From Blastomussa wellsi (lineage: Eukaryota; Cnidaria; Anthozoa; Scleractinia; Plerogyridae), in assembly GCA_947652115.1 (NCBI GenBank), contig OX393572.1:6088241-6152240 (forward strand): a stretch of 64,000 nt of DNA. The letters run 5' to 3'. Every line of letters begins with the position of its first letter. Within the stretch, counting starts at the first letter, position 1. Made by a program: the position numbers and the translations under genes. Shown here piece by piece: positions 1-64,000 of the stretch. The notes beneath the pieces were generated by a model. That model was not told the DNA's origin. It worked only from the letters and a program-made list of their open reading frames with translations, and made no database searches.

Positions 1-359
1 ATCACAACTTCTTCACCAGTGTTTGGGCATTTGTTTGCCCGACGCCATTATTGCCCAATGACCTATCAAATTACAAGAGAGGGAATGTGCTAGAAATTGC
101 TGTGAGCCACCTTAAAATGCGATTGAGGCTTATCACTAAGATTTTTCCTTTTTGTTGTCTGCTTATAAGAGCTTGAAATCAAAATGAGAGTTTAAACTAT
201 ACATTGCGTTTTAAAAGTGTCTACGGCCAATATGTCCGTTTACAGGGTTGTGCAAAGTTTGTATCTTATTTCCAACTTAGGCCGTCGCACCATCCAACAA
301 CACTAACACTTCGCTGGTTGCTGAATCATTATCGGGGTTTTCTGTTATTTCATCCTTAC

Positions 360-3300
360 CTCAAGACGATAAATGGCGAATTCCCGATGCACTTTATCTA
401 TTAACCTGGAATCGAATAAGGAAGAGTTGAGAAATATATTAAATATAACCATCTTACTCATAGGCAGTCTCTTTTTTACAGAGCGCCACTCATATTAGGT
501 CGTGTCGCAGTAAAAGGCACGCAAAGTCCCCAACCTAAAAGCGATTAGACTGATTAATGTAACTTTCTAGTTGAATGTAAAAAAATTATTGTTAAATTAA
601 AGATGACAACATTCACAAAAACACCAATTCAAATTTAATTTTTACCTCTTGAGGTCACGATTTTCACCCGCCATCTGCATAAAATAGGAATATTTAAAAA
701 TGATATTTCATTAGCACATTTTATTTCTATAGCTATTTGGAAGAAACACATTTCTTTCTTCCGACAAAATAATGTACATGTTTAATCACGAGCGGCAAAT
801 TCTGTGAATTAGGAATCACTTACTTCCTCTTCTTTTTCTTTCCTTTCTTTCTTCAGCTCTTCTATTTCCCTAAAATTTAGGAAATAAAAATTCAAAAACC
901 ATCTTAGCTGATTGATTAATTGATGGAGAAAGTTATTTTTTCTTTGACTTACTAAAGGTGCGTTCCTTTGGGATGATCTAGATCACAATCAGTGATCCGA
1001 GATCTCTCTGATCATGGTGCATCAAAGGCACCGGCGAATCCACTCTGGGCAAGCCGGGATTCGCCGGTTCCTTTGATGTACCATGATCTGAGTGATCCCG
1101 GATCAATTATCCTGATCCGGATCACTCCAAAGGAATGCACTCTAAGATATGACCGAATCAGTGTCAGTGGGGGTGAGAGGTGGGGGAGCTTCATCAAGCA
1201 GAGCTCCATTCACTTTAGAACGTGTCGAAGTGAAAAACACGCAAAGTCCCCAACCTAACAGTGATCAGACTGATTAATGTAAAAACACCAACTCAAATTT
1301 AATTTTTACCTCTTGAGGTCACGATTTTCATCCGCTATCTGCATAAAATAAGAAGATTAAAAAAATAGTATTTTATTAGTACATTTAGTTTAGCTATTTG
1401 GAAGAAACAATTTCTTTCCTGAGACAAAATAATATACGTCAAGGAAATTAGAGTGATTACATTGGCAATTACATTGGATTTGAGATGGCAAAAAAGAAAA
1501 AGGCTTTTCAGCAACGCAATCGTAACAAGTTAGAGTAAAACATTTTTAATCGCGAGCCTCAAACTTCCCTTAAATTTAGGAAAATTCAAAAAGCAGCTTA
1601 GCTAATTGATGGAGAGACTAATTTCTTATTTACTTACTTAGAGTTGACCGACTCAGTGTCAGACTGACTGACTGTCTGTCTGACCGGTTAGTGGCTGGCC
1701 GACCTACTAACTGACAAACTGACGGACAGACAGACAGACAGACAGATTGTCTGATTGGCTGACTGACTGCCAGACTGAATGGGGACTGACTGACTGGCTA
1801 ACTGTCAGAAAGACTGACTGACAGTCTGACAGATTGATTAACTGACTGACTGATTGTTCGATCGGTGTTTGATTCCGTGTCGCCTAAATCGATAAAGAGT
1901 GAAAAAGAAAATCACCAATAATTAAGGCGGAAATGCTGAAGATAGCCATTCAGCCGTATTTAAAATATCTTTGTTTGTTTGTAATCAGTTATAGTCTGCA
2001 GCAAATTCATGATATCAATGATCTTAATTTACCTCTTGAGGTCATGATTTTCCTCCGCCATCTGCATAAAATGAGAATGTTAAAAAATGGCATTTCATTA
2101 GAACATTTTATTTCGATAGCTATTTGGAAAAAACACATTTCTTTTTCCCACAAAATATTAATGTATGTAAAGGAAACATGATGCCAAGATTGGATTTGAG
2201 ATTGCAAAAGTGAAAAATGTTTAATGTTAGGAAAGAAAACGTAACAAGAGTAATAAATGTTTTATCACGAGCGGCAAATTCTGTAAATTATGTATCACTT
2301 ACTGCCTCTTCTTTTTCTTTCCCTTCTTTCTTCAACTCTTCTTCTTTCCTGAAATTTAGAAAGCATATCAGCTGATTAATTATGAAGAGACTCATTTCTT
2401 CTTTTACTTACTCATATTTGACCGACTCAGTGCCAGACTGACTGTCTGTGTGCCTGTCTGACCGGCTAGTGGCTGACTTACTGACTGACAGACAGACTGG
2501 CTGACTTTGTGAGTGATTCACCGAGTCTCTGATAGACTTACAGACTAACTAACAGACTGACTAATTTACTGCCTTACCGACTGACAGAATGACGGACTGG
2601 CTGGCTGACCGAAAGAAAAACAGACAGATTGACTGACTGACTGACTGACTACCTTGATGTCTGATCGCCAGTTTCGTTTATTTGCTCCATCGTTCATTTG
2701 TTAGATGTTTACATTTATTATAATATTCATTTATTCATCCGTAAGGTCATATACTAAAACAAGTTTGTTCGGTCGGTGTTGGGAAATAGTGGCCACTTTA
2801 TCTTTTCACGTTAATGCTAACGTATATCCTCAACTGCGCGATAAACAGCCAAAGAGGAATATCGCCAATGATTAAGGTGGAAGTACTGAAGGTAACCATT
2901 CAGTCTAATCGGAATAATTGTTCTTGTTTGGAATCAGCAGTAAGATCTAGTCTGCAGTAAGATCGTTAATAAAGATCATAGTTTACCTCTTGAGCTCACG
3001 ATTTTGATCCGCCATCTGCATAAAATGAGAATATTAAAAAATAGTTTTTTATTAGCGCATTTTAAGAAATATATTTCTTTTTCCGACAAAATAATGTACG
3101 GGAAGGTTATAAATAAGATTCCAAGATTGGATTTGAGATTAAAAAAATGAAAAAGTCTTTTGAGGAAAGTATACGTAACAAGAGTAAAACATGTTTAATC
3201 ACGAGCGGCAAATTCTGTAAATTATGTATCACTTACTGCCTCTTCTTTTTCTTTCCCTTCTTTCTTCAGCTCTTCTACTTCCCTGAAATTTAGAAAGTCA

Positions 3301-6300
3301 AAATTCAACAAGCAGCTTAGCTGATTGTCTGTCTCACCGGCTAGTGGCTGACCGACTTACTGACTGACAGACAGAAATACGGACTGATTGACTGACTGAC
3401 TGAGTGACTGAAAGATCTGATGACTGACTGGTTGATTGACTGCCTGGCTGACTCCTGAAAAACAGGTGAATGACTGGCTGACTGAGTGACAGACAGACAG
3501 ACTGACTGCCTGACTGACTGACAGAAAGACTAACTGACTGACCGACTGACTAACTGAATGACTTATCGCCCCTTTATTGATTTGCTCCATCGTTCATTTA
3601 TTCCATTTGTACATTAATTATAATAGTCAATTATTCACCCGTTAGGTCGTATACTGAAAAAAGTTTGTTCGGCCGGTGTTGAGAAATAGTGCCCTTGTTA
3701 TCTTTTCACGTTAATGCTAACGTATTGCCTCAATTGCGCGATAAACAGCCAAAAAGGAAATCGCCAATTATTAAGGCCGGGCGGAAGTGTTGAAGGTAAT
3801 CATTCACTCTTATGTAAAATAATTGTTCTGACTTTGTAATCAGCCTTATTGTCTGCAGTAAAATCGTGTTAGTAAAGATCATAGTTTACCTCTTGAGGTA
3901 ACGGTTTTGATCCGCCATCTGCATAAAATGAGAATGTTAAAAACAGTATCTCATTAGTACATTTTATTTTGATAGCTATTTAGAAGAAACGCATTTCTTT
4001 TACCGACAAAATAATGTACATGAAGGTAATAAGATTCCAGGAACTGATTACAAAAAACTTTTCAGGAAAGGACACGTAACGAGACTAATACATGTTTAAT
4101 CCCGAGCGGCAAATTCTGAAAATTATCAATCACTTACTGCCTCTTCTTTTTCTTTCCCTTCTTTCTTTAATTCTTCTACTTTTCTGAAATTTAGGAAGCA
4201 AAAATAACAAAAGCAGCTTAGCTGATTGATTAATTAATAAAAAGACTGGTTTCGTCTTTGCAATACTATTTGAACAACTTAGTGTCAGACTGACTGATTG
4301 TCGCTCGACCCATCTAACTGCCTGGTGCCTGAAGGGCTGACTGATTGACTGACCAACTGAATGATTGACTGACTGACTGACTGACTAACCGACTGACTGA
4401 CCAACTGACTGACTGACTGACTGACTAACTGACTAACTGACTGTTAACTGACTGACTGACTGACCAACTCACTGATTGACAGACTGACTGACTGACTGAC
4501 TGACTGACTGACTAACTGACTGATTGACTGACTGACCAACTTACTGATTGACTGACGGACTGACTGACTGACCAACTGACTAACTGACTGACTGACTGAC
4601 TAACTGACTGATTGACTGAGTGACTGACCAACTGACTGATTGACTGACTGAATGACTGACTGACTAACTGACTGATTGACTTACTGACTGGCTGACTGAC
4701 CAATTGACTAATTCACTGACTGGTCTGACCGACTGACTGACTGACTGACCGACCGACCTACCGATCGACTGACTGAATGACGGACTGTCTAACTGACTGA
4801 CTGACCGACTCAAACGAAGTAGCCTCAGTCGATAACATTCAAAAATGACATCGTCAATTATTGAGGCGGAAATGCTTAAGATACAAATTCAGTCGCATTT
4901 GAAATAATTGTTTTTGTTTGTAATCAGTTATTTTCTGCAGTAAATTCATACACTGTACTCATGATGTCAATGATGGTAATTTCAGTTACCTTTTAAGGTC
5001 ACGACTTTCATTCGCCATCTGCATAAAACGAAGATAAGTATTTCATTAGCACAATTTATTTCGATAGCTATTTGGAAAAAAAAAACACGTTTCTTTTTCC
5101 CGAAAACTAATGTACGTGAAGAGTAATAAGGTTCCAAGATTGGATTTGAGATTGCAAAAATAAAAAATGCTTTTCAGGAAATTAAAGTACACGTAATAAG
5201 AATATATACACCTTTAATCACGAGCGGAAAATTCTGTAAATTATGTATCACTTACTGCCTCTTCCTTTTCTTTCCTTTCTCTCTTTAAACCTTCCACTTC
5301 TCTAAAATGTAGGAAGTAAAGAAACCGATTTACTCTTTCACTTACAATTTGACCTACTTAGTGTCAGACTGTCTGTCTGTCTTTCTGTCTGTCTATGACG
5401 GCATCATTCCGGTTACTAAAGCTGAATGACTGATCGCCCCTTTCTTTATTTTCTCCATCGTTTATTCATTCCATGTTTTCATCATCATAATATTCATTTA
5501 ACATCATATTGAAAAGAGAAACGTCATTACAATTTACTTTCTCCTCATGTTTATAGTTTTTTAGTAGCGTGCGAAAATGTGTGTTGAAAGAAGATACCGA
5601 TGAGGTTTTTCCTTTTCCATATGATGTTGGTTAATACATTCCTGGATTCGACAAACACAATTTCGCAAAGATATTCAATGACGCATACGTTTAATTTGGT
5701 CATACACTGAAACAAGTTTGTGCAGTCGGTGTTGGGAAACAGTTGTCCTGTTATCTTTCTCCGTTACTGATAACGTGTCTCCTCAACCGATAAACAACCA
5801 AAAAGGATATCGCCAATTGCTCTGACTGAGTGACGTCGCTCGTTATCTCTCTGATGTAACATTCATGTCACCTTTAAAATAACAGTTCTTATTTGTAATC
5901 ATATATCGTCTGCAGTAAATTAGTTTTTTAAATGATCATAATTTACCTCTTTAGGTTTCCAATCTCCTCTACCATCTGCGTAATTGTATAAAATAAAACT
6001 TTATTAGCACATGTCTTTGATAGCTGTCTTCTCTCTTGAGAATGTTCATGAAAGTAATAAAGATTCTAAAGCTGGATTTAATTTTAAGATGGAAAGAGCA
6101 CATAAAACAACTGCGGAAAAGTCGAATGCGAATGCGAAAAAATCTACATCGGCGACACGGGGAGACCCATGCAGGACAGGATTAAAGAACACAACCGAGA
6201 CATCCGGCTTGCCAGTACCCAGACCTCCGCCGTTGCAGAGCATGCCCATATCACCGGACACTGCCCACTTTGGGACGAGGTTAAGTTTATTGATCGCGAT

Positions 6301-7597
6301 CAACGTTGGTACACTCGCAGGGTCAAAAAGGCTATTCACATAAGACTTCATCCTAACAACATCAACAGGGATAGTAGAATCGAGATTCCTGAAGCTTGGA
6401 TGCCCACGATCAAGAAACACAAGAACGAGAGAACTGCATAACGGCGAACCGCCGAGGGAACAACTAACTGGTCTAGGATCAGCGAGGATCGAAACGCACC
6501 AATCACAGCTGTTGAAAACCGACCAATGACAGAGGAGACCCATGTTTTATAAAGCTACACGTAGCCAGTCGACCTTATCGCCTGATGAAGGCTAGCAGCA
6601 TCCAGCCGAAACGTCGCGGTCCACATCACAAGTGACTACATCGTGAGACAAACGATAACGCCTTAATAACTATAAAACAACTTATTGGAAAGAAGTCACA
6701 AGGGGTTTTACAGCTACAGACGTTACTGCAATGCTTTTAAAAACCGAAACGTATCCGGTAATAAATTCTTTTGAGTTGAAAACGTCACAGTCCCAGCCTT
6801 AGAATCTTCTTACTTTCTCGTACATTATCAATGTTAGATATAGAATCAATTTCTTCCAAATAGCTGAGTGCGGGCTAGCTAATTGTCCGCTCGCTCGCGA
6901 ATTTGTTTGCTTAATCGATTGATTGGCAGATTGACTATTATAGTAACTGACTCGCTGACTGAGTAACTGACTTCCTTACTTACTGTCTGAGACTATTGTT
7001 ACTTAACATATATCGCAGGATGTCAAGTACAGATGACAGAAAACAGTCGTTCCATGACCATATATGGGAAACGTAACAAATTGTTGGATAATAAAGCGCT
7101 AATATGCAGTCCCAAAAATGACCTAATGTTGACTGATGACTGGCGGAATAAATACCGATCAACGTTTGTGATTTCGGATATGCTCAAAACTCAACGAAGG
7201 TCTTGAAGCCATAACCGCTCAATCCTGCGAACAGGCTCCTGTCTCGGAGGGGCGCTATTTTTCAGTCCGCAGGCTATACCCTGTCAAGCAAGGACGAATC
7301 TATACCCTTTCTAGCACACACTTGCCTGAACTGTTCGCCCTGTTTAGCTCTGAAGGGTCAAAAACCATACCCATTATCCAGCGATACGTCCCTGTGTAGC
7401 TCAAATATGGGATTATCCGCGGGAGAGCTAATGACTTGCGGGTAATGTGGAGTGGTAGTGATTTTGCGAGATGCGCTAGCTTATTTCGCGATTTTTCTGT
7501 TAAGCTTTGGGATCGATATCTTTGCCTTACTTTTGCTTGGTTGGCTAATTCTGCTCTTAAAGTTTCTATATTCTGACGGTCCTTCTTTCGCTTTTCA
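360..7597 (-). CDS. Gene 0: micro-exon coiled-coil protein, 5' part only
   Basis: Minus-strand gene copy whose 3' half lies beyond the left edge. Exons in transcription order: 7531-7597 (67 nt), 5947-5975, 5256-5301, 4990-5018, 4138-4183, 3890-3918, 3237-3282, 2987-3015, 2303-2348, 2033-2061, 1310-1338, 824-869, 646-674, 360-405. After the first, lengths alternate 29 and 46 nt, always with AG before and GT after. The 29-nt exons read MVEEIGNLKR, MANESRDLKR, MADQNRYLKR, MADQNRELKR, MAEENHDLKR, IADENRDLKR and MAGENRDLKR. The 46-nt exons read EVEGLKRERKEKEEA and similar. The last one, LIDKVHREFAIYRLE, departs from the consensus. The 46-nt exon expected near 1567 is deleted in this copy, so 2033-2061 joined to 1310-1338 would shift the frame. 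This copy is broken unless that stretch is skipped. Function unknown. The product would be a rod-like coiled coil. Confidence 0.72.
952..1146. mobile_element. GATC-rich foldback MITE, unit A
   Basis: Inverted ends (GTGCGTTCCTTTGG and its near-complement CCAAAGGAATGCAC) enclose a long imperfect palindrome full of GATC, centred on matching CGGCGAATCC/GGATTCGCCG segments. Copies at the same place: 18651-18844, 37141-37335, 53530-53723. Both strands are open, which explains spurious frames here. Confidence 0.6.
1640..3575. repeat. Dispersed short (GACT)n blocks, unit A introns
   Basis: Blocks at 1640-1860, 2410-2660 and 3330-3575, each just before a 46-nt exon on the plus-strand map. They alternate with the exons and are less pure than the array at 4285-4810. 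Unit A' equivalents are 37910-38130, 38695-38935 and 39585-39795. Confidence 0.8.
4285..4810. repeat. (GACT)n array, unit A
   Basis: Near-continuous tetranucleotide repeat in the intron between exons 4990-5018 and 4138-4183. It reads as SVSQSVSQ on the minus strand in all frames, so the open frames here are not genes. Confidence 0.9.
6112..6441 (+). pseudogene. Penelope-like element: GIY-YIG endonuclease C-terminal fragment
   Basis: The open frame begins at the insertion junction and reads CGKVECECEKIYIGDTGRP, then QDRIKEH and AEHAHITGH. It ends at TAA (6439-6441). The IYIG...TGR...R..EH series, the cysteines before it and a tail with NPNNINRD-like spacing (here HPNNINRDS) fit the GIY-YIG endonuclease at the C-terminus of Penelope-like retroelements. 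That enzyme nicks target DNA for priming. Only this domain survives and the reverse transcriptase is absent, so this is a 5'-truncated, inactive copy. Confidence 0.72.
6113..6682 (+). mobile_element. 5'-truncated Penelope-like insertion with 11-bp target duplication
   Basis: ATAAAACAACT occurs at 6102-6112 and 6672-6682, flanking about 560 bp absent from A' (around 42,530), B (around 23,985) and B'. The insert holds the endonuclease fragment and a 3' untranslated part. At 6582-6620 is a motif with a hammerhead-core look: CTGATGA, a short GGCT/AGCC stem, then GAAA. Hammerhead motifs are known in Penelope-like elements, but here the remaining stems are not convincing by eye. Confidence 0.75.
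7190..7420. repeat. Short hairpin-rich repeat near the 67-nt exon
   Basis: Contains CCTGCGAACAGGCTCCTG and CAGTCCGCAGGC in complementary arrangement. It is conserved at about 24,835-25,000, 43,350-43,540 and 59,715-59,870. No gene seen. Confidence 0.35.
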
Positions 7598-8212
7598 CTG
7601 TAAAATACAAAAAAGGAAAATATATATGAAAAACAACTGCCAATAATAATTAATGGTACTTCTTAATTATTTTTTACCAAGATCTTCAATGCTCCTGTTA
7701 GTGTCCTTGTTTGACAAACATGTGTGAAACAATAGAACTGAAAACTTTCTTTAGTGTGTAAGCCTATGGTCCCTTCGTTAGAACTGATTTAATTCTCTGA
7801 AACTAAGTTTGGTACTTGGGACCGTAGGTCTTTTCAGATCCAATATGCTGTCTCTTCAAGCATGGTTTTGCCCATGCGTTCTCATGTTCAGATGGTTTGG
7901 CCATCTACATTTTACTTCAACGTGAAACTTTGTATTCTTGCTCCCGGGGCACGTGATGTGGCAACGCGTGATTCGGGGAACAAGTAAGTGTAAAGTACGA
8001 AACTTGATAAAGTGAACGGATCGTTTTGTTTGGGCTGGCGTTGGTGTTGGTTCCATTTAAAATCTGTCCACCGTACTAACGAGCCCCAGTTAGGGCGAAA
8101 CAGCTGTCCACGGTTACAACCCTGCTTTATCGGTTTCTGTCATGTTTAAAATGTTTCGCAAAATTAATTTTTACGTAGTATCAGCTTTGCAGTTTTGTGT
8201 TTGTTCCCTCTA

Positions 8213-8390
8213 ATATGCCACCCTCTCTAATAAACAACATCCCTCTAATAAGCCACCTCCCTCTAATAAGCCGTCTCTCTCAAAGAAGCCACCCCCTCTA
8301 ATAAGAGCCACCCTCCCTCTCCTCCCCTATCTAATAAGCCATCCTTCCTTCTAATTAGTCACCCCATCCCTTCCCCTCAGTAAAGATATG
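8213..8390 (+). repeat. 17-bp satellite, short form, unit A
   Basis: About eight irregular copies of CTCTAATAAGCCACC between the poly(A) region of gene 1 and the 67-nt exon of gene 0. Confidence 0.8.
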
Positions 8391-8451
8391 TCGGTTACAT
8401 CACATGGTTTATTTACTTTTTCGAGATCAGTTTGTAACGTGTTTATACATG

Positions 8452-8655
8452 TCATTGATTGGGTGAATGATTTAACTTCTTACTCCAATATTGATAATCA
8501 CTTACTCTGCGTATCTCACGACATTGCCAATGTGAGCGTCTTTTCTCTTGATAACTGACTGCAATGACTAAAAGAAAAAAAAGGATCAATAATAGTAATG
8601 GGAGAGTTCCACCAGTAAAAATGTTTTTAACGCGCTTTGTTAATCTCGCCTCTAA
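8452..8655 (-). CDS. Terminal exon of gene 1: membrane anchor, short tail, stop
   Basis: The acceptor ATATTTCAG is followed by a frame beginning LEARLTKRVKNIF. A hydrophobic run TLPLLLLILFFLLVIAV is bounded by basic residues (KRVK before, EKRR after). A tail follows, ending HSPNQ and TGA at 8452-8454. An AATAAA signal lies about 40 nt downstream (8408-8413 on the plus strand reads TTTATT). A perfect internal donor (AGA|GTAAGT at 8505/8506) could shorten the exon to 150 nt in frame. The protein is identical in unit A'. The layout, coiled coil then one C-terminal membrane segment, recalls tail-anchored or SNARE-like proteins, but I see no family signature. Confidence 0.65.
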   Translation of the reverse strand, partial: LEARLTKRVKNIFTGGTLPLLLLILFFLLVIAVSYQEKRRSHWQCREIRRVSDYQYWSKKLNHSPNQ

Positions 8656-11600
8656 CTGAAATATGCGCAATGCTCAGCACTATTCGGAGTCTAGCTCGCT
8701 GTTAAAACATTAGGCCACTACTGCCTGCTCTCTCCTTTTCTCCAGCACCTCTAGATATATGTATTTATTTAGCTTGGTGTGAGTTTGCGGCGCCTTAGAA
8801 AAGTGTCTATAAAGGTGCGATACTAAAACGATGTACCTGTATTTCCTGGCGCAGCTTTGGTATACCTATTAATGTGGAACGTATTCAAAGTTAACTTGTT
8901 ATCATTGTTTTCGTTCTACAAGGTTTTAATTATGTATGCAGCTATGTATAGGTAACCATACGGTTTTGAGTTCATTTTGGAATTAATTTGTACTTGTGAG
9001 TTTTTCAAAAATCTGAAATTGCACGCGAAAAACCGTATGATTGCATTATTTATAATAATAATATAAAAATGAAAAAATTCGCCTGGAGGAAGTGCCGGAA
9101 GATCTTTGTATTGCATACAGGAAGCGCGCATTTGACGCGGATTTGCCGATTTGCTGTTGAAGATCAGCTGATAATGCTTCGAACTGAAAGCGGCTCGTTA
9201 AAAACAATTGCAATTATAATCCAGAATTTCTATGTGTAATTTACACCGGTGTTACACGTTTTGCACTGGTGTTACACTTGAACTGCACTGCTCCCAACCA
9301 ATCAGAATCGAGCAATTTTTTCATGTATATTATTAAGATGCTTAAAACCACCGTGGAAAACTACGCAAAGATTTAATAAAGTAAAGCACTTTAAATTTCC
9401 GAATTTTGAGTCAGGGTTATTATAAAAGTGGTGGTCAAATTGTTAACTTACTTGCTGACGGTCTAGCTTGAGCCATGCTTTTACCAGTAAGTAATTTTCG
9501 CGAATGAACTGCAGTGTATTCCGCTAGCTGGAATCTGATGCGACCAAGTACTTCATTTACCTTTGTGACGTTAGTTAATGAGGTCATGTTTTTGCGTCAC
9601 ATTTATTGTTTCCACGATATCTCTTTAGGTTCTTTCATTCTTTCTAACTTTAACAAGTTTCACGTACGCATTTCTAAATGATTCCGAAAATTGTAAAGAG
9701 TACTTCGTTATTAAAATGCAATCGCTAAGACAAATGACGCCATAACTTTCAAAGCCTACCGCACGCCAAACTTAAACTTCAACTGCATGATCTACTGGAA
9801 AGAGTTTTTAGCACCAGAGGAAAGAGTTTCATTGCAACCAATAACTACCACACTTTCTGGACGAATGATAAGAAGTCGTCGAAATACAGTTACTTTTCTT
9901 GTAGAGAACTTTGCTGTGCTATTGACTTTCTTATCGACAACATCTACGTCCGTTTCGGAAACTCAGTTTTTCGGCAAGTTATTGGTATACCGATGGGCAC
10001 TAATAGTGCGCCGTTATTGGCTGATCTCTTTCTCCACACTTTCGAGTACGACTTCATGCTAAAAACTATGAAACAAGACATGTCAAAGGCCGCAACATTC
10101 AGCAATACCTTTCGCTATATCGACGATTTATTCAGCGTCAACAATGCGAATTTTGGAAATTTTATCCACGAAATTTACCCGTCAGAACTGGAACTGAAAA
10201 ACACTACCTTGGCTTCAAATGAAGTGTGTTATCTTGACATTAAGATCATTCAGGGAGACGACAACACACCTTGTCGAATAAGTGTCTACGACAAGAGAGA
10301 CGACTTCTCATTCCGGATTGTAAACTTTCCTCATATGGACAGCAACATCCCAGCCAATCCGGCCTATGGTGTTTACATATCTCAATTGGTGCGATATGCA
10401 AGAATTTGCTCATCCAAATTGGACTTTATAGACAGGCTTCGTGGTCTTTCTTCACGTCTTCGTCACCAAGGCTTCAACACTGCTGCGCTTCTCAAATCGT
10501 TTAATGGATTCTTCAAGCGCCACGGTGAGGTCATTCGCGTTAAATATGACATTGCACTTCGGGAGTTGAGATCAGCGGTTTGTGATTGAGAACCAACAAC
10601 GTATCCTTTGCTTGTTTGTAATTGTTACTTCGTCTTTGTAACTCTAATTCATTTATACGCGCTGCTTCCGGGTCCTTCATTTGGATTTGAAGGCGCGCGC
10701 GCGCATTTTCGTATGTGGTGCGCGTGTTTGGTTTATTTAGTTGACGTGTATGCTTAGTTCGCAATTTAACGGTTTAATTTATTTTTCGTTGTTTTCCTTA
10801 TTACTTTTTCTTGTCAGTAACTGTGCTCACATCGTGGGTGGCTCCACCTGAAATGTTCTGCAATTGGTATAGGATTTAATGGAGCCGAAACCAATTGTGG
10901 AATTACAAGCATTTTAGGCATCCTACTGATGAACGGTTATGGCAATTAGATATTTATTACAGGAGCCAACATTGAGATTGTGGTCTGTCGCCTTTGAAAT
11001 ACTTACCATGTTCGCTCGCGCGGGTGTGCGCGAGCAATAAGCGCGCGCCAAGATCGGGCGTTACAGTACCTTACTTTGAACTCAGACTCTCTCTCTTTTT
11101 CTTCACCAGTTACTGAGATCCGAACTGCGCCAAATTTTTCATCTTTTGGAATGAAACATTAGAAAAGTGAACAAGGAAATTGAAATAATAACCTAATTGA
11201 AATAAAAACCTAATTTAAAATATATATATATATTTCGGATTGAAATTTTCGAGTAGGGAAGGTCGCGCCATTTTTTAGCTAGCATCCGTAGCCGGCGGGA
11301 TTTGAGGGTGCGAGCTACACACTCAGCTATCGCGGGCGAAGCTCGTAAGGTCAACTCGACTCCGCACCAATCTCCCCACCGCTTTGTCGCTTTAATGACG
11401 GCCTCCCCAAAAACGAAAGCACTTCGCCGCGAACCCCTGCATAGTTGCAAATGACCATTAAATCTGACCAGTTGCATCACGAACTTAAAACTTGCATTCC
11501 TTCTACCGAAAAAAAAGGACATTACTCACCTAAAAGCTAAAGGCTTCGGATCGTCTTGAGAAGCGAGAAAAGATCAGATAACAACACGATAAAAAACAAC

Positions 11601-14600
11601 GAATTAATGAGAAAAGTTGATCTTATTTTTAGGAAAATTGGATTTGGTTTATTTATTGTTTGAGTCCATTTTCCCATTCAATCCCTTATAAATTCAGATT
11701 AAACCGTTGCAGGGGCGGGTCAAGGGGGAGGGTGAAAATTTTTAAGACTTGTAGGAAAAAGAAATCTTTGAATGGAGGGAACCACACAACTCAAAGTAAT
11801 AGGCAGTAGTTCTTGTTGTTGGCTATCTTTGTAGAGATGCTCGTACCACACGTCACTGTAACATGAGAATTATTAGAGAAAGCAATTAAAACTGCAAGGC
11901 TGCACTATTGCAAAGGACACTTCTAATGGGCCAGTATTTCGACTAGTACAACTATTCTTCTTCAGGGCTAGTGTTGCTACGAAAGAAAAAAGTTTGCCCT
12001 AGCCTCCCCTCTGCATACGCCTTTATCCCGCTTATCATCCTTGATCACGATGAAACACACGCCCCGAACAGAAGCATATACGAAGCATATCCGATGCATA
12101 TCTGCTTTAACTGCAGGTATCATAAAAGACAAATAAAAAATAAACAGTTGGATTATATTACATAACTTATTTGCAAATGAGATTGAAACCTCCTTATCTC
12201 GAAACCTTTGCTCAACACTTCAAAAATTAATAAATAAACATTTCAATTACATTAAACAGATTTAAATAAAGTACTTAATCGATAAATCAATAAACGGTTC
12301 AATTACGTTACATGACATTACATGTGTCTTTGCAAATAACATCAAGGCTCCTTACCTCCAAAGATTCGCTCGCGACTTCAAAAAAGTAAATACATCAATA
12401 AAATGTTCAATTAGGTTACACAGATTTTTTTGTCAAAAATGGTCGAAGCCTCCTTACTTCGAAAGGTTTACTCTCGACTTTAAATAAACAAATAAACATA
12501 CAGCTCAATTATATTAAACAATTTTGCTGAAGCCTTCTTACCTCGAACGGTTTGCTCAAGATTTCAAAAAATAATAAACAGTTAATAAACAGTTCAATTA
12601 TATTACACAGATTTTTCGCAATTATGTAATATAATTGAACCGTTTATTAACTGATTAATAAACAGTTCAATTGTATTACATATCTTTCGAAGGCTCCTTA
12701 CCTCGAAAGCTTTACCCATGTATTCCAAAAAACAAGGATACACGGTCAATATTTGTTGAGCAACAAATATTGTGATTGGGATTGAACAAATGTTGAACCG
12801 TGTATCATGTGATGTTGTATGTTAAAATATGCCATTCAGCAAGTTGAACTTTCTTGAACGTTGTTGAACGAAAATAGAGCTTGGTTCAGTCTATTCCGTT
12901 CAACAAGTTGCCGGTTGTTGAACGACTTCAAAAACGCAAAAGTTTCAACAATGTTGCAACGATGTTCAAATTCTGTTGATCAACAAAAGTTGAAAGATGT
13001 TGAATCGCGTATAAAATGCTCTGAATCGCGTATAAAATGCTCTGATCTTCTGATCTTCCTACGGGACCATTCCGTTCAAGACTGACGAGCTGAGGATACA
13101 AGAAATAGCATAATAAGACAGTGAAGGAGATTTTAACTGTCCGTAAAGGCAGGACGTTTTACAGGGTTACAAGGACATGTTACAGCAGCAGTCAATTGAA
13201 AACCGTTGTGATTACTTTACTTTTGGTTTTCCGAAATTCAAAAGAAAATGGCGTTTGGAGAGTAAAACTTGCATGCGTTCATACGTCTTCCTGTGAAATG
13301 ATTTCTCATTAATTGCGTTACCTTCATCGTCGGCAGAGAACCAATCAGATTGCAGGATTCGTTACCATGCCCTCTTGTTGAATAAAGTGATTTATTCCGG
13401 CGGTGGATAGCGTTATCAAATCTTTAGCAACCGGCCTGTTTGTGAGTTGGCAGATAGGATAATAGGCAGATAGGAAAATTCGCACAACAAACTCATGCTG
13501 CAGGATTCGTTACCATGCCCTCTTGGAAAAAAGAAAGTGATTAATCCGGTGAATATCGAATGCTTGCCATTTACATGGAATTTTCTATGAAAAATTTTCA
13601 ACAAATGGAACAGTTCAATTTTTTATCACGTAAACGGGACGAAAAAGAAGCTGTTCCTTTCAAAAATTCCACCTCGAAAACCACCTCCAGAGCCTGCTCA
13701 CCAAAAAACATGGCGATCGAAGGCGAAACTTTATTTTACGTCCTTAAGAAGCCTTGGAGAAAGTTAAAGAGAAAAAAGTCTCGCTGCTTGAGAAAAAACA
13801 CCCTCTTTCTACACTCGACGGGTATTATGGATTAATTTGAATCAATTCAACGGGTAAATTTTAGCGTTCTTTGATTTAGTGTTCGACCTCGCTCTGTAAA
13901 CGAACAGGCCGTTAGTATCATATGAAACACAAATCAGGGCCCTGCATAGCGGGCGGCAGAGGAGGCCAGGAAAACTAAATGGTTTGTTTTTTTTTTTCTA
14001 ACATAATGTTTGATTTTGCTGGGCTATTTCTTGTAGGAAGTGAAGCTGTGAGGAGGTTGCCCCCGCGGATAAAAATTCCCAGGTTCGGCCCTGAAAATTT
14101 CCTGTACACCGTACAACCGGTGTTTGCATACAAATCTGAAGAACCCATCTTTTGCAAAGCTAAAGCCGTGCGATTTTTACCGCGCTTTGATAATCACGCG
14201 TCTAACTGAAAAATGAGCACTATTCCGAGTCCATCGAGCTGTTAAAACATTAGGCCACTTTTACTTTTTCTCTCCTTTTCCTCAACGTCTCCACATACAT
14301 GTCTGTATTGCCTGGTGTGAATAAGAGGTGCCTAAAAAGTCTTTATAAAAGTAAAATACTAAACTGAATTGAAGTACCTGTATTTCCTGTCGAAGATCTC
14401 GAATACCTAGCTATTAAACAGGTATACCAAAGCTTCGACAGGAAGTACAAGTTAACTTTTTCCCATTGAATTAGATCTACAGACTATTAAGTGATGTTTA
14501 AGAAGGCGCTAATAACAACCGTAGAAAACTTCAGCTTTTTTTTCTTTTCGTCTGTTTTCGTTCCTCCAATAAGTTACTTTTACAAGAGTCAGGGAAAACC

Positions 14601-17600
14601 AGTCTTTTTTTCTTTTAATGTGTCCCTCTCTTAGCTACAGGTTCCAGATATGTTTCAAGAAGCTCAGTGAGATTCGCTTTTTCCCATTGTCACTGAGCTG
14701 CACTGTATTGCTTCACTGTATAACCAGAGAATATAAATTATTATGGTATTCTTTTGAGAATGCTAGAAAAATTGAATTTCATCTCTTTGCCTAAGAATGA
14801 AATATTATTTTAATCAAAAGTGAAATAAAATTTCTATTTTTTTTTTCTAGACATGGCTCGCACGTTGTAGAGCCATCTACACGAAACTAGGGCACCGTTT
14901 TTCTATAAAATAATTTATTTTAATTTCTCCCGGGAAAAACATTTCCCTTCCTGGCAAAATGAAAAACCCCGGGATTTTTTTGGGCGGTCATTTGAATAAG
15001 GACAAGTTAGGCCCCTATACCTAAGGATTTTTCATATTTGCCCTCTCGGATTCATTCACACACCCACTGGAATCACGCAACAACACTTTGTTTAAAATAA
15101 TCTTTATTCATAAACATAAATACTATAAATCAGTAGTCAAAGATAAAATTCTCAAAACATTACAAATGTCCTTTCTTAAAATTAAAGCCTCAAAATACCA
15201 CGAAAGGTTCGCTCACGAGTTCAAAAATACAAATAAATAAATAAACAATTTAATTATATAACTCATTTTTTATAAAAAAGATCGAAGCCTCCTTACCTCG
15301 AAAGGTTCGCTCACGACTTCAAAAATACAAATAAATAATTAAGAAATAAAAAAAAAATCAATTATATAACATAATTTTTTACAAAGAGATCAAAGCCTCC
15401 TTACCTCGAAAGGTTCGCTCACGACTTCAAAAATACAAATAAATAATTAAGAAATAAAAAAAAATTATATAACATATTTTTTTACAAAGAGAACGAAGCC
15501 TCCTTACCTCGAAAGGTTCGCTCACGACTTCAAAACTACGATAAATAATTAAGAAATAAAAAAATAATTATATAACAGATCGAAGCCTCCTTACCTCGAA
15601 AGGTTCGCTCACGACTTCAAAAATACAATAAATAATTTAAGAAATAAAAAAAGTTATGTAACATAATTTTTTACAAAGAGATCGAAGCCTCCTTACCTCG
15701 AAAGGTTCGCTCACGACTTCAAAAAATACAATTGAAAATTAAATGAGTATTAAAATTATATTACATTTTTTTTGTTTTCATAGTTAAAAATATATACATC
15801 AATAACGTTTTTAGAAAAAGTTAAAAATGAGTCACTGCCGTCGAAAAATTCGACGAAAAAAATTTGTGATCTTCCTCCCCTTCGAGGGACGTTTTCGTTC
15901 AATTTCAAGAAAGGCGAGCTGAGGAGAAAGAGAAATGACATAATAAGCCGTCGAAAGAGATTATAACTGTCCGTAAAGACGAGGACATGTTACAGGGTTA
16001 AAATGGCATCATGTAGCGGGAACATGGTGCAAGACCCCGGCATGGTGTACACTGAGCAACCAGGGCATGTCCCTGGGCTAAATTGCTATAGTGCCTGTGT
16101 ATGTTGTGATCCGGTCGCGTGTATCATGGGATGGTCTGAAGGTAAGTGGGCTGAACTTCGGATCGGAGGTACGGGTTCGAACCCTGAAACTCTATTTGTT
16201 CTTGTGCAAGACACTTCAACTCTAACTTATAATGCCTCTCTCCACCCAGGTGTATAAACAGGTACGGGAGAATTCAATGCTGTGGGGTAACCTAGCAACC
16301 CATCCGGGGGAGTAGAAATACTCCTAGCCGCTTCATAGTAAGCAATCCAGCCGAGGATAACCTTCAGTCTTTTGGACCACTTTAATTATCATATCTCCGA
16401 AATTCAGCCGTGCTACATTGCTCTGCTAAATGCTCTCTTATCTTATCCAATTATTTCGTTAGGTAAAACTTCTCGGTATACTCACACGAATGTTTAGTTC
16501 ATCGCACGTCTGAGTTATATCAACAATCTCGCTGCAAGAAAACCACAAATGCCGAGTAAATTATAAAACAACATGCATATGAATCTAGCCTGAGAGAGTC
16601 CATGATCTGTTTGCCATAAAAAAGGATAGATCTGTATAGAACGCTTTCGTTTGTCGTCTTAGCTACAGTCATCCTGGAGTTAAAAAACATGAAATAGCGG
16701 CCATATTATATTGGGGTACCAAGTTTGTTCTCCAAGAACTGAATGTACAGTATCGTCTGTTACGTTAATAAACCAATAAGTGCTACTGGTCAAGTGAGTG
16801 AAAGCGCTATATAGAGAAACACTGTCCGCTCGCTTTGGAGTAGTCTAGATATACACCCCTCTGCAACAGACCCACTGAAACCCTACCCAGTGAATTATTT
16901 TCCCCTATCCAGCGGAAATGTAGTGCCCCCAGTACCTAGTGAATATTTTGATTTTACCCGGTGACTGTGCGGTGTGACCCAGCATATTTTGTTTGCAAAA
17001 AATAATAATAAATGAGCAAAATAAAACAGAAAACGAGCGGACCCAGTGGGAAATTAGCCAACCCGGTGACTGTTTTCCCGAAAACCCAGTGAAGATAAAG
17101 ATTCCACTTGGTCTGTTACAGAGGGGTCTGGATATGGTGTGACTTGTTTACACATATTTTCCTAAAACTATTACTATATTTTGTACTTACTTCTCTTTGT
17201 CGTTAAGAGCCATTTTCATCTGAAAGAAATTAAATTATGGAATGTTATCGAGAAAGTAACACTATTTGCTTGCTTTCTATGCGATTGATAATTATGTCAA
17301 TTATCAGAAGCCTATCATTACAGGCTTCGCTAATTATATATACAGAAGCTTTAAAATTAGCCCGGTGAACCACAATTTTTTTCATGCTACGATGCAATTC
17401 GCCATTTTCGCATTTCTAAATAACAAACCTGGCTTGCTCCCCAAAATTTTTTTTCCTATTTCCTCTGGGCATTACAGACGTCTCAAGAGAATTTACTGAA
17501 AACAATGCGTATGCAAAATTTTGAGGAGCAAACAAGGTGTATTATGGGAAATTCGAAAATTCCGAATTGTATGCAACGTTAAAAAAATGAGAATTGCTTT

Positions 17601-20600
17601 AAGAGCCACCTTAAATTTTCAAAGATTTAACATTAAGGCTGCTGTTAACACATTATGCCGCTGCTATGGTAATCAATAATTTCAAGAAAATAATCACAAC
17701 TGTGATTGGGCATTTGTTTGCCTGACGCCATTATTGCCCAATGACCCATCAAATTAAAAGAGAGGGAATGTGCTGGAAACTGCTGTGAGCCACCTTAAAT
17801 GCGATTGAGGCTTATCTTTAAGATTTTTCCTTTCGATTGTCTTCTTATGGGAGATGAAAATCAAAATGAAAGTTTAACAACTATGCATTTCGTTTTACAG
17901 ACAATATGTCCGTTTACAAGGTTGTGCAAAGTTTGTATCTGATTTCCAACATAGGCGTCGCCCCATCCGACAACACTAACACTTCGCTGGTTACTGAATC
18001 ATTATCGGGCTTTTGTGTTAATTCATCCTTACCTCAAGACGATAAATGGCGAAATCCCGATTCACTTTATCTGTTAACCTGGAATCGAATCGAACTTTTC
18101 CAGTTGAGAACTATATTAAATATAATCATCTCACTCATGGGCAGTCTCTTTTTCACAGAGCTCCATTCACTTCAGGTCGTGTCGCAGTGAAAGACACGCA
18201 AAGTCGCCAACTTTGCAGTGACCAGACTGACTAATGTAACTTTCCAGTTGAATGTAAGGTAATTATTGTCAACGTAAGATAATTATTGTCAACGTCAAAT
18301 CAATTTTACCTCTTGAGGTCACGATTTTCACACGCCATCTGTATAAAATGAGAATATTTAAAAATGATATTTCATTAGCACATTTTATTGCGATAGCTAT
18401 TTGGAAGAAACATATTTCATTCTTCCTACAGAATAAAAAAACAGAAAACGGCTTTTCAGGAAAGTGCACGTAACAAGAATATTACATGTTTAATCACGAG
18501 CGGCAAATTCTGTAAATTATGTATCACTTACTTCCTCTTCTTTTTCTTTCCCTTCTTTCTTCAGCTCTTCTATTTCCCTAAAATTTAGGAATTTAAAAAG
18601 CAGCTTAGCTGATTGATTAATTGATGGAGAAACCAATTTCTTCTTTGACATAAGGGTGTGTTCCTTTGGGATGGTCTAGATCACAATCAGTGATCCGAGA
18701 TTTCTCGGATCATGGTGTAGCAAAGGCGCCGGTGAATCCACTCTGGGCAAGCCGGAATTCGCCGGTTCCTTTGATGTACAATGATCTGAGTGATCTCGGA
18801 TCACTGATCCTGACCCTGATCACCCCAAAGGAACGCACTCTAAGATTTTCCCGGATCAGTGTAAGTAGGCGGGAGGGGTGGGAGGTTTCGTCACGCAGAG
18901 CTCTATTCACTCTAGGTCGTGTCGCAGTGAAAGACACGGAAAGTCCCCAACCTAACAGTGATCAGACTGGTCAACTAAAATATAATTTTTACCTCTTGAG
19001 GTCACGATTTTCATCCTCCATCTGCATAAAATGAAAATATTAAAAAATAGTATTTCATTAGTACTTTTGTTTCGATAGCTATTTGGAAGAAACACATTTC
19101 CCTCTTCCGAAAAAATTATATATGTCAAGGTAACAAGAGTGAAAAGATTCCAACATTGGATTTGAGATGGCAGAAAGGAAAAAGGCTTTTCAGGTAAGCA
19201 AACGTAACAATTGTAATAGATGTTTATTTACGAGCGGTAAATTCGGAAAATTATCAATCACTTACTGCCTCTTCTTTTTCTTTCCTTTCTTTCTTGAGCT
19301 CTTCTATTTCCCTAAAATTTAGGAAATCAAAATTCAAAAAGCAGCTTAGCTGATTGATTAATTGATGGAAAGACTAACTTTTTATTTACTTACTTAGATT
19401 TAACCGACTCATTGTAAGACTGACTCACTGTCTCTCTGCTTGACTAAAGAATAACAGACAGACAGACAGACAGACAGACTGACTGACTGACTGACTGACT
19501 AACTGGCTGACTGACTGACTGACTGACTGACTGACTGACTCACAGGCTGACTGACTAACTGACTGACTGACTGACTGACTGACTAACTGACTGACTGACT
19601 GACTGACTGACTGACTGATCAACTGACTAACTGACTGACTGACTGACTGACTGACTAACAGGCTGACTGACTGAGTGACTGACTGACTGACTGACTAACT
19701 GACTAACTGACTGACTGACTGACTGACTGACTGACTAACAGGCTGACTGACTGACTGACTGACTGACTGACTGATCAACTGACTGACTGACTGACTGACT
19801 GGCAGACTGACTGACTGACTGACTGACTACATGAATGGCATATCGCCGCTTTGTTTATTTGCTCCATCGTTCCTTTATTCCATTTTTACATTTATTATGA
19901 TATTTATTCATCGGTTACGTCGTATACTGAAACAAGTTTGTTTGGTCGGTGTTGGGCAATAGTGGCCTTGTTGTCTTCTTGTGTTAATGATTCCGTGTCG
20001 CCTCAATTATTAAGGCGGAAATGCTGAACGTAACCATTCAGTCGTGTTTAAAATAATTTCTCTTGTTTGTATTCAGTTATTGCCTGAAGCAAATTGACTA
20101 TAACAATGATCGTAATTTACCTCTGGAGGTCAAGATTTTCATCCAACATCTGCATAAAATGAGAATATTATTAAAAAATAGTATTTCATTAGCACATTTT
20201 ATTTCGATAGCTATTTGGAAGATTCACATTTCTTTTTCCCACAAAATATTAATGTCTGTAAAGGTAATAAGGTGCCAAGATTGGATTTGAGATTGAAAAA
20301 ATGAAAAAGTCTTTTGAGGAAAGTATATGTAACAAGAGTAAAACATGTTTAATCACGAGCGGCAAATTCTGTAAATTATGTATCACTTACTGCCTCTTCT
20401 GTTTCTTTCCCTTCTTTCTTCAACTCTTCTATTTTCCTGAAATTTAAAAAGTAAAAATTCAAAACCAGCTTAGCTGATAAAATGATGAAGAGACTCATTT
20501 CTTCCTTTACTTACTCAGATCTGTCCGACTCAGTGTCAGACTGACTGTCTGTGTGCCTGTCTGACCGGCTAGTGGCTGACTTAATGACTGACAGAAAGAC

Positions 20601-23600
20601 AGACTGTCTGACTGTCTAAGTGATTAACGGACTCTATGATAGTCTGAAAAACTGAATGACTAGCAAACTGACTGATTTACTGACTTTAATACTGACTGAC
20701 CGGATGACGGACTGACCGGCTGACCGATAGGGAGATCGACTGACTGACTGCCTGACTAACTAATAATATTAATTTATTCATCCGCGAGGTCATATACTAA
20801 AACAAGTTTGTTCGGCCGGTGTTGGAAAATAGTGGCTACGTTATCCTTTCACGTCAATGCCAGCGTATCGTCTCAATTGGGCGATAAACATCCAAAAAGG
20901 AAGTCGCCAATGATTAAAGAGGAAGTACTGAAGGTAACCATCCATTCTTATCTAAAATAAGCAGCATATTTTGCAGTAAGATCGTTAATAAAGATCATAG
21001 CTTACCTTTTGAGGTCACGATTTTGATCCGCCATCTGCATAAAAGGGGAATATCAAACAATAGTATTTTATTAGCGCAATTTAAGAAGAACATTTCTTTT
21101 TCCGACAAAATAATGTATGTGAAGGATATAAATTAGATTCCAAGATTGGATTTGAGATTAAAAAAATGAAAAAGTCTTTTGAGGAAAGTATACGTAACAA
21201 GAGTAAAACATGTTTAATCACGAGCGGCAAATTCTGTAAATTATGTATCACTTACTTCCTCTTCTTTTTCTTTCCCTTCTTTCTTCAGCTCTTCTACTTC
21301 CCTGAAATTTAGAAAGTCAAAATTCAAGCAGTTTAGCTGATTGATTTTTTAATGAGACTATTTCCGACTCATTGTCAGAATGACTGACCGTCTGTTTGCC
21401 TGCCTGTCTGACCGGCTAGTGGCTGACTGACTTACTGACTGGCAGACTACAGACAGACGGACTGAATAAATGACTGACTGACTGGCTGGCTGAAAGACTG
21501 ATGACTGACTGACTGACTGGCTGACTTACTGACGGTCTGACAGAAAGACTAACTGACTGAGTGAGTGACTAGCTGAATGACTGATCGCTCCTTTGTTGAT
21601 TTGCTCCATCGTTCATTTATTCGATGTTTAAATTTATTATAATATTTAATTATTCGTATACTGAAAAAAGTTTGTTCGGTCGGTGCTGGGAAATAGAGGC
21701 CTTTTTATCTCTTTACGTTATCTTGTTACGTTTTTTTTCTGTTTGTTTTTTATTTTCATTAACAACACTTATTACATTACAGTTTACAATATTCTACAAA
21801 TCTTTTTTTTAATTATTCAGTCTTATTTAAAATAATTGTTCTGACTTGTTTGTAATCAGCCTTGTTGTCTGCAGTAAAATAGTGTTATTAAAGATCATAG
21901 TTTACCTCTTGAGGTCGCGGTTTTGATCCGCCATCTGCATAAAATGAGAATGTTAAAAAAAGTATCTCATCAGTACATTTTATTTTGATAACTATTTAGA
22001 AGAAACGCATTTCCCTTTCCGACATAATAATGTACATGAAGGTAATAAGATTCCAGGATCGGATTTGAGATTACAAAAGACTTTTCAGGAAAGTACACGT
22101 AACAAGAATAATACATGTTTAATCACGAGCGGTCCGGCCTCAAGAGTCCACGTGGGCCCGAAGAGGATAAATAAAATAAATAATAATCACGAGCGGCAAA
22201 TTCTGAAAATTATCAATCACTTACTGCCTCTTCTTTTTCTTTGCTTTCTTTCTTTAATTCTTCCGCTTTTCTGAAATATAGGAATCAAAAATTAACAAAA
22301 GCAGCTTAGCTGATTGATTAATTGATAAGGAGACTGGTTTCTTCTTTGAATTACAATTTGAATAACTTGTGTCAGACTGCCTGATTGTCGCTCTGTCCAT
22401 CTCACTGGCTAGTGACTGACTGACTGACTGAATGTCTGAATGACTGAGTGACTGACTAACAGACAGACTGACTGACTGACTGACTGACTGATAGACTAAC
22501 TGACTGACTGACTGACAGACAGACTGAGTGACTGACTGACTGATAGACTGACTGACTGACTGACTCAAACGATTTCCCTCAATCGAGAAACATTGAGGCG
22601 GAAGGAACCAATTCAGTAGTATTTGAAATAATTTTTTTTGTTTGTAATCAGTTAATGTCAGCAGTAAATTCATGATATCAATGATCATAATTTACCTGTT
22701 GAGGTCACGATTTTCATCCTTCATCTGCATAAAATGAGAATTATGTTAAACAAATAGTATCTCATTAGCACATGTTATTTCGATAGCTTTTTGTAAAAAA
22801 CGTTAACACGTTTCTTTTTCCCAAAAACTAATGTACGTGACGTGAAGTGTAATAAATAAGATTCCAAGATTGGATTTGAGATGTCAAAAATGAAAAAGGC
22901 TTTTCTGGAATGTACACGTAACAAGAATAATACATGTTTAACCACGAGCGGTAAATTGTGTAAATTATGTATCACTTACTGCCTCTTCCTTTTCTTTTCC
23001 TTCTTTCTTTAAATCTGCCACTTCTCTGAAATTTATGAAGCAAAAAATAGCAAAATCAGCTTAGCTGATCTGTTAATTACTAAAAGGACCGATTTAATCT
23101 TTTACTTACAATTTGACCTTCTTAGTGTCAGACTGTCTGTCTGTCTGTCTGACTGTCTGTCTATCCATGACGGCATCATTCTGGCTCACTGAATTATAGA
23201 CGGAGTCACTGCCTGACTGATTGACTTTTTGTCAGACTGACGGACTAATTGTTTGACTGATTGACTAACTCACAAACTGACTGACTGTCTAGCTGTATGG
23301 TCGATCGCCCTTTGTTTATTTTCTCCATCGTTCATTCATTCTATTTTTATATTTATTATAAATTATATTCATTTAACATCATACATATTGAAAAGGGAAA
23401 ACGTCATTAGCATATATTTACTTTCTACACACATTTACAGTTTGTCGTAGCGTATGTAAATGTGTGTAGAAAGTAAACGCTAATGAGATTAATTTTTTTC
23501 TTTTCAGTATGATGTTAAGTAATACTTTCCTAGCTTCGGCAAACAGAATTTCGCAAAAATATTTATTTATTCATCCGTTAATTTGGTCATACACTGAAAG

Positions 23601-25162
23601 AAGTTTGTTCAGTCGGTGTTGGGAAACAGTTGTCCTGTTATCTTTCTCCGTTACTAATAACGTGTCTCCTCAATCGATAAACAACCAAAAAGGATATCGC
23701 CAACTGAATGACGGCGCTTGTTATCTCTCTGATGTAACATTCATGTCACCTTTAAAATGTCAGTTCTTATTTGCAATGATTCATTGTCTGCAGTAAATTA
23801 GTTATATCAATGATCACAATTTACCTCTTTAAGTTTCCAATCTCTTCTACCATCTGCGTAATTGTATAAAATAAAACTTGATTAACACATGTCTTTCATA
23901 GCTGTTTTCTCTTATGACCTCTTATGAGAAGGTTCGTGAAAGTAATCAAGATTCTAATCTGGATTTTAAGATGGAAAGAGCACACAAAACAATTTATTGC
24001 AAAGAAGTCATAAGGGTTTTACAGCTACAGAAGTCATTGGAATGCTTTTAAAAACCGAAAACTATCCCGGTGATAAGTCTTTTCGAGTTGAAAACTCATT
24101 TCCGTCACAGTCCCAGCTGAGAATCTTCGTACTTTCTCGTACATTAGATTTCTTCCAAATAGCTGCAGTGCGGGCTAATTGTCCACTCGTTTGCCAAATC
24201 ATTCTACGCAACATGTTGCAGTCTGTGGCCTGTCCCTTCACCAAGGAAATACGGAAAGCAGCAAAACTCTAGCACAAAAATTTATTTTTCAAATCGGCAC
24301 TCTTAATCCTCACGGTATCATCGAACGCTTTTCATTCAACTAATTTATTCCGTTGTTTTCACGTTACCAGGCGCCAGCCAATAGCGAAGCTCCATCTTTC
24401 TGTATATAAAAAACACACGACCCACAATTCCTTGATTCGCTCCGACGAAGGGCAAACGCTAGAAACGTCAGCTCTTGAATCTCTTTACGGTGGCCAATTC
24501 ACATTATCAACCCAGTTGATAAAACCAAATTTTATAGTAACTGACTGACTGACGGACTAACGGACTGATCGTGACTAACTGACTGACATGCTATTAAACT
24601 GACTTCCTGACTGACTGCCTGAGTCTATCGTTACTTAACATATATCGCAGGATATCTGTCAAGTACAGATGGCAGAAAACAGTCGCTTCATGACCATACA
24701 TGGGTAACGGAACAAATGTTTGGATAATAAAGCGCTAATTTCTAGTCCCAAAAATGACCTAATGTTGACTGATGACAGGCGAAATAAATACCGATGAACG
24801 TTTGTGATTTCGGAAATGCTCAAAAACTCGTCGAAGGCCTTGAAGCCATACCCGGTAAAGCCTGCGAACAGGCTACTGTCTCGGAGGGGCGCTATTTTTC
24901 AGTCCGCAGGCTATACCCTGACTAGCAAGGACGAATCTTTACCCTTTCTAGCACACACTTGCTTGAATTTTACACCCTGTTCAGCTCTGTGTAGCTCAAA
25001 TAAGGGATTACCTGAGGGAGTGATAATTTTGCGGGATGTGCTAGATTATTTCGCAATCTTTCTTTTAAGTATTGTGATCGATATCTTTGCCTTACTTTTG
25101 CTTGGTTGGCTAATTCTGCTCTTAAAGCTTCTATATTCTGATGGTCCTTCTTTCGCTTTTCA
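8452..25162 (-). CDS. Gene 1: micro-exon coiled-coil protein with C-terminal membrane anchor
   Basis: Most complete copy. Exons: 25096-25162 (67 nt), 23825-23853, 22980-23025, 22696-22724, 22225-22270, 21906-21934, 21256-21301, 21006-21034, 20391-20436, 20121-20149, 19266-19311, 18993-19021, 18532-18577, 18310-18338, 18033-18078, 17191-17219, 16486-16531, and the terminal exon 8452-8655. All micro-exons are 29 or 46 nt with canonical splice sites. Phases run 0 to 2 to 0 throughout, and the frame enters the terminal exon in phase 0. Joined, they give about 289 codons: a 22-residue charged segment (starts EKRKKDHQNIEALRAEL), eight 25-residue repeats, then a membrane segment. Hydrophobic positions 1, 5, 8, 12, 15, 19 and 22 of each repeat keep 3-4 spacing with one stutter per repeat, as in a continuous coiled coil. 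The 5' end upstream of 25,162 is not found. Joining 16,486 to 8,655 needs a 7.8 kb intron and is inferred. Confidence 0.75.
8837..8865 (-). CDS. Candidate 29-nt exon, 3' region of unit A (E1)
   Basis: AATAG acceptor, then VYQSCARKYR over 29 nt, then CAG|GTACAT donor. Counterparts: 28126-28154 (B), 44964-44992 (A', VYRSFARKYR), 63520-63548 (B', VYKSFARKYR). The length and phase match the 29-nt class, but the partner exon downstream (about 8720-8770, reading LEVLEKRREQA) does not join cleanly in frame. Use in mature transcripts is uncertain. Confidence 0.45.
8905..9345. repeat. Interspersed repeat of unknown class, unit A
   Basis: About 440 bp containing ACCGTATGATTGCATT, CACCGGTGTTACACG and CCAACCAATCAGAATC. 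It is conserved at 28190-28650, 45030-45470 and 63590-64000. It has an open minus frame (LPALPPGEFFHF) without recognisable domain. Probably a non-coding mobile element fixed before the array formed. Confidence 0.4.
9754..10999 (+). mobile_element. Unit-A-specific retroelement insertion, about 1.25 kb
   Basis: Units A', B and B' (where visible) read straight through ctttcaaatacttacc. In A the same site is split by 1,246 bp flanked by CTTTCAAA (9746-9753) and CTTTGAAA (10992-10999), an 8-bp duplication with one mismatch. The insert carries the reverse transcriptase fragment and about 400 bp of 3' sequence including a GCGCGCGCGC run. It sits inside the intron just after the CpG-rich candidate first exon, leaving its GTAAGT donor intact. 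Confidence 0.7.
9756..10589 (+). pseudogene. Penelope-like reverse transcriptase fragment
   Basis: Open for 277 codons from the left junction to TGA at 10587. Visible blocks: WTND near the start, FLIDNIYVRFG, the IGIPMGTNSAPLLADLF block, the catalytic FRYIDDLF (YIDD at 10116-10127), YLDIKI, and NIPANPAYGVYISQLVRYAR. This combination is typical of Penelope-like reverse transcriptases and unlike LTR or LINE enzymes. No GIY-YIG domain follows the stop, so it may belong to a clade with an N-terminal or missing endonuclease. The N-terminal part is truncated at the insertion point. Confidence 0.7.
11007..11065 (-). promoter_or_regulatory. CpG-rich candidate first exon, ATG directly before a donor
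   Basis: On the minus strand, a CpG-dense hairpin-like stretch ends GCGAACATG followed by GTAAGTATTT, a near-perfect 5' splice site. Copies occur at 29,072 onward (B) and 45,888 onward (A'). The CG density contrasts with the AT-rich surroundings. It could be the 5' end of a short transcript using E1 and the anchor exon, or part of an interspersed repeat. No transcription evidence can be read from sequence alone. Confidence 0.3.
11259..11460 (-). repeat. Interspersed repeat with short open frame, unit A
   Basis: The minus frame reads AFVFGEAVIKATKRWGDWCG and ASPAIAECVARTLKSRR. The GC content is higher than its surroundings. Copies at 29330-29520 and 46135-46330 keep the frame. I do not recognise a protein domain and think it is part of a repeated element. 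Confidence 0.4.
11520..12180. other. Intronic or spacer sequence without recognised features
   Basis: Conserved in A, B and A' at single-copy level. It contains GCGAAAAGATCAG-like and AT-rich stretches. I see no exon pair, domain or repeat array here. Confidence 0.3.
12185..12725 (-). repeat. Diverged copy of the ~112-bp array, unit A
   Basis: Five units with the same core diverged, for example TCGCGAGCGAATCTTTGGAG|GTAAGG and TCGAGAGTAAACCTTTCGAA|GTAAGG. It is an older paralogue of 15190-15735. The two arrays are followed by related sequence (about 13,030-13,170 and 15,870-15,990), showing a ~3 kb internal duplication. Also at 30255-30865 and 47065-47605. Confidence 0.65.
12738..13013. mobile_element. 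TTGAAC-rich foldback MITE, unit A
   Basis: Ends ATACACGG and CGCGTAT with partly complementary TTCAACA-rich interiors. The body repeats GTTGAAC and TGTTGAAC motifs. The paralogous sequence at about 15,830 lacks it, giving an empty site. Copies at 30992-31269 (B) and about 47621-47896 (A'). Confidence 0.5.
13320..14150. other. Long intron, no confident exon
   Basis: Contains a duplicated segment GCAGGATTCGTTACCATG (about 13,352 and 13,500) and several short open frames on both strands that are not conserved as codons between A and B. Nothing else is supported. Confidence 0.3.
14265..14311 (-). other. Candidate 47-nt exon after E2
   Basis: Lies between a CACACCAG acceptor and a GTAAAAG donor. 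It is also present at 32593-32639 in unit B. One frame reads MYVETLRKRREK, resembling the coiled-coil exons. The length is 47, not 46, so it does not preserve frame after a 29-nt exon. Together with a stop-containing homologue of the anchor exon at about 14,150-14,215, this looks like a decayed partial duplicate of the gene's 3' end. Confidence 0.35.
14378..14406 (-). CDS. Candidate 29-nt exon with inverted second copy (E2)
   Basis: GCTAG acceptor, VFEIFDRKYR over 29 nt, CAG|GTACTT donor. Also at 32714-32742 (B) and 49260-49288 (A'). It could follow 16486-16531 in phase. Directly beside it on the plus strand (14,427-14,455) lies a related sequence reading VYQSFDRKYK, so the two form an inverted repeat with arms of about 25 bp. 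Possibly a decaying duplicate of E1. Confidence 0.4.
14460..15180. other. Long intron, no confident exon
   Basis: AT-rich, similar in A, B (32,790-33,520) and A'. There are short poly-T runs and no open frame of note. Confidence 0.3.
15190..15735 (-). repeat. ~112-bp tandem array with splice-donor-like core, unit A
   Basis: About six copies. The minus strand of each carries GAAGTCGTGAGCGAACC then TTTCGAG|GTAAGGAGG, identical in nearly every copy, separated by AT-rich spacer. Similar arrays lie at 33530-34165 (B) and 50060-50610 (A'). The core resembles a 20-nt exon with AAG acceptor and strong donor, but 20 nt would shift frame if several were joined. Confidence 0.75.
16117..16390 (+). mobile_element. 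tRNA-derived SINE, unit A
   Basis: The head carries a tRNA-like B box (GGTTCGAACCC at about 16,174) and an A-box-like TGGTCTGAAGG. The body has CACCCAGGTGTATAAACAGG, GGGGTAACC and GAGTAGAAATACTCCTAG, a body type I associate with cnidarian SINEs. It is shared by A, B and A', so the insertion predates the A/B split. Confidence 0.65.
16852..17126. mobile_element. MITE with 8-bp target duplication, unit A
   Basis: Inverted ends CCCCTCTGCAACAGACC and GGTCTGTTACAGAGGGG. Flanks are TCTAGATA (16844-16851) and TCTGGATA (17127-17134). Unit B has the uninterrupted site near 35,555. The 8-bp duplication suggests a non-autonomous hAT-like element. It is also present in A' at about 51,730-52,004. Confidence 0.55.
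17428..17536. repeat. Short palindromic element, unit A
   Basis: Arms CCTGGCTTGCTCCCCAAAAT and its near-complement ending GAGCAAACAAGG. It lies in sequence that unit B lacks at the equivalent place. Also in A' at about 52,306-52,414. Confidence 0.35.
18651..18844. mobile_element. GATC-rich foldback MITE, unit B
   Basis: Same element and site as 952-1146, so the insertion predates the A/B divergence. Confidence 0.55.
19395..19835. repeat. (GACT)n array, unit B
   Basis: Long, rather pure tetranucleotide array in the intron between exons 20121-20149 and 19266-19311. Confidence 0.9.
20530..23300. repeat. Dispersed short (GACT)n blocks, unit B introns
   Basis: Blocks at 20530-20760, 21370-21590, 22370-22570 and 23125-23300, one per exon pair. 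Unit B' equivalents are 55385-55625, 56240-56465, 57250-57450 and 58005-58170. Confidence 0.8.
24187..24533 (+). mobile_element. Penelope-like 3'-end remnant in unit B
   Basis: Present in B and B' (about 59,061-59,407), absent from A and A'. One frame reads FQIGTLNPHG, like the end of Penelope-like endonuclease domains. It is followed by CCGACGAAGGG...GAAACGTC, a motif related to the one at 6582-6620. The end is TTGATAAAACCAAATTTTA. No intact reading frame. Boundaries are approximate. Confidence 0.5.
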
Positions 25163-25208
25163 CTGTAAAATACAAAAAAGGAAAATATATATATGAAAAA
25201 GAATTGCC

Positions 25209-25359
25209 AGGGGGGGAAGGCTTGGGGGGGGGGGGGGGGGCTGCAGCCCTCCCAAATTTTGGGCAAAATGAAAAAATTTGGGCAAGGCAACTTGGGAGAA
25301 TTTTTTGGGCAAATGGAACATCGCCCCCCTGGAAAAAAATTGCCCATACGCCTATGGCC
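25209..25359. mobile_element. G-rich short insertion beside the 67-nt exon, unit B
   Basis: About 150 bp, absent from A and A'. It contains a run of 17 G followed by CTGCAGCCCTCCC, and ends CCCCCCTGG...CGCCTATGG. It looks like a short interspersed element. It also occurs in B' at about 60078-60227, with a shorter G run. Confidence 0.45.
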
Positions 25360-25479
25360 AATAATAATTAATGATAATTCTTAATTATTTTTACCAAGAT
25401 TTTAAATGCTCTTTTTAGTGCCGTTGCTTGACAAACGTGTGAAACAATAGAACAGAAAACTTTCTAAACCACTGCCTCT

Positions 25480-27400
25480 TATAATCCAACCCCTCTAATA
25501 CGCCACCCCCTCTAATAAGCCACCCCGTCTAATAAGCCACCCCCTATAATAAGCCACCCCGTCTAATAAGCCACCCCCTATAATAAGCCACCCCCTCTAA
25601 TAAGCCACCCCGTCTAATAAGCCACCCCCTATAATAAGCCACCCCGTCTAATAAGCCACCCCCTATAATAAGCTACCCCCTATAATAAGCCACCCCGTCT
25701 AATAAGCCACCCCCTCTAATAAGCCACCCCCCCATCTCTATTACGCAACCCCTTCTAATAAGCCACCCCCTCTAATAAGCTGCCCCCTATAATAAGCCAC
25801 CCCCTCTAATAAGCCACCCCCCTCTAATAAGCCACCCCCTCTAATAAGCCACCCCCCTCTAATAAGCCACCCCCTCTAATAAGCTGCCCCCTATAATAAG
25901 CCACCCCCTCTAATAAACCACCCCCCTCTAATAAGCCACCCCCCTCTAATAAGCCACCCCCTCTAATAAGCTGCCCCCTATAATAAGCCACCCCCTCTAA
26001 TAAGCCACCCCCCTCTAATAAGCCACCCCCTCTATTACGCAACCCCTTCTACTAAGCCACCCCCTCTAATAAGCTGCCCCCTATAATAAGCCACCCCCTC
26101 TAATAAGCCACCCCCCTCTAATAAGCCACCCCCTCTAATAAGCTGCCCCCTATAATAAGCCACCCCCTCTAATAAACCACCCCCCTCTAATAAGCCACCC
26201 CCCTCTAATAAGCCACCCCCTCTAATAAGCTGCCCCCTATAATAAGCCACCCCCTCTAATAAGCCACCCCCCTCTAATAAGCTACCCCCTCTAATAAGCC
26301 ACCCCCTCTAATAAGCCACCCCCCTCTAATAAGCCACCCCCTCTAATAAGCTGCCCCCTATAATAAGCCACCCCCTCTAATAAGCCACCCCCCTCTAATA
26401 AGCCACCCCCTCTAATAAGCTGCCCCCTATAATAAGCCACCCCCTCTAATAAACCACCCCCCTCTAATAAGCCACCCCCCTCTAATAAGCCACCCCCTCT
26501 AATAAGCTGCCCCCTATAATAAGCCACCCCCTCTAATAAGCCACCCCCCTCTAATAAGCTACCCCCTCTAATAAGCCACCCCCTCTAATAAGCCACCCCC
26601 CTCTAATAAGCCACCCCCTCTAATAAGCCACCCCCCTCTAATAAGCCACCCCCTCTAATAAGCTGCCCCCTATAATAAGCCATCCCCTCTAATAAGCCAC
26701 CCCCCTCTAATAAGCCACCCCCTCTAATAAGCTGCCCCCTCTAATAAGCCACCCCCTCTAATAAACCACCCCCTCTAATAAGCCACCCCCTCAAATAAGC
26801 CAACCCCCTCTAATAGGCCACTCCCTCTAATAAGCCACCCCCCTCTAATAGGCCACTCCCTCTAATAAGCCACCCCCCTCTAATAGGCCACTGCCTCTAA
26901 TAAGTCACCTCCCTCTAATAAGCCACCCCCTCTAATAAGCAACCCCCCTCTAGTAAGCCACCCCCTCAAATGAGCCAACCCCCTCTTATAGGCCACTCCC
27001 TCTAATAAGCCACCCCCCTCTAATAGGACACTCCCTCTAATAAGCCACCCCCCTCTAATAGGCCACTCCCTCTAATAAGCCAACCCCCTCTAATAGGCCA
27101 CTCCCTCTAATAAGCCACCTCCCTCTAATAAGCCACCCCCTCTAATAAGCCACCCCCCTCTAATAAGCCACCCCCTCTAATAAGCCACCCCCTATAATAG
27201 GCCACCCCCCTCTAATAAGCCACCTCCCTCTAATAAGCCACCCCCTCTAATAAGCCACCCCCCTCTAATAAGCCACCCCCTCTAATAAGCCACCCCCTCT
27301 AACAAGCCACCCCCCTCTAATAAGCCACCCCCCTCTAGTAAGCCACCCCCTCAAAAAAGCCACCTTCCTCTAATAAGCCATCTGGCCTTCTAATCAGCCA
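25480..27400 (+). repeat. 17-bp satellite, expanded, unit B
   Basis: Roughly 1.9 kb of 16-18-bp units around TCTAATAAGCCACCCCC. Variants include CTGCCCC, CTATAATAAG and GGCCACTCC. They recur in ordered blocks, for example the same series repeats around 25,800-26,530, so larger segments have been duplicated. The minus strand stays open as glycine/leucine-rich GGGLLEG repeats, an artefact of unit length. It fills the spacer between genes 1 and 2. Confidence 0.9.
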
Positions 27401-27485
27401 CCCATCCCTTCCCCTTCAGAAAAAAATACCCTCCATGTCACTTACATAATATAGTTTATTTGCTTTTTTGAGATTTTTGAGTTCG

Positions 27486-27680
27486 GATTGGTGGTCTATT
27501 TAACGTCTTACACGAATATTGATAATCACTTACTCTGCGTATCTCACAACATTGCCAATGTGAGCGTCTTTTCTCTTAATAACTGACCTCAGTGACTAAA
27601 GGAAAAACAAGATCAACAATAGTAATGAGATAGTTCCACCCATCAAGATTTTTTACGCGCTTTGGTAATTACGGGTCTAA
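27486..27680 (-). pseudogene. Disrupted anchor exon of gene 2
   Basis: It aligns to the anchor exon of units A and A', keeping the acceptor, the SYQEKRR-like 3' part and the poly(A) signal region. The start reads Leu-Asp-Pro-stop, and the region equivalent to the hydrophobic run is out of frame or interrupted. The gene copies ending here lack a membrane segment unless another acceptor is used. Confidence 0.6.
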
Positions 27681-30600
27681 CTGAAATATGCGTAGCGCTC
27701 AACACTATTCCGAGTAAAGCGTGCTGTTCTGTCCATTTCCTTATCACGTTCAGATACATGTTTTTATGTAAACACACAAAATTGTTAGTCAACGTTTTCC
27801 CTAAGGAATAACAAGTGCCATATTTAATTGTAGAGGCCAGGCGTTTCGGGCACAGCCGTTCAGTGGATGTCCGTTGATTTCAGTGATTCCACTGATGAAG
27901 GGCTATGTCCGAAATGTCTGGCCTCTACAGTTAAATATGTCACTTTCTATTCCTTTGGGAAATCGTTGACTAACAATTTTTTGTGTACTAGTACAAGTGT
28001 CACGCAGCTCGCAGATTTTTCTACGCCAATTTCTTATGTTTTTATTTAGCCTGGTGTGAGTTAACGGCGCCTTAAAAAATTTAAGTATCTATAAATGTAC
28101 TGTAGGAAACTATAAAACGAAGTACCTGTATTTCCTGGCGCAGCTTTGGTATACCTATTAATGTGGAACGTATTCAAAGTTAACTTGTTATCATTGTTTT
28201 AGTTCTACAAGGTTTTAATTATGTATTATGTATGTATGTTTTAATTATGTATGTAGCTATGTATAGGTAACCATACGGTTTTGAGTTCATTTTGGAATTA
28301 ATTTGTGCTTGTGAGTTTTTCAAAAATCTGAAATTGCAAGAGAAAAACCGTATGATTATATTATTTATAATAATAATATAAAAATGAAAAAATTCGCCTG
28401 GAGGAAGTGCCGGAAGATCTTTGTATTGCATACAGGAAGCGCGCATTTGACGCGGATTTGCTGTTGCAGATCGATCAGCTGATAATGCTTCGAACTGAAA
28501 GCGGCTCGTTAAAAACAATTGCCATTATAATCCAGAATTTCTATGTGTAATTTACACCGGTGTTACACGTTTTGCACTGGTGTTACACTTGAACTGCACT
28601 GCTCCCAACCAATCAGAATCGAGCAATTTTCTCATGTATATTATTAAGGTGCTTAAAACCACCGTGGAAAACTACGCAAAGATTTAATAAAGTAAAGCAC
28701 TTTAAATTTCCGAATTTTGAGTCAGGGTTATTATAAAAGTGGTGGTCAAATTGCTAACTTACTTGCTGACGGTCTAGCTTGAGCCATGCTTTTACCAATA
28801 AGTAATTTTCGCGAATGAACTGCAGTGTATTCTGCTAGCTGCAATCTGATGCGACCAAGTACTTCATTTACCTTTGTGACGTTAGTTAATGACGTCATGT
28901 TTTTGCGTCACATTTATTGTTTCCACGATATCTCTTTAGGTTCTTCCATTCTTTCTAACTTTAACAAGTTTCACTTACGCATTTCTAAATGATTCCGAAA
29001 ATTGTGAAGAGTACTTCGTTATTAAGATGCAATCGCTGAGACAAATGACGCCATAACTTTCAAATACTTACCATGTTCGCTCGCGCGGGTGTGCGCGAGC
29101 AATAAGCGCGCGCCAAGATCGGGCGTTACAGTATCTTACTTTGAACCCAGACTCTCTCTCTCTTTTTCTTCGCCAGTTCCTCGGGACTGGTACTGAGATC
29201 AGAACTGCGCCAAATGTTTCATCTTTTGGAATGAAACACTAGAAAAGTGAACAAGGAAATTGAAATAATAACCTAATTGAAATAAAAACCTAATTTTCAA
29301 AAAAATATATTTCTAATTGAAGTTTTCGAGTAGGGAAGGTCGCGCCATCTTTTAGCTAGCATCCGTAGCCGGCGGGATTTGAGGGTGCGAGCTACACACT
29401 CAGCTATCGCGGGCGAAGCTCGTAAGGTCATCTCGACTCCGCACCAATCTCCCCACCGCTTTGTCGCTTTAATGACGGCCTCCCCAAAAACGAAAGCACT
29501 TCGCCGCGAAACCCGCATAGTTTCAAATGACCATTAACCGAATTATACGTAATCTTACCAGTTGCATCACGAACTTAAAACTTGCACTCCTCCTACCGAA
29601 AAAAAGGACATTACTCACCTAAAAGCTAAAGGCTTCGGATCGTCTTGAGAAGCGAGAAAAGATCAGATAACAACACGATAAAAAAACAACGCATTAATGA
29701 GAAAAGTTGATCTTATTTTAAGGTAATTTGATTTTGTTTATATATTGTTTGACTCCATTTTTTCATTCAATACCTTATAAAGCGGGCGGGTCAAGGGGGA
29801 GGGTGAAAAGTTTTAAGACTTGTAAGAAAAAAATCTTTGAATGGAGGGAACCACACAACTCAATTAATAGGCAGTTGTTCTTGTTGTTGGCTATCTTTGT
29901 AGAGATGCTCGTACCACACGTCACTGTAACGTGAGAATTATTAGAGAAAACAATTAAAACTGCAAGGCTGCTCTATGGCAAAGGACACTTCTAATGGGCC
30001 AGTATTTCGACTAGTACAACTATTCTTCTTCAGGGCCAGTGTTGCTACGAAAGAAAAAAGTTTGCCCCAGCCTCCTCTCTGCATACGCCTTTATCCCGCT
30101 TATCATCCTTGATCACGATGAAACACACGCCCCGAACAGAAGCATACGGTATACAAAGCATATTCGAAGCATATCTGCTTTAACTGCAGGTATCATAAAA
30201 GACAAATAAAAAAATAAACAGTTGGATTATATTACATAACTTATTTGCAAATGAGATTGAAACCTCCTTATCTCGAAAGCTTTGCTCAAGACTTCAAAAA
30301 TTAATAAATAAACAGTTCAATTATATTAAACAGATTTAATCCAATTACTCAATTGTTGAATCAATAAACGGTTCAATTACGTTACATGACATTACATGTG
30401 TCTTTGCAAATAACATCAAGGCTCCTTACCTCCAAAGATTCGCTCACGACTTCAAAAAAGTAAATACATCAATAAAATGTTCAATTAGGTTACACAGATT
30501 TTTTTGTCAAAAATGGTCGAAGATTCCTTACTTCGAAAGGTTTACTCACGACTTTAAACAAACAAATAAACATACAGCTCAATTATATTACACAATTTTG

Positions 30601-33600
30601 CTGAAGCCTTCTTACCTCGAACGGTTTGCTCAAGATTTCAAAAAATAATAAACAGTTAATAAACAGTTCAATTATATTACACAAATTTTTCGCAATTATG
30701 TAATATAATTGAACCGTTTATTAACTGATTAATAAACAGTTCAATTGTATTACACAGATTTTTCGCAATTATATAATATAATTGAAACGTTTATTAACTT
30801 ATTAATAAACAGTTCAATTATATTACATATTTTCGAAGGCTCCTTACCTCGAAAGCTTTACTCATGTATTCCAAAAAACAAATAAATAGTTACATTATAA
30901 AACAATATTTTCGTTTTGATAGTAATAACTATACATAAAACAATAGCGGTTGTTTTTTTCTCCGTAAAAAGTTAAAAATGAGTTAAGCCAAGGATAAAGG
31001 GTCAACTTTTTTTGAGCAACAAATATTGTGATTGGGGTTCAACAAATGTTGAACCGTGTATTATATGATGTTGAATGTTAAAATATGCCATTCAGAAAGG
31101 TGAACTTTGTTGAATGTTGTTGAACGAAAATAGAGCTTTGTTCAGTCTATTCCGTTCAACGAGTTGCCGGTTGTTGAACGACTTCAAAAACGCAAAAGTT
31201 TCAACAATGTCGCAACGATGTTCAAATTCTGTTGATCAACAAAAGTTGAAAGATGTTGAATCGCGTATCATTGGCGTTACTCCCGTCGAAAAATTCGAGG
31301 AATAAAATGTTCTGATCTTCCTACGAGGACCATTCCGTTCAAAACTGGCGAGCTGAGGAAACAAGAAATAGCATAATAAGACAGTGAAGGAGATTTTAAC
31401 TGTCCGTAAAGGCAGGACGTTTTACAGGGTTACAAGGACATGTTACAACAACAGTCAATTGAAAACCGTTGTAATTACTTTACTTTTGGTTTTCCGAAAT
31501 TCAAAAGAAAATGGCGTTTGGAGAGTAAAACTTGCATCCGTTCATACGTCTTCCTGCGAAATGATTTCTCATTAATTGCGTTGCCTTCACCGTCGGCAGA
31601 TTAAGAACCACACAGAGAACCAATCAGATTGCAGGATTCGTTACCATGCCCTCTTGTTGAAGGAAGTGATTTATTCCGGCGGTGGATAGCGTTATCAAAT
31701 CCTTAGCAAGCGGCCTCTTTGTGAGTTCGCAGATAGGATAATAGGCAGATAGGAAAATTCGCACAACAAAGAACCACTCATGCTGCAGGATTCGTTACCA
31801 TGCTCTCTTGGAAAAAAGAAAGTGATTAATCCGGTGAATATCGAACGCTTCCCATTTACATGGAATTTTCTATGAGAATTTTTCTTTCTTTCAACAAATG
31901 GAACAGTTCAATTTTTTCATCACGTAAACGGGACGAAAAAGAAGCTGTTCCTTTTAAAAATTCCACCTCGAAAACCACCTCCAGAGCCTGCTCACCAAAA
32001 AACATGGCGATCGAAGGTGAAACTTTTCTAATTTATTTTCCGTATTTGAGAAGCCTTGGAGAAAGTTAAAGAGAAAAAAGTCTCTCTGCTTGAGAAGAAA
32101 CGCCATCTTTCTACACTCGACGAGTATTATGGATTAATTTGAATCAATTCCGTCAACGGGTAAATCTTAGCGTTCCTTGATTTAGTTGTCGACCTTGCTC
32201 TGTCAACGAACAGGCCGCTGGTGTCACATGAAAAAGATATCAAGGCCCTACATAGCGGGCGGAAGAGAGGGCCAGGAAAACTCAATGTTTTTTTTTCTAA
32301 CATAATATTTGATTTTGCTGGGCTATTTCTTGCAGCAAGTGAAGGTGTGCGGAGTTTACACCAGCAGACAAAAAATTGTCCCCGTGGATAAAAATTCTCA
32401 GGTACGGCCCTGGAAATTTCCTGTCATTCGGAGAAACCGTACAACCGTTGTTTGCATACAAATCAGAAGCACCCATCTTTTGCAAAGCTAAAGCCGTGCG
32501 ATTTTTACCGCGCTTTGATAATCACGCGTCTAACTGAAAAATGAGCACTATTCCGAGTCCATCGAGCTGTTAAAACATTAGGCCACATCTACTTTTTCTC
32601 TCCTTTTCCTCAACAACTCCACATATATGACTGTATTGCCTGGTGTGAGTTAGCGGTGCCTAAAAAGTCTTTACGTAAGTCTTTAAGTAAGATACTAAAA
32701 TGAATTGAAGTACCTGTATTTCCTGTCGAAGATCTCGAATACCTAGCTGTTAAACAGGTATACCAAAGCTTCGGCAGGAAGTACAAGTTAACTTTTTCTC
32801 ACTGAATTAGATCAACAGACTGTTAAATGATGTTTAAGAAGGCGATAATAACAACCGTAGAAAACGTAAGCTTTTTTCTTTTCGTCTGCTTTCGTTTCTG
32901 CAATAAGTAACTTTTACAAGAGGCAGGGAAAACCAGTCTTTTTTCTTTTAATGTGTCCCTCTCTTAGCTACAGGTTCGAGATGTTTCAAGACGCTCAGTG
33001 AAATTCGCTTTTTCCCATTGTCACTGAGCTGCACTGCATTGCTTCACTGTATAACCAGAGAATATAAATTATTATGGTATTCTTTTAAGAATGCTAGAAA
33101 AATTGAATTTCATTTCTTTGCCTAAGAATGAAATATTATTTTAATCAAAAGTAAAAGGAAATTTCTATTTTTTTTATTGCTAGACATGGCTTGCACGGGT
33201 TAGAGCCATTTACGCGAAACTAGGGCACCGTTTTTCTGCAAAATAATTTATTTTAATTTGTCCCCGGAGAAACATTTCCCTTCCTGGCAAAATGAAAACC
33301 CTGGGATTTGTTTTGGGCGGTCATTTCAATAAGGACAAGTTAGGCCGCTATACTTAAGGATTTTTCAGATTTGCCCTCTCGGATTTTGTTTTTCGACATT
33401 CACACACCCACTGAAATAACACAAAAACTCTTTGTTTAAAATAATCTTTATTCATAAAGACAAATACTATAAATCAATAGTCAAAGATAAAATTCTGAAA
33501 ACATTTCAACTTTCCTTCTTAAAAATTAAAGCCTCCTTACAACGAAAGGTTCGCTAACGAGTTCAAAAATACAATAAATAATTAAGAAATAAAAAAAATA

Positions 33601-36600
33601 ATTATATAAAAGATCGAAGCCTCCTTACCTCGAAAGGTTCGCTCACGACTTCAAAAATACAATAAATAATTTAAGAAATAAAAAAAATTATATAACATAA
33701 TTTTTTACAAAGAGATCGAAGCCTCCTTACCTCGAAAGGTTCGCTCACGACTTCAAAAATACAATAAATAATTTAAGAAATAAAAAAAAACTTATATAAC
33801 ATAATTTTTTACAAAGAGTTCGAAGCCTCCTTACCTCGAAAGGTTCGCTCACGACTTCAAAAATACAAATAAATAATTTAAGTACAAAAATTAATTATAT
33901 AACATAATTTTTTACAAAGAGATCGAAGCCTCCTTACCTCGAAAGGTTCGCTCACGACTTCAAAAATACAAATAAATAATTTAAGTACAAAAATTAATGA
34001 TATAACATAATTTTTCACAAAGAGATCGAAGCCTCCTTACCTCGAAAGGTTCGCTCACGACTTCAAAAATACAATAAATAATTAAGAAATAAAAAAAAAA
34101 TAATTATATAACAGATCGAAGCCTCCTTACCTCGAAAGGTTCGCTCACGACTTCAAAAATACAATAAATAATTTAAGAAATAAAAAATAATATATAAAAA
34201 TACAATTGAAAATTAAATGAGTATTTAAATTATATTACAATTTTTTTCATAGTAAAAATATATACATCAATAGCGTTTTTAGAAAAAGTTAAAAATGAGT
34301 CACTGCCGTCGAAAAACTCGACGAAAAAAATTTGTGATCTTCCTCCCCTTCGAGGGACGTTTTCGTTCAATTTCAAGAAAGGCGAGCTGAGGAGAAAGAG
34401 AAATGACGTAATAAGCCATCGAAGGAGATTATAACTGTCCGTAAAGACATGTTGCAGGGTTACAATGGCATCATGTAGCGGGAACATGGTGCAAGATACC
34501 TGCATGGTGTACACTGAGCAACCAGGGCATGTCCCTGGGCTAAATTGCTATATTGCCTGTGTATGTTGTGATCCGGTCGCGTGTATCATGGGATGGTCTG
34601 AAGGTAAGTGGGCTGAACTTCGGATCGGATGTACGGGTTAGAACCCTGGAACACTCTTTGTTCTTATGCAAGACAGTTCAACTCTTATAATGCCTCTCAC
34701 TACCCAGGTGTATAAACAGGTACGGGAGAATTCAATGCTGTGGGGTAACCAAGCAACCCATCCGGGGGAGTAGAAATACTCCTAGCCGCTTCATAGTAAG
34801 CAATCCAGCCGAGGATAACCTTCGGTCTTGTGGGCCACTTAAAGCTCGAAACCAGACTTTAATTATCATATCTCCGAAACTCAGCGGTGCTACATTTCTG
34901 TGCAAAATTTTGGAGTAGAATTATCATCATATCCAATTCTTTCGTTAGGTAAAATAATACTCAAGTAAAGTAATACTCACACGAATATTTAGTTCATCGC
35001 ACGTCTGAGTTATGTCATTAATCTCGCTGCAAGAAAAGCACAACGAATTATGGTAATTTAGATGTCGAGTAAATTATAAAACATAAGGAAATTTCACTCT
35101 TCGAATCCCCGCGAATTTAGAAGAAAGTCCATTATTCGTTTGCCATAGAAAAGGATGAATCTGTATAGAACGCTTTCGTTTGTCGTCTTAGCAACAGTCA
35201 TCCTGGAGTTCCAAACATGAAATAGCGGCCATATTATATTGGGGTACCAAATTTGTCCTCTGAGAATTCAGGAATACAAGTTTAGCCTAAATTTTTCAAA
35301 TTTTTCAATTGCAGTCCTTCTCAATCTTCCTCGTTCAAAGCCATCCTTGATTCTTCCTAGTTTATTGGTGGATATTTGGTGTTTTTCTACCTTAGTAAAC
35401 TACTATTTCAAGGTTCCTTTGATTTGAAGCCAATTTTATACATGCCAAAGTTGACTTTGTTCATGGTTTCTGTGCCCCTTTAATAAACCAATCTTGCCGC
35501 TTTTCAATTGCGTTAAAACGCTCAAAAGCGAAACACTGTCCACTTTGTTTGGAATAGTCTGAGTATGGTATGACTTGTTTATGCACATTTTCATACAGCT
35601 GTTGCTATTTTTGTACTTACTTCTCCTTGTCGTTTAGAGCCATTTTCATCTAAAAGAAATTAAAATATGGAATTTTATCGAGAAACTAACAAACCATTTG
35701 GTTGCTTTTTATGCATTTTGATATACTAACCTCTTACTAATCGAGTAACAAAAACGAACGAGGGCCAATATTCCCCAGTACGGCTCGAGCAAGCTAGGTT
35801 AGTAAGTAGTTTATTATATGGCAGTCAAGTCAGGCATGCTTATTAAAAACGCACTTTCGTTGACTTGAATTCAGAAATTTTCCGCCTTATTGTTTTGATG
35901 CTGCCAGCAACTCTGAAAGTACAAGCTACCACCATTTTAAAAACATTTTCTTTAATTAGAGAATTTATGTACTTTTTCTTTCCGCAGTTCTAGTTGCAAA
36001 CTTAAAATTCTCCAACTTTAGGAAAAAATGCGTGGCTTTGGACCGTTTCTATGGAAACCGGCAAAATCCCGACCAAAGAAGAAGCAAACCGAACGCTGAC
36101 ATTTTCCTTGCCATACAATAAAGTAAAACATTGAGGGTGTTGTTAACAGATTATTCCGTTGCTATAGTAATCAGTAATGTGAAGAAAATAATCACAACTT
36201 CTTCACCAGTGTTTGGGCATTTGTTTGCCCGACGCCATTATTGCCCAATGACCTATCAAATTACAAGAGAGGGAATGTGCTAGAAATTGCTGTGAGCCAC
36301 CTTAAATGCGATCGAGGCTTATCACTAAGATTTTTCCTTTTTGTTGTCTGCTTATAAGAGCTTGAAATCAAAATGAGAGTTCAAACTATACATTGCGTTT
36401 TAAAAGTGTCTACGGCCAATATGTCCGTTTACAGGGTTGTGCAAAGTTTGTATCTGATTTCCAACTTAGGCCGTCGCACCATCCAACAACACTAACACTT
36501 CGCTGGTTGCTGAATCATTATCGGGCTTTTCTGTTATTTCATCCTTACCTCAAGACGATAAATGGCGAATTCCCGATGCACTTTATCTGTTAACCTGGAA

Positions 36601-39600
36601 TCGAATAAGGAAGAGTTGAGAAATATATTAAATATAACCATCTTACTCATAGGCAGTCTCTTTTTTACAGAGCGCCACTCATATTAGGTCGTGTCGCAGT
36701 AAAAGACACACAAAGTCCCCAACCTAAAAACGATTAGACTGATTAATGTAACTTTCTAGTTGAATGTAAAAAAATTATTGTTAAATTAAAGATGACAACA
36801 TTCACAAAAACACCAATTCAAATTTAATTTTTACCTCTTGAGGTCACGATTTTCACCCGCCATCTGCATAAAATAGGAATATTTAAAAATGATATTTCAT
36901 TAGCACATTTTATTTCTATAGCTATTTGGAAGAAACACATTTCTTTCTTCCGACAAAATAATGTACATGTTTAATCACGAGCGGCAAATTCTGTGAATTA
37001 GGAATCACTTACTTCCTCTTCTTTTTCTTTCCTTTCTTTCTTCAGCTCTTCTATTTCCCTAAAATTTAGGAAATAAAAATTCAAAAACCATCTTAGCTGA
37101 TTGATTAATTGATGGAGAAAGTTATTTTTTCTTTGACTTACTAAAGGTGCGTTCCTTTGGGATGATCTAGATCACAATCAGTGATCCGAGATCTCTCTGA
37201 TCATGGTGCATCAAAGGCACCGGCGAATCCACTCTGGGCAAGCCGGGATTCGCCGGTTCCTTTGATGTACCATGATCTGAGTGATCCCGGATCAATTATC
37301 CTGATCCGGATCACTCCAAAGGAATGCACTCTAAGATATGACCGAATCAGTGTCAGTGGGGGTGAGAGGTGGGGGTGCTTCATGAAGCAGAGCTCCATTC
37401 ACTTTAGAACGTGTCGAAGTGAAAAACACGCAAAGTCCCCAACCTAACAGTGATCAGACTGATTAATGTAAAAACACCAACTCAAATTTAATTTTTACCT
37501 CTTGAGGTCACGATTTTCATCCGCTATCTGCATAAAATAAGAAGATTAAAAAAATAGTATTTTATTAGTACATTTAGTTTAGCTATTTGGAAGAAACAAA
37601 TTTCTTTCCTGAGACAAAATAATATACGTCAAGGTAATTAGAGTGATTACATTGGCAATTACATTGGATTTGAGATGGCAAAAAAGAAAAAGGCTTTTCA
37701 GCAACGCAATCGTAACAAGTTAGAGTAAAACATGTTTAATCGCGAGCCTCAAATTCTGAAAATTATCAATGACTTACTCCCTCTTCCTTTTCTTTCCCTT
37801 CTTTCTTCAGCTCTTCAACTTCCCTTAAATTTAGGAAAATTCAAAAAGCAGCTTAGCTTATTGATTAATTGATGGAGAGACTAATTTCTTATTTACTTAC
37901 TTAGAGTTGACCGACTCAGTGTCAGACTGACTGACTGTCTGTCTGACCGGTTACTGGCTGGCCGACCTACTGACTGACAAACTGACGGACGGACAGACAG
38001 ACAGACAGATTGTCTGATTGGCTGACTGACTGCCAGACTGACTGGGGACTGACTGGCTGGCTAACTGTCAGAAAGACTGACTGACAGTCTGACAGATTGA
38101 TTAACTGACTGACTGATGACTGACTGATTGTTCGATCGGTGTTTGATTCCGTGTCGCCTAAATCGATAAAAAGTCAAAAAGAAAATCACCAATAATTAAG
38201 GCGGAAATGCTGAAGATAGCCATTCAGCCGTATTTAAAATATCTTTGTTTGTTTGTAATCAGTTATAGTCTGCAGCAAATTCATGATATCAATGATCTTA
38301 ATTTACCTCTTGAGGTCACGATTTTCCTCCGCCATCTGCATAAAATGAAAATGTTAAAAAATGGCATTTCATTAGAACATTTTATTTCGATAGCTATTTG
38401 GAAAAAACACATTTCTTTTTCCCACAAAATATTAATGTATGTAAAGGAAATATGATGCCAAGATTGGATTTGAGATTGCAAAAGTGAAAAATGTTTAATG
38501 TCAGGAAAGAAAACGTAACAAAAGTAATTTATTTATTTATTACGAGCGGCAAATTCTGTAAATTATGTATCACTTACTGCCTCTTCTTTTTCTTTCCCTT
38601 CTTTCTTTAACTCTTCTACTTTCCTGAAATTTAGAAAGCATCTCAGCTGATTAATTATGAAGAGACTCATTTCTTCTTTTACTTACTGATATTTGACCGA
38701 CTCAGTGTCAGACTGACTGTCTGTGTGCCTGTCTGACCGGCTAGTGGCTGACTTACTGACTGACAGACAGACTGGCTGACTTTGTGAGTGATTCACCGAG
38801 TCTCTGATAGACTTACAGACTAACTAACAGACTGACTAATTTACTGCCTTACCGACTGACAGAATGACGGACTGGCTGGCTGACCGAAAGAAAAACAGAC
38901 AGACTGACTGACTGACTGACTGACTACCTTGATGTCTGATCGCCAGTTTCGTTTATTTGCTCCATCGTTCATTTGTTCCATGTTTACATTTATTATAATA
39001 TTCATTTATTCATCCGTAAGGTCATATACTAACACAAGTTTGTTCGGTCGGTGTTGGGAAATACTGGCCACTCTATCCTTTCACGTTAATGCTAACGTAT
39101 ATCCTCAATTGCGCGATAAACAGCCAAAGAGGAATATCGCCAATGATTAAGGTGGAAGTACTGAAGGTAACCATTCAGTCTAATCGGAATAATTGTTCTT
39201 GTTTGGAATCAGCAGTAAGATCTAGTCTGCAGTAAGATCGTTAATAAAGATCATATTTTACCTCTTGAGCTGACGATTTTGATCCGCCATCTGCATAAAA
39301 TGAGAATATTAAAAAATAGTATTTTATTAGCGCATTTTAAGAAATACATTTCTTTTTCCGACAAAATAATGTACGGGAAGGTTATAAATAAGATTCTAAG
39401 ATTGGATCTGAGATTCAAAAAAATGAAAAAGTCTTTTGAGGAAAGTATACGTAACAAGAGTAAAACATGTTTAATCACGAGCGGCAAATTCTGTAAATTA
39501 TGTATCACTTACTGCCTCTTCTTTTTCTTTCCCTTCTTTCTTCAGCTCTTCTACTTCCCTGAAATTTAGAAAGTCAAAATTCAACCGGCTAGTGGCTGAC

Positions 39601-40612
39601 CGACTTACTGACTGACAGACAGACATGCGGACTGATTGACTGACTGACTGAGTGGCTGAAAGATCTGATGACTGACTGGTTGATTGACTGCCTGGCTGAC
39701 TGCTGAAAAACTGGTGAATGACTGGCTGACTGAGTGACAGACAGACAGACTGACTGCCTGACTGACTGATAGAAAGACTAACTGACTGACCGATTTGCTC
39801 CATCGTTCATTTATTCCATTTGTACATTAATTATAATAGTCAATTATTCACCCGTTAGGTCGTATACTGAAAAAAGTTTGTTCGGCCGGTGTTGAGAAAT
39901 AGTGGCCTTGTTATCTTTTCACGTTAATGCTAACGTATTGCCTCAATTGCGCGATAAACAGCCAAAAAGGAAATCGCCAATGATTAAGGCCGGGAAATAA
40001 TTGTTCTGACTTGTTTGTAATAAGCCTTATTGTCTTCAGTAAAATCGTGTTAATAAAGATCATAGTTTACCTCTTGAGGTCACGGTTTTGATCCGCCATC
40101 TGCATAAAATGAGAATGTTAAAAACAGTATCTCATTAGTACATTTTATTTTGATAGCTATTTAGAAGAAACGGATTTCTTTTTCCGACAAAATAATGTAC
40201 ATGAAGGTAATAAGTTTCCAGGATTGGATTTGAGATTACACAAACTTTTCAGGAAAGTACACGTAACGAGACTAATACATGTTTAATCACGAGCGGCAAA
40301 TTCTGAAAATTATCAATCACTTACTGCCTCTTCTTTTTCTTTCCCTTCTTTCTTTAATTCTTCTACTTTTCTGAAATTTAGGAAGCAAAAATAACAAAAG
40401 CAGCTTAGCTGATTGATTAATTAATAAAAAGACTGGTTTCTTATTTGCAATACTATTTGAACAACTTAGTGTCAGACTGACTGATTGTCGCTCGACCCAT
40501 CTAACTGCCTGGTGCCTGAAAGGCTGACTGATTGACTGACCAACTGAATGATTGACTGACTGACTGACTGACTGATTAACCGACTGTTAACTGACTGACC
40601 AACTTACTGATT

Positions 40613-40643
<31 letters not shown>

Positions 40644-43600
40644 CAACTGACTAACTGACTGACTGACTGACTGACTGACTGACTGATTGACTGACTGACT
40701 GACTGACGAACTGACTGATTGACTGACTGACTGACCAACTGACTGATTTACTGACTGAATGACTAACTGACTAACTGACTGTTAACTGACTGACTGACTG
40801 ACCAACTCACTGATTGACTGACTGACTGACTGACTGACTGACCAACTGACTGACTGACTGACTGACTAACTGACTGATTGACTGACTGACCAACTTACTG
40901 ATTGACTGACGGACTGACTGACTGACCAACTGACTAACTGACTGACTGACTGACTAACTGACTGATTGACTGACTGACTGACTGACTGACTGACGAACTG
41001 ACTGATTGACTGACTGACTGACCAACTGACTGATTGACTGACTGAATGACTGACTGACCAACTGACCGATTGACTTACTGACTGGCTGACTGACCAACTG
41101 ACTGATCCACTGACGGTCTGACCGACTGACTGACTGACTGACCGACCGACCTACCGACCGACTGACTGACTGACGGACTGACTGACTGACCGACTCAAAC
41201 GAAGTAGCCACAGTCAATAACATTCAAAAATGACATCGCCAATTATTTAGGCGGAAATGCTTAAGATACAAATTCAGTCGTATTGTTTTTGTTTGTAATC
41301 AGTTATTTTCTGCAGTAAATTCATACACTGTACTCATGATATCAATTATCGTAATTTCAGTTACCTCTTGAGGTCACGACTTTCATTCTCCATCTGCATA
41401 AAACGAAGATAAGTATTTCATTAGCACAATTTATTTCGATAGCTATTTGGAAAAAAAACACATTTCTTTCTCCCGAAAACTAATGTACGTGAAGAGTAAT
41501 AAGATTCCAAGATTGGATTTGAGATTGCAAAAATAAAAAAATGCTTTTCAGGAAATTAAAGTACACGTAATAAGAATATATACACCTTTAATCACGAGCG
41601 GCAAATTCTGTAAATTATGTATCACTTACTGCCTCTTCCTTTTCTTTCCTTTCTCTCTTTAAACCTTCCACTTCTCTAAAATGTAGGAAGTAAAGAAACC
41701 GATTTACTCTTTCACTTACAATTTGACCTACTTAGTGTCAGACTGACTGTCTGTCTGTCTATGACGGCATCATTCCGGTTACTAAATGACTGACTGACTG
41801 ACTGACTGATGGACGGAGTCACTGACTGACTGATTGACTAACTCACAAACTGACTGACTGTCTAGTTGAATGACTGATCGCCCCTTTGTTTATTTTCTCC
41901 ATCGTTTATTCATTCTATGTTTTCATCATTACAATATTTATTTAATATGATATCGAATGTCATTACAATTTACTTTCCCCACAAGTTTATATTTTTTAGT
42001 AGCGTACGAAAATGTGTGTAGAAAGAAGATACCAATGAGGATTTTCCTTTTCCATATGATGTTGGTTAATACATTCCTGGCTTCGACAAACACAATTTCG
42101 CAAAGATATTCATTTACGCATACGTTTAATTTGGTCATACACTGAAACAAGTTTGGTTGGTCGGTGTTGGGAAACAGTTGTCCTGTTATGTTTTTCCGTT
42201 ACTAATAACATACCACCAAACAAAACGGATATCGCCAATTGCTCTGACTGAGTGACGTCGCTCGTTATCTCTCTGAGGTAACATGCATGTCACCTTTAAA
42301 ATAACAGCTCTTATTTGTAATCATATATCGTCTGCAGGAAATTAGTTTTTTAAATGATCATAATTTACCTCTTTAGGTTTCCAATCTCCTCTACCATCTG
42401 CGTAATTGTATAAAATAAAACTTTATTAGCACATGTCTTTGATAGCTGTCTTCTCTCATGAGAATGTTCGTGAAAGTAATAAAGATTCTAAAGCTGGATT
42501 TAATTTTAAGATTGAAAGAGCACATAAAACAAATTAGTGCAAAGAAGTCATAAGGGGTTTTACAGCTACAGACGTCATTGGAATGCTTTTTAAAACCGAA
42601 AAGTATCCGCTAATAAATCCTTTCGAGTTGAAAACGTTTTCCGTCACAGTCCCTTCTTACTTTCTCGTGCATTATCAATGTTAGATATAGAATCAATTTC
42701 TTCCAAATAGCTGAATGCGGGCTAGCTAATTGTCCGCTCGCTCGCGAATTTGCTTGCTTAATAGATTGATTGGTAGATTGACTATTATAGTAACTGACTC
42801 GCTGACTGAGTAACTGACTTCCTTACTTACTGTCTGAGACTATTGTTAGTTACTTAACATTTATATAATAACCAAATCAATGCGCGCGCTCTGATTGGTC
42901 AATCAGTTATGGTTTATCGTGCCAGTAAACTCATGGAAAAATCGCGCGTCTTCTGAATTATTATATAAAAGCAATAGACCACAAGTTTCTATGGTTAAAA
43001 GACTGATAAACCACTTGGGATGTTGGAAGAACACTCGAAGAATTCGTAAATCACTCGCCTGCGGCTCGTTATTTACAAATTCTTCTCGTGTTCTGCCAAC
43101 ATCCCGCGTGGTTTATCAGCTTATAAACCATAGAAACTTGTGGTCTATTGCTTAAATATCGCAGGATGTCAAGTACAGATGACAGAAAACAGTCGTTCCA
43201 TGACCATATATGGGTAACGTAACAAATTGTTGGATAATAAAGCGCTAATATGCAGTCCCAAAAATGACCTAATGTTGACTGATGACTGGCGAAATAAATA
43301 CCGATCAACGTTTGTGATTTCGGATATGCTCAAAACTCAACGAAGGTCTTGAAGCCATAACCGCTCAATCCTGCGAACAGGCTCCTGTCTCGGAGGGGCG
43401 CTATTTTTCAGTCCGCAGGCTATACCCTGAAAAGCAAGGACGAATCTATACCCTTTCTAGCACACACTTGCTTGAATTGTACGCCCTGTTCAGCTCTGAA
43501 GGGTCAAACACCATACCCATTATCCAGCGATACGTCCCTGTGTAGCTCAAATAAGGGATTACCCGAGGGAGCGGTAATGACTTCTGATTTTGCGTGATGC

Positions 43601-43723
43601 GCTAGATTATTTTGCGATTTTTCTGTTAAGTTTTGAAATCGATATCTTTGCCTTACTTTTGCTTGGTTGGCTAATTCTGCTCTTAAAGCTTCTATATTCT
43701 GACGGTCCTTCTTTCGCTTTTCA
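27486..43723 (-). CDS. Gene 2: micro-exon coiled-coil protein, terminal exon disrupted
   Basis: Exons: 43657-43723 (67 nt), 42369-42397, 41630-41675, 41365-41393, 40325-40370, 40071-40099, 39513-39558, 39262-39290, 38578-38623, 38307-38335, 37778-37823, 37499-37527, 37013-37058, 36835-36863, 36549-36594, 35621-35649, 34981-35026. The alternation of 29 and 46 nt is unbroken. The exon missing from gene 0 is present here (37778-37823, EVEELKKEGKEKEEG, with an AAG acceptor). The 5' exons lie in unit A' and the 3' exons in unit B, so the gene crosses the unit boundary I drew. Its last exon (27486-27680) meets a stop at the fourth codon. The product would therefore end just before the membrane segment, giving a soluble coiled coil if the transcript is stable. 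Family unknown. Confidence 0.72.
27767..28044. mobile_element. Palindromic MITE inside a candidate exon, unit B
   Basis: Flanked by ATGTTTTTA at 27758-27766 and 28036-28044. Outer arms are AAATTGTTAGTCAACG and CGTTGACTAACAATTT. Inner arms are TGTAGAGGCCAGGCGTTTC and its complement. It interrupts the counterpart of the coiled-coil-like stretch at 8720-8770 of unit A. It also carries a CTGATGAAGGG...GAAA motif. Confidence 0.6.
30992..31269. mobile_element. TTGAAC-rich foldback MITE, unit B
   Basis: Orthologous to 12738-13013. The right end CGCGTAT is followed by CATTGGCGTTAC. Confidence 0.5.
33530..34165 (-). repeat. ~112-bp tandem array, unit B
   Basis: Seven copies with the same CGAG|GTAAGGAGG core as unit A. 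Spacer lengths differ (AAATAATTTAAG variants). Confidence 0.75.
34575..34862 (+). mobile_element. tRNA-derived SINE, unit B
   Basis: Orthologous to 16117-16390, with a degraded B box (GGTTAGAACCC). It keeps the 3' end GGGCCACTTAAAGCTCG, which is lost in unit A. Confidence 0.6.
35660..36185. other. Unit B-specific spacer sequence
   Basis: Differs from the equivalent part of A (17,260-17,690). It contains an inverted pair CTAACCTCTTACTAA/TTAGTAAG near 35,730-35,815, suggesting a small foldback element. No exon found. Confidence 0.3.
37141..37335. mobile_element. GATC-rich foldback MITE, unit A'
   Basis: Near-identical to the unit A copy. Confidence 0.55.
37778..37823 (-). CDS. 46-nt exon of gene 2 that is deleted in gene 0
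   Basis: Encodes EVEELKKEGKEKEEG between an AAG acceptor and a GTAAGT donor. In unit A the matching sequence jumps directly from the base at 1562 into the exon's last few bases. This removes about 65 bp, with CAA microhomology at the joint. The exon is present in B and B' at the equivalent place (19266-19311, 54145-54190). Confidence 0.75.
40475..41190. repeat. (GACT)n array, unit A'
   Basis: Counterpart of 4285-4810, expanded by about 190 bp through extra blocks, in the intron between 41365-41393 and 40325-40370. Confidence 0.9.
42861..43156. mobile_element. Composite foldback insertion found only in unit A'
   Basis: Two nested palindromes. 42861 to about 42968 has TTATATAATA/TATTATATAA ends. 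42971-43151 has perfect 26-bp arms starting GCAATAGACCACAAG. Unit A reads through the site (around 7,005) without it. There are no coding motifs. Confidence 0.6.
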
Positions 43724-44334
43724 CTGTAAAATACAAAAAAGGAAAATATATATGAAAAACCATTACCAATAATAATTAATGGTAATTCTTAATTATTTTT
43801 TACCAAGATCTTCAATGCTCCCTTTAGTGTCCTTGTTTGACAAACATGTTTGAAACAATAAAACTGAAAACTTTCTTTAGTGTGTAAGCCTATGGTCCCT
43901 TCGTTAAAACTGATTTAATTCTCTGAAACTAAGTTTGGTACTTAGGACCGTAGGTCTTTTCAGATCCAATATGCTGTCTCTTCAAGCATGGTTTTGCCCA
44001 TGCGTTCTTATGTTCAGATGGTTTGGCCATCTACATTTTACTTCAACGTGACACTTTGTATTCTTGCTCCGCGGGACACGTGATGAAGCAACGCGTGATT
44101 CGGGGGACAAGTAAGTGTAAAGTGCGAGACTTGATAAAGTGAACGGATCGTTTTGTTTGGGCTGGTGTTGGTGTTGGTTTCATTTAAAATCTGTCCACCG
44201 TACTAACGAGCCCCAGTTAGGGCGAAACAGCTGTCCACGGTTACAGCCCTGCTTTATCGGTTTCTGTCATGTTTAAAATGTTTCGCAAAATTAATTTTTA
44301 CGTAGTATCAGCTTTGCAGTTTTGTGTTTGTTCC

Positions 44335-44512
44335 CTCTAATATGCCACCCTCTCTAATAAACAACATCCCTCTAATAAGCCACCTCCCTCTAATAAGCCG
44401 TCTCTCTCAAAGAAGCCACCCCCGCTAATAAGAGCCACCCTCCCTCTCCTCCCCTATCTAATAAGCCATCCTTCCTTCTAATTAGTCACCCCATCCCTTC
44501 CCCTCAGTAAAG
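44335..44512 (+). repeat. 17-bp satellite, short form, unit A'
   Basis: Near-identical to 8213-8390. Confidence 0.8.
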
Positions 44513-44578
44513 ATATGTCGGTTACATCACATGGTTTATTTACTTTTTCGAGATCAGTTTGTAACGTGTTTATACATG

Positions 44579-44782
44579 TCATTGATTGGGTGAATGATTT
44601 AACTTCTTACTCCAATATTGATAATCACTTACTCTGCGTATCTCACGACATTGCCAATGTGAGCGTCTTTTCTCTTGATAACTGACTGCAATGACTAAAA
44701 GAAAAAAAAGGATCAATAATAGTAATGGGAGAGTTCCACCAGTAAAAATGTTTTTAACGCGCTTTGTTAATCTCGCCTCTAA
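44579..44782 (-). CDS. Terminal exon of gene 3: membrane anchor, short tail, stop
   Basis: Unit A' copy of the anchor exon. The translation matches 8452-8655, with the hydrophobic run TLPLLLLILFFLLVIAV. The AATAAA signal and the alternative GTAAGT donor are conserved. It joins in phase 0 to the 46-nt exon at 51364-51409. Confidence 0.65.
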   Translation of the reverse strand, partial: LEARLTKRVKNIFTGGTLPLLLLILFFLLVIAVSYQEKRRSHWQCREIRRVSDYQYWSKKLNHSPNQ

Positions 44783-47700
44783 CTGAAATATGCGCAATGC
44801 TCAGCACTATTCGGAGTCTAGCTCGCTGTTAAAACATTAGGCCACTACTGCCTGCTCTCTCCTTTTCTCCAGCACCTCTAGATATATGTATTTATTTAGC
44901 TTGGTGTGAGTTTGCGGCGCCTTAGAAAAGTGTCTATAAAGGTGCGATACTAAAACGATGTACCTGTATTTCCTGGCGAAGCTTCGGTATACCTATTAAT
45001 GTGGAACGTATTCAAAGTTAACTTGTTATCATTGTTTTCGTTCTACAAGGTTTTAATTATGTATGCAGCTATGTATAGGTAACCATAAGGTTTTGAGTTC
45101 ATTTTGGAATTAATTTGTACTTGTGAGTTTTTCAAAAATCTGAAATTGCACGCGAAAAACCGTATGATTGCATTATTTATAATAATAATATAAAAATGAA
45201 AAAATTCGCCTGGAGGAAGTGCCGGAAGATCTTTGTATTGCATACAGGAAGCGCGCATTTGACGCGGATTTGCCGATTTGCTGTTGAAGATCAGCTGATA
45301 ATGCTTCGAACTGAAAGCGGCTCGTTAAAAACAATTGCAATTATAATCCAGAATTTCTATGTGTAATTTACACCGGTGTTACACGTTTTGCACTGGTGTT
45401 ACACTTGAACTGCACTGCTCCCAACCAATCAGAATCGAGCAATTTTTTCATGTATATTATTAAGATGCTTAAAACCACCGTGGAAAACTACGCAAAGATT
45501 TAATAAAGTAAAGCACTTTAAATTTCCGAATTTTGAGTCAGGGTTATTATAAAAGTGGTGGTCAAATTGTTAACTTACTTGCTGACGGTCTAGCTTGAGC
45601 CATGCTTTTACCAGTAAGTAATTTTCGCGAATGAACTGCAGTGTATTCCGCTAGCTGGAATCTGATGCGACCAAGTACTTCATTTACCTTTGTGACGTTA
45701 GTTAATGACGTCATGTTTTTGCGTCACATTTATTGTTTCCACGATATCTCTTTAGGTTCTTTCATTCTTTCTAACTTTAACAAGTTTCACGTACGCATTT
45801 CTAAATGATTCCGAAAATTGTAAAGAGTACTTCGTTATTAAAATGCAATCGCTAAGACAAATGACGCCATAACTTTCAAATACTTACCATGTTCGCTCGC
45901 GCGGGTGTGCGCGAGCAATAAGCGCGCGCCAAGATCGGGCGTTACAGTACCTTACTTTGAACTCAGACTCTCTCTCTTTTTCTTCACCAGTTACTGAGAT
46001 CCGAACTGCGCCAAATTTTTCATCTTTTGGAATGAAACATTAGAAAAGTGAACAAGGAAATTGAAATAATAACCTAATTGAAATAAAAACCTAATTTAAA
46101 ATATATATATATATATTTCGGATTGAAATTTTCGAGTAGGGAAGGTCGCGCCATCTTTTAGCTAGCATCCGTAGCCGGCGGGATTTGAGGGTGCGAGCTA
46201 CACACTCAGCTATCGCGGGCGAAGCTCGTAAGGTCAACTCGACTCCGCACCAATCTCCCCACCGCTTTGTCGCTTTAATGACGGCCTCCCCAAAAACGAA
46301 AGCACTTCGCCGCGAACCCCTGCATAGTTGCAAATGACCATTAAATCTGACCAGTTGCATCACGAACTTAAAACTTGCATTCCTTCTACCGAAAAAAAAG
46401 GACATTACTCACCTAAAAGCTAAAGGCTTCGGATCGTCTTGAGAAGCGAGAAAAGATCAGATAACAACACGATAAGAAACAACGAATTAATGAGAAAAGT
46501 TGATCTTATTTTTAGGAAAATTGGATTTGGTTTATTTATTGTTTGAGTCCATTTTCCCATTCAATCCCTTATAAATTCAGATTAAACCGTTGCAGGGGCG
46601 GGTCAAGGGGGAGGGTGAAAATTTTTAAGACTTGTAGGAAAAAGAAATCTTTGAATGGAGGGAACCACACAACTCAAAGTAATAGGCAGTAGTTCTTGTT
46701 GTTGGCTATCTTTGTAGAGATGCTCGTACCACACGTCACTGTAACATGAGAATTATTAGAGAAAGCAATTAAAACTGCAAGGCTGCACTATTGCAAAGGA
46801 CACTTCTAATGGGCCAGTATTTCGACTAGTACAACTATTCTTCTTCAGGGCTAGTGTTGCTACGAAAGAAAAAAGTTTGCCCTAGCCTCCCCTCTGCATA
46901 CGCCTTTATCCCGCTTATCATCCTTGATCACGATGAAACACACGCCCCGAACAGAAGCATATACGAAGCATATCCGATGCATATCTGCTTTAACTGCAGG
47001 TATCATAAAAGACAAATAAAAAATAAACAGTTGGATTATATTACATAACTTATTTGCAAATGAGATTGAAACCTCCTTATCTCGAAACCTTTGCTCAACA
47101 CTTCAAAAATTAATAAATAAACATTTCAATTACATTAAACAGATTTAAATAAAGTACTTAATCGATAAATCAATAAACGGTTCAATTACGTTACATGACA
47201 TTACATGTGTCTTTGCAAATAACATCAAGGCTCCTTACCTCCAAAGATTCGCTCGCGACTTCAAAAAAGTAAATACATCAATAAAATGTTCAATTAGGTT
47301 ACACAGATTTTTTTGTCAAAAATGGTCGAAGCCTCCTTACTTCGAAAGGTTTACTCTCGACTTTAAATAAACAAATAAACATACAGCTCAATTATATTAA
47401 ACAATTTTGCTGAAGCCTTCTTACCTCGAACGGTTTGCTCAAGATTTCAAAAAATAATAAACAGTTAATAAACAGTTCAATTATATTACACAGATTTTTC
47501 GCAATTATGTAATATAATTGAACCGTTTATTAACTGATTAATAAACAGTTCAATTGTATTACATATTTTTCGAAGGCTCCTTACCTCGAAAGCTTTACCC
47601 ATGTATTCCAAAAAACAAGGATACACGGTCAATATTTGTTGAGCAACAAATATTGTGATTGGGATTGAACAAATGTTGAACCGTGTATCATGTGATGTTG

Positions 47701-50700
47701 TATGTTAAAATATGCTATTCAGCAAGTTGAACTTTCTTGAACGTTGTTGAACGAAAATAGAGCTTGGTTCAGTCTATTCCGTTCAACAAGTTGCCGGTTG
47801 TTGAACGACTTCAAAAACGCAAAAGTTTCAACAATGTTGCAACGATGTTCAAATTCTGTTGATCAACAAAAGTTGAAAGATGTTGAATCGCGTATAAAAT
47901 GCTCTGAATCGCGTATAAAATGCTCTGATCTTCTGATCTTCCTACGGGACCATTCCGTTCAAGACTGACGAGCTGAGGATACAAGAAATAGCATAATAAG
48001 ACAGTGAAGGAGATTTTAACTGTCCGTAAAGGCAGGACGTTTTACAGGGTTACAAGGACATGTTACAGCAGCAGTCAATTGAAAACCGTTGTGATTACTT
48101 TACTTTTGGTTTTCCGAAATTCAAAAGAAAATGGCGTTTGGAGAGTAAAACTTGCATGCGTTCATACGTCTTCCTGTGAAATGATTTCTCATTAATTGCG
48201 TTACCTTCACCGTCGGCAGAGAACCAATCAGATTGCAGGATTCGTTACCATGCCCTCTTGTTGAATAAAGTGATTTATTCCGGCGGTGGATAGCGTTATC
48301 AAATCTTTAGCAACCGGCCTGTTTGTGAGTTGGCAGATAGGATAATAGGCAGATAGGAAAATTCGCACAACAAACTCATGCTGCAGGATTCGTTACCATG
48401 CCCTCTTGGAAAAAAGAAAGTGATTAATCCGGTGAATATCGAATGCTTGCCATTTACATGGAATTTTCTATGAAAAATTTTCAACAAATGGAACAGTTCA
48501 ATTTTTTATCACGTAAACGGGACGAAAAAGAAGCTGTTCCTTTCAAAAATTCCACCTCGAAAACCACCTCCAGAGCCTGCTCACCAAAAAACATGGCGAT
48601 CGAAGGCGAAACTTTATTTTACGTCCTTAAGAAGCCTTGGAGAAAGTTAAAGAGAAAAAAGTCTCGCTGCTTGAGAAAAAACACCCTCTTTCTACACTCG
48701 ACGGGTATTATGGATTAATTTGAATCAATTCAACGGGTAAATTTTAGCGTTCTTTGATTTAGTTGTCGACCTCGCTCTGTAAACGAACAGGCCGTTAGTA
48801 TCATATGAAACACAAATCAGGGCCCTGCATAGCGGGCGGCAGAGGAGGCCAGGAAAACTAAATGGTTTGTTTTTTTTTTCTAACATAATGTTTGATTTTG
48901 CTGGGCTATTTCTTGTAGGAAGTGAAGCTGTGAGGAGGTTGCCCCCGCGGATAAAAATTCCCAGGTTCGGCCCTGAAAATTTCCTGTACACCGTACAACC
49001 GGTGTTTGCATACAAATCTGAAGAACCCATCTTTTGCAAAGCTAAAGCCGTGCGATTTTTACCGCGCTTTGATAATCACGCGTCTAACTGAAAAATGAGC
49101 ACTATTCCGAGTCCATCGAGCTGTTAAAACATTAGGCCACTTTTACTTTTTCTCTCCTTTTCCTCAACGTCTCCACATACATGTCTGTATTGCCTGGTGT
49201 GAATAAGAGGTGCCTAAAAAGTCTTTATAAAAGTAAAATACTAAACTGAATTGAAGTACCTGTATTTCCTGTCGAAGATCTCGAATACCTAGCTATTAAA
49301 CAGGTATACCAAAGCTTCGACAGGAAGTACAAGTTAACTTTTTCCCATTGAATTAGATCTACAGACTATTAAGTGATGTTTAAGAAGGCGCTAATAACAA
49401 CCGTAGAAAACTTCAGCTTTTTTTTCTTTTCGTCTGTTTTCGTTCCTCCAATAAGTTACTTTTACAAGAGTCAGGGAAAACCAGTCTTTTTTTCTTTTAA
49501 TGTGTCCCTCTCTTAGCTACAGGTTCCAGATATGTTTCAAGAAGCTCAGTGAGATTCGCTTTTTCCCATTGTCACTGAGCTGCACTGTATTGCTTCACTG
49601 TATAACCAGAGAATATAAATTATTATGGTATTCTTTTGAGAATGCTAGAAAAATTGAATTTCATCTCTTTGCCTAAGAATGAAATATTATTTTAATCAAA
49701 AGTGAAATAAAATTTCTATTTTTTTTTTCTAGACATGGCTCGCACGTTGTAGAGCCATCTACACGAAACTAGGGCACCGTTTTTCTATAAAATAATTTAT
49801 TTTAATTTCTCCCGGGAAAAACATTTCCCTTCCTGGCAAAATGAAAAACCCCGGGATTTTTTTGGGCGGTCATTTGAATAAGGACAAGTTAGGCCCCTAT
49901 ACCTAAGGATTTTTCATATTTGCCCTCTCGGATTCATTCACACACCCACTGGAATCACGCAACAACACTTTGTTTAAAATAATCTTTATTCATAAACATA
50001 AATACTATAAATCAGTAGTCAAAGATAAAATTCTCAAAACATTACAAATGGGCTTAAAATTAAAGCCTCAAAATACCACGAAAGGTTCGCTCACGAGTTC
50101 AAAAATACAAATAAATAAATAAACAATTTAATTATATAACTCATTTTTTATAAAAAAGATCGAAGCCTCCTTACCTCGAAAGGTTCGCTCACGACTTCAA
50201 AAATACAAATAAATAATTAAGAAATAAAAAAAAAATCAATTATATAACATAATTTTTTACAAAGAGATCAAAGCCTCCTTACCTCGAAAGGTTCGCTCAC
50301 GACTTCAAAAATACAAATAAATAATTAAGAAATAAAAAAAAATTATATAACATATTTTTTTACAAAGAGAACGAAGCCTCCTTACCTCGAAAGGTTCGCT
50401 CACGACTTCAAAACTACGATAAATAATTAAGAAATAAAAAAATAATTATATAACAGATCGAAGCCTCCTTACCTCGAAAGGTTCGCTCACGACTTCAAAA
50501 ATACAATAAATAATTTAAGAAATAAAAAAAGTTATGTAACATAATTTTTTACAAAGAGATCGAAGCCTCCTTACCTCGAAAGGTTCGCTCACGACTTCAA
50601 AAAATACAATTGAAAATTAAATGAGTATTAAAATTATATTACATTTTTTTTGTTTTCATAGTTAAAAATATATACATCAATAGCGTTTTTAGAAAAAGTT

Positions 50701-53700
50701 AAAAATGAGTCACTGCCGTCGAAAAATTCGACGAAAAAAATTTGTGATCTTCCTCCCCTTCGAGGGACGTTTTCGTTCAATTTCAAGAAAGGCGAGCTGA
50801 GGAGAAAGAGAAATGACATAATAAGCCGTCGAAAGAGATTATAACTGTCCGTAAAGACGAGGACATGTTACAGGGTTAAAATGGCATCATGTAGCGGGAA
50901 CATGGTGCAAGACCCCGGCATGGTGTACACTGAGCAACCAGGGCATGTCCCTGGGCTAAATTGCTATAGTGCCTGTGTATGTTGTGATCCGGTCGCGTGT
51001 ATCATGGGATGGTCTGAAGGTAAGTGGGCTGAACTTCGGATCGGAGGTACGGGTTCGAACCCTGAAACTCTATTTGTTCTTGTGCAAGACACTTCAACTC
51101 TAACTTATAATGCCTCTCTCCACCCAGGTGTATAAACAGGTACGGGAGAATTCAATGCTGTGGGGTAACCTAGCAACCCATCCGGGGGAGTAGAAATACT
51201 CCTAGCCGCTTCATAGTAAGCAATCCAGCCGAGGATAACCTTCAGTCTTTTGGACCACTTTAATTATCATATCTCCGAAATTCAGCCGTGCTACATTGCT
51301 CTGCTAAATGCTCTCTTATCTTATCCAATTATTTCGTTAGGTAAAACTTCTCGGTATACTCACACGAATGTTTAGTTCATCGCACGTCTGAGTTATATCA
51401 ACAATCTCGCTGCAAGAAAACCACAAATGCCGAGTAAATTATAAAACAACATGCATATGAATCTAGCCTGAGAGAGTCCATGATCTGTTTGCCATAAAAA
51501 AGGATAGATCTGTATGGAACGCTTTCGTTTGTCGTCTTAGCTACAGTCATCCTGGAGTTAAAAAAACATGAAATAGCGGCCATATTATATTGGGGTACCA
51601 AGTTTGTTCTCCAAGAACTGAATGTACAGTATCGTCTGTTACGTTAATAAACCAATAAGTGCTACTGGTCAAGTGAGTGAAAGCGCTATATAGAGAAACA
51701 CTGTCCGCTCGCTTTGGAGTAGTCTAGATATACACCCCTCTGCAACAGACCCACTGAAACCCTACCCAGTGAATTATTTTCCCCTATCCAGCGGAAATGT
51801 AGTGCCCCAGTACCTAGTGAATATTTTGATTTTACCCGGTGACTGTGCGGTGTGACCCAGCATATTTTGTTTGCAAAAAATAATAATAAATGAGCAAAAT
51901 AAAACAGAAAACGAGCGGACCCAGTGGGAAATTAGCCAACCCGGTGACTGTTTTCCCGAAAACCCAGTGAAGATAAAGATTCCACTTGGTCTGTTACAGA
52001 GGGGTCTGGATATGGTGTGACTTGTTTACACATATTTTCCTAAAACTATTACTATATTTTGTACTTACTTCTCTTTGTCGTTAAGAGCCATTTTCATCTG
52101 AAAGAAATTAAATTATGGAATGTTATCGAGAAAGTAACACTATTTGCTTGCTTTCTATGCGATTGATAATTATGTCAATTATCAGAAGCCTATCATTACA
52201 GGCTTCGCTAATTATATATACAGAAGCTTTAAAATTAGCCCGGTGAACCACAATTTTTTTCATGCTACGATGCAATTCGCCATTTTCGCATTTCTAAATA
52301 ACAAACCTGGCTTGCTCCCCAAAATTTTTTTTCCTATTTCCTCTGGGCATTACAGACGTCTCAAGAGAATTTACTGAAAACAATGCGTATGCAAAATTTT
52401 GAGGAGCAAACAAGGTGTATTATGGGAAATTCGAAAATTCCGAATTGTATGCAACGTTAAAAAAATGAGAATTGCTTTAAGAGCCACCTTAAATTTTCAA
52501 AGATTTAACATTAAGGCTGTTGTTAACACATTATGCCGCTGCTATGGTAATCAATAATTTCAAGAAAATAATCACAACTGTGATTGGGCATTTGTTTGCC
52601 TGACGCCATTATTGCCCAATGACCCATCAAATTAAAAGAGAGGGAATGTGCTGGAAACTGCTGTGAGCCACCTTAAATGCGATTGAGGCTTATCTTTAAG
52701 ATTTTTCCTTTCGATTGTCTTCTTATGGGAGATGAAAATCAAAATGAAAGTTTAACAACTATGCATTTCGTTTTACAGACAATATGTCCGTTTACAAGGT
52801 TGTGCAAAGTTTGTATCTGATTTCCAACATAGGCGTCGCCCCATCCGACAACACTAACACTTCGCTGGTTACTGAATCATTATCGGGCTTTTGTGTTAAT
52901 TCATCCTTACCTCAAGACGATAAATGGCGAAATCCCGATTCACTTTATCTGTTAACCTGGAATCGAATCGAACTTTTCCAGTTGAGAACTATATTAAATA
53001 TAATCATCTCACTCATGGGCAGTCTCTTTTTCACAGAGCTCCATTCACTTCAGGTCGTGTCGCAGTGAAAGACACGCAAAGTCGCCAACTTTGCAGTGAC
53101 CAGACTGACTAATGTAACTTTCCAGTTGAATGTAAGGTAATTATTGTCAACGTAAGATAATTATTGTCAACGTCAAATCAATTTTTACCTCTTGAGGTCA
53201 CGATTTTCACACGCCATCTGTATAAAATGAGAATATTTAAAAATGATATTTCATTAGCAAATTTTATTGCAATAGCTATTTGGAAGAAACATATTTCTTT
53301 CTTCCGACAGAATAAAAAAAAAGAAAACGGCTTTTCAGGAAAGTGCACGTAACAAGAATATTACATGTTTAATCACGAGCGGCAAATTCTGTAAATTATG
53401 TATCACTTACTGCCTCTTCTTTTTCTTTCCCTTCTTTCTTCAGCTCTTCTATTTCCCTAAAATTTAGGAATTTAAAAAGCAGCTTAGCTGATTGATTAAT
53501 TGATGGAGAAACCAATTTCTTCTTTGACATAAGGGTGTGTTCCTTTGGGATGGTCTAGATCACAATCAGTGATCCGAGATTTCTCGGATCATGGTGTAGC
53601 AAAGGCGCCGGTGAATCCACTCTGGGCAAGCCGGAATTCGCCGGTTCCTTTGATGTACCATGATCTGAGTGATCTCGGATCACTGATCCTGACCCTGATC

Positions 53701-56700
53701 ACCCCAAAGGAACGCACTCTAAGATTTTCCCGGATCAGTGTAAGTAGGCGGGAGGGGTGGGAGGTTTCGTCACGCAGAGCTCCATTCACTCTAGGTCGTG
53801 TCGCAGTGAAAGACACGGAAAGTCCCCAACCTAACAGTGATCAGACTGGTCAACTAAAATATAATTTTTACCTGTTGAGGTCACGATTTTCATCCGCCAT
53901 CTGCGTAAAATGAAAATATTAAAAAATAGTATTTCATTAGTACTTTTGTTTCGATAGCTATTTGGAAGAAACACATTTCCCTCTTCCGAAAAAATTATAA
54001 ATGTCAAGGTAACAAGAGTGAAAAGATTCCAACATTGGATTTGAGATGGCAGAAAGGAAAAAGGCTTTTCAGGTAAGCAAACGTAACAATTGTAATAGAT
54101 GTTTATTTACGAGCGGTAAATTCGGAAAATTATCAATCACTTACTGCCTCTTCTTTTTCTTTCCTTTCTTTCTTCAGCTCTTCTATTTCCCTAAAATTTA
54201 GGAAATCAAAATTCAAAAAGCAGCTTAGCTGATTGATCAATTGATGGAAAGACTAATTTTTTATTTACTTACTTAGATTTAACCGACTCATTGTAAGACT
54301 GACTCACTGTCTCTCTGCTTGACTAAAGAATAACAGACAGACAGACAGACTGACTGACTGACTGACTGACTGACTAACTGGCTGACTGACTGACTGACTG
54401 ACTGACTGACTCACAGGCTGACTGACTAACTGACTGACTGACTGACTGACTAACTGACTGACTGACTGACTGACTGACTGACTGATCAACTGACTAACTG
54501 ACTGACTGACTGACTGACTGACTGACTGACTAACTGACTAACTGACTGACTGACTGACTGACTGACTAACAGGCTGACTGACTGACTGACTGACTGACTG
54601 ACTGACTGATCAACTGACTGACTGACTGACTGACTGACTGACTGACTGACTGACTGACTGACTGGCTGACTGACTGACTACATGAATGGCTGATCGCCGC
54701 TTTGTTTATTTGCTCCATCATTCCTTTATTCCATTTTTACATTTATTATGATATTTATTCATCGGTTACGTCGTATACTGAAACAAGTTTGTTTGGTCGG
54801 TGTTGGGCAATAGTGGCCTTGTTGTCTTCTTGTGTTAATGATTCCGTGTCGCCTCAATTATTAAGGCGGAAATGCTGAACGTAACCATTCAGTCGTGTTT
54901 AAAATAATTTCTCTTGTTTGTATTCAGTTATTGCCTGCAGCAAATTGACTATACCAATGATCGTAATTTACCTCTGGAGGTCAAGATTTTCATCCAACAT
55001 CTGCATAAAATGAGAATATTATTAAAAATAGTATTTCATTAGCACATTTTATTTCGATAGCTATTTGGAAGATTCACATTTCTTTTTCCCACAAAATATT
55101 AATGTCTGTAAAGGTAATAAGGTGCCAAGATTGGATTTGAGATTGAAAAAATGAAAAAATGTTTTCAGGACAGAATATGTAACAAGAGTAATACATGTTT
55201 AATCACGATCGGCAAATTCTGTAAATTATGTATCACTTACTGCCTCTTCTGTTTCTTTCCCTTCTTTCTTCAACTCTTCTATTTTCCTGAAATTTAGAAA
55301 GTAAAAATTCAAAACCAGCTTAGCTGATAAAATGATGAAGAGACTCATTTCTTCGTTTACTTACTCAGATCTGTCCAGCTCAGTGTCAGACTGACTGTCT
55401 GTGTGCCTGTCTGACCGGCTAGTGGCTGACTTAATGACTGACAGACAGACTAATTGACTGACTGACAGACAGACTGTCTGACTGTCTAAGTGATTAACGG
55501 ACTCTATGATAGTCTGAAAAACTGAATGACTAGCAAACTGACTGATTTACTGACTTTAATACTGACTGACCGGATGACGGACTGACCAGCTGACCGATAG
55601 GGAGATCGACTGACTGACTGCCTGACTAACTAATAATATTAATTTATTCATCCGCGAGGTCATATACTAAAACAAGTTTGTTCGGCCGGTGTTGGAAAAT
55701 AGTGGCTACGTTATCCTTTCACGTGAATGCCAGCGTATCGTCTCAATTGGGCGATAAACATCCAAAAAGGAAATCGCCAATGGTTATGGCGGAAGTACTG
55801 AAGGTAACAATCCATTCTTATCTAATCTAAAATAAGCAGCATATTTTGCAGTAAGATCGTTAATAAATATCATAGCTTACCTTTTGAGGTCACGATTTTG
55901 ATCCGCCCTCTGCATAAAAGGGGAATATCAAACAATAGTATTTTATTAGCGCAATTTAAGAAAAACATTTCTTTTTCCGACAAAATAATGTATGTGAAGG
56001 ATATAAATTAGATTCCAAGATTGGATTTGAGATTGAAGAAATGAAAAAGTCTTTTGAGTAAAGTATAAGTAACAAGAGCAAAACATGTTTAATCACGAGC
56101 GGCAAATTCTGTAAATTATGTATCACTTACTTCCTCTTCTTTTTCTTTCCCTTCTTTCTTCAGCTCTTCTACTTCCCTGAAATTTAGAAAGTCAAAATTC
56201 AAAAAGCAGTTTAGCTGATTGATTTTTTAATGAGACTATTTCCGACTCATTGTCAGAATGACTGACCGTCTGTCTGCCTGCCTGTCTGACCGGCTAGTGG
56301 CTGACTGACTTACTGACTGGCAGACTACAGACAGACGGACTGAATAAATGACTGACTGACTGGCTGGCTGAAAGACTGATGACTGACTGACTGACTGGCT
56401 GACTTACTGACGGTCTGACAGAAAGACTAACTGACTGAGTGAGTGACTAGCTGAATGACTGATCGCTCCTTTGTTGATTTGCTCCATCGTTCATTTATTC
56501 GATGTTTAAATTTATTATAATATTTAATTATTCGTATACTGAAAAAAGTTTGTTCGGTCGGTGCTGGGAAATAGAGGCCTTTTTATCTTTTTACGTTATC
56601 TTGTTACGTTTTTTTTCTGTTTGTTTTTTATTTTCATTAACAACACTTATTACATTACAGTTTACAATATTCTACAAATCTTTTTTTTAATTATTCGGTC

Positions 56701-59700
56701 TTATTTAAAATAATTGTTCTGACTTGTTTGTAATCAGCCTTGTTGTCTGCAGTAAAATAGTGTTATTAAAGATCATAGTTTACCTCTTGAGGTCGCGGTT
56801 TTGATCCGCCATCTGCATAAAATGAGAATGTTAAAAAAAGTATCTCATCAGTACATTTTATTTTGATAACTATTTAGAAGAAACGCATTTCCCTTTCCGA
56901 CATAATAATGTACATGAAGGTAATAAGATTCCAGGATTGGATTTGAGATTACAAAAGACTTTTCAGGAAAGTACACGTAACAAGAATAATACATGTTTAA
57001 TCACGAGCGGTCCGGCCTCAAGAGTCCACGTGGGCCCGAAGAGGATAAATAAAATAAATAATAATCACGAGCGGCAAATTCTGAAAATTATCAATCACTT
57101 ACTGCCTCTTCTTTTTCTTTGCTTTCTTTCTTTAATTCTTCCGCTTTTCTGAAATATAGGAATCAAAAATTAACAAAAGCAGCTTAGCTGATTGATTAAT
57201 TGATAAGGAGACTTGTTTCTTCTTTAAATTACAATTTGAATAACTTGTGTCAGACTGCCTGATTGTCGCTCTGTCCATCTCACTGGCTAGTGACTGACTG
57301 ACTGACTGAATGTCTGAATGACTGAGTTACTGACTAACAGACAGACTGACTGACTGACTGACTGACTGATAGACTAACTGACTGACTGACTGACAGACAG
57401 ACTGAGTGACTGACTGACTGATAGACTGACTGACTGACTGACTGACTCAAACGATTTCCCTCAATCGAGAAACATTGAGGCGGAAGGAACCAATTCAGTA
57501 GTATTTGAAATAATTTTTTTTGTTTGTAATCAGTTAATGTCAGCAGGAAATTCCTGATATCAATGATCATAATTTACCTGTTGAGGTTACGATTTTCATC
57601 CTTTATCTGCATAAAATGAGAATTATGTTAAACAAATAGTATCTCATTAGCACATGTTATTTCGATAGCTTTTTGTAAAAAACGTTAACACGTTTCTTTT
57701 TCCCAAAAACTAATGTACGTGACGTGAAGTGTAATAAATAAGATTCCAAGATTGGATTTGAGATGCCAAAAATGAAAAAGGCTTTTCTGGAAAGTACACG
57801 TAACAAGAATAATACATGTTTAACCACGAGCGGTAAATTGTGTAAATTATGTATCACTTACTGCCTCTTCCTTTTCTTTTCCTTCTTTCTTTAAATCTGC
57901 CACTTCTCTGAAATTTATGAAGCAAAAAATAGCAAAATCAGCTTAGCTGATCTGTTAATTACTAAAAGGACCGATTTAATCTTTGACTTACAATTTGACC
58001 TACTTAGTGTCTGTCTGTCTGTCTGACTGTCTGTCTGTCCATGACGGCATCATTCTCGCTCACTGAATTATAGACGGAGTCACTGCCTGACTGATTGACT
58101 TTTTGTCAGACTGACAGACTAATTGTTTGACTGATTGACTAACTCACAAACTGACTGACTGTCTAGCTGTATGGTTGATCTCCCCTTTGTTTATTTTCTC
58201 CATCGTTAATTCATTCTATTTTTATATTTATTATAAATTATATTCATTTAACATCATACATATTGAAAAGGGAAAACGTCATTAGCATATATTTACTTTC
58301 TACACACATTTACAGTTTGTCGTAGCGTATGTAAATGTGTGTAGAAAGTAAACGCTAATGAGATTAATTTTTTTCTTTTCAGTATGATGTTAAGTAATAC
58401 TTTCCTAGCTTCGGCAAACAGAATTTCGCAAAAATATTTATTTATTCATCCGTTAATTTGGTCATACACTGAAAGAAGTTTGTTCAGTCGGTGTTGGGAA
58501 ACAGTTGTCCTGTTATCTTTCTCCGTTACTAATGACGTGTCTCCTCAATCGATAAACAACCAAAAAGGATATCGCCAACTGAATGACGGCGCTTGTTATC
58601 TCTCTGATGTAACATTCATGTCACCTTTAAAATGTCAGTTCTTATTTGCAATGATTCATTGTCTGCAGTAAATTAGTTATATCAATGATCACAATTTACC
58701 TCTTTAAGTTTCCAATCTCTTCTACCATCTGCGTAATTGTATAAAAAAAACTTGATTAACACAGGTCTTTGATAGCTGTTTTCTCTTATGACCTCTTATG
58801 AGAAGGTTCGTGAAAGTAATCAAGATTCTAATCTGGATTTTAAGATGGAAAGAGGACACAAAACAATTTATTGCAAAGAAGTCATAAGGGTTTTACAGCT
58901 ACAGAAGTCATTGGAATGCTTTTAAAAACCGAAAACTATCCCGGTGATAAATCTTTTCGAGTTGAAAACCCATTTCCGTCACAGTCCCAGCTGAGAATCT
59001 TCGTACTTTCTCGTACATTAGATTTCTTCCAAATAGCTGCAGTGCGGGCTAATTGTCCACTCGTTTGCCAAATCATTCTACGCAACATGTTGCAGTCTGT
59101 GGCCTGTACCTTCACCAAGGAAATACGGAAAGCAGCAAAACTCTAGCACAAAAATTTATTTTTCAAATCGGCACTCTTAATCCTCACGGTATCATCGAAC
59201 GCTTTTCATTCAACTAATTTATTCCGTTGTTTTCACGTTACCAGGCGCCAGCCAATAGCGAAGCTCCATCTTTCTGTATATAAAAAACACACGACCCACA
59301 ATTCCTTGATTCGCTCCGACGAAGGGCAAACGCTAGAAACGTCAGCTCTTGAATCTCTTTACGGTGGCCAATTCACATTATCAACCCAGTTGATAAAACC
59401 AAATTTTATAGTAACTGACTGACTGACGGACTAACGGACTGATCGTGACTAACTGACTGACATGCTATTAAACTGACTTCCTGACTGACTGCCTGAGTCT
59501 ATCGTTACTTAACATATATTGCAGGATATCTGTCAAGTACAGATGGCAGAAAACAGTCGCTTCATGACCATACATGGGTAACGGAACAAATGTTTGGATA
59601 ATAAAGCGCTAATTTCTAGTCCCAAAAATGACCTAATGTTGACTGATGACAGGCGAAATAAATACCGATGAACGTTTGTGATTTCGGATATGCTCAAAAC

Positions 59701-60035
59701 TCAACGAAGGTCTTGAAGCCATAACCGCTCAATCCTGCGAACAGGCTCCTGTCTCGGAGGGGCGCTATTTTTCAGTCCGCAGGCTATACCCTGAAAAGCA
59801 AGGACGAATCTATACCCTTTCTAGCACACACTTGCTTGAATTTTACACCCTGTTCAGCTCTGTGTAGCTCAAATAAGGGATTACCTGAGGGAGTGGTAAT
59901 TTTGCGGGATGTGCTGGATTATTTCGCGATCTTTCTTTTAAGTATTGTGATCGATATCTTTGCCTTACTTTTGCTTGGTTGGCTAATTCTGCTCTTAAAG
60001 CTTCTATATTATGATGGTCCTTCTTTCGCTTTTCA
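44579..60035 (-). CDS. Gene 3: micro-exon coiled-coil protein with C-terminal membrane anchor
   Basis: Exons: 59969-60035 (67 nt), 58700-58728, 57862-57907, 57578-57606, 57103-57148, 56784-56812, 56131-56176, 55881-55909, 55241-55286, 54972-55000, 54145-54190, 53872-53900, 53411-53456, 53189-53217, 52911-52956, 52069-52097, 51364-51409, and the terminal exon 44579-44782. The layout matches gene 1, with the same phases and eight 25-residue repeats. Differences from gene 1 are mostly single bases. In 55881-55909 the usual initial ATG is AGG, and in 57578-57606 it is ATA, so an ATG at that position is not needed for exon identity. The terminal exon is intact and encodes the same protein end as gene 1. 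I see no functional domain beyond coiled coil plus anchor. Confidence 0.75.
47621..47896. mobile_element. TTGAAC-rich foldback MITE, unit A'
   Basis: Near-identical to the unit A copy, followed by the same short duplication of AATCGCGTATAAAATGCTCT. Confidence 0.5.
50060..50610 (-). repeat. ~112-bp tandem array, unit A'
   Basis: Near-identical to 15190-15735. Confidence 0.75.
50995..51266 (+). mobile_element. tRNA-derived SINE, unit A'
   Basis: Near-identical to the unit A copy, B box GGTTCGAACCC included. Confidence 0.6.
51730..52004. mobile_element. MITE with 8-bp target duplication, unit A'
   Basis: Near-identical to 16852-17126, with one base fewer in a C run. Confidence 0.5.
53530..53723. 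mobile_element. GATC-rich foldback MITE, unit B'
   Basis: Near-identical to the unit B copy. Confidence 0.55.
54300..54690. repeat. (GACT)n array, unit B'
   Basis: Counterpart of 19395-19835, about 50 bp shorter. Confidence 0.9.
59061..59407 (+). mobile_element. Penelope-like 3'-end remnant in unit B'
   Basis: Near-identical copy of 24187-24533, so it was inserted before the recent dimer duplication. Confidence 0.5.
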
Positions 60036-60077
60036 CTGTAAAATACAAAAAAGGAAAATATATATATGAAAAAGAAT

Positions 60078-60227
60078 TGCCGGGGGGGGAAGGCTTGGGG
60101 GGGGGGGCCTGCAGCCCTCCTAAATTCTGGGCAAAATGAAAAAATTTGGGCAAGGCAACTTGGGAGAATTTTTTGGGCAAATGGAACATCGCCCCCCTGG
60201 AAAAAAATTGTCCATACGCCTATGGCC
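60078..60227. mobile_element. G-rich short insertion beside the 67-nt exon, unit B'
   Basis: Copy of 25209-25359. The G run is 10 long instead of 17. Confidence 0.45.
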
Positions 60228-60344
60228 AATAAGAATTAATGATAATTCTTAATTATTTTTACCAAGATTTTAAATGCTCTTTTTAGTGCCGTTGCTTGAC
60301 AAACGTGTGAAACAATAGAACAGAAAACTTTCTAAACCACTGCC

Positions 60345-62805
60345 TCTTACAATCCAACCCCTCTAATACGCCACCCCCTCTAATAAGCCACCCCGTCTAA
60401 TAAGCCACCCCCCTCTAATAAGCCACCCCCTATAATAAGCCACCCCCTCTAATAAGCCACCCCCGTCTAATAAGCCACCCCCTCTAATAAGCCACCCCCT
60501 CTAATAAGCCACCCCCCCTCTCTATTACGCAACCCCTTCTACTAAGCCACCTCCCTATAATAAGCCACCCCCTCTAATAAGCCACCCCCTCTAATAAGCC
60601 ACCCCCCTCTAATAAGCAACCCCCTCTAATAAGCTGCCCCCTATAATAAGCCACCCCCCTCTAATAAGCCACCCCCTATAATAAGCCACCCCCTCTAATA
60701 AGCCACCCCCGTCTAATAAGCCACCCCCGTCTAATAAGCCATCCCCTCTAATAAGCCACCCCCTCTAATAAGCCACCTCCCTATAATAAGCCACCCCCTC
60801 TAATAAGCCACCCCCTCTAATAAGCCACCCCCCTCTAATAAGCAACCCCCTCTAATAAGCTGCCCCCTATAATAAGCCACCCCCCTCTAATAAGCCACCC
60901 CCTATAATAAGCCACCCCCTCTAATAAGCCACCCCCCTCTAATAAGCCACCCCCGTCTAATAAGCCACCCCCGTCTAATAAGCCATCCCCTCTAATAAGC
61001 CACCCCCTCTAATAAGCCACCCCCCTCTAATAAGCCACCCCCTCTAATAAGCCACCCCCTCTAATAAGCCACCCCCCTCTAATAAGCAACCCCCTCTAAT
61101 AAGCTGCCCCCTATAATAAGCCACCCCCTCTAATAAGCCACCCCCCTCTAATAAGCAACCCCCTCTAATAAGCTGCCCCCTCTAATAAGCCACCCCCTCT
61201 AATAAGCCCCTATTACGCAACCCCTTCTACTAAGCCACCCCCCTATAATAAGCCACCCCCTCTGATAAGCCACCCCCCTTTAATAAGCCACCCCCTTCTA
61301 ATAAGCCACCCCCTCGAATAAGCCACCCCCTCTAATAAGCCACCCCCTCTAATAAGCCACCCCTTCTAATAAGCCACCCCCTCTAATAAGCCATCCCCCT
61401 TTAATAAGCCACCCCCTCCTAATAAGCCATCCCCCTCTAATAAGCCACCCCCTCTAATAAGCCACCTCCCTCTAATAAGCCACCCCCTCCTAATAAGCCA
61501 ACCCCCTCTAATAAGCCACCCCCTCTAATAAGCAACCCCCCTCTAATAAGCCACCTCCATCTAATAAGAGACCCCCTCTAATATGCCACCCCCTCTAATA
61601 AACTACCCCCTCTAATAAGCCACCCCCTTCTAATAAGCCACCTCCATCTAATAAGCCACCCCCTCTAATAAGCCACCCCCTCTAATAAGCCACCCCCCTC
61701 GAATAAGCCACCCCCTCGTATAAGCCACCCCCTCTAATAAGCCACCCCCCTCTAATAAGCCACCCCCACCTAATAAGCCACCCCCCTCTAATAAGCCACC
61801 CCCTCTAATAGGCTACCCCCTCTAATAATCCACCCTCTCTAATAAGCCACCCCCCTCGAATAAGCCACCCCCTCTAATAAGGCATCCCCCTCTAGTAAGC
61901 CACCCCCTCAAATAAGCCAACCCCCTCTAATAGGCCACTCCCTCTAATAAGCCACCCTCCTCTAATAGGCCACTCCCTCTAATAAGCCACCCCCCTCTAA
62001 TAGGCCACTCCCTCTAATAAGTCACCTCCCTCTAATAAGCCACCCTCTCTAATAAGCCACCCCCCTCTAGTAAGCCACCCCCTCAAATAAGCCAACCCCC
62101 TCTAATAGGCCACTCCCTCTAATAAGCCACCCCCCTCTAATAGGACACTCCCTCTAATAAGCCACCCCCCTCTAATAGGCCACTCCCTCTAATAAGCCAC
62201 CTCCCTCTAATAAGCCACCCCCTCTAATAAGCCACCCCCCTCTAATAGGCCACTCCCTCTAATAAGCCACCCCCCTCTAATAGGCCACTCCCTCTAATAA
62301 GCCAACCCCCTCTAATAGGCCACTCCCTCTAATAAGCCACCTCCCTCTAATAAGCCACCCCCTCTAATAAGCCACCCCCCTCTAATAGGCCACTCCCTCT
62401 AATAAGCCACCCCCCTCTAATAGGCCACTCCCTCTAATAAGTCACCTCCCTCTAATAAGCCACCCCCTCTAATAAGCCACCCCCCTCTAGTAAGCCACCC
62501 CCTCAAATAAGCCAACCCCCTCTAATAGGCCACTCCCTCTAATAAGCCACCCCCCTCTAATAGGACACTCCCTCTAATAAGCCACCCCCCTCTAATAGGC
62601 CACTCCCTCTAATAAGCCACCTCCCTCTAATAAGCCACCCCCTCTAATAAGCCACCCCCCTCTAATAGGCCACTCCCTCTAATAAGCCACCCCCCTCTAA
62701 TAGGCCACTCCCTCTAATAAGCCACCTCCCTCTAATAAGCCACCCCCTCTAACAAGCCACCTCCCTCTAATAAGCCACCTCCCTCTAATAAGCCATCCGG
62801 TCTTC
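60345..62805 (+). repeat. 17-bp satellite, expanded, unit B'
   Basis: About 2.46 kb, longer than in unit B. It has its own internal block duplication: the stretch rich in AATAGGCCACTCCC repeats around 61,900-62,730. It fills the spacer between genes 3 and 4. Confidence 0.9.
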
Positions 62806-62899
62806 TAATCAGCCACCCATCCCTTCCCCTTCAGAAAAAAATACCCTCCATGTCACTTACATAATATAGTTTATTTGCTTTTTTGAGATTTTTGAGTTC

Positions 62900-63095
62900 G
62901 GATTGGTGGATGATTTAACGTCTTACACGAATATTGATAATCACTTACTCTGCGTATCTCACAACATTGCCAATGTGAGCGTCTTTTCTCTTAATAACTG
63001 ACCTCAGTGACTAAAGGAAAAACAAGATCAACAATAGTAATGAGATAGTTCCACCCATCAAGATTTTTTACGCGCTTTGGTAATTACGGGTCTAA
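62900..63095 (-). pseudogene. Gene 4: terminal exon relic at the right edge
   Basis: Homologue of the terminal membrane exon of genes 1 and 3, with the same acceptor (ATTTCAG). As in unit B, the in-frame reading from the acceptor gives Leu-Asp-Pro then a stop. The upstream exons of this copy would lie beyond 64,000. An AATAAA-containing stretch follows at about 62,870-62,885, as in the intact copies. Confidence 0.55.
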
Positions 63096-63181
63096 CTGAA
63101 ATATGCGTAGCGCTCAACACTATTCCGAGTAAAGCGCGCTGTTCTGTCCATTTCCTTATCACGTTCAGATACATGTTTTTA

Positions 63182-63459
63182 TGTAAACACACAAAATTGT
63201 TAGTCAACGTTTTCCCTAAGGAATAACAAGTGCCATATTTAATTGTAGAGGCCAGGCGTTTCGGGCACAGCCGTTCAGTGGATGTCCGTTGATTTCAGTG
63301 ATTCCACTGATGAAGGGCTATGTCCGAAATGTCTGGCCTCTACAGTTAAATATGTCACTTTCTATTCCTTTGGGAAATCGTTGACTAACAATTTTTTGTG
63401 TACTAGTACAGGTGTCACGCAGCTCGCAGATTTTTCTACGCCAATTTCTTATGTTTTTA
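63182..63459. mobile_element. Palindromic MITE inside a candidate exon, unit B'
   Basis: Same element, site and 9-bp flanks as in unit B. Confidence 0.55.
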
Positions 63460-64000
63460 TTTAGCCTGGTGTGAGTTAACGGCGCCTGTACTACGCCTGT
63501 ACTACGGCGCCTGAAGTACCTGTATTTCCTGGCGAAGCTTTTGTACACCTATTAATGTGGAACGTATTCAAAGTTAACTTGTTATCATTGTTTTAGTTCT
63601 ACAAGGTTTTAATTATGTATTATGTATGTATGTTTTAATTATGTATGTAGCTATGTATAGGTAACCATACGGTTTTGAGTTCATTTTGGAATTAATTTGT
63701 GCTTGTGAGTTTTTCAAAAATCTGAAATTGCAAGAGAAAAACCGTATGATTACATTATTTATAATAATAATATAAAAATGAAAAAATTCGCCTGGAGGAA
63801 GTGCTGTAAGATCTTTGTATTGCATACAGGAAGCGCGCATTTGACGCGGATTTGCCGATTTGCTGTTGCAGATCAGCTGATAATGCTTCGAACTGAAAGC
63901 GGCTCGTTAAAAACAATTGCAATTATAATCCAGAATTTCTATGTGTAATTTACACCGGTGTTACACGTTTTGCACTGGTGTTACACTTGAACTGCACTGC

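Follow-up and report, generated by a model that had tools for sequence, protein, structure and literature searches.

Short blocks of exactly 29 or 46 nt, each preceded by AG and followed by GT, alternate on the minus strand of a 64,000-nt stretch of DNA from the coral Blastomussa wellsi (the window). This arrangement raises the question of whether the blocks are exons of a real gene and, if so, what follows from two exon lengths that keep the reading frame only as a pair.

Exons and gene models on the minus strand

We built two weight matrices from 13 exon bodies (seven of 29 nt and six of 46 nt), excluding the splice sites, and scanned the whole window in both orientations. The minus strand gave 51 matches, 28 of 29 nt and 23 of 46 nt, and the plus strand gave none. 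Every one of the 51 is preceded by AG and followed by GT, including all 38 that lie outside the training set. On this strand AG-N29-GT occurs at 212 places and AG-N46-GT at 280, against about 287 expected, so AG and GT at these spacings are no evidence when taken alone. The case for the array exons rests on four features taken together: homology, splice signal, phase and conservation.

Exon placement gave 75 exons in four tandem copies on the minus strand, with 20 exons in copy B, 20 in C, 19 in D and 16 in A. Thirty-one of the 75 are exactly 29 nt long and 30 exactly 46 nt; a check of the splice borders of all placed exons, leaving aside the first acceptor and the last donor, found AG and GT with zero exceptions. 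The scan and the placement together confirm the alternating blocks described in the original prediction. The invariant lengths that it reported are borne out in every placed array exon, but copy A is without one 46-nt exon, which has been deleted. The four gene models are as follows.

360-9476, minus strand: gene A, 5' part, 16 exons; cut by the left window edge, with the 3' end beyond the window
15832-28787, minus strand: gene B, complete, 20 exons
34300-45603, minus strand: gene C, complete, 20 exons, eight 29/46 pairs, 275 amino acids
50710-62997, minus strand: gene D, 19 exons, eight 29/46 pairs

Exon 1 of gene D was not found within the window, which ends at 64000. The feature had been assigned the extent 16486-25162. 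The array does lie inside this interval, but predicted gene B spans 28787 to 15832 and the window holds three more copies; position 25162 is the first base of the 67-nt exon that precedes the gene B array. The array itself runs on the minus strand from 23853 down to 16486 and alternates strictly between 29-nt and 46-nt exons, eight of each. The claim of strict alternation holds with one addition, a 46-nt exon at 18033-18078 that is dissimilar to the other 46-nt exons. The exons of gene B, with each 29/46 pair numbered as a unit, are listed below.

28763-28787, minus strand: exon 1, 25 nt; carries the start codon (MAQARPSA) and closes in phase 1, with a GTAAGT donor
27534-27582, minus strand: exon 2, 49 nt; phase 1 to 2, shared by the four copies
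25096-25162, minus strand: exon 3, 67 nt; phase 2 to 0, donor GTAAGG, in all four copies with 0-2 mismatches
23825-23853, minus strand: unit 1, 29-nt exon (MVEEIGNLKR)
22980-23025, minus strand: unit 1, 46-nt exon
22696-22724, minus strand: unit 2, 29-nt exon
22225-22270, minus strand: unit 2, 46-nt exon
21906-21934, minus strand: unit 3, 29-nt exon
21256-21301, minus strand: unit 3, 46-nt exon
21006-21034, minus strand: unit 4, 29-nt exon
20391-20436, minus strand: unit 4, 46-nt exon
20121-20149, minus strand: unit 5, 29-nt exon
19266-19311, minus strand: unit 5, 46-nt exon
18993-19021, minus strand: unit 6, 29-nt exon
18532-18577, minus strand: unit 6, 46-nt exon
18310-18338, minus strand: unit 7, 29-nt exon, the last consensus-like one
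18033-18078, minus strand: unit 7, 46-nt exon (LTDKVNRDFAIYRLE), from the phase-constrained search; in all four copies with 0-3 mismatches
17191-17219, minus strand: unit 8, diverged 29-nt exon (MKMALNDKEN); in B, C and D with 0-2 mismatches
16486-16531, minus strand: unit 8, diverged 46-nt exon (EIVDITQTCDELNIR); in B, C and D with 0-4 mismatches
15832-15918, minus strand: last exon, 87 nt including the stop (LAFLEIERKRPSKGRKITNFFRRIFRRQ*); in B, C and D with 0-1 mismatch

The sequence of exon 1 is identical in A (9452-9476) and C (45579-45603). For exon 2 we infer that the acceptor is the AG immediately before the 27534-27582 stretch, because the first AG after the pyrimidine tract gives stops in all four copies; an exon starting there was ruled out. 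The short donor of exon 3 occurs in all four copies. A longer exon 3 in B and D, ending at GTAATC, is kept only as an alternative, and the GTAATC donor is altered in A.

After 18310-18338, the next exon must have a length of 1 mod 3 for the reading frame to continue. We searched for it among open AG..GT stretches under the phase constraint, ranking them with a simple ad hoc splice score. The top rank went to a 46-nt stretch in both genes, 18033-18078 in B and its counterpart 36549-36594 in C. The second-ranked 46-nt candidate in C had no counterpart among the 14 candidates shown for B and was set aside.

With these choices B and C each splice 20 exons into one 828-nt open reading frame with a single terminal stop, encoding 275 residues. 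The layout in both is 25, 49 and 67 nt, then eight 29/46 pairs (8 x 25 residues), then 87 nt, and the sixteen 29- or 46-nt exons hold 600 of the 828 coding nucleotides.

Relations among the copies and signs of selection

The exons of B and C are 94.0% identical and equal in length in all 20 cases, whereas the introns are 78.7% identical over aligned columns and differ in length in all 19. The B-C comparison gave a dN/dS of 0.45 (Fisher p = 0.014, on rounded-down counts), and A-C gave 0.37, a value resting on 3 synonymous and 5 nonsynonymous changes. Among units 1-6 within a gene the pooled pN/pS was 0.33 in B and 0.30 in C, the compared pairs not being independent. Between B and D the units differ by 1 synonymous and 6 nonsynonymous changes, so selection is not evident for the newest copies.

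These counts bear on whether the copies are decaying, non-expressed paralogues whose intact frames are left over from recent duplication. Neutral simulations at the B-C number of changes kept the open reading frame in 728 of 5000 runs; retention is thus not improbable by itself, and an open frame alone is weak evidence. The missing 46-nt exon of copy A and the six-to-one ratio between B and D also fit decay. The three array-complete copies (B, C and D), however, all retain their 16 array exons, splice sites and frame, which together with the B-C ratio and its p value argues against decay and makes it, in our view, quite improbable. Judged from the sequence, the gene has the marks of spliced protein-coding genes: an open frame that continues across exons with AG and GT borders, and substitution of the coding type. 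The family is very probably a tandem set of predicted spliced protein-coding genes on the minus strand.

Copy A lacks about 60 bases relative to C, including the 46-nt exon of unit 5. Joining both 29-nt exons that flank the deletion leads to an immediate stop, and omitting one of them keeps the frame open across the visible part; A is therefore either damaged or one unit shorter. The deletion illustrates that single array exons cannot be freely lost.

Gene B with its downstream spacer (10992-27403) matches the region of D at 45873-62308 at 97.4% over 16.5 kb, at an offset of about 34.9 kb. Identity of this level is possible between coral haplotypes, and an assembly error that set the second haplotype of A-B in tandem as C-D would account for the match and leave only two real genes. 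On the other hand, the B-C spacer is colinear with the A-B spacer at about 89-93%, as in a true tandem array, and joining two haplotypes is not expected to create such a spacer. The A-C alignment pieces listed range from 89.7 to 99.0% identity, which is uneven for alleles. We consider a misplaced haplotype unlikely and retain four tandem copies.

The introns and spacers contain further repeats and reading frames. A minisatellite in intron 2, with a 17-bp unit and a double unit of about 35 bp (CCTCTAATAAGCCACCC), occupies 25475-27380 in B and 60343-62795 in D; neither A nor C had an array that came up to the score limit, though a few copies are visible in A at about 8.2-8.4 kb. Tetranucleotide arrays of TCAG/CTGA (4337-4810, 19457-19828, 22413-22565, 40524-41195, 54336-54679 and 57291-57447) sit inside the 29-to-46 introns of units 2 or 5. 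Downstream of the last exon, B (15196-15652), C (33611-34197) and D (50074-50530) carry tandem repeats of about 90-108 bp, each having a core that resembles GAACCTTTCGAGGTAAGGAGGCTTCGA. A diverged relative of the last exon lies at 31276-31369 on the minus strand, about 3 kb downstream of the last exon of gene C (74% over 107 aligned positions), and is possibly the remnant of a further gene end.

The A-B spacer carries a reverse transcriptase fragment at 9738-10589 on the plus strand, with 4497 relatives at E <= 0.001; among the best 120 of these, the named ones are from Porites lobata (74% and 65%) and Acropora palmata (71%). Its affinity may be Penelope-like. The other two spacers lack a block, at about 9754-10991, and the alignments on either side of it overlap there by 8 bases. 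This pattern suggests that the block was inserted recently and duplicated an 8-bp target. A GIY-YIG-like reading frame lies at 6106-6441 on the plus strand, in the gene A intron after exon 3 (Pfam E 0.0032, below the cut-off). Similar frames of 110 and 105 residues occur on the minus strand in the A-B spacer (11193-11525) and the C-D spacer (46091-46408), and related sequence is present in the B-C spacer near 29.3-29.6 kb. The frame at 11193-11525 had no Pfam match.

Frame and history of the 29/46 pairs

None of the 61 array exons is a multiple of three. The 29-nt exon leads from phase 0 to 2 and the 46-nt exon from 2 back to 0, so that neither is frame-neutral, while the pair makes up 75 nt and encodes a repeat of 25 residues, as the original prediction had it. 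We omitted runs of exons in silico from B and from C. In each gene, even runs kept the frame and the stop in 64 of 64 cases, and in 56 of 72 odd runs a stop appeared early, over 50 nt ahead of the last junction. The pair-frame claim is therefore correct as arithmetic.

Two extensions of this claim fared less well. Repeat number had been proposed to evolve in whole pairs, and this is not seen: the three countable copies (B, C and D) all have eight. The pairing had also been called a different scheme. Under Patthy's phase rule, modules are gained within phase-compatible exon sets; such sets are a general principle, so the scheme itself holds nothing new. What is unusual is that 29/46-nt pairs should build a helical rod.

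The frame lock might nevertheless be in use, with whole pairs skipped in a regulated or stochastic way, rods shortening by 25-residue steps and most odd skips being destroyed by way of an early stop. We regard this as decidedly doubtful. Were it true, each skipped pair would rotate the hydrophobic stripe by complete turns only, 7 for every unit, and the tandem genes would be a molecular ruler tunable by splicing, with error-proofing inherent in exon length.

The history of the array is recorded in its introns. Pieces of the introns in units 1-6 can still be aligned with one another (66-94% identity in the gene B rows listed), and successive unit copies are spaced 0.7-1.1 kb apart. By these alignments, units 1-6 are copies of genomic two-exon units with their introns, made by tandem duplication, so their equal lengths are largely inherited. 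We computed a tree of the six units from the 46-nt exon, the short intron and the next 29-nt exon; copy A contributes no unit 5, owing to its deletion. For each of the six units, the versions from different gene copies group together (supports 0.87-1.00), and the internal branches are short. The present order of the array therefore predates the gene duplication, and repeat number has not changed by whole pairs during these duplications.

The 3' end of the array differs. Against the consensus, the 46-nt exon of unit 7 (p 0.30) and both exons of unit 8 (29 nt and 46 nt, p 0.15 each) score no higher than shuffles, and at E 1e-6 introns 16-18 of B match none of the other B introns. Despite this dissimilarity the three exons measure exactly 46, 29 and 46 nt. 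The short tree branches and the alignable introns of units 1-6 are what would be seen if equal exon lengths were a mere by-product of tandem duplication, with no older or constrained 29/46 scheme behind them. This explanation does not account for exact lengths and phases in exons dissimilar to the rest, for the unmatched introns 16-18, or for the change in length of every B-C intron and of no exon, and we find it rather unlikely. From the exact lengths and phases of the dissimilar exons, the 29/46 scheme looks older than the tandem expansion of units 1-6, although a distant common origin with the other exons is not demonstrable by sequence. A module of two exons, the 29-nt one leading from phase 0 to 2 and the 46-nt one from 2 to 0, would already have existed in the form of the diverged 3' units; tandem duplication of a genomic unit of about 0.7-1.1 kb, comprising both exons and their introns, would then have brought the array to eight pairs, and whole-gene duplication would afterwards have given four copies.

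Predicted protein and comparison with known systems

The gene would be transcribed, and the transcript most likely spliced constitutively into a message for the 275-residue protein. This protein would have a short basic N-terminus, a helical rod of 8 x 25 residues rich in Glu and Lys, and a cationic amphipathic C-terminal tail. The repeat is about two-thirds charged (for example unit 3 of C, MADQNRDLKREVEELKKEGKEKEEA). In a scan of hydrophobicity periods from 3.40 to 3.75, units 1-6 peaked at 3.565 residues in B and 3.570 in C, about 25/7 (3.57) and inside the 3.5-3.64 range of a coiled-coil stripe. At the four helical periods compared, 32 of 1000 column shuffles reached the observed peak in B and 28 of 1000 in C.

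The rod would form a coiled coil with weak packing, in which the hydrophobic stripe recurs after 25 residues, or 7 turns; 25 residues can be read as three heptads plus four, which would place a stutter in each repeat. Polar residues (N, G, K) predominate at three of the seven core positions, so that the coiled coil may be marginal and its packing weak. The 25-residue length of the predicted coiled-coil repeat is upheld, and a 25/7 periodicity is present; pairing of the rod as a coiled coil is less secure, and the rod may instead be a charged single helix. The C-terminal KGRKITNFFRRIFRRQ has, on inspection, the look of a cationic amphipathic helix; that the tail anchors the protein to a membrane or an acidic partner is a guess, and a rather doubtful one. 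Units 7-8 and the two ends, which are unlike the repeat, may carry a specific binding function.

A search against 5.8 billion proteins, a set that does include some Porites and Acropora proteins, found no relative among 1730 word-sharing candidates (E <= 0.001) and 963 (E <= 10). Pfam gave nothing above the cut-off (best Cnn_1N with 26.7 bits against 28.5, and CCDC93_CC with 20.3 against 30), and all 8 NCBIfam rows were far under theirs; the matches below cut-off in both are helical families. At E <= 1 the PDB search returned 12 rows, the best with 8.7e-05; 3 carry the name designed helical repeat protein, 2 are laminin, and others look designed, judging by name. We set these matches aside as compositional. 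In viral and prokaryote contigs the peptide pattern matched 12 and 71 stretches, none of them confirmed, and a 26-base piece of the last exon had 0 matches in either, as expected for an animal gene. Rfam gave 0 matches at gathering level. The literature on paired asymmetric or coral micro-exons, as searched, held nothing that we recognised as this gene. The absence of protein relatives suggests that ordinary annotation may miss such genes; a narrow distribution would also explain it.

The locus had been compared with the micro-exon genes (MEGs) of schistosomes. MEG exons are 3-81 bp long and mostly multiples of three with few exceptions, and the proteins keep an N-terminal signal peptide (PMC10526429); the exons are mostly of 15 nt (PMC10526429, PMC4350168). 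The coral gene resembles MEGs, so described, in a coding region made mostly of tiny exons between much longer introns and in having several family members. Both of its array exon sizes are below the micro-exon limit of 51 nt given in PMC4317164. These likenesses, and the few MEG exons that are likewise not multiples of three (PMC10526429), could be taken to mean that the gene is a MEG in the schistosome sense, encoding a secreted variable protein diversified by skipping tiny symmetric exons. According to PMC10526429, however, MEG exons are mainly multiples of three, against 0 of 61 coral array exons, and MEG proteins have a signal peptide, whereas the predicted N-terminus MAQARPSAIIKRKDAH is, by inspection only, free of a hydrophobic signal-like stretch. 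The coral exons are thus short, as in MEGs, but asymmetric in 61 of 61 cases, at 29 or 46 nt. Because symmetry fails and no signal peptide is evident by inspection, we do not class the coral gene as a MEG, and membership in that class seems extremely improbable. The comparison survives as an analogy.

Other systems share single features with the coral array. Fibronectin type III and split sushi modules are made from two phase-compatible exons, and are globular with about 60-90 residues. In these modules as in the coral array, a single exon shifts the frame, the pair does not, and modules multiply pairwise; the coral module differs in being a 25-residue helical repeat from 29 + 46 nt. Coiled coils with stutters include arrangements in which 25 residues make 7 turns, as three heptads plus a stutter. 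The coral repeat likewise has 25 residues in 7 turns, but its stutter would recur once per exon pair and its core is partly polar.

The exons of titin PEVK are each in frame alone, and many repeat proteins grow through copying exons that individually keep frame. The coral repeat, unlike titin PEVK, needs two exons. The two have in common a highly repetitive charged region, many small exons and growth by tandem duplication (PMC6469411 for titin). The coral array is the stricter case, a minimal module of two micro-exons of which neither half can be skipped alone in frame, and it would offer a clean natural system for the recognition of 29-nt exons in long arrays and for the way in which exon phase limits repeat evolution.
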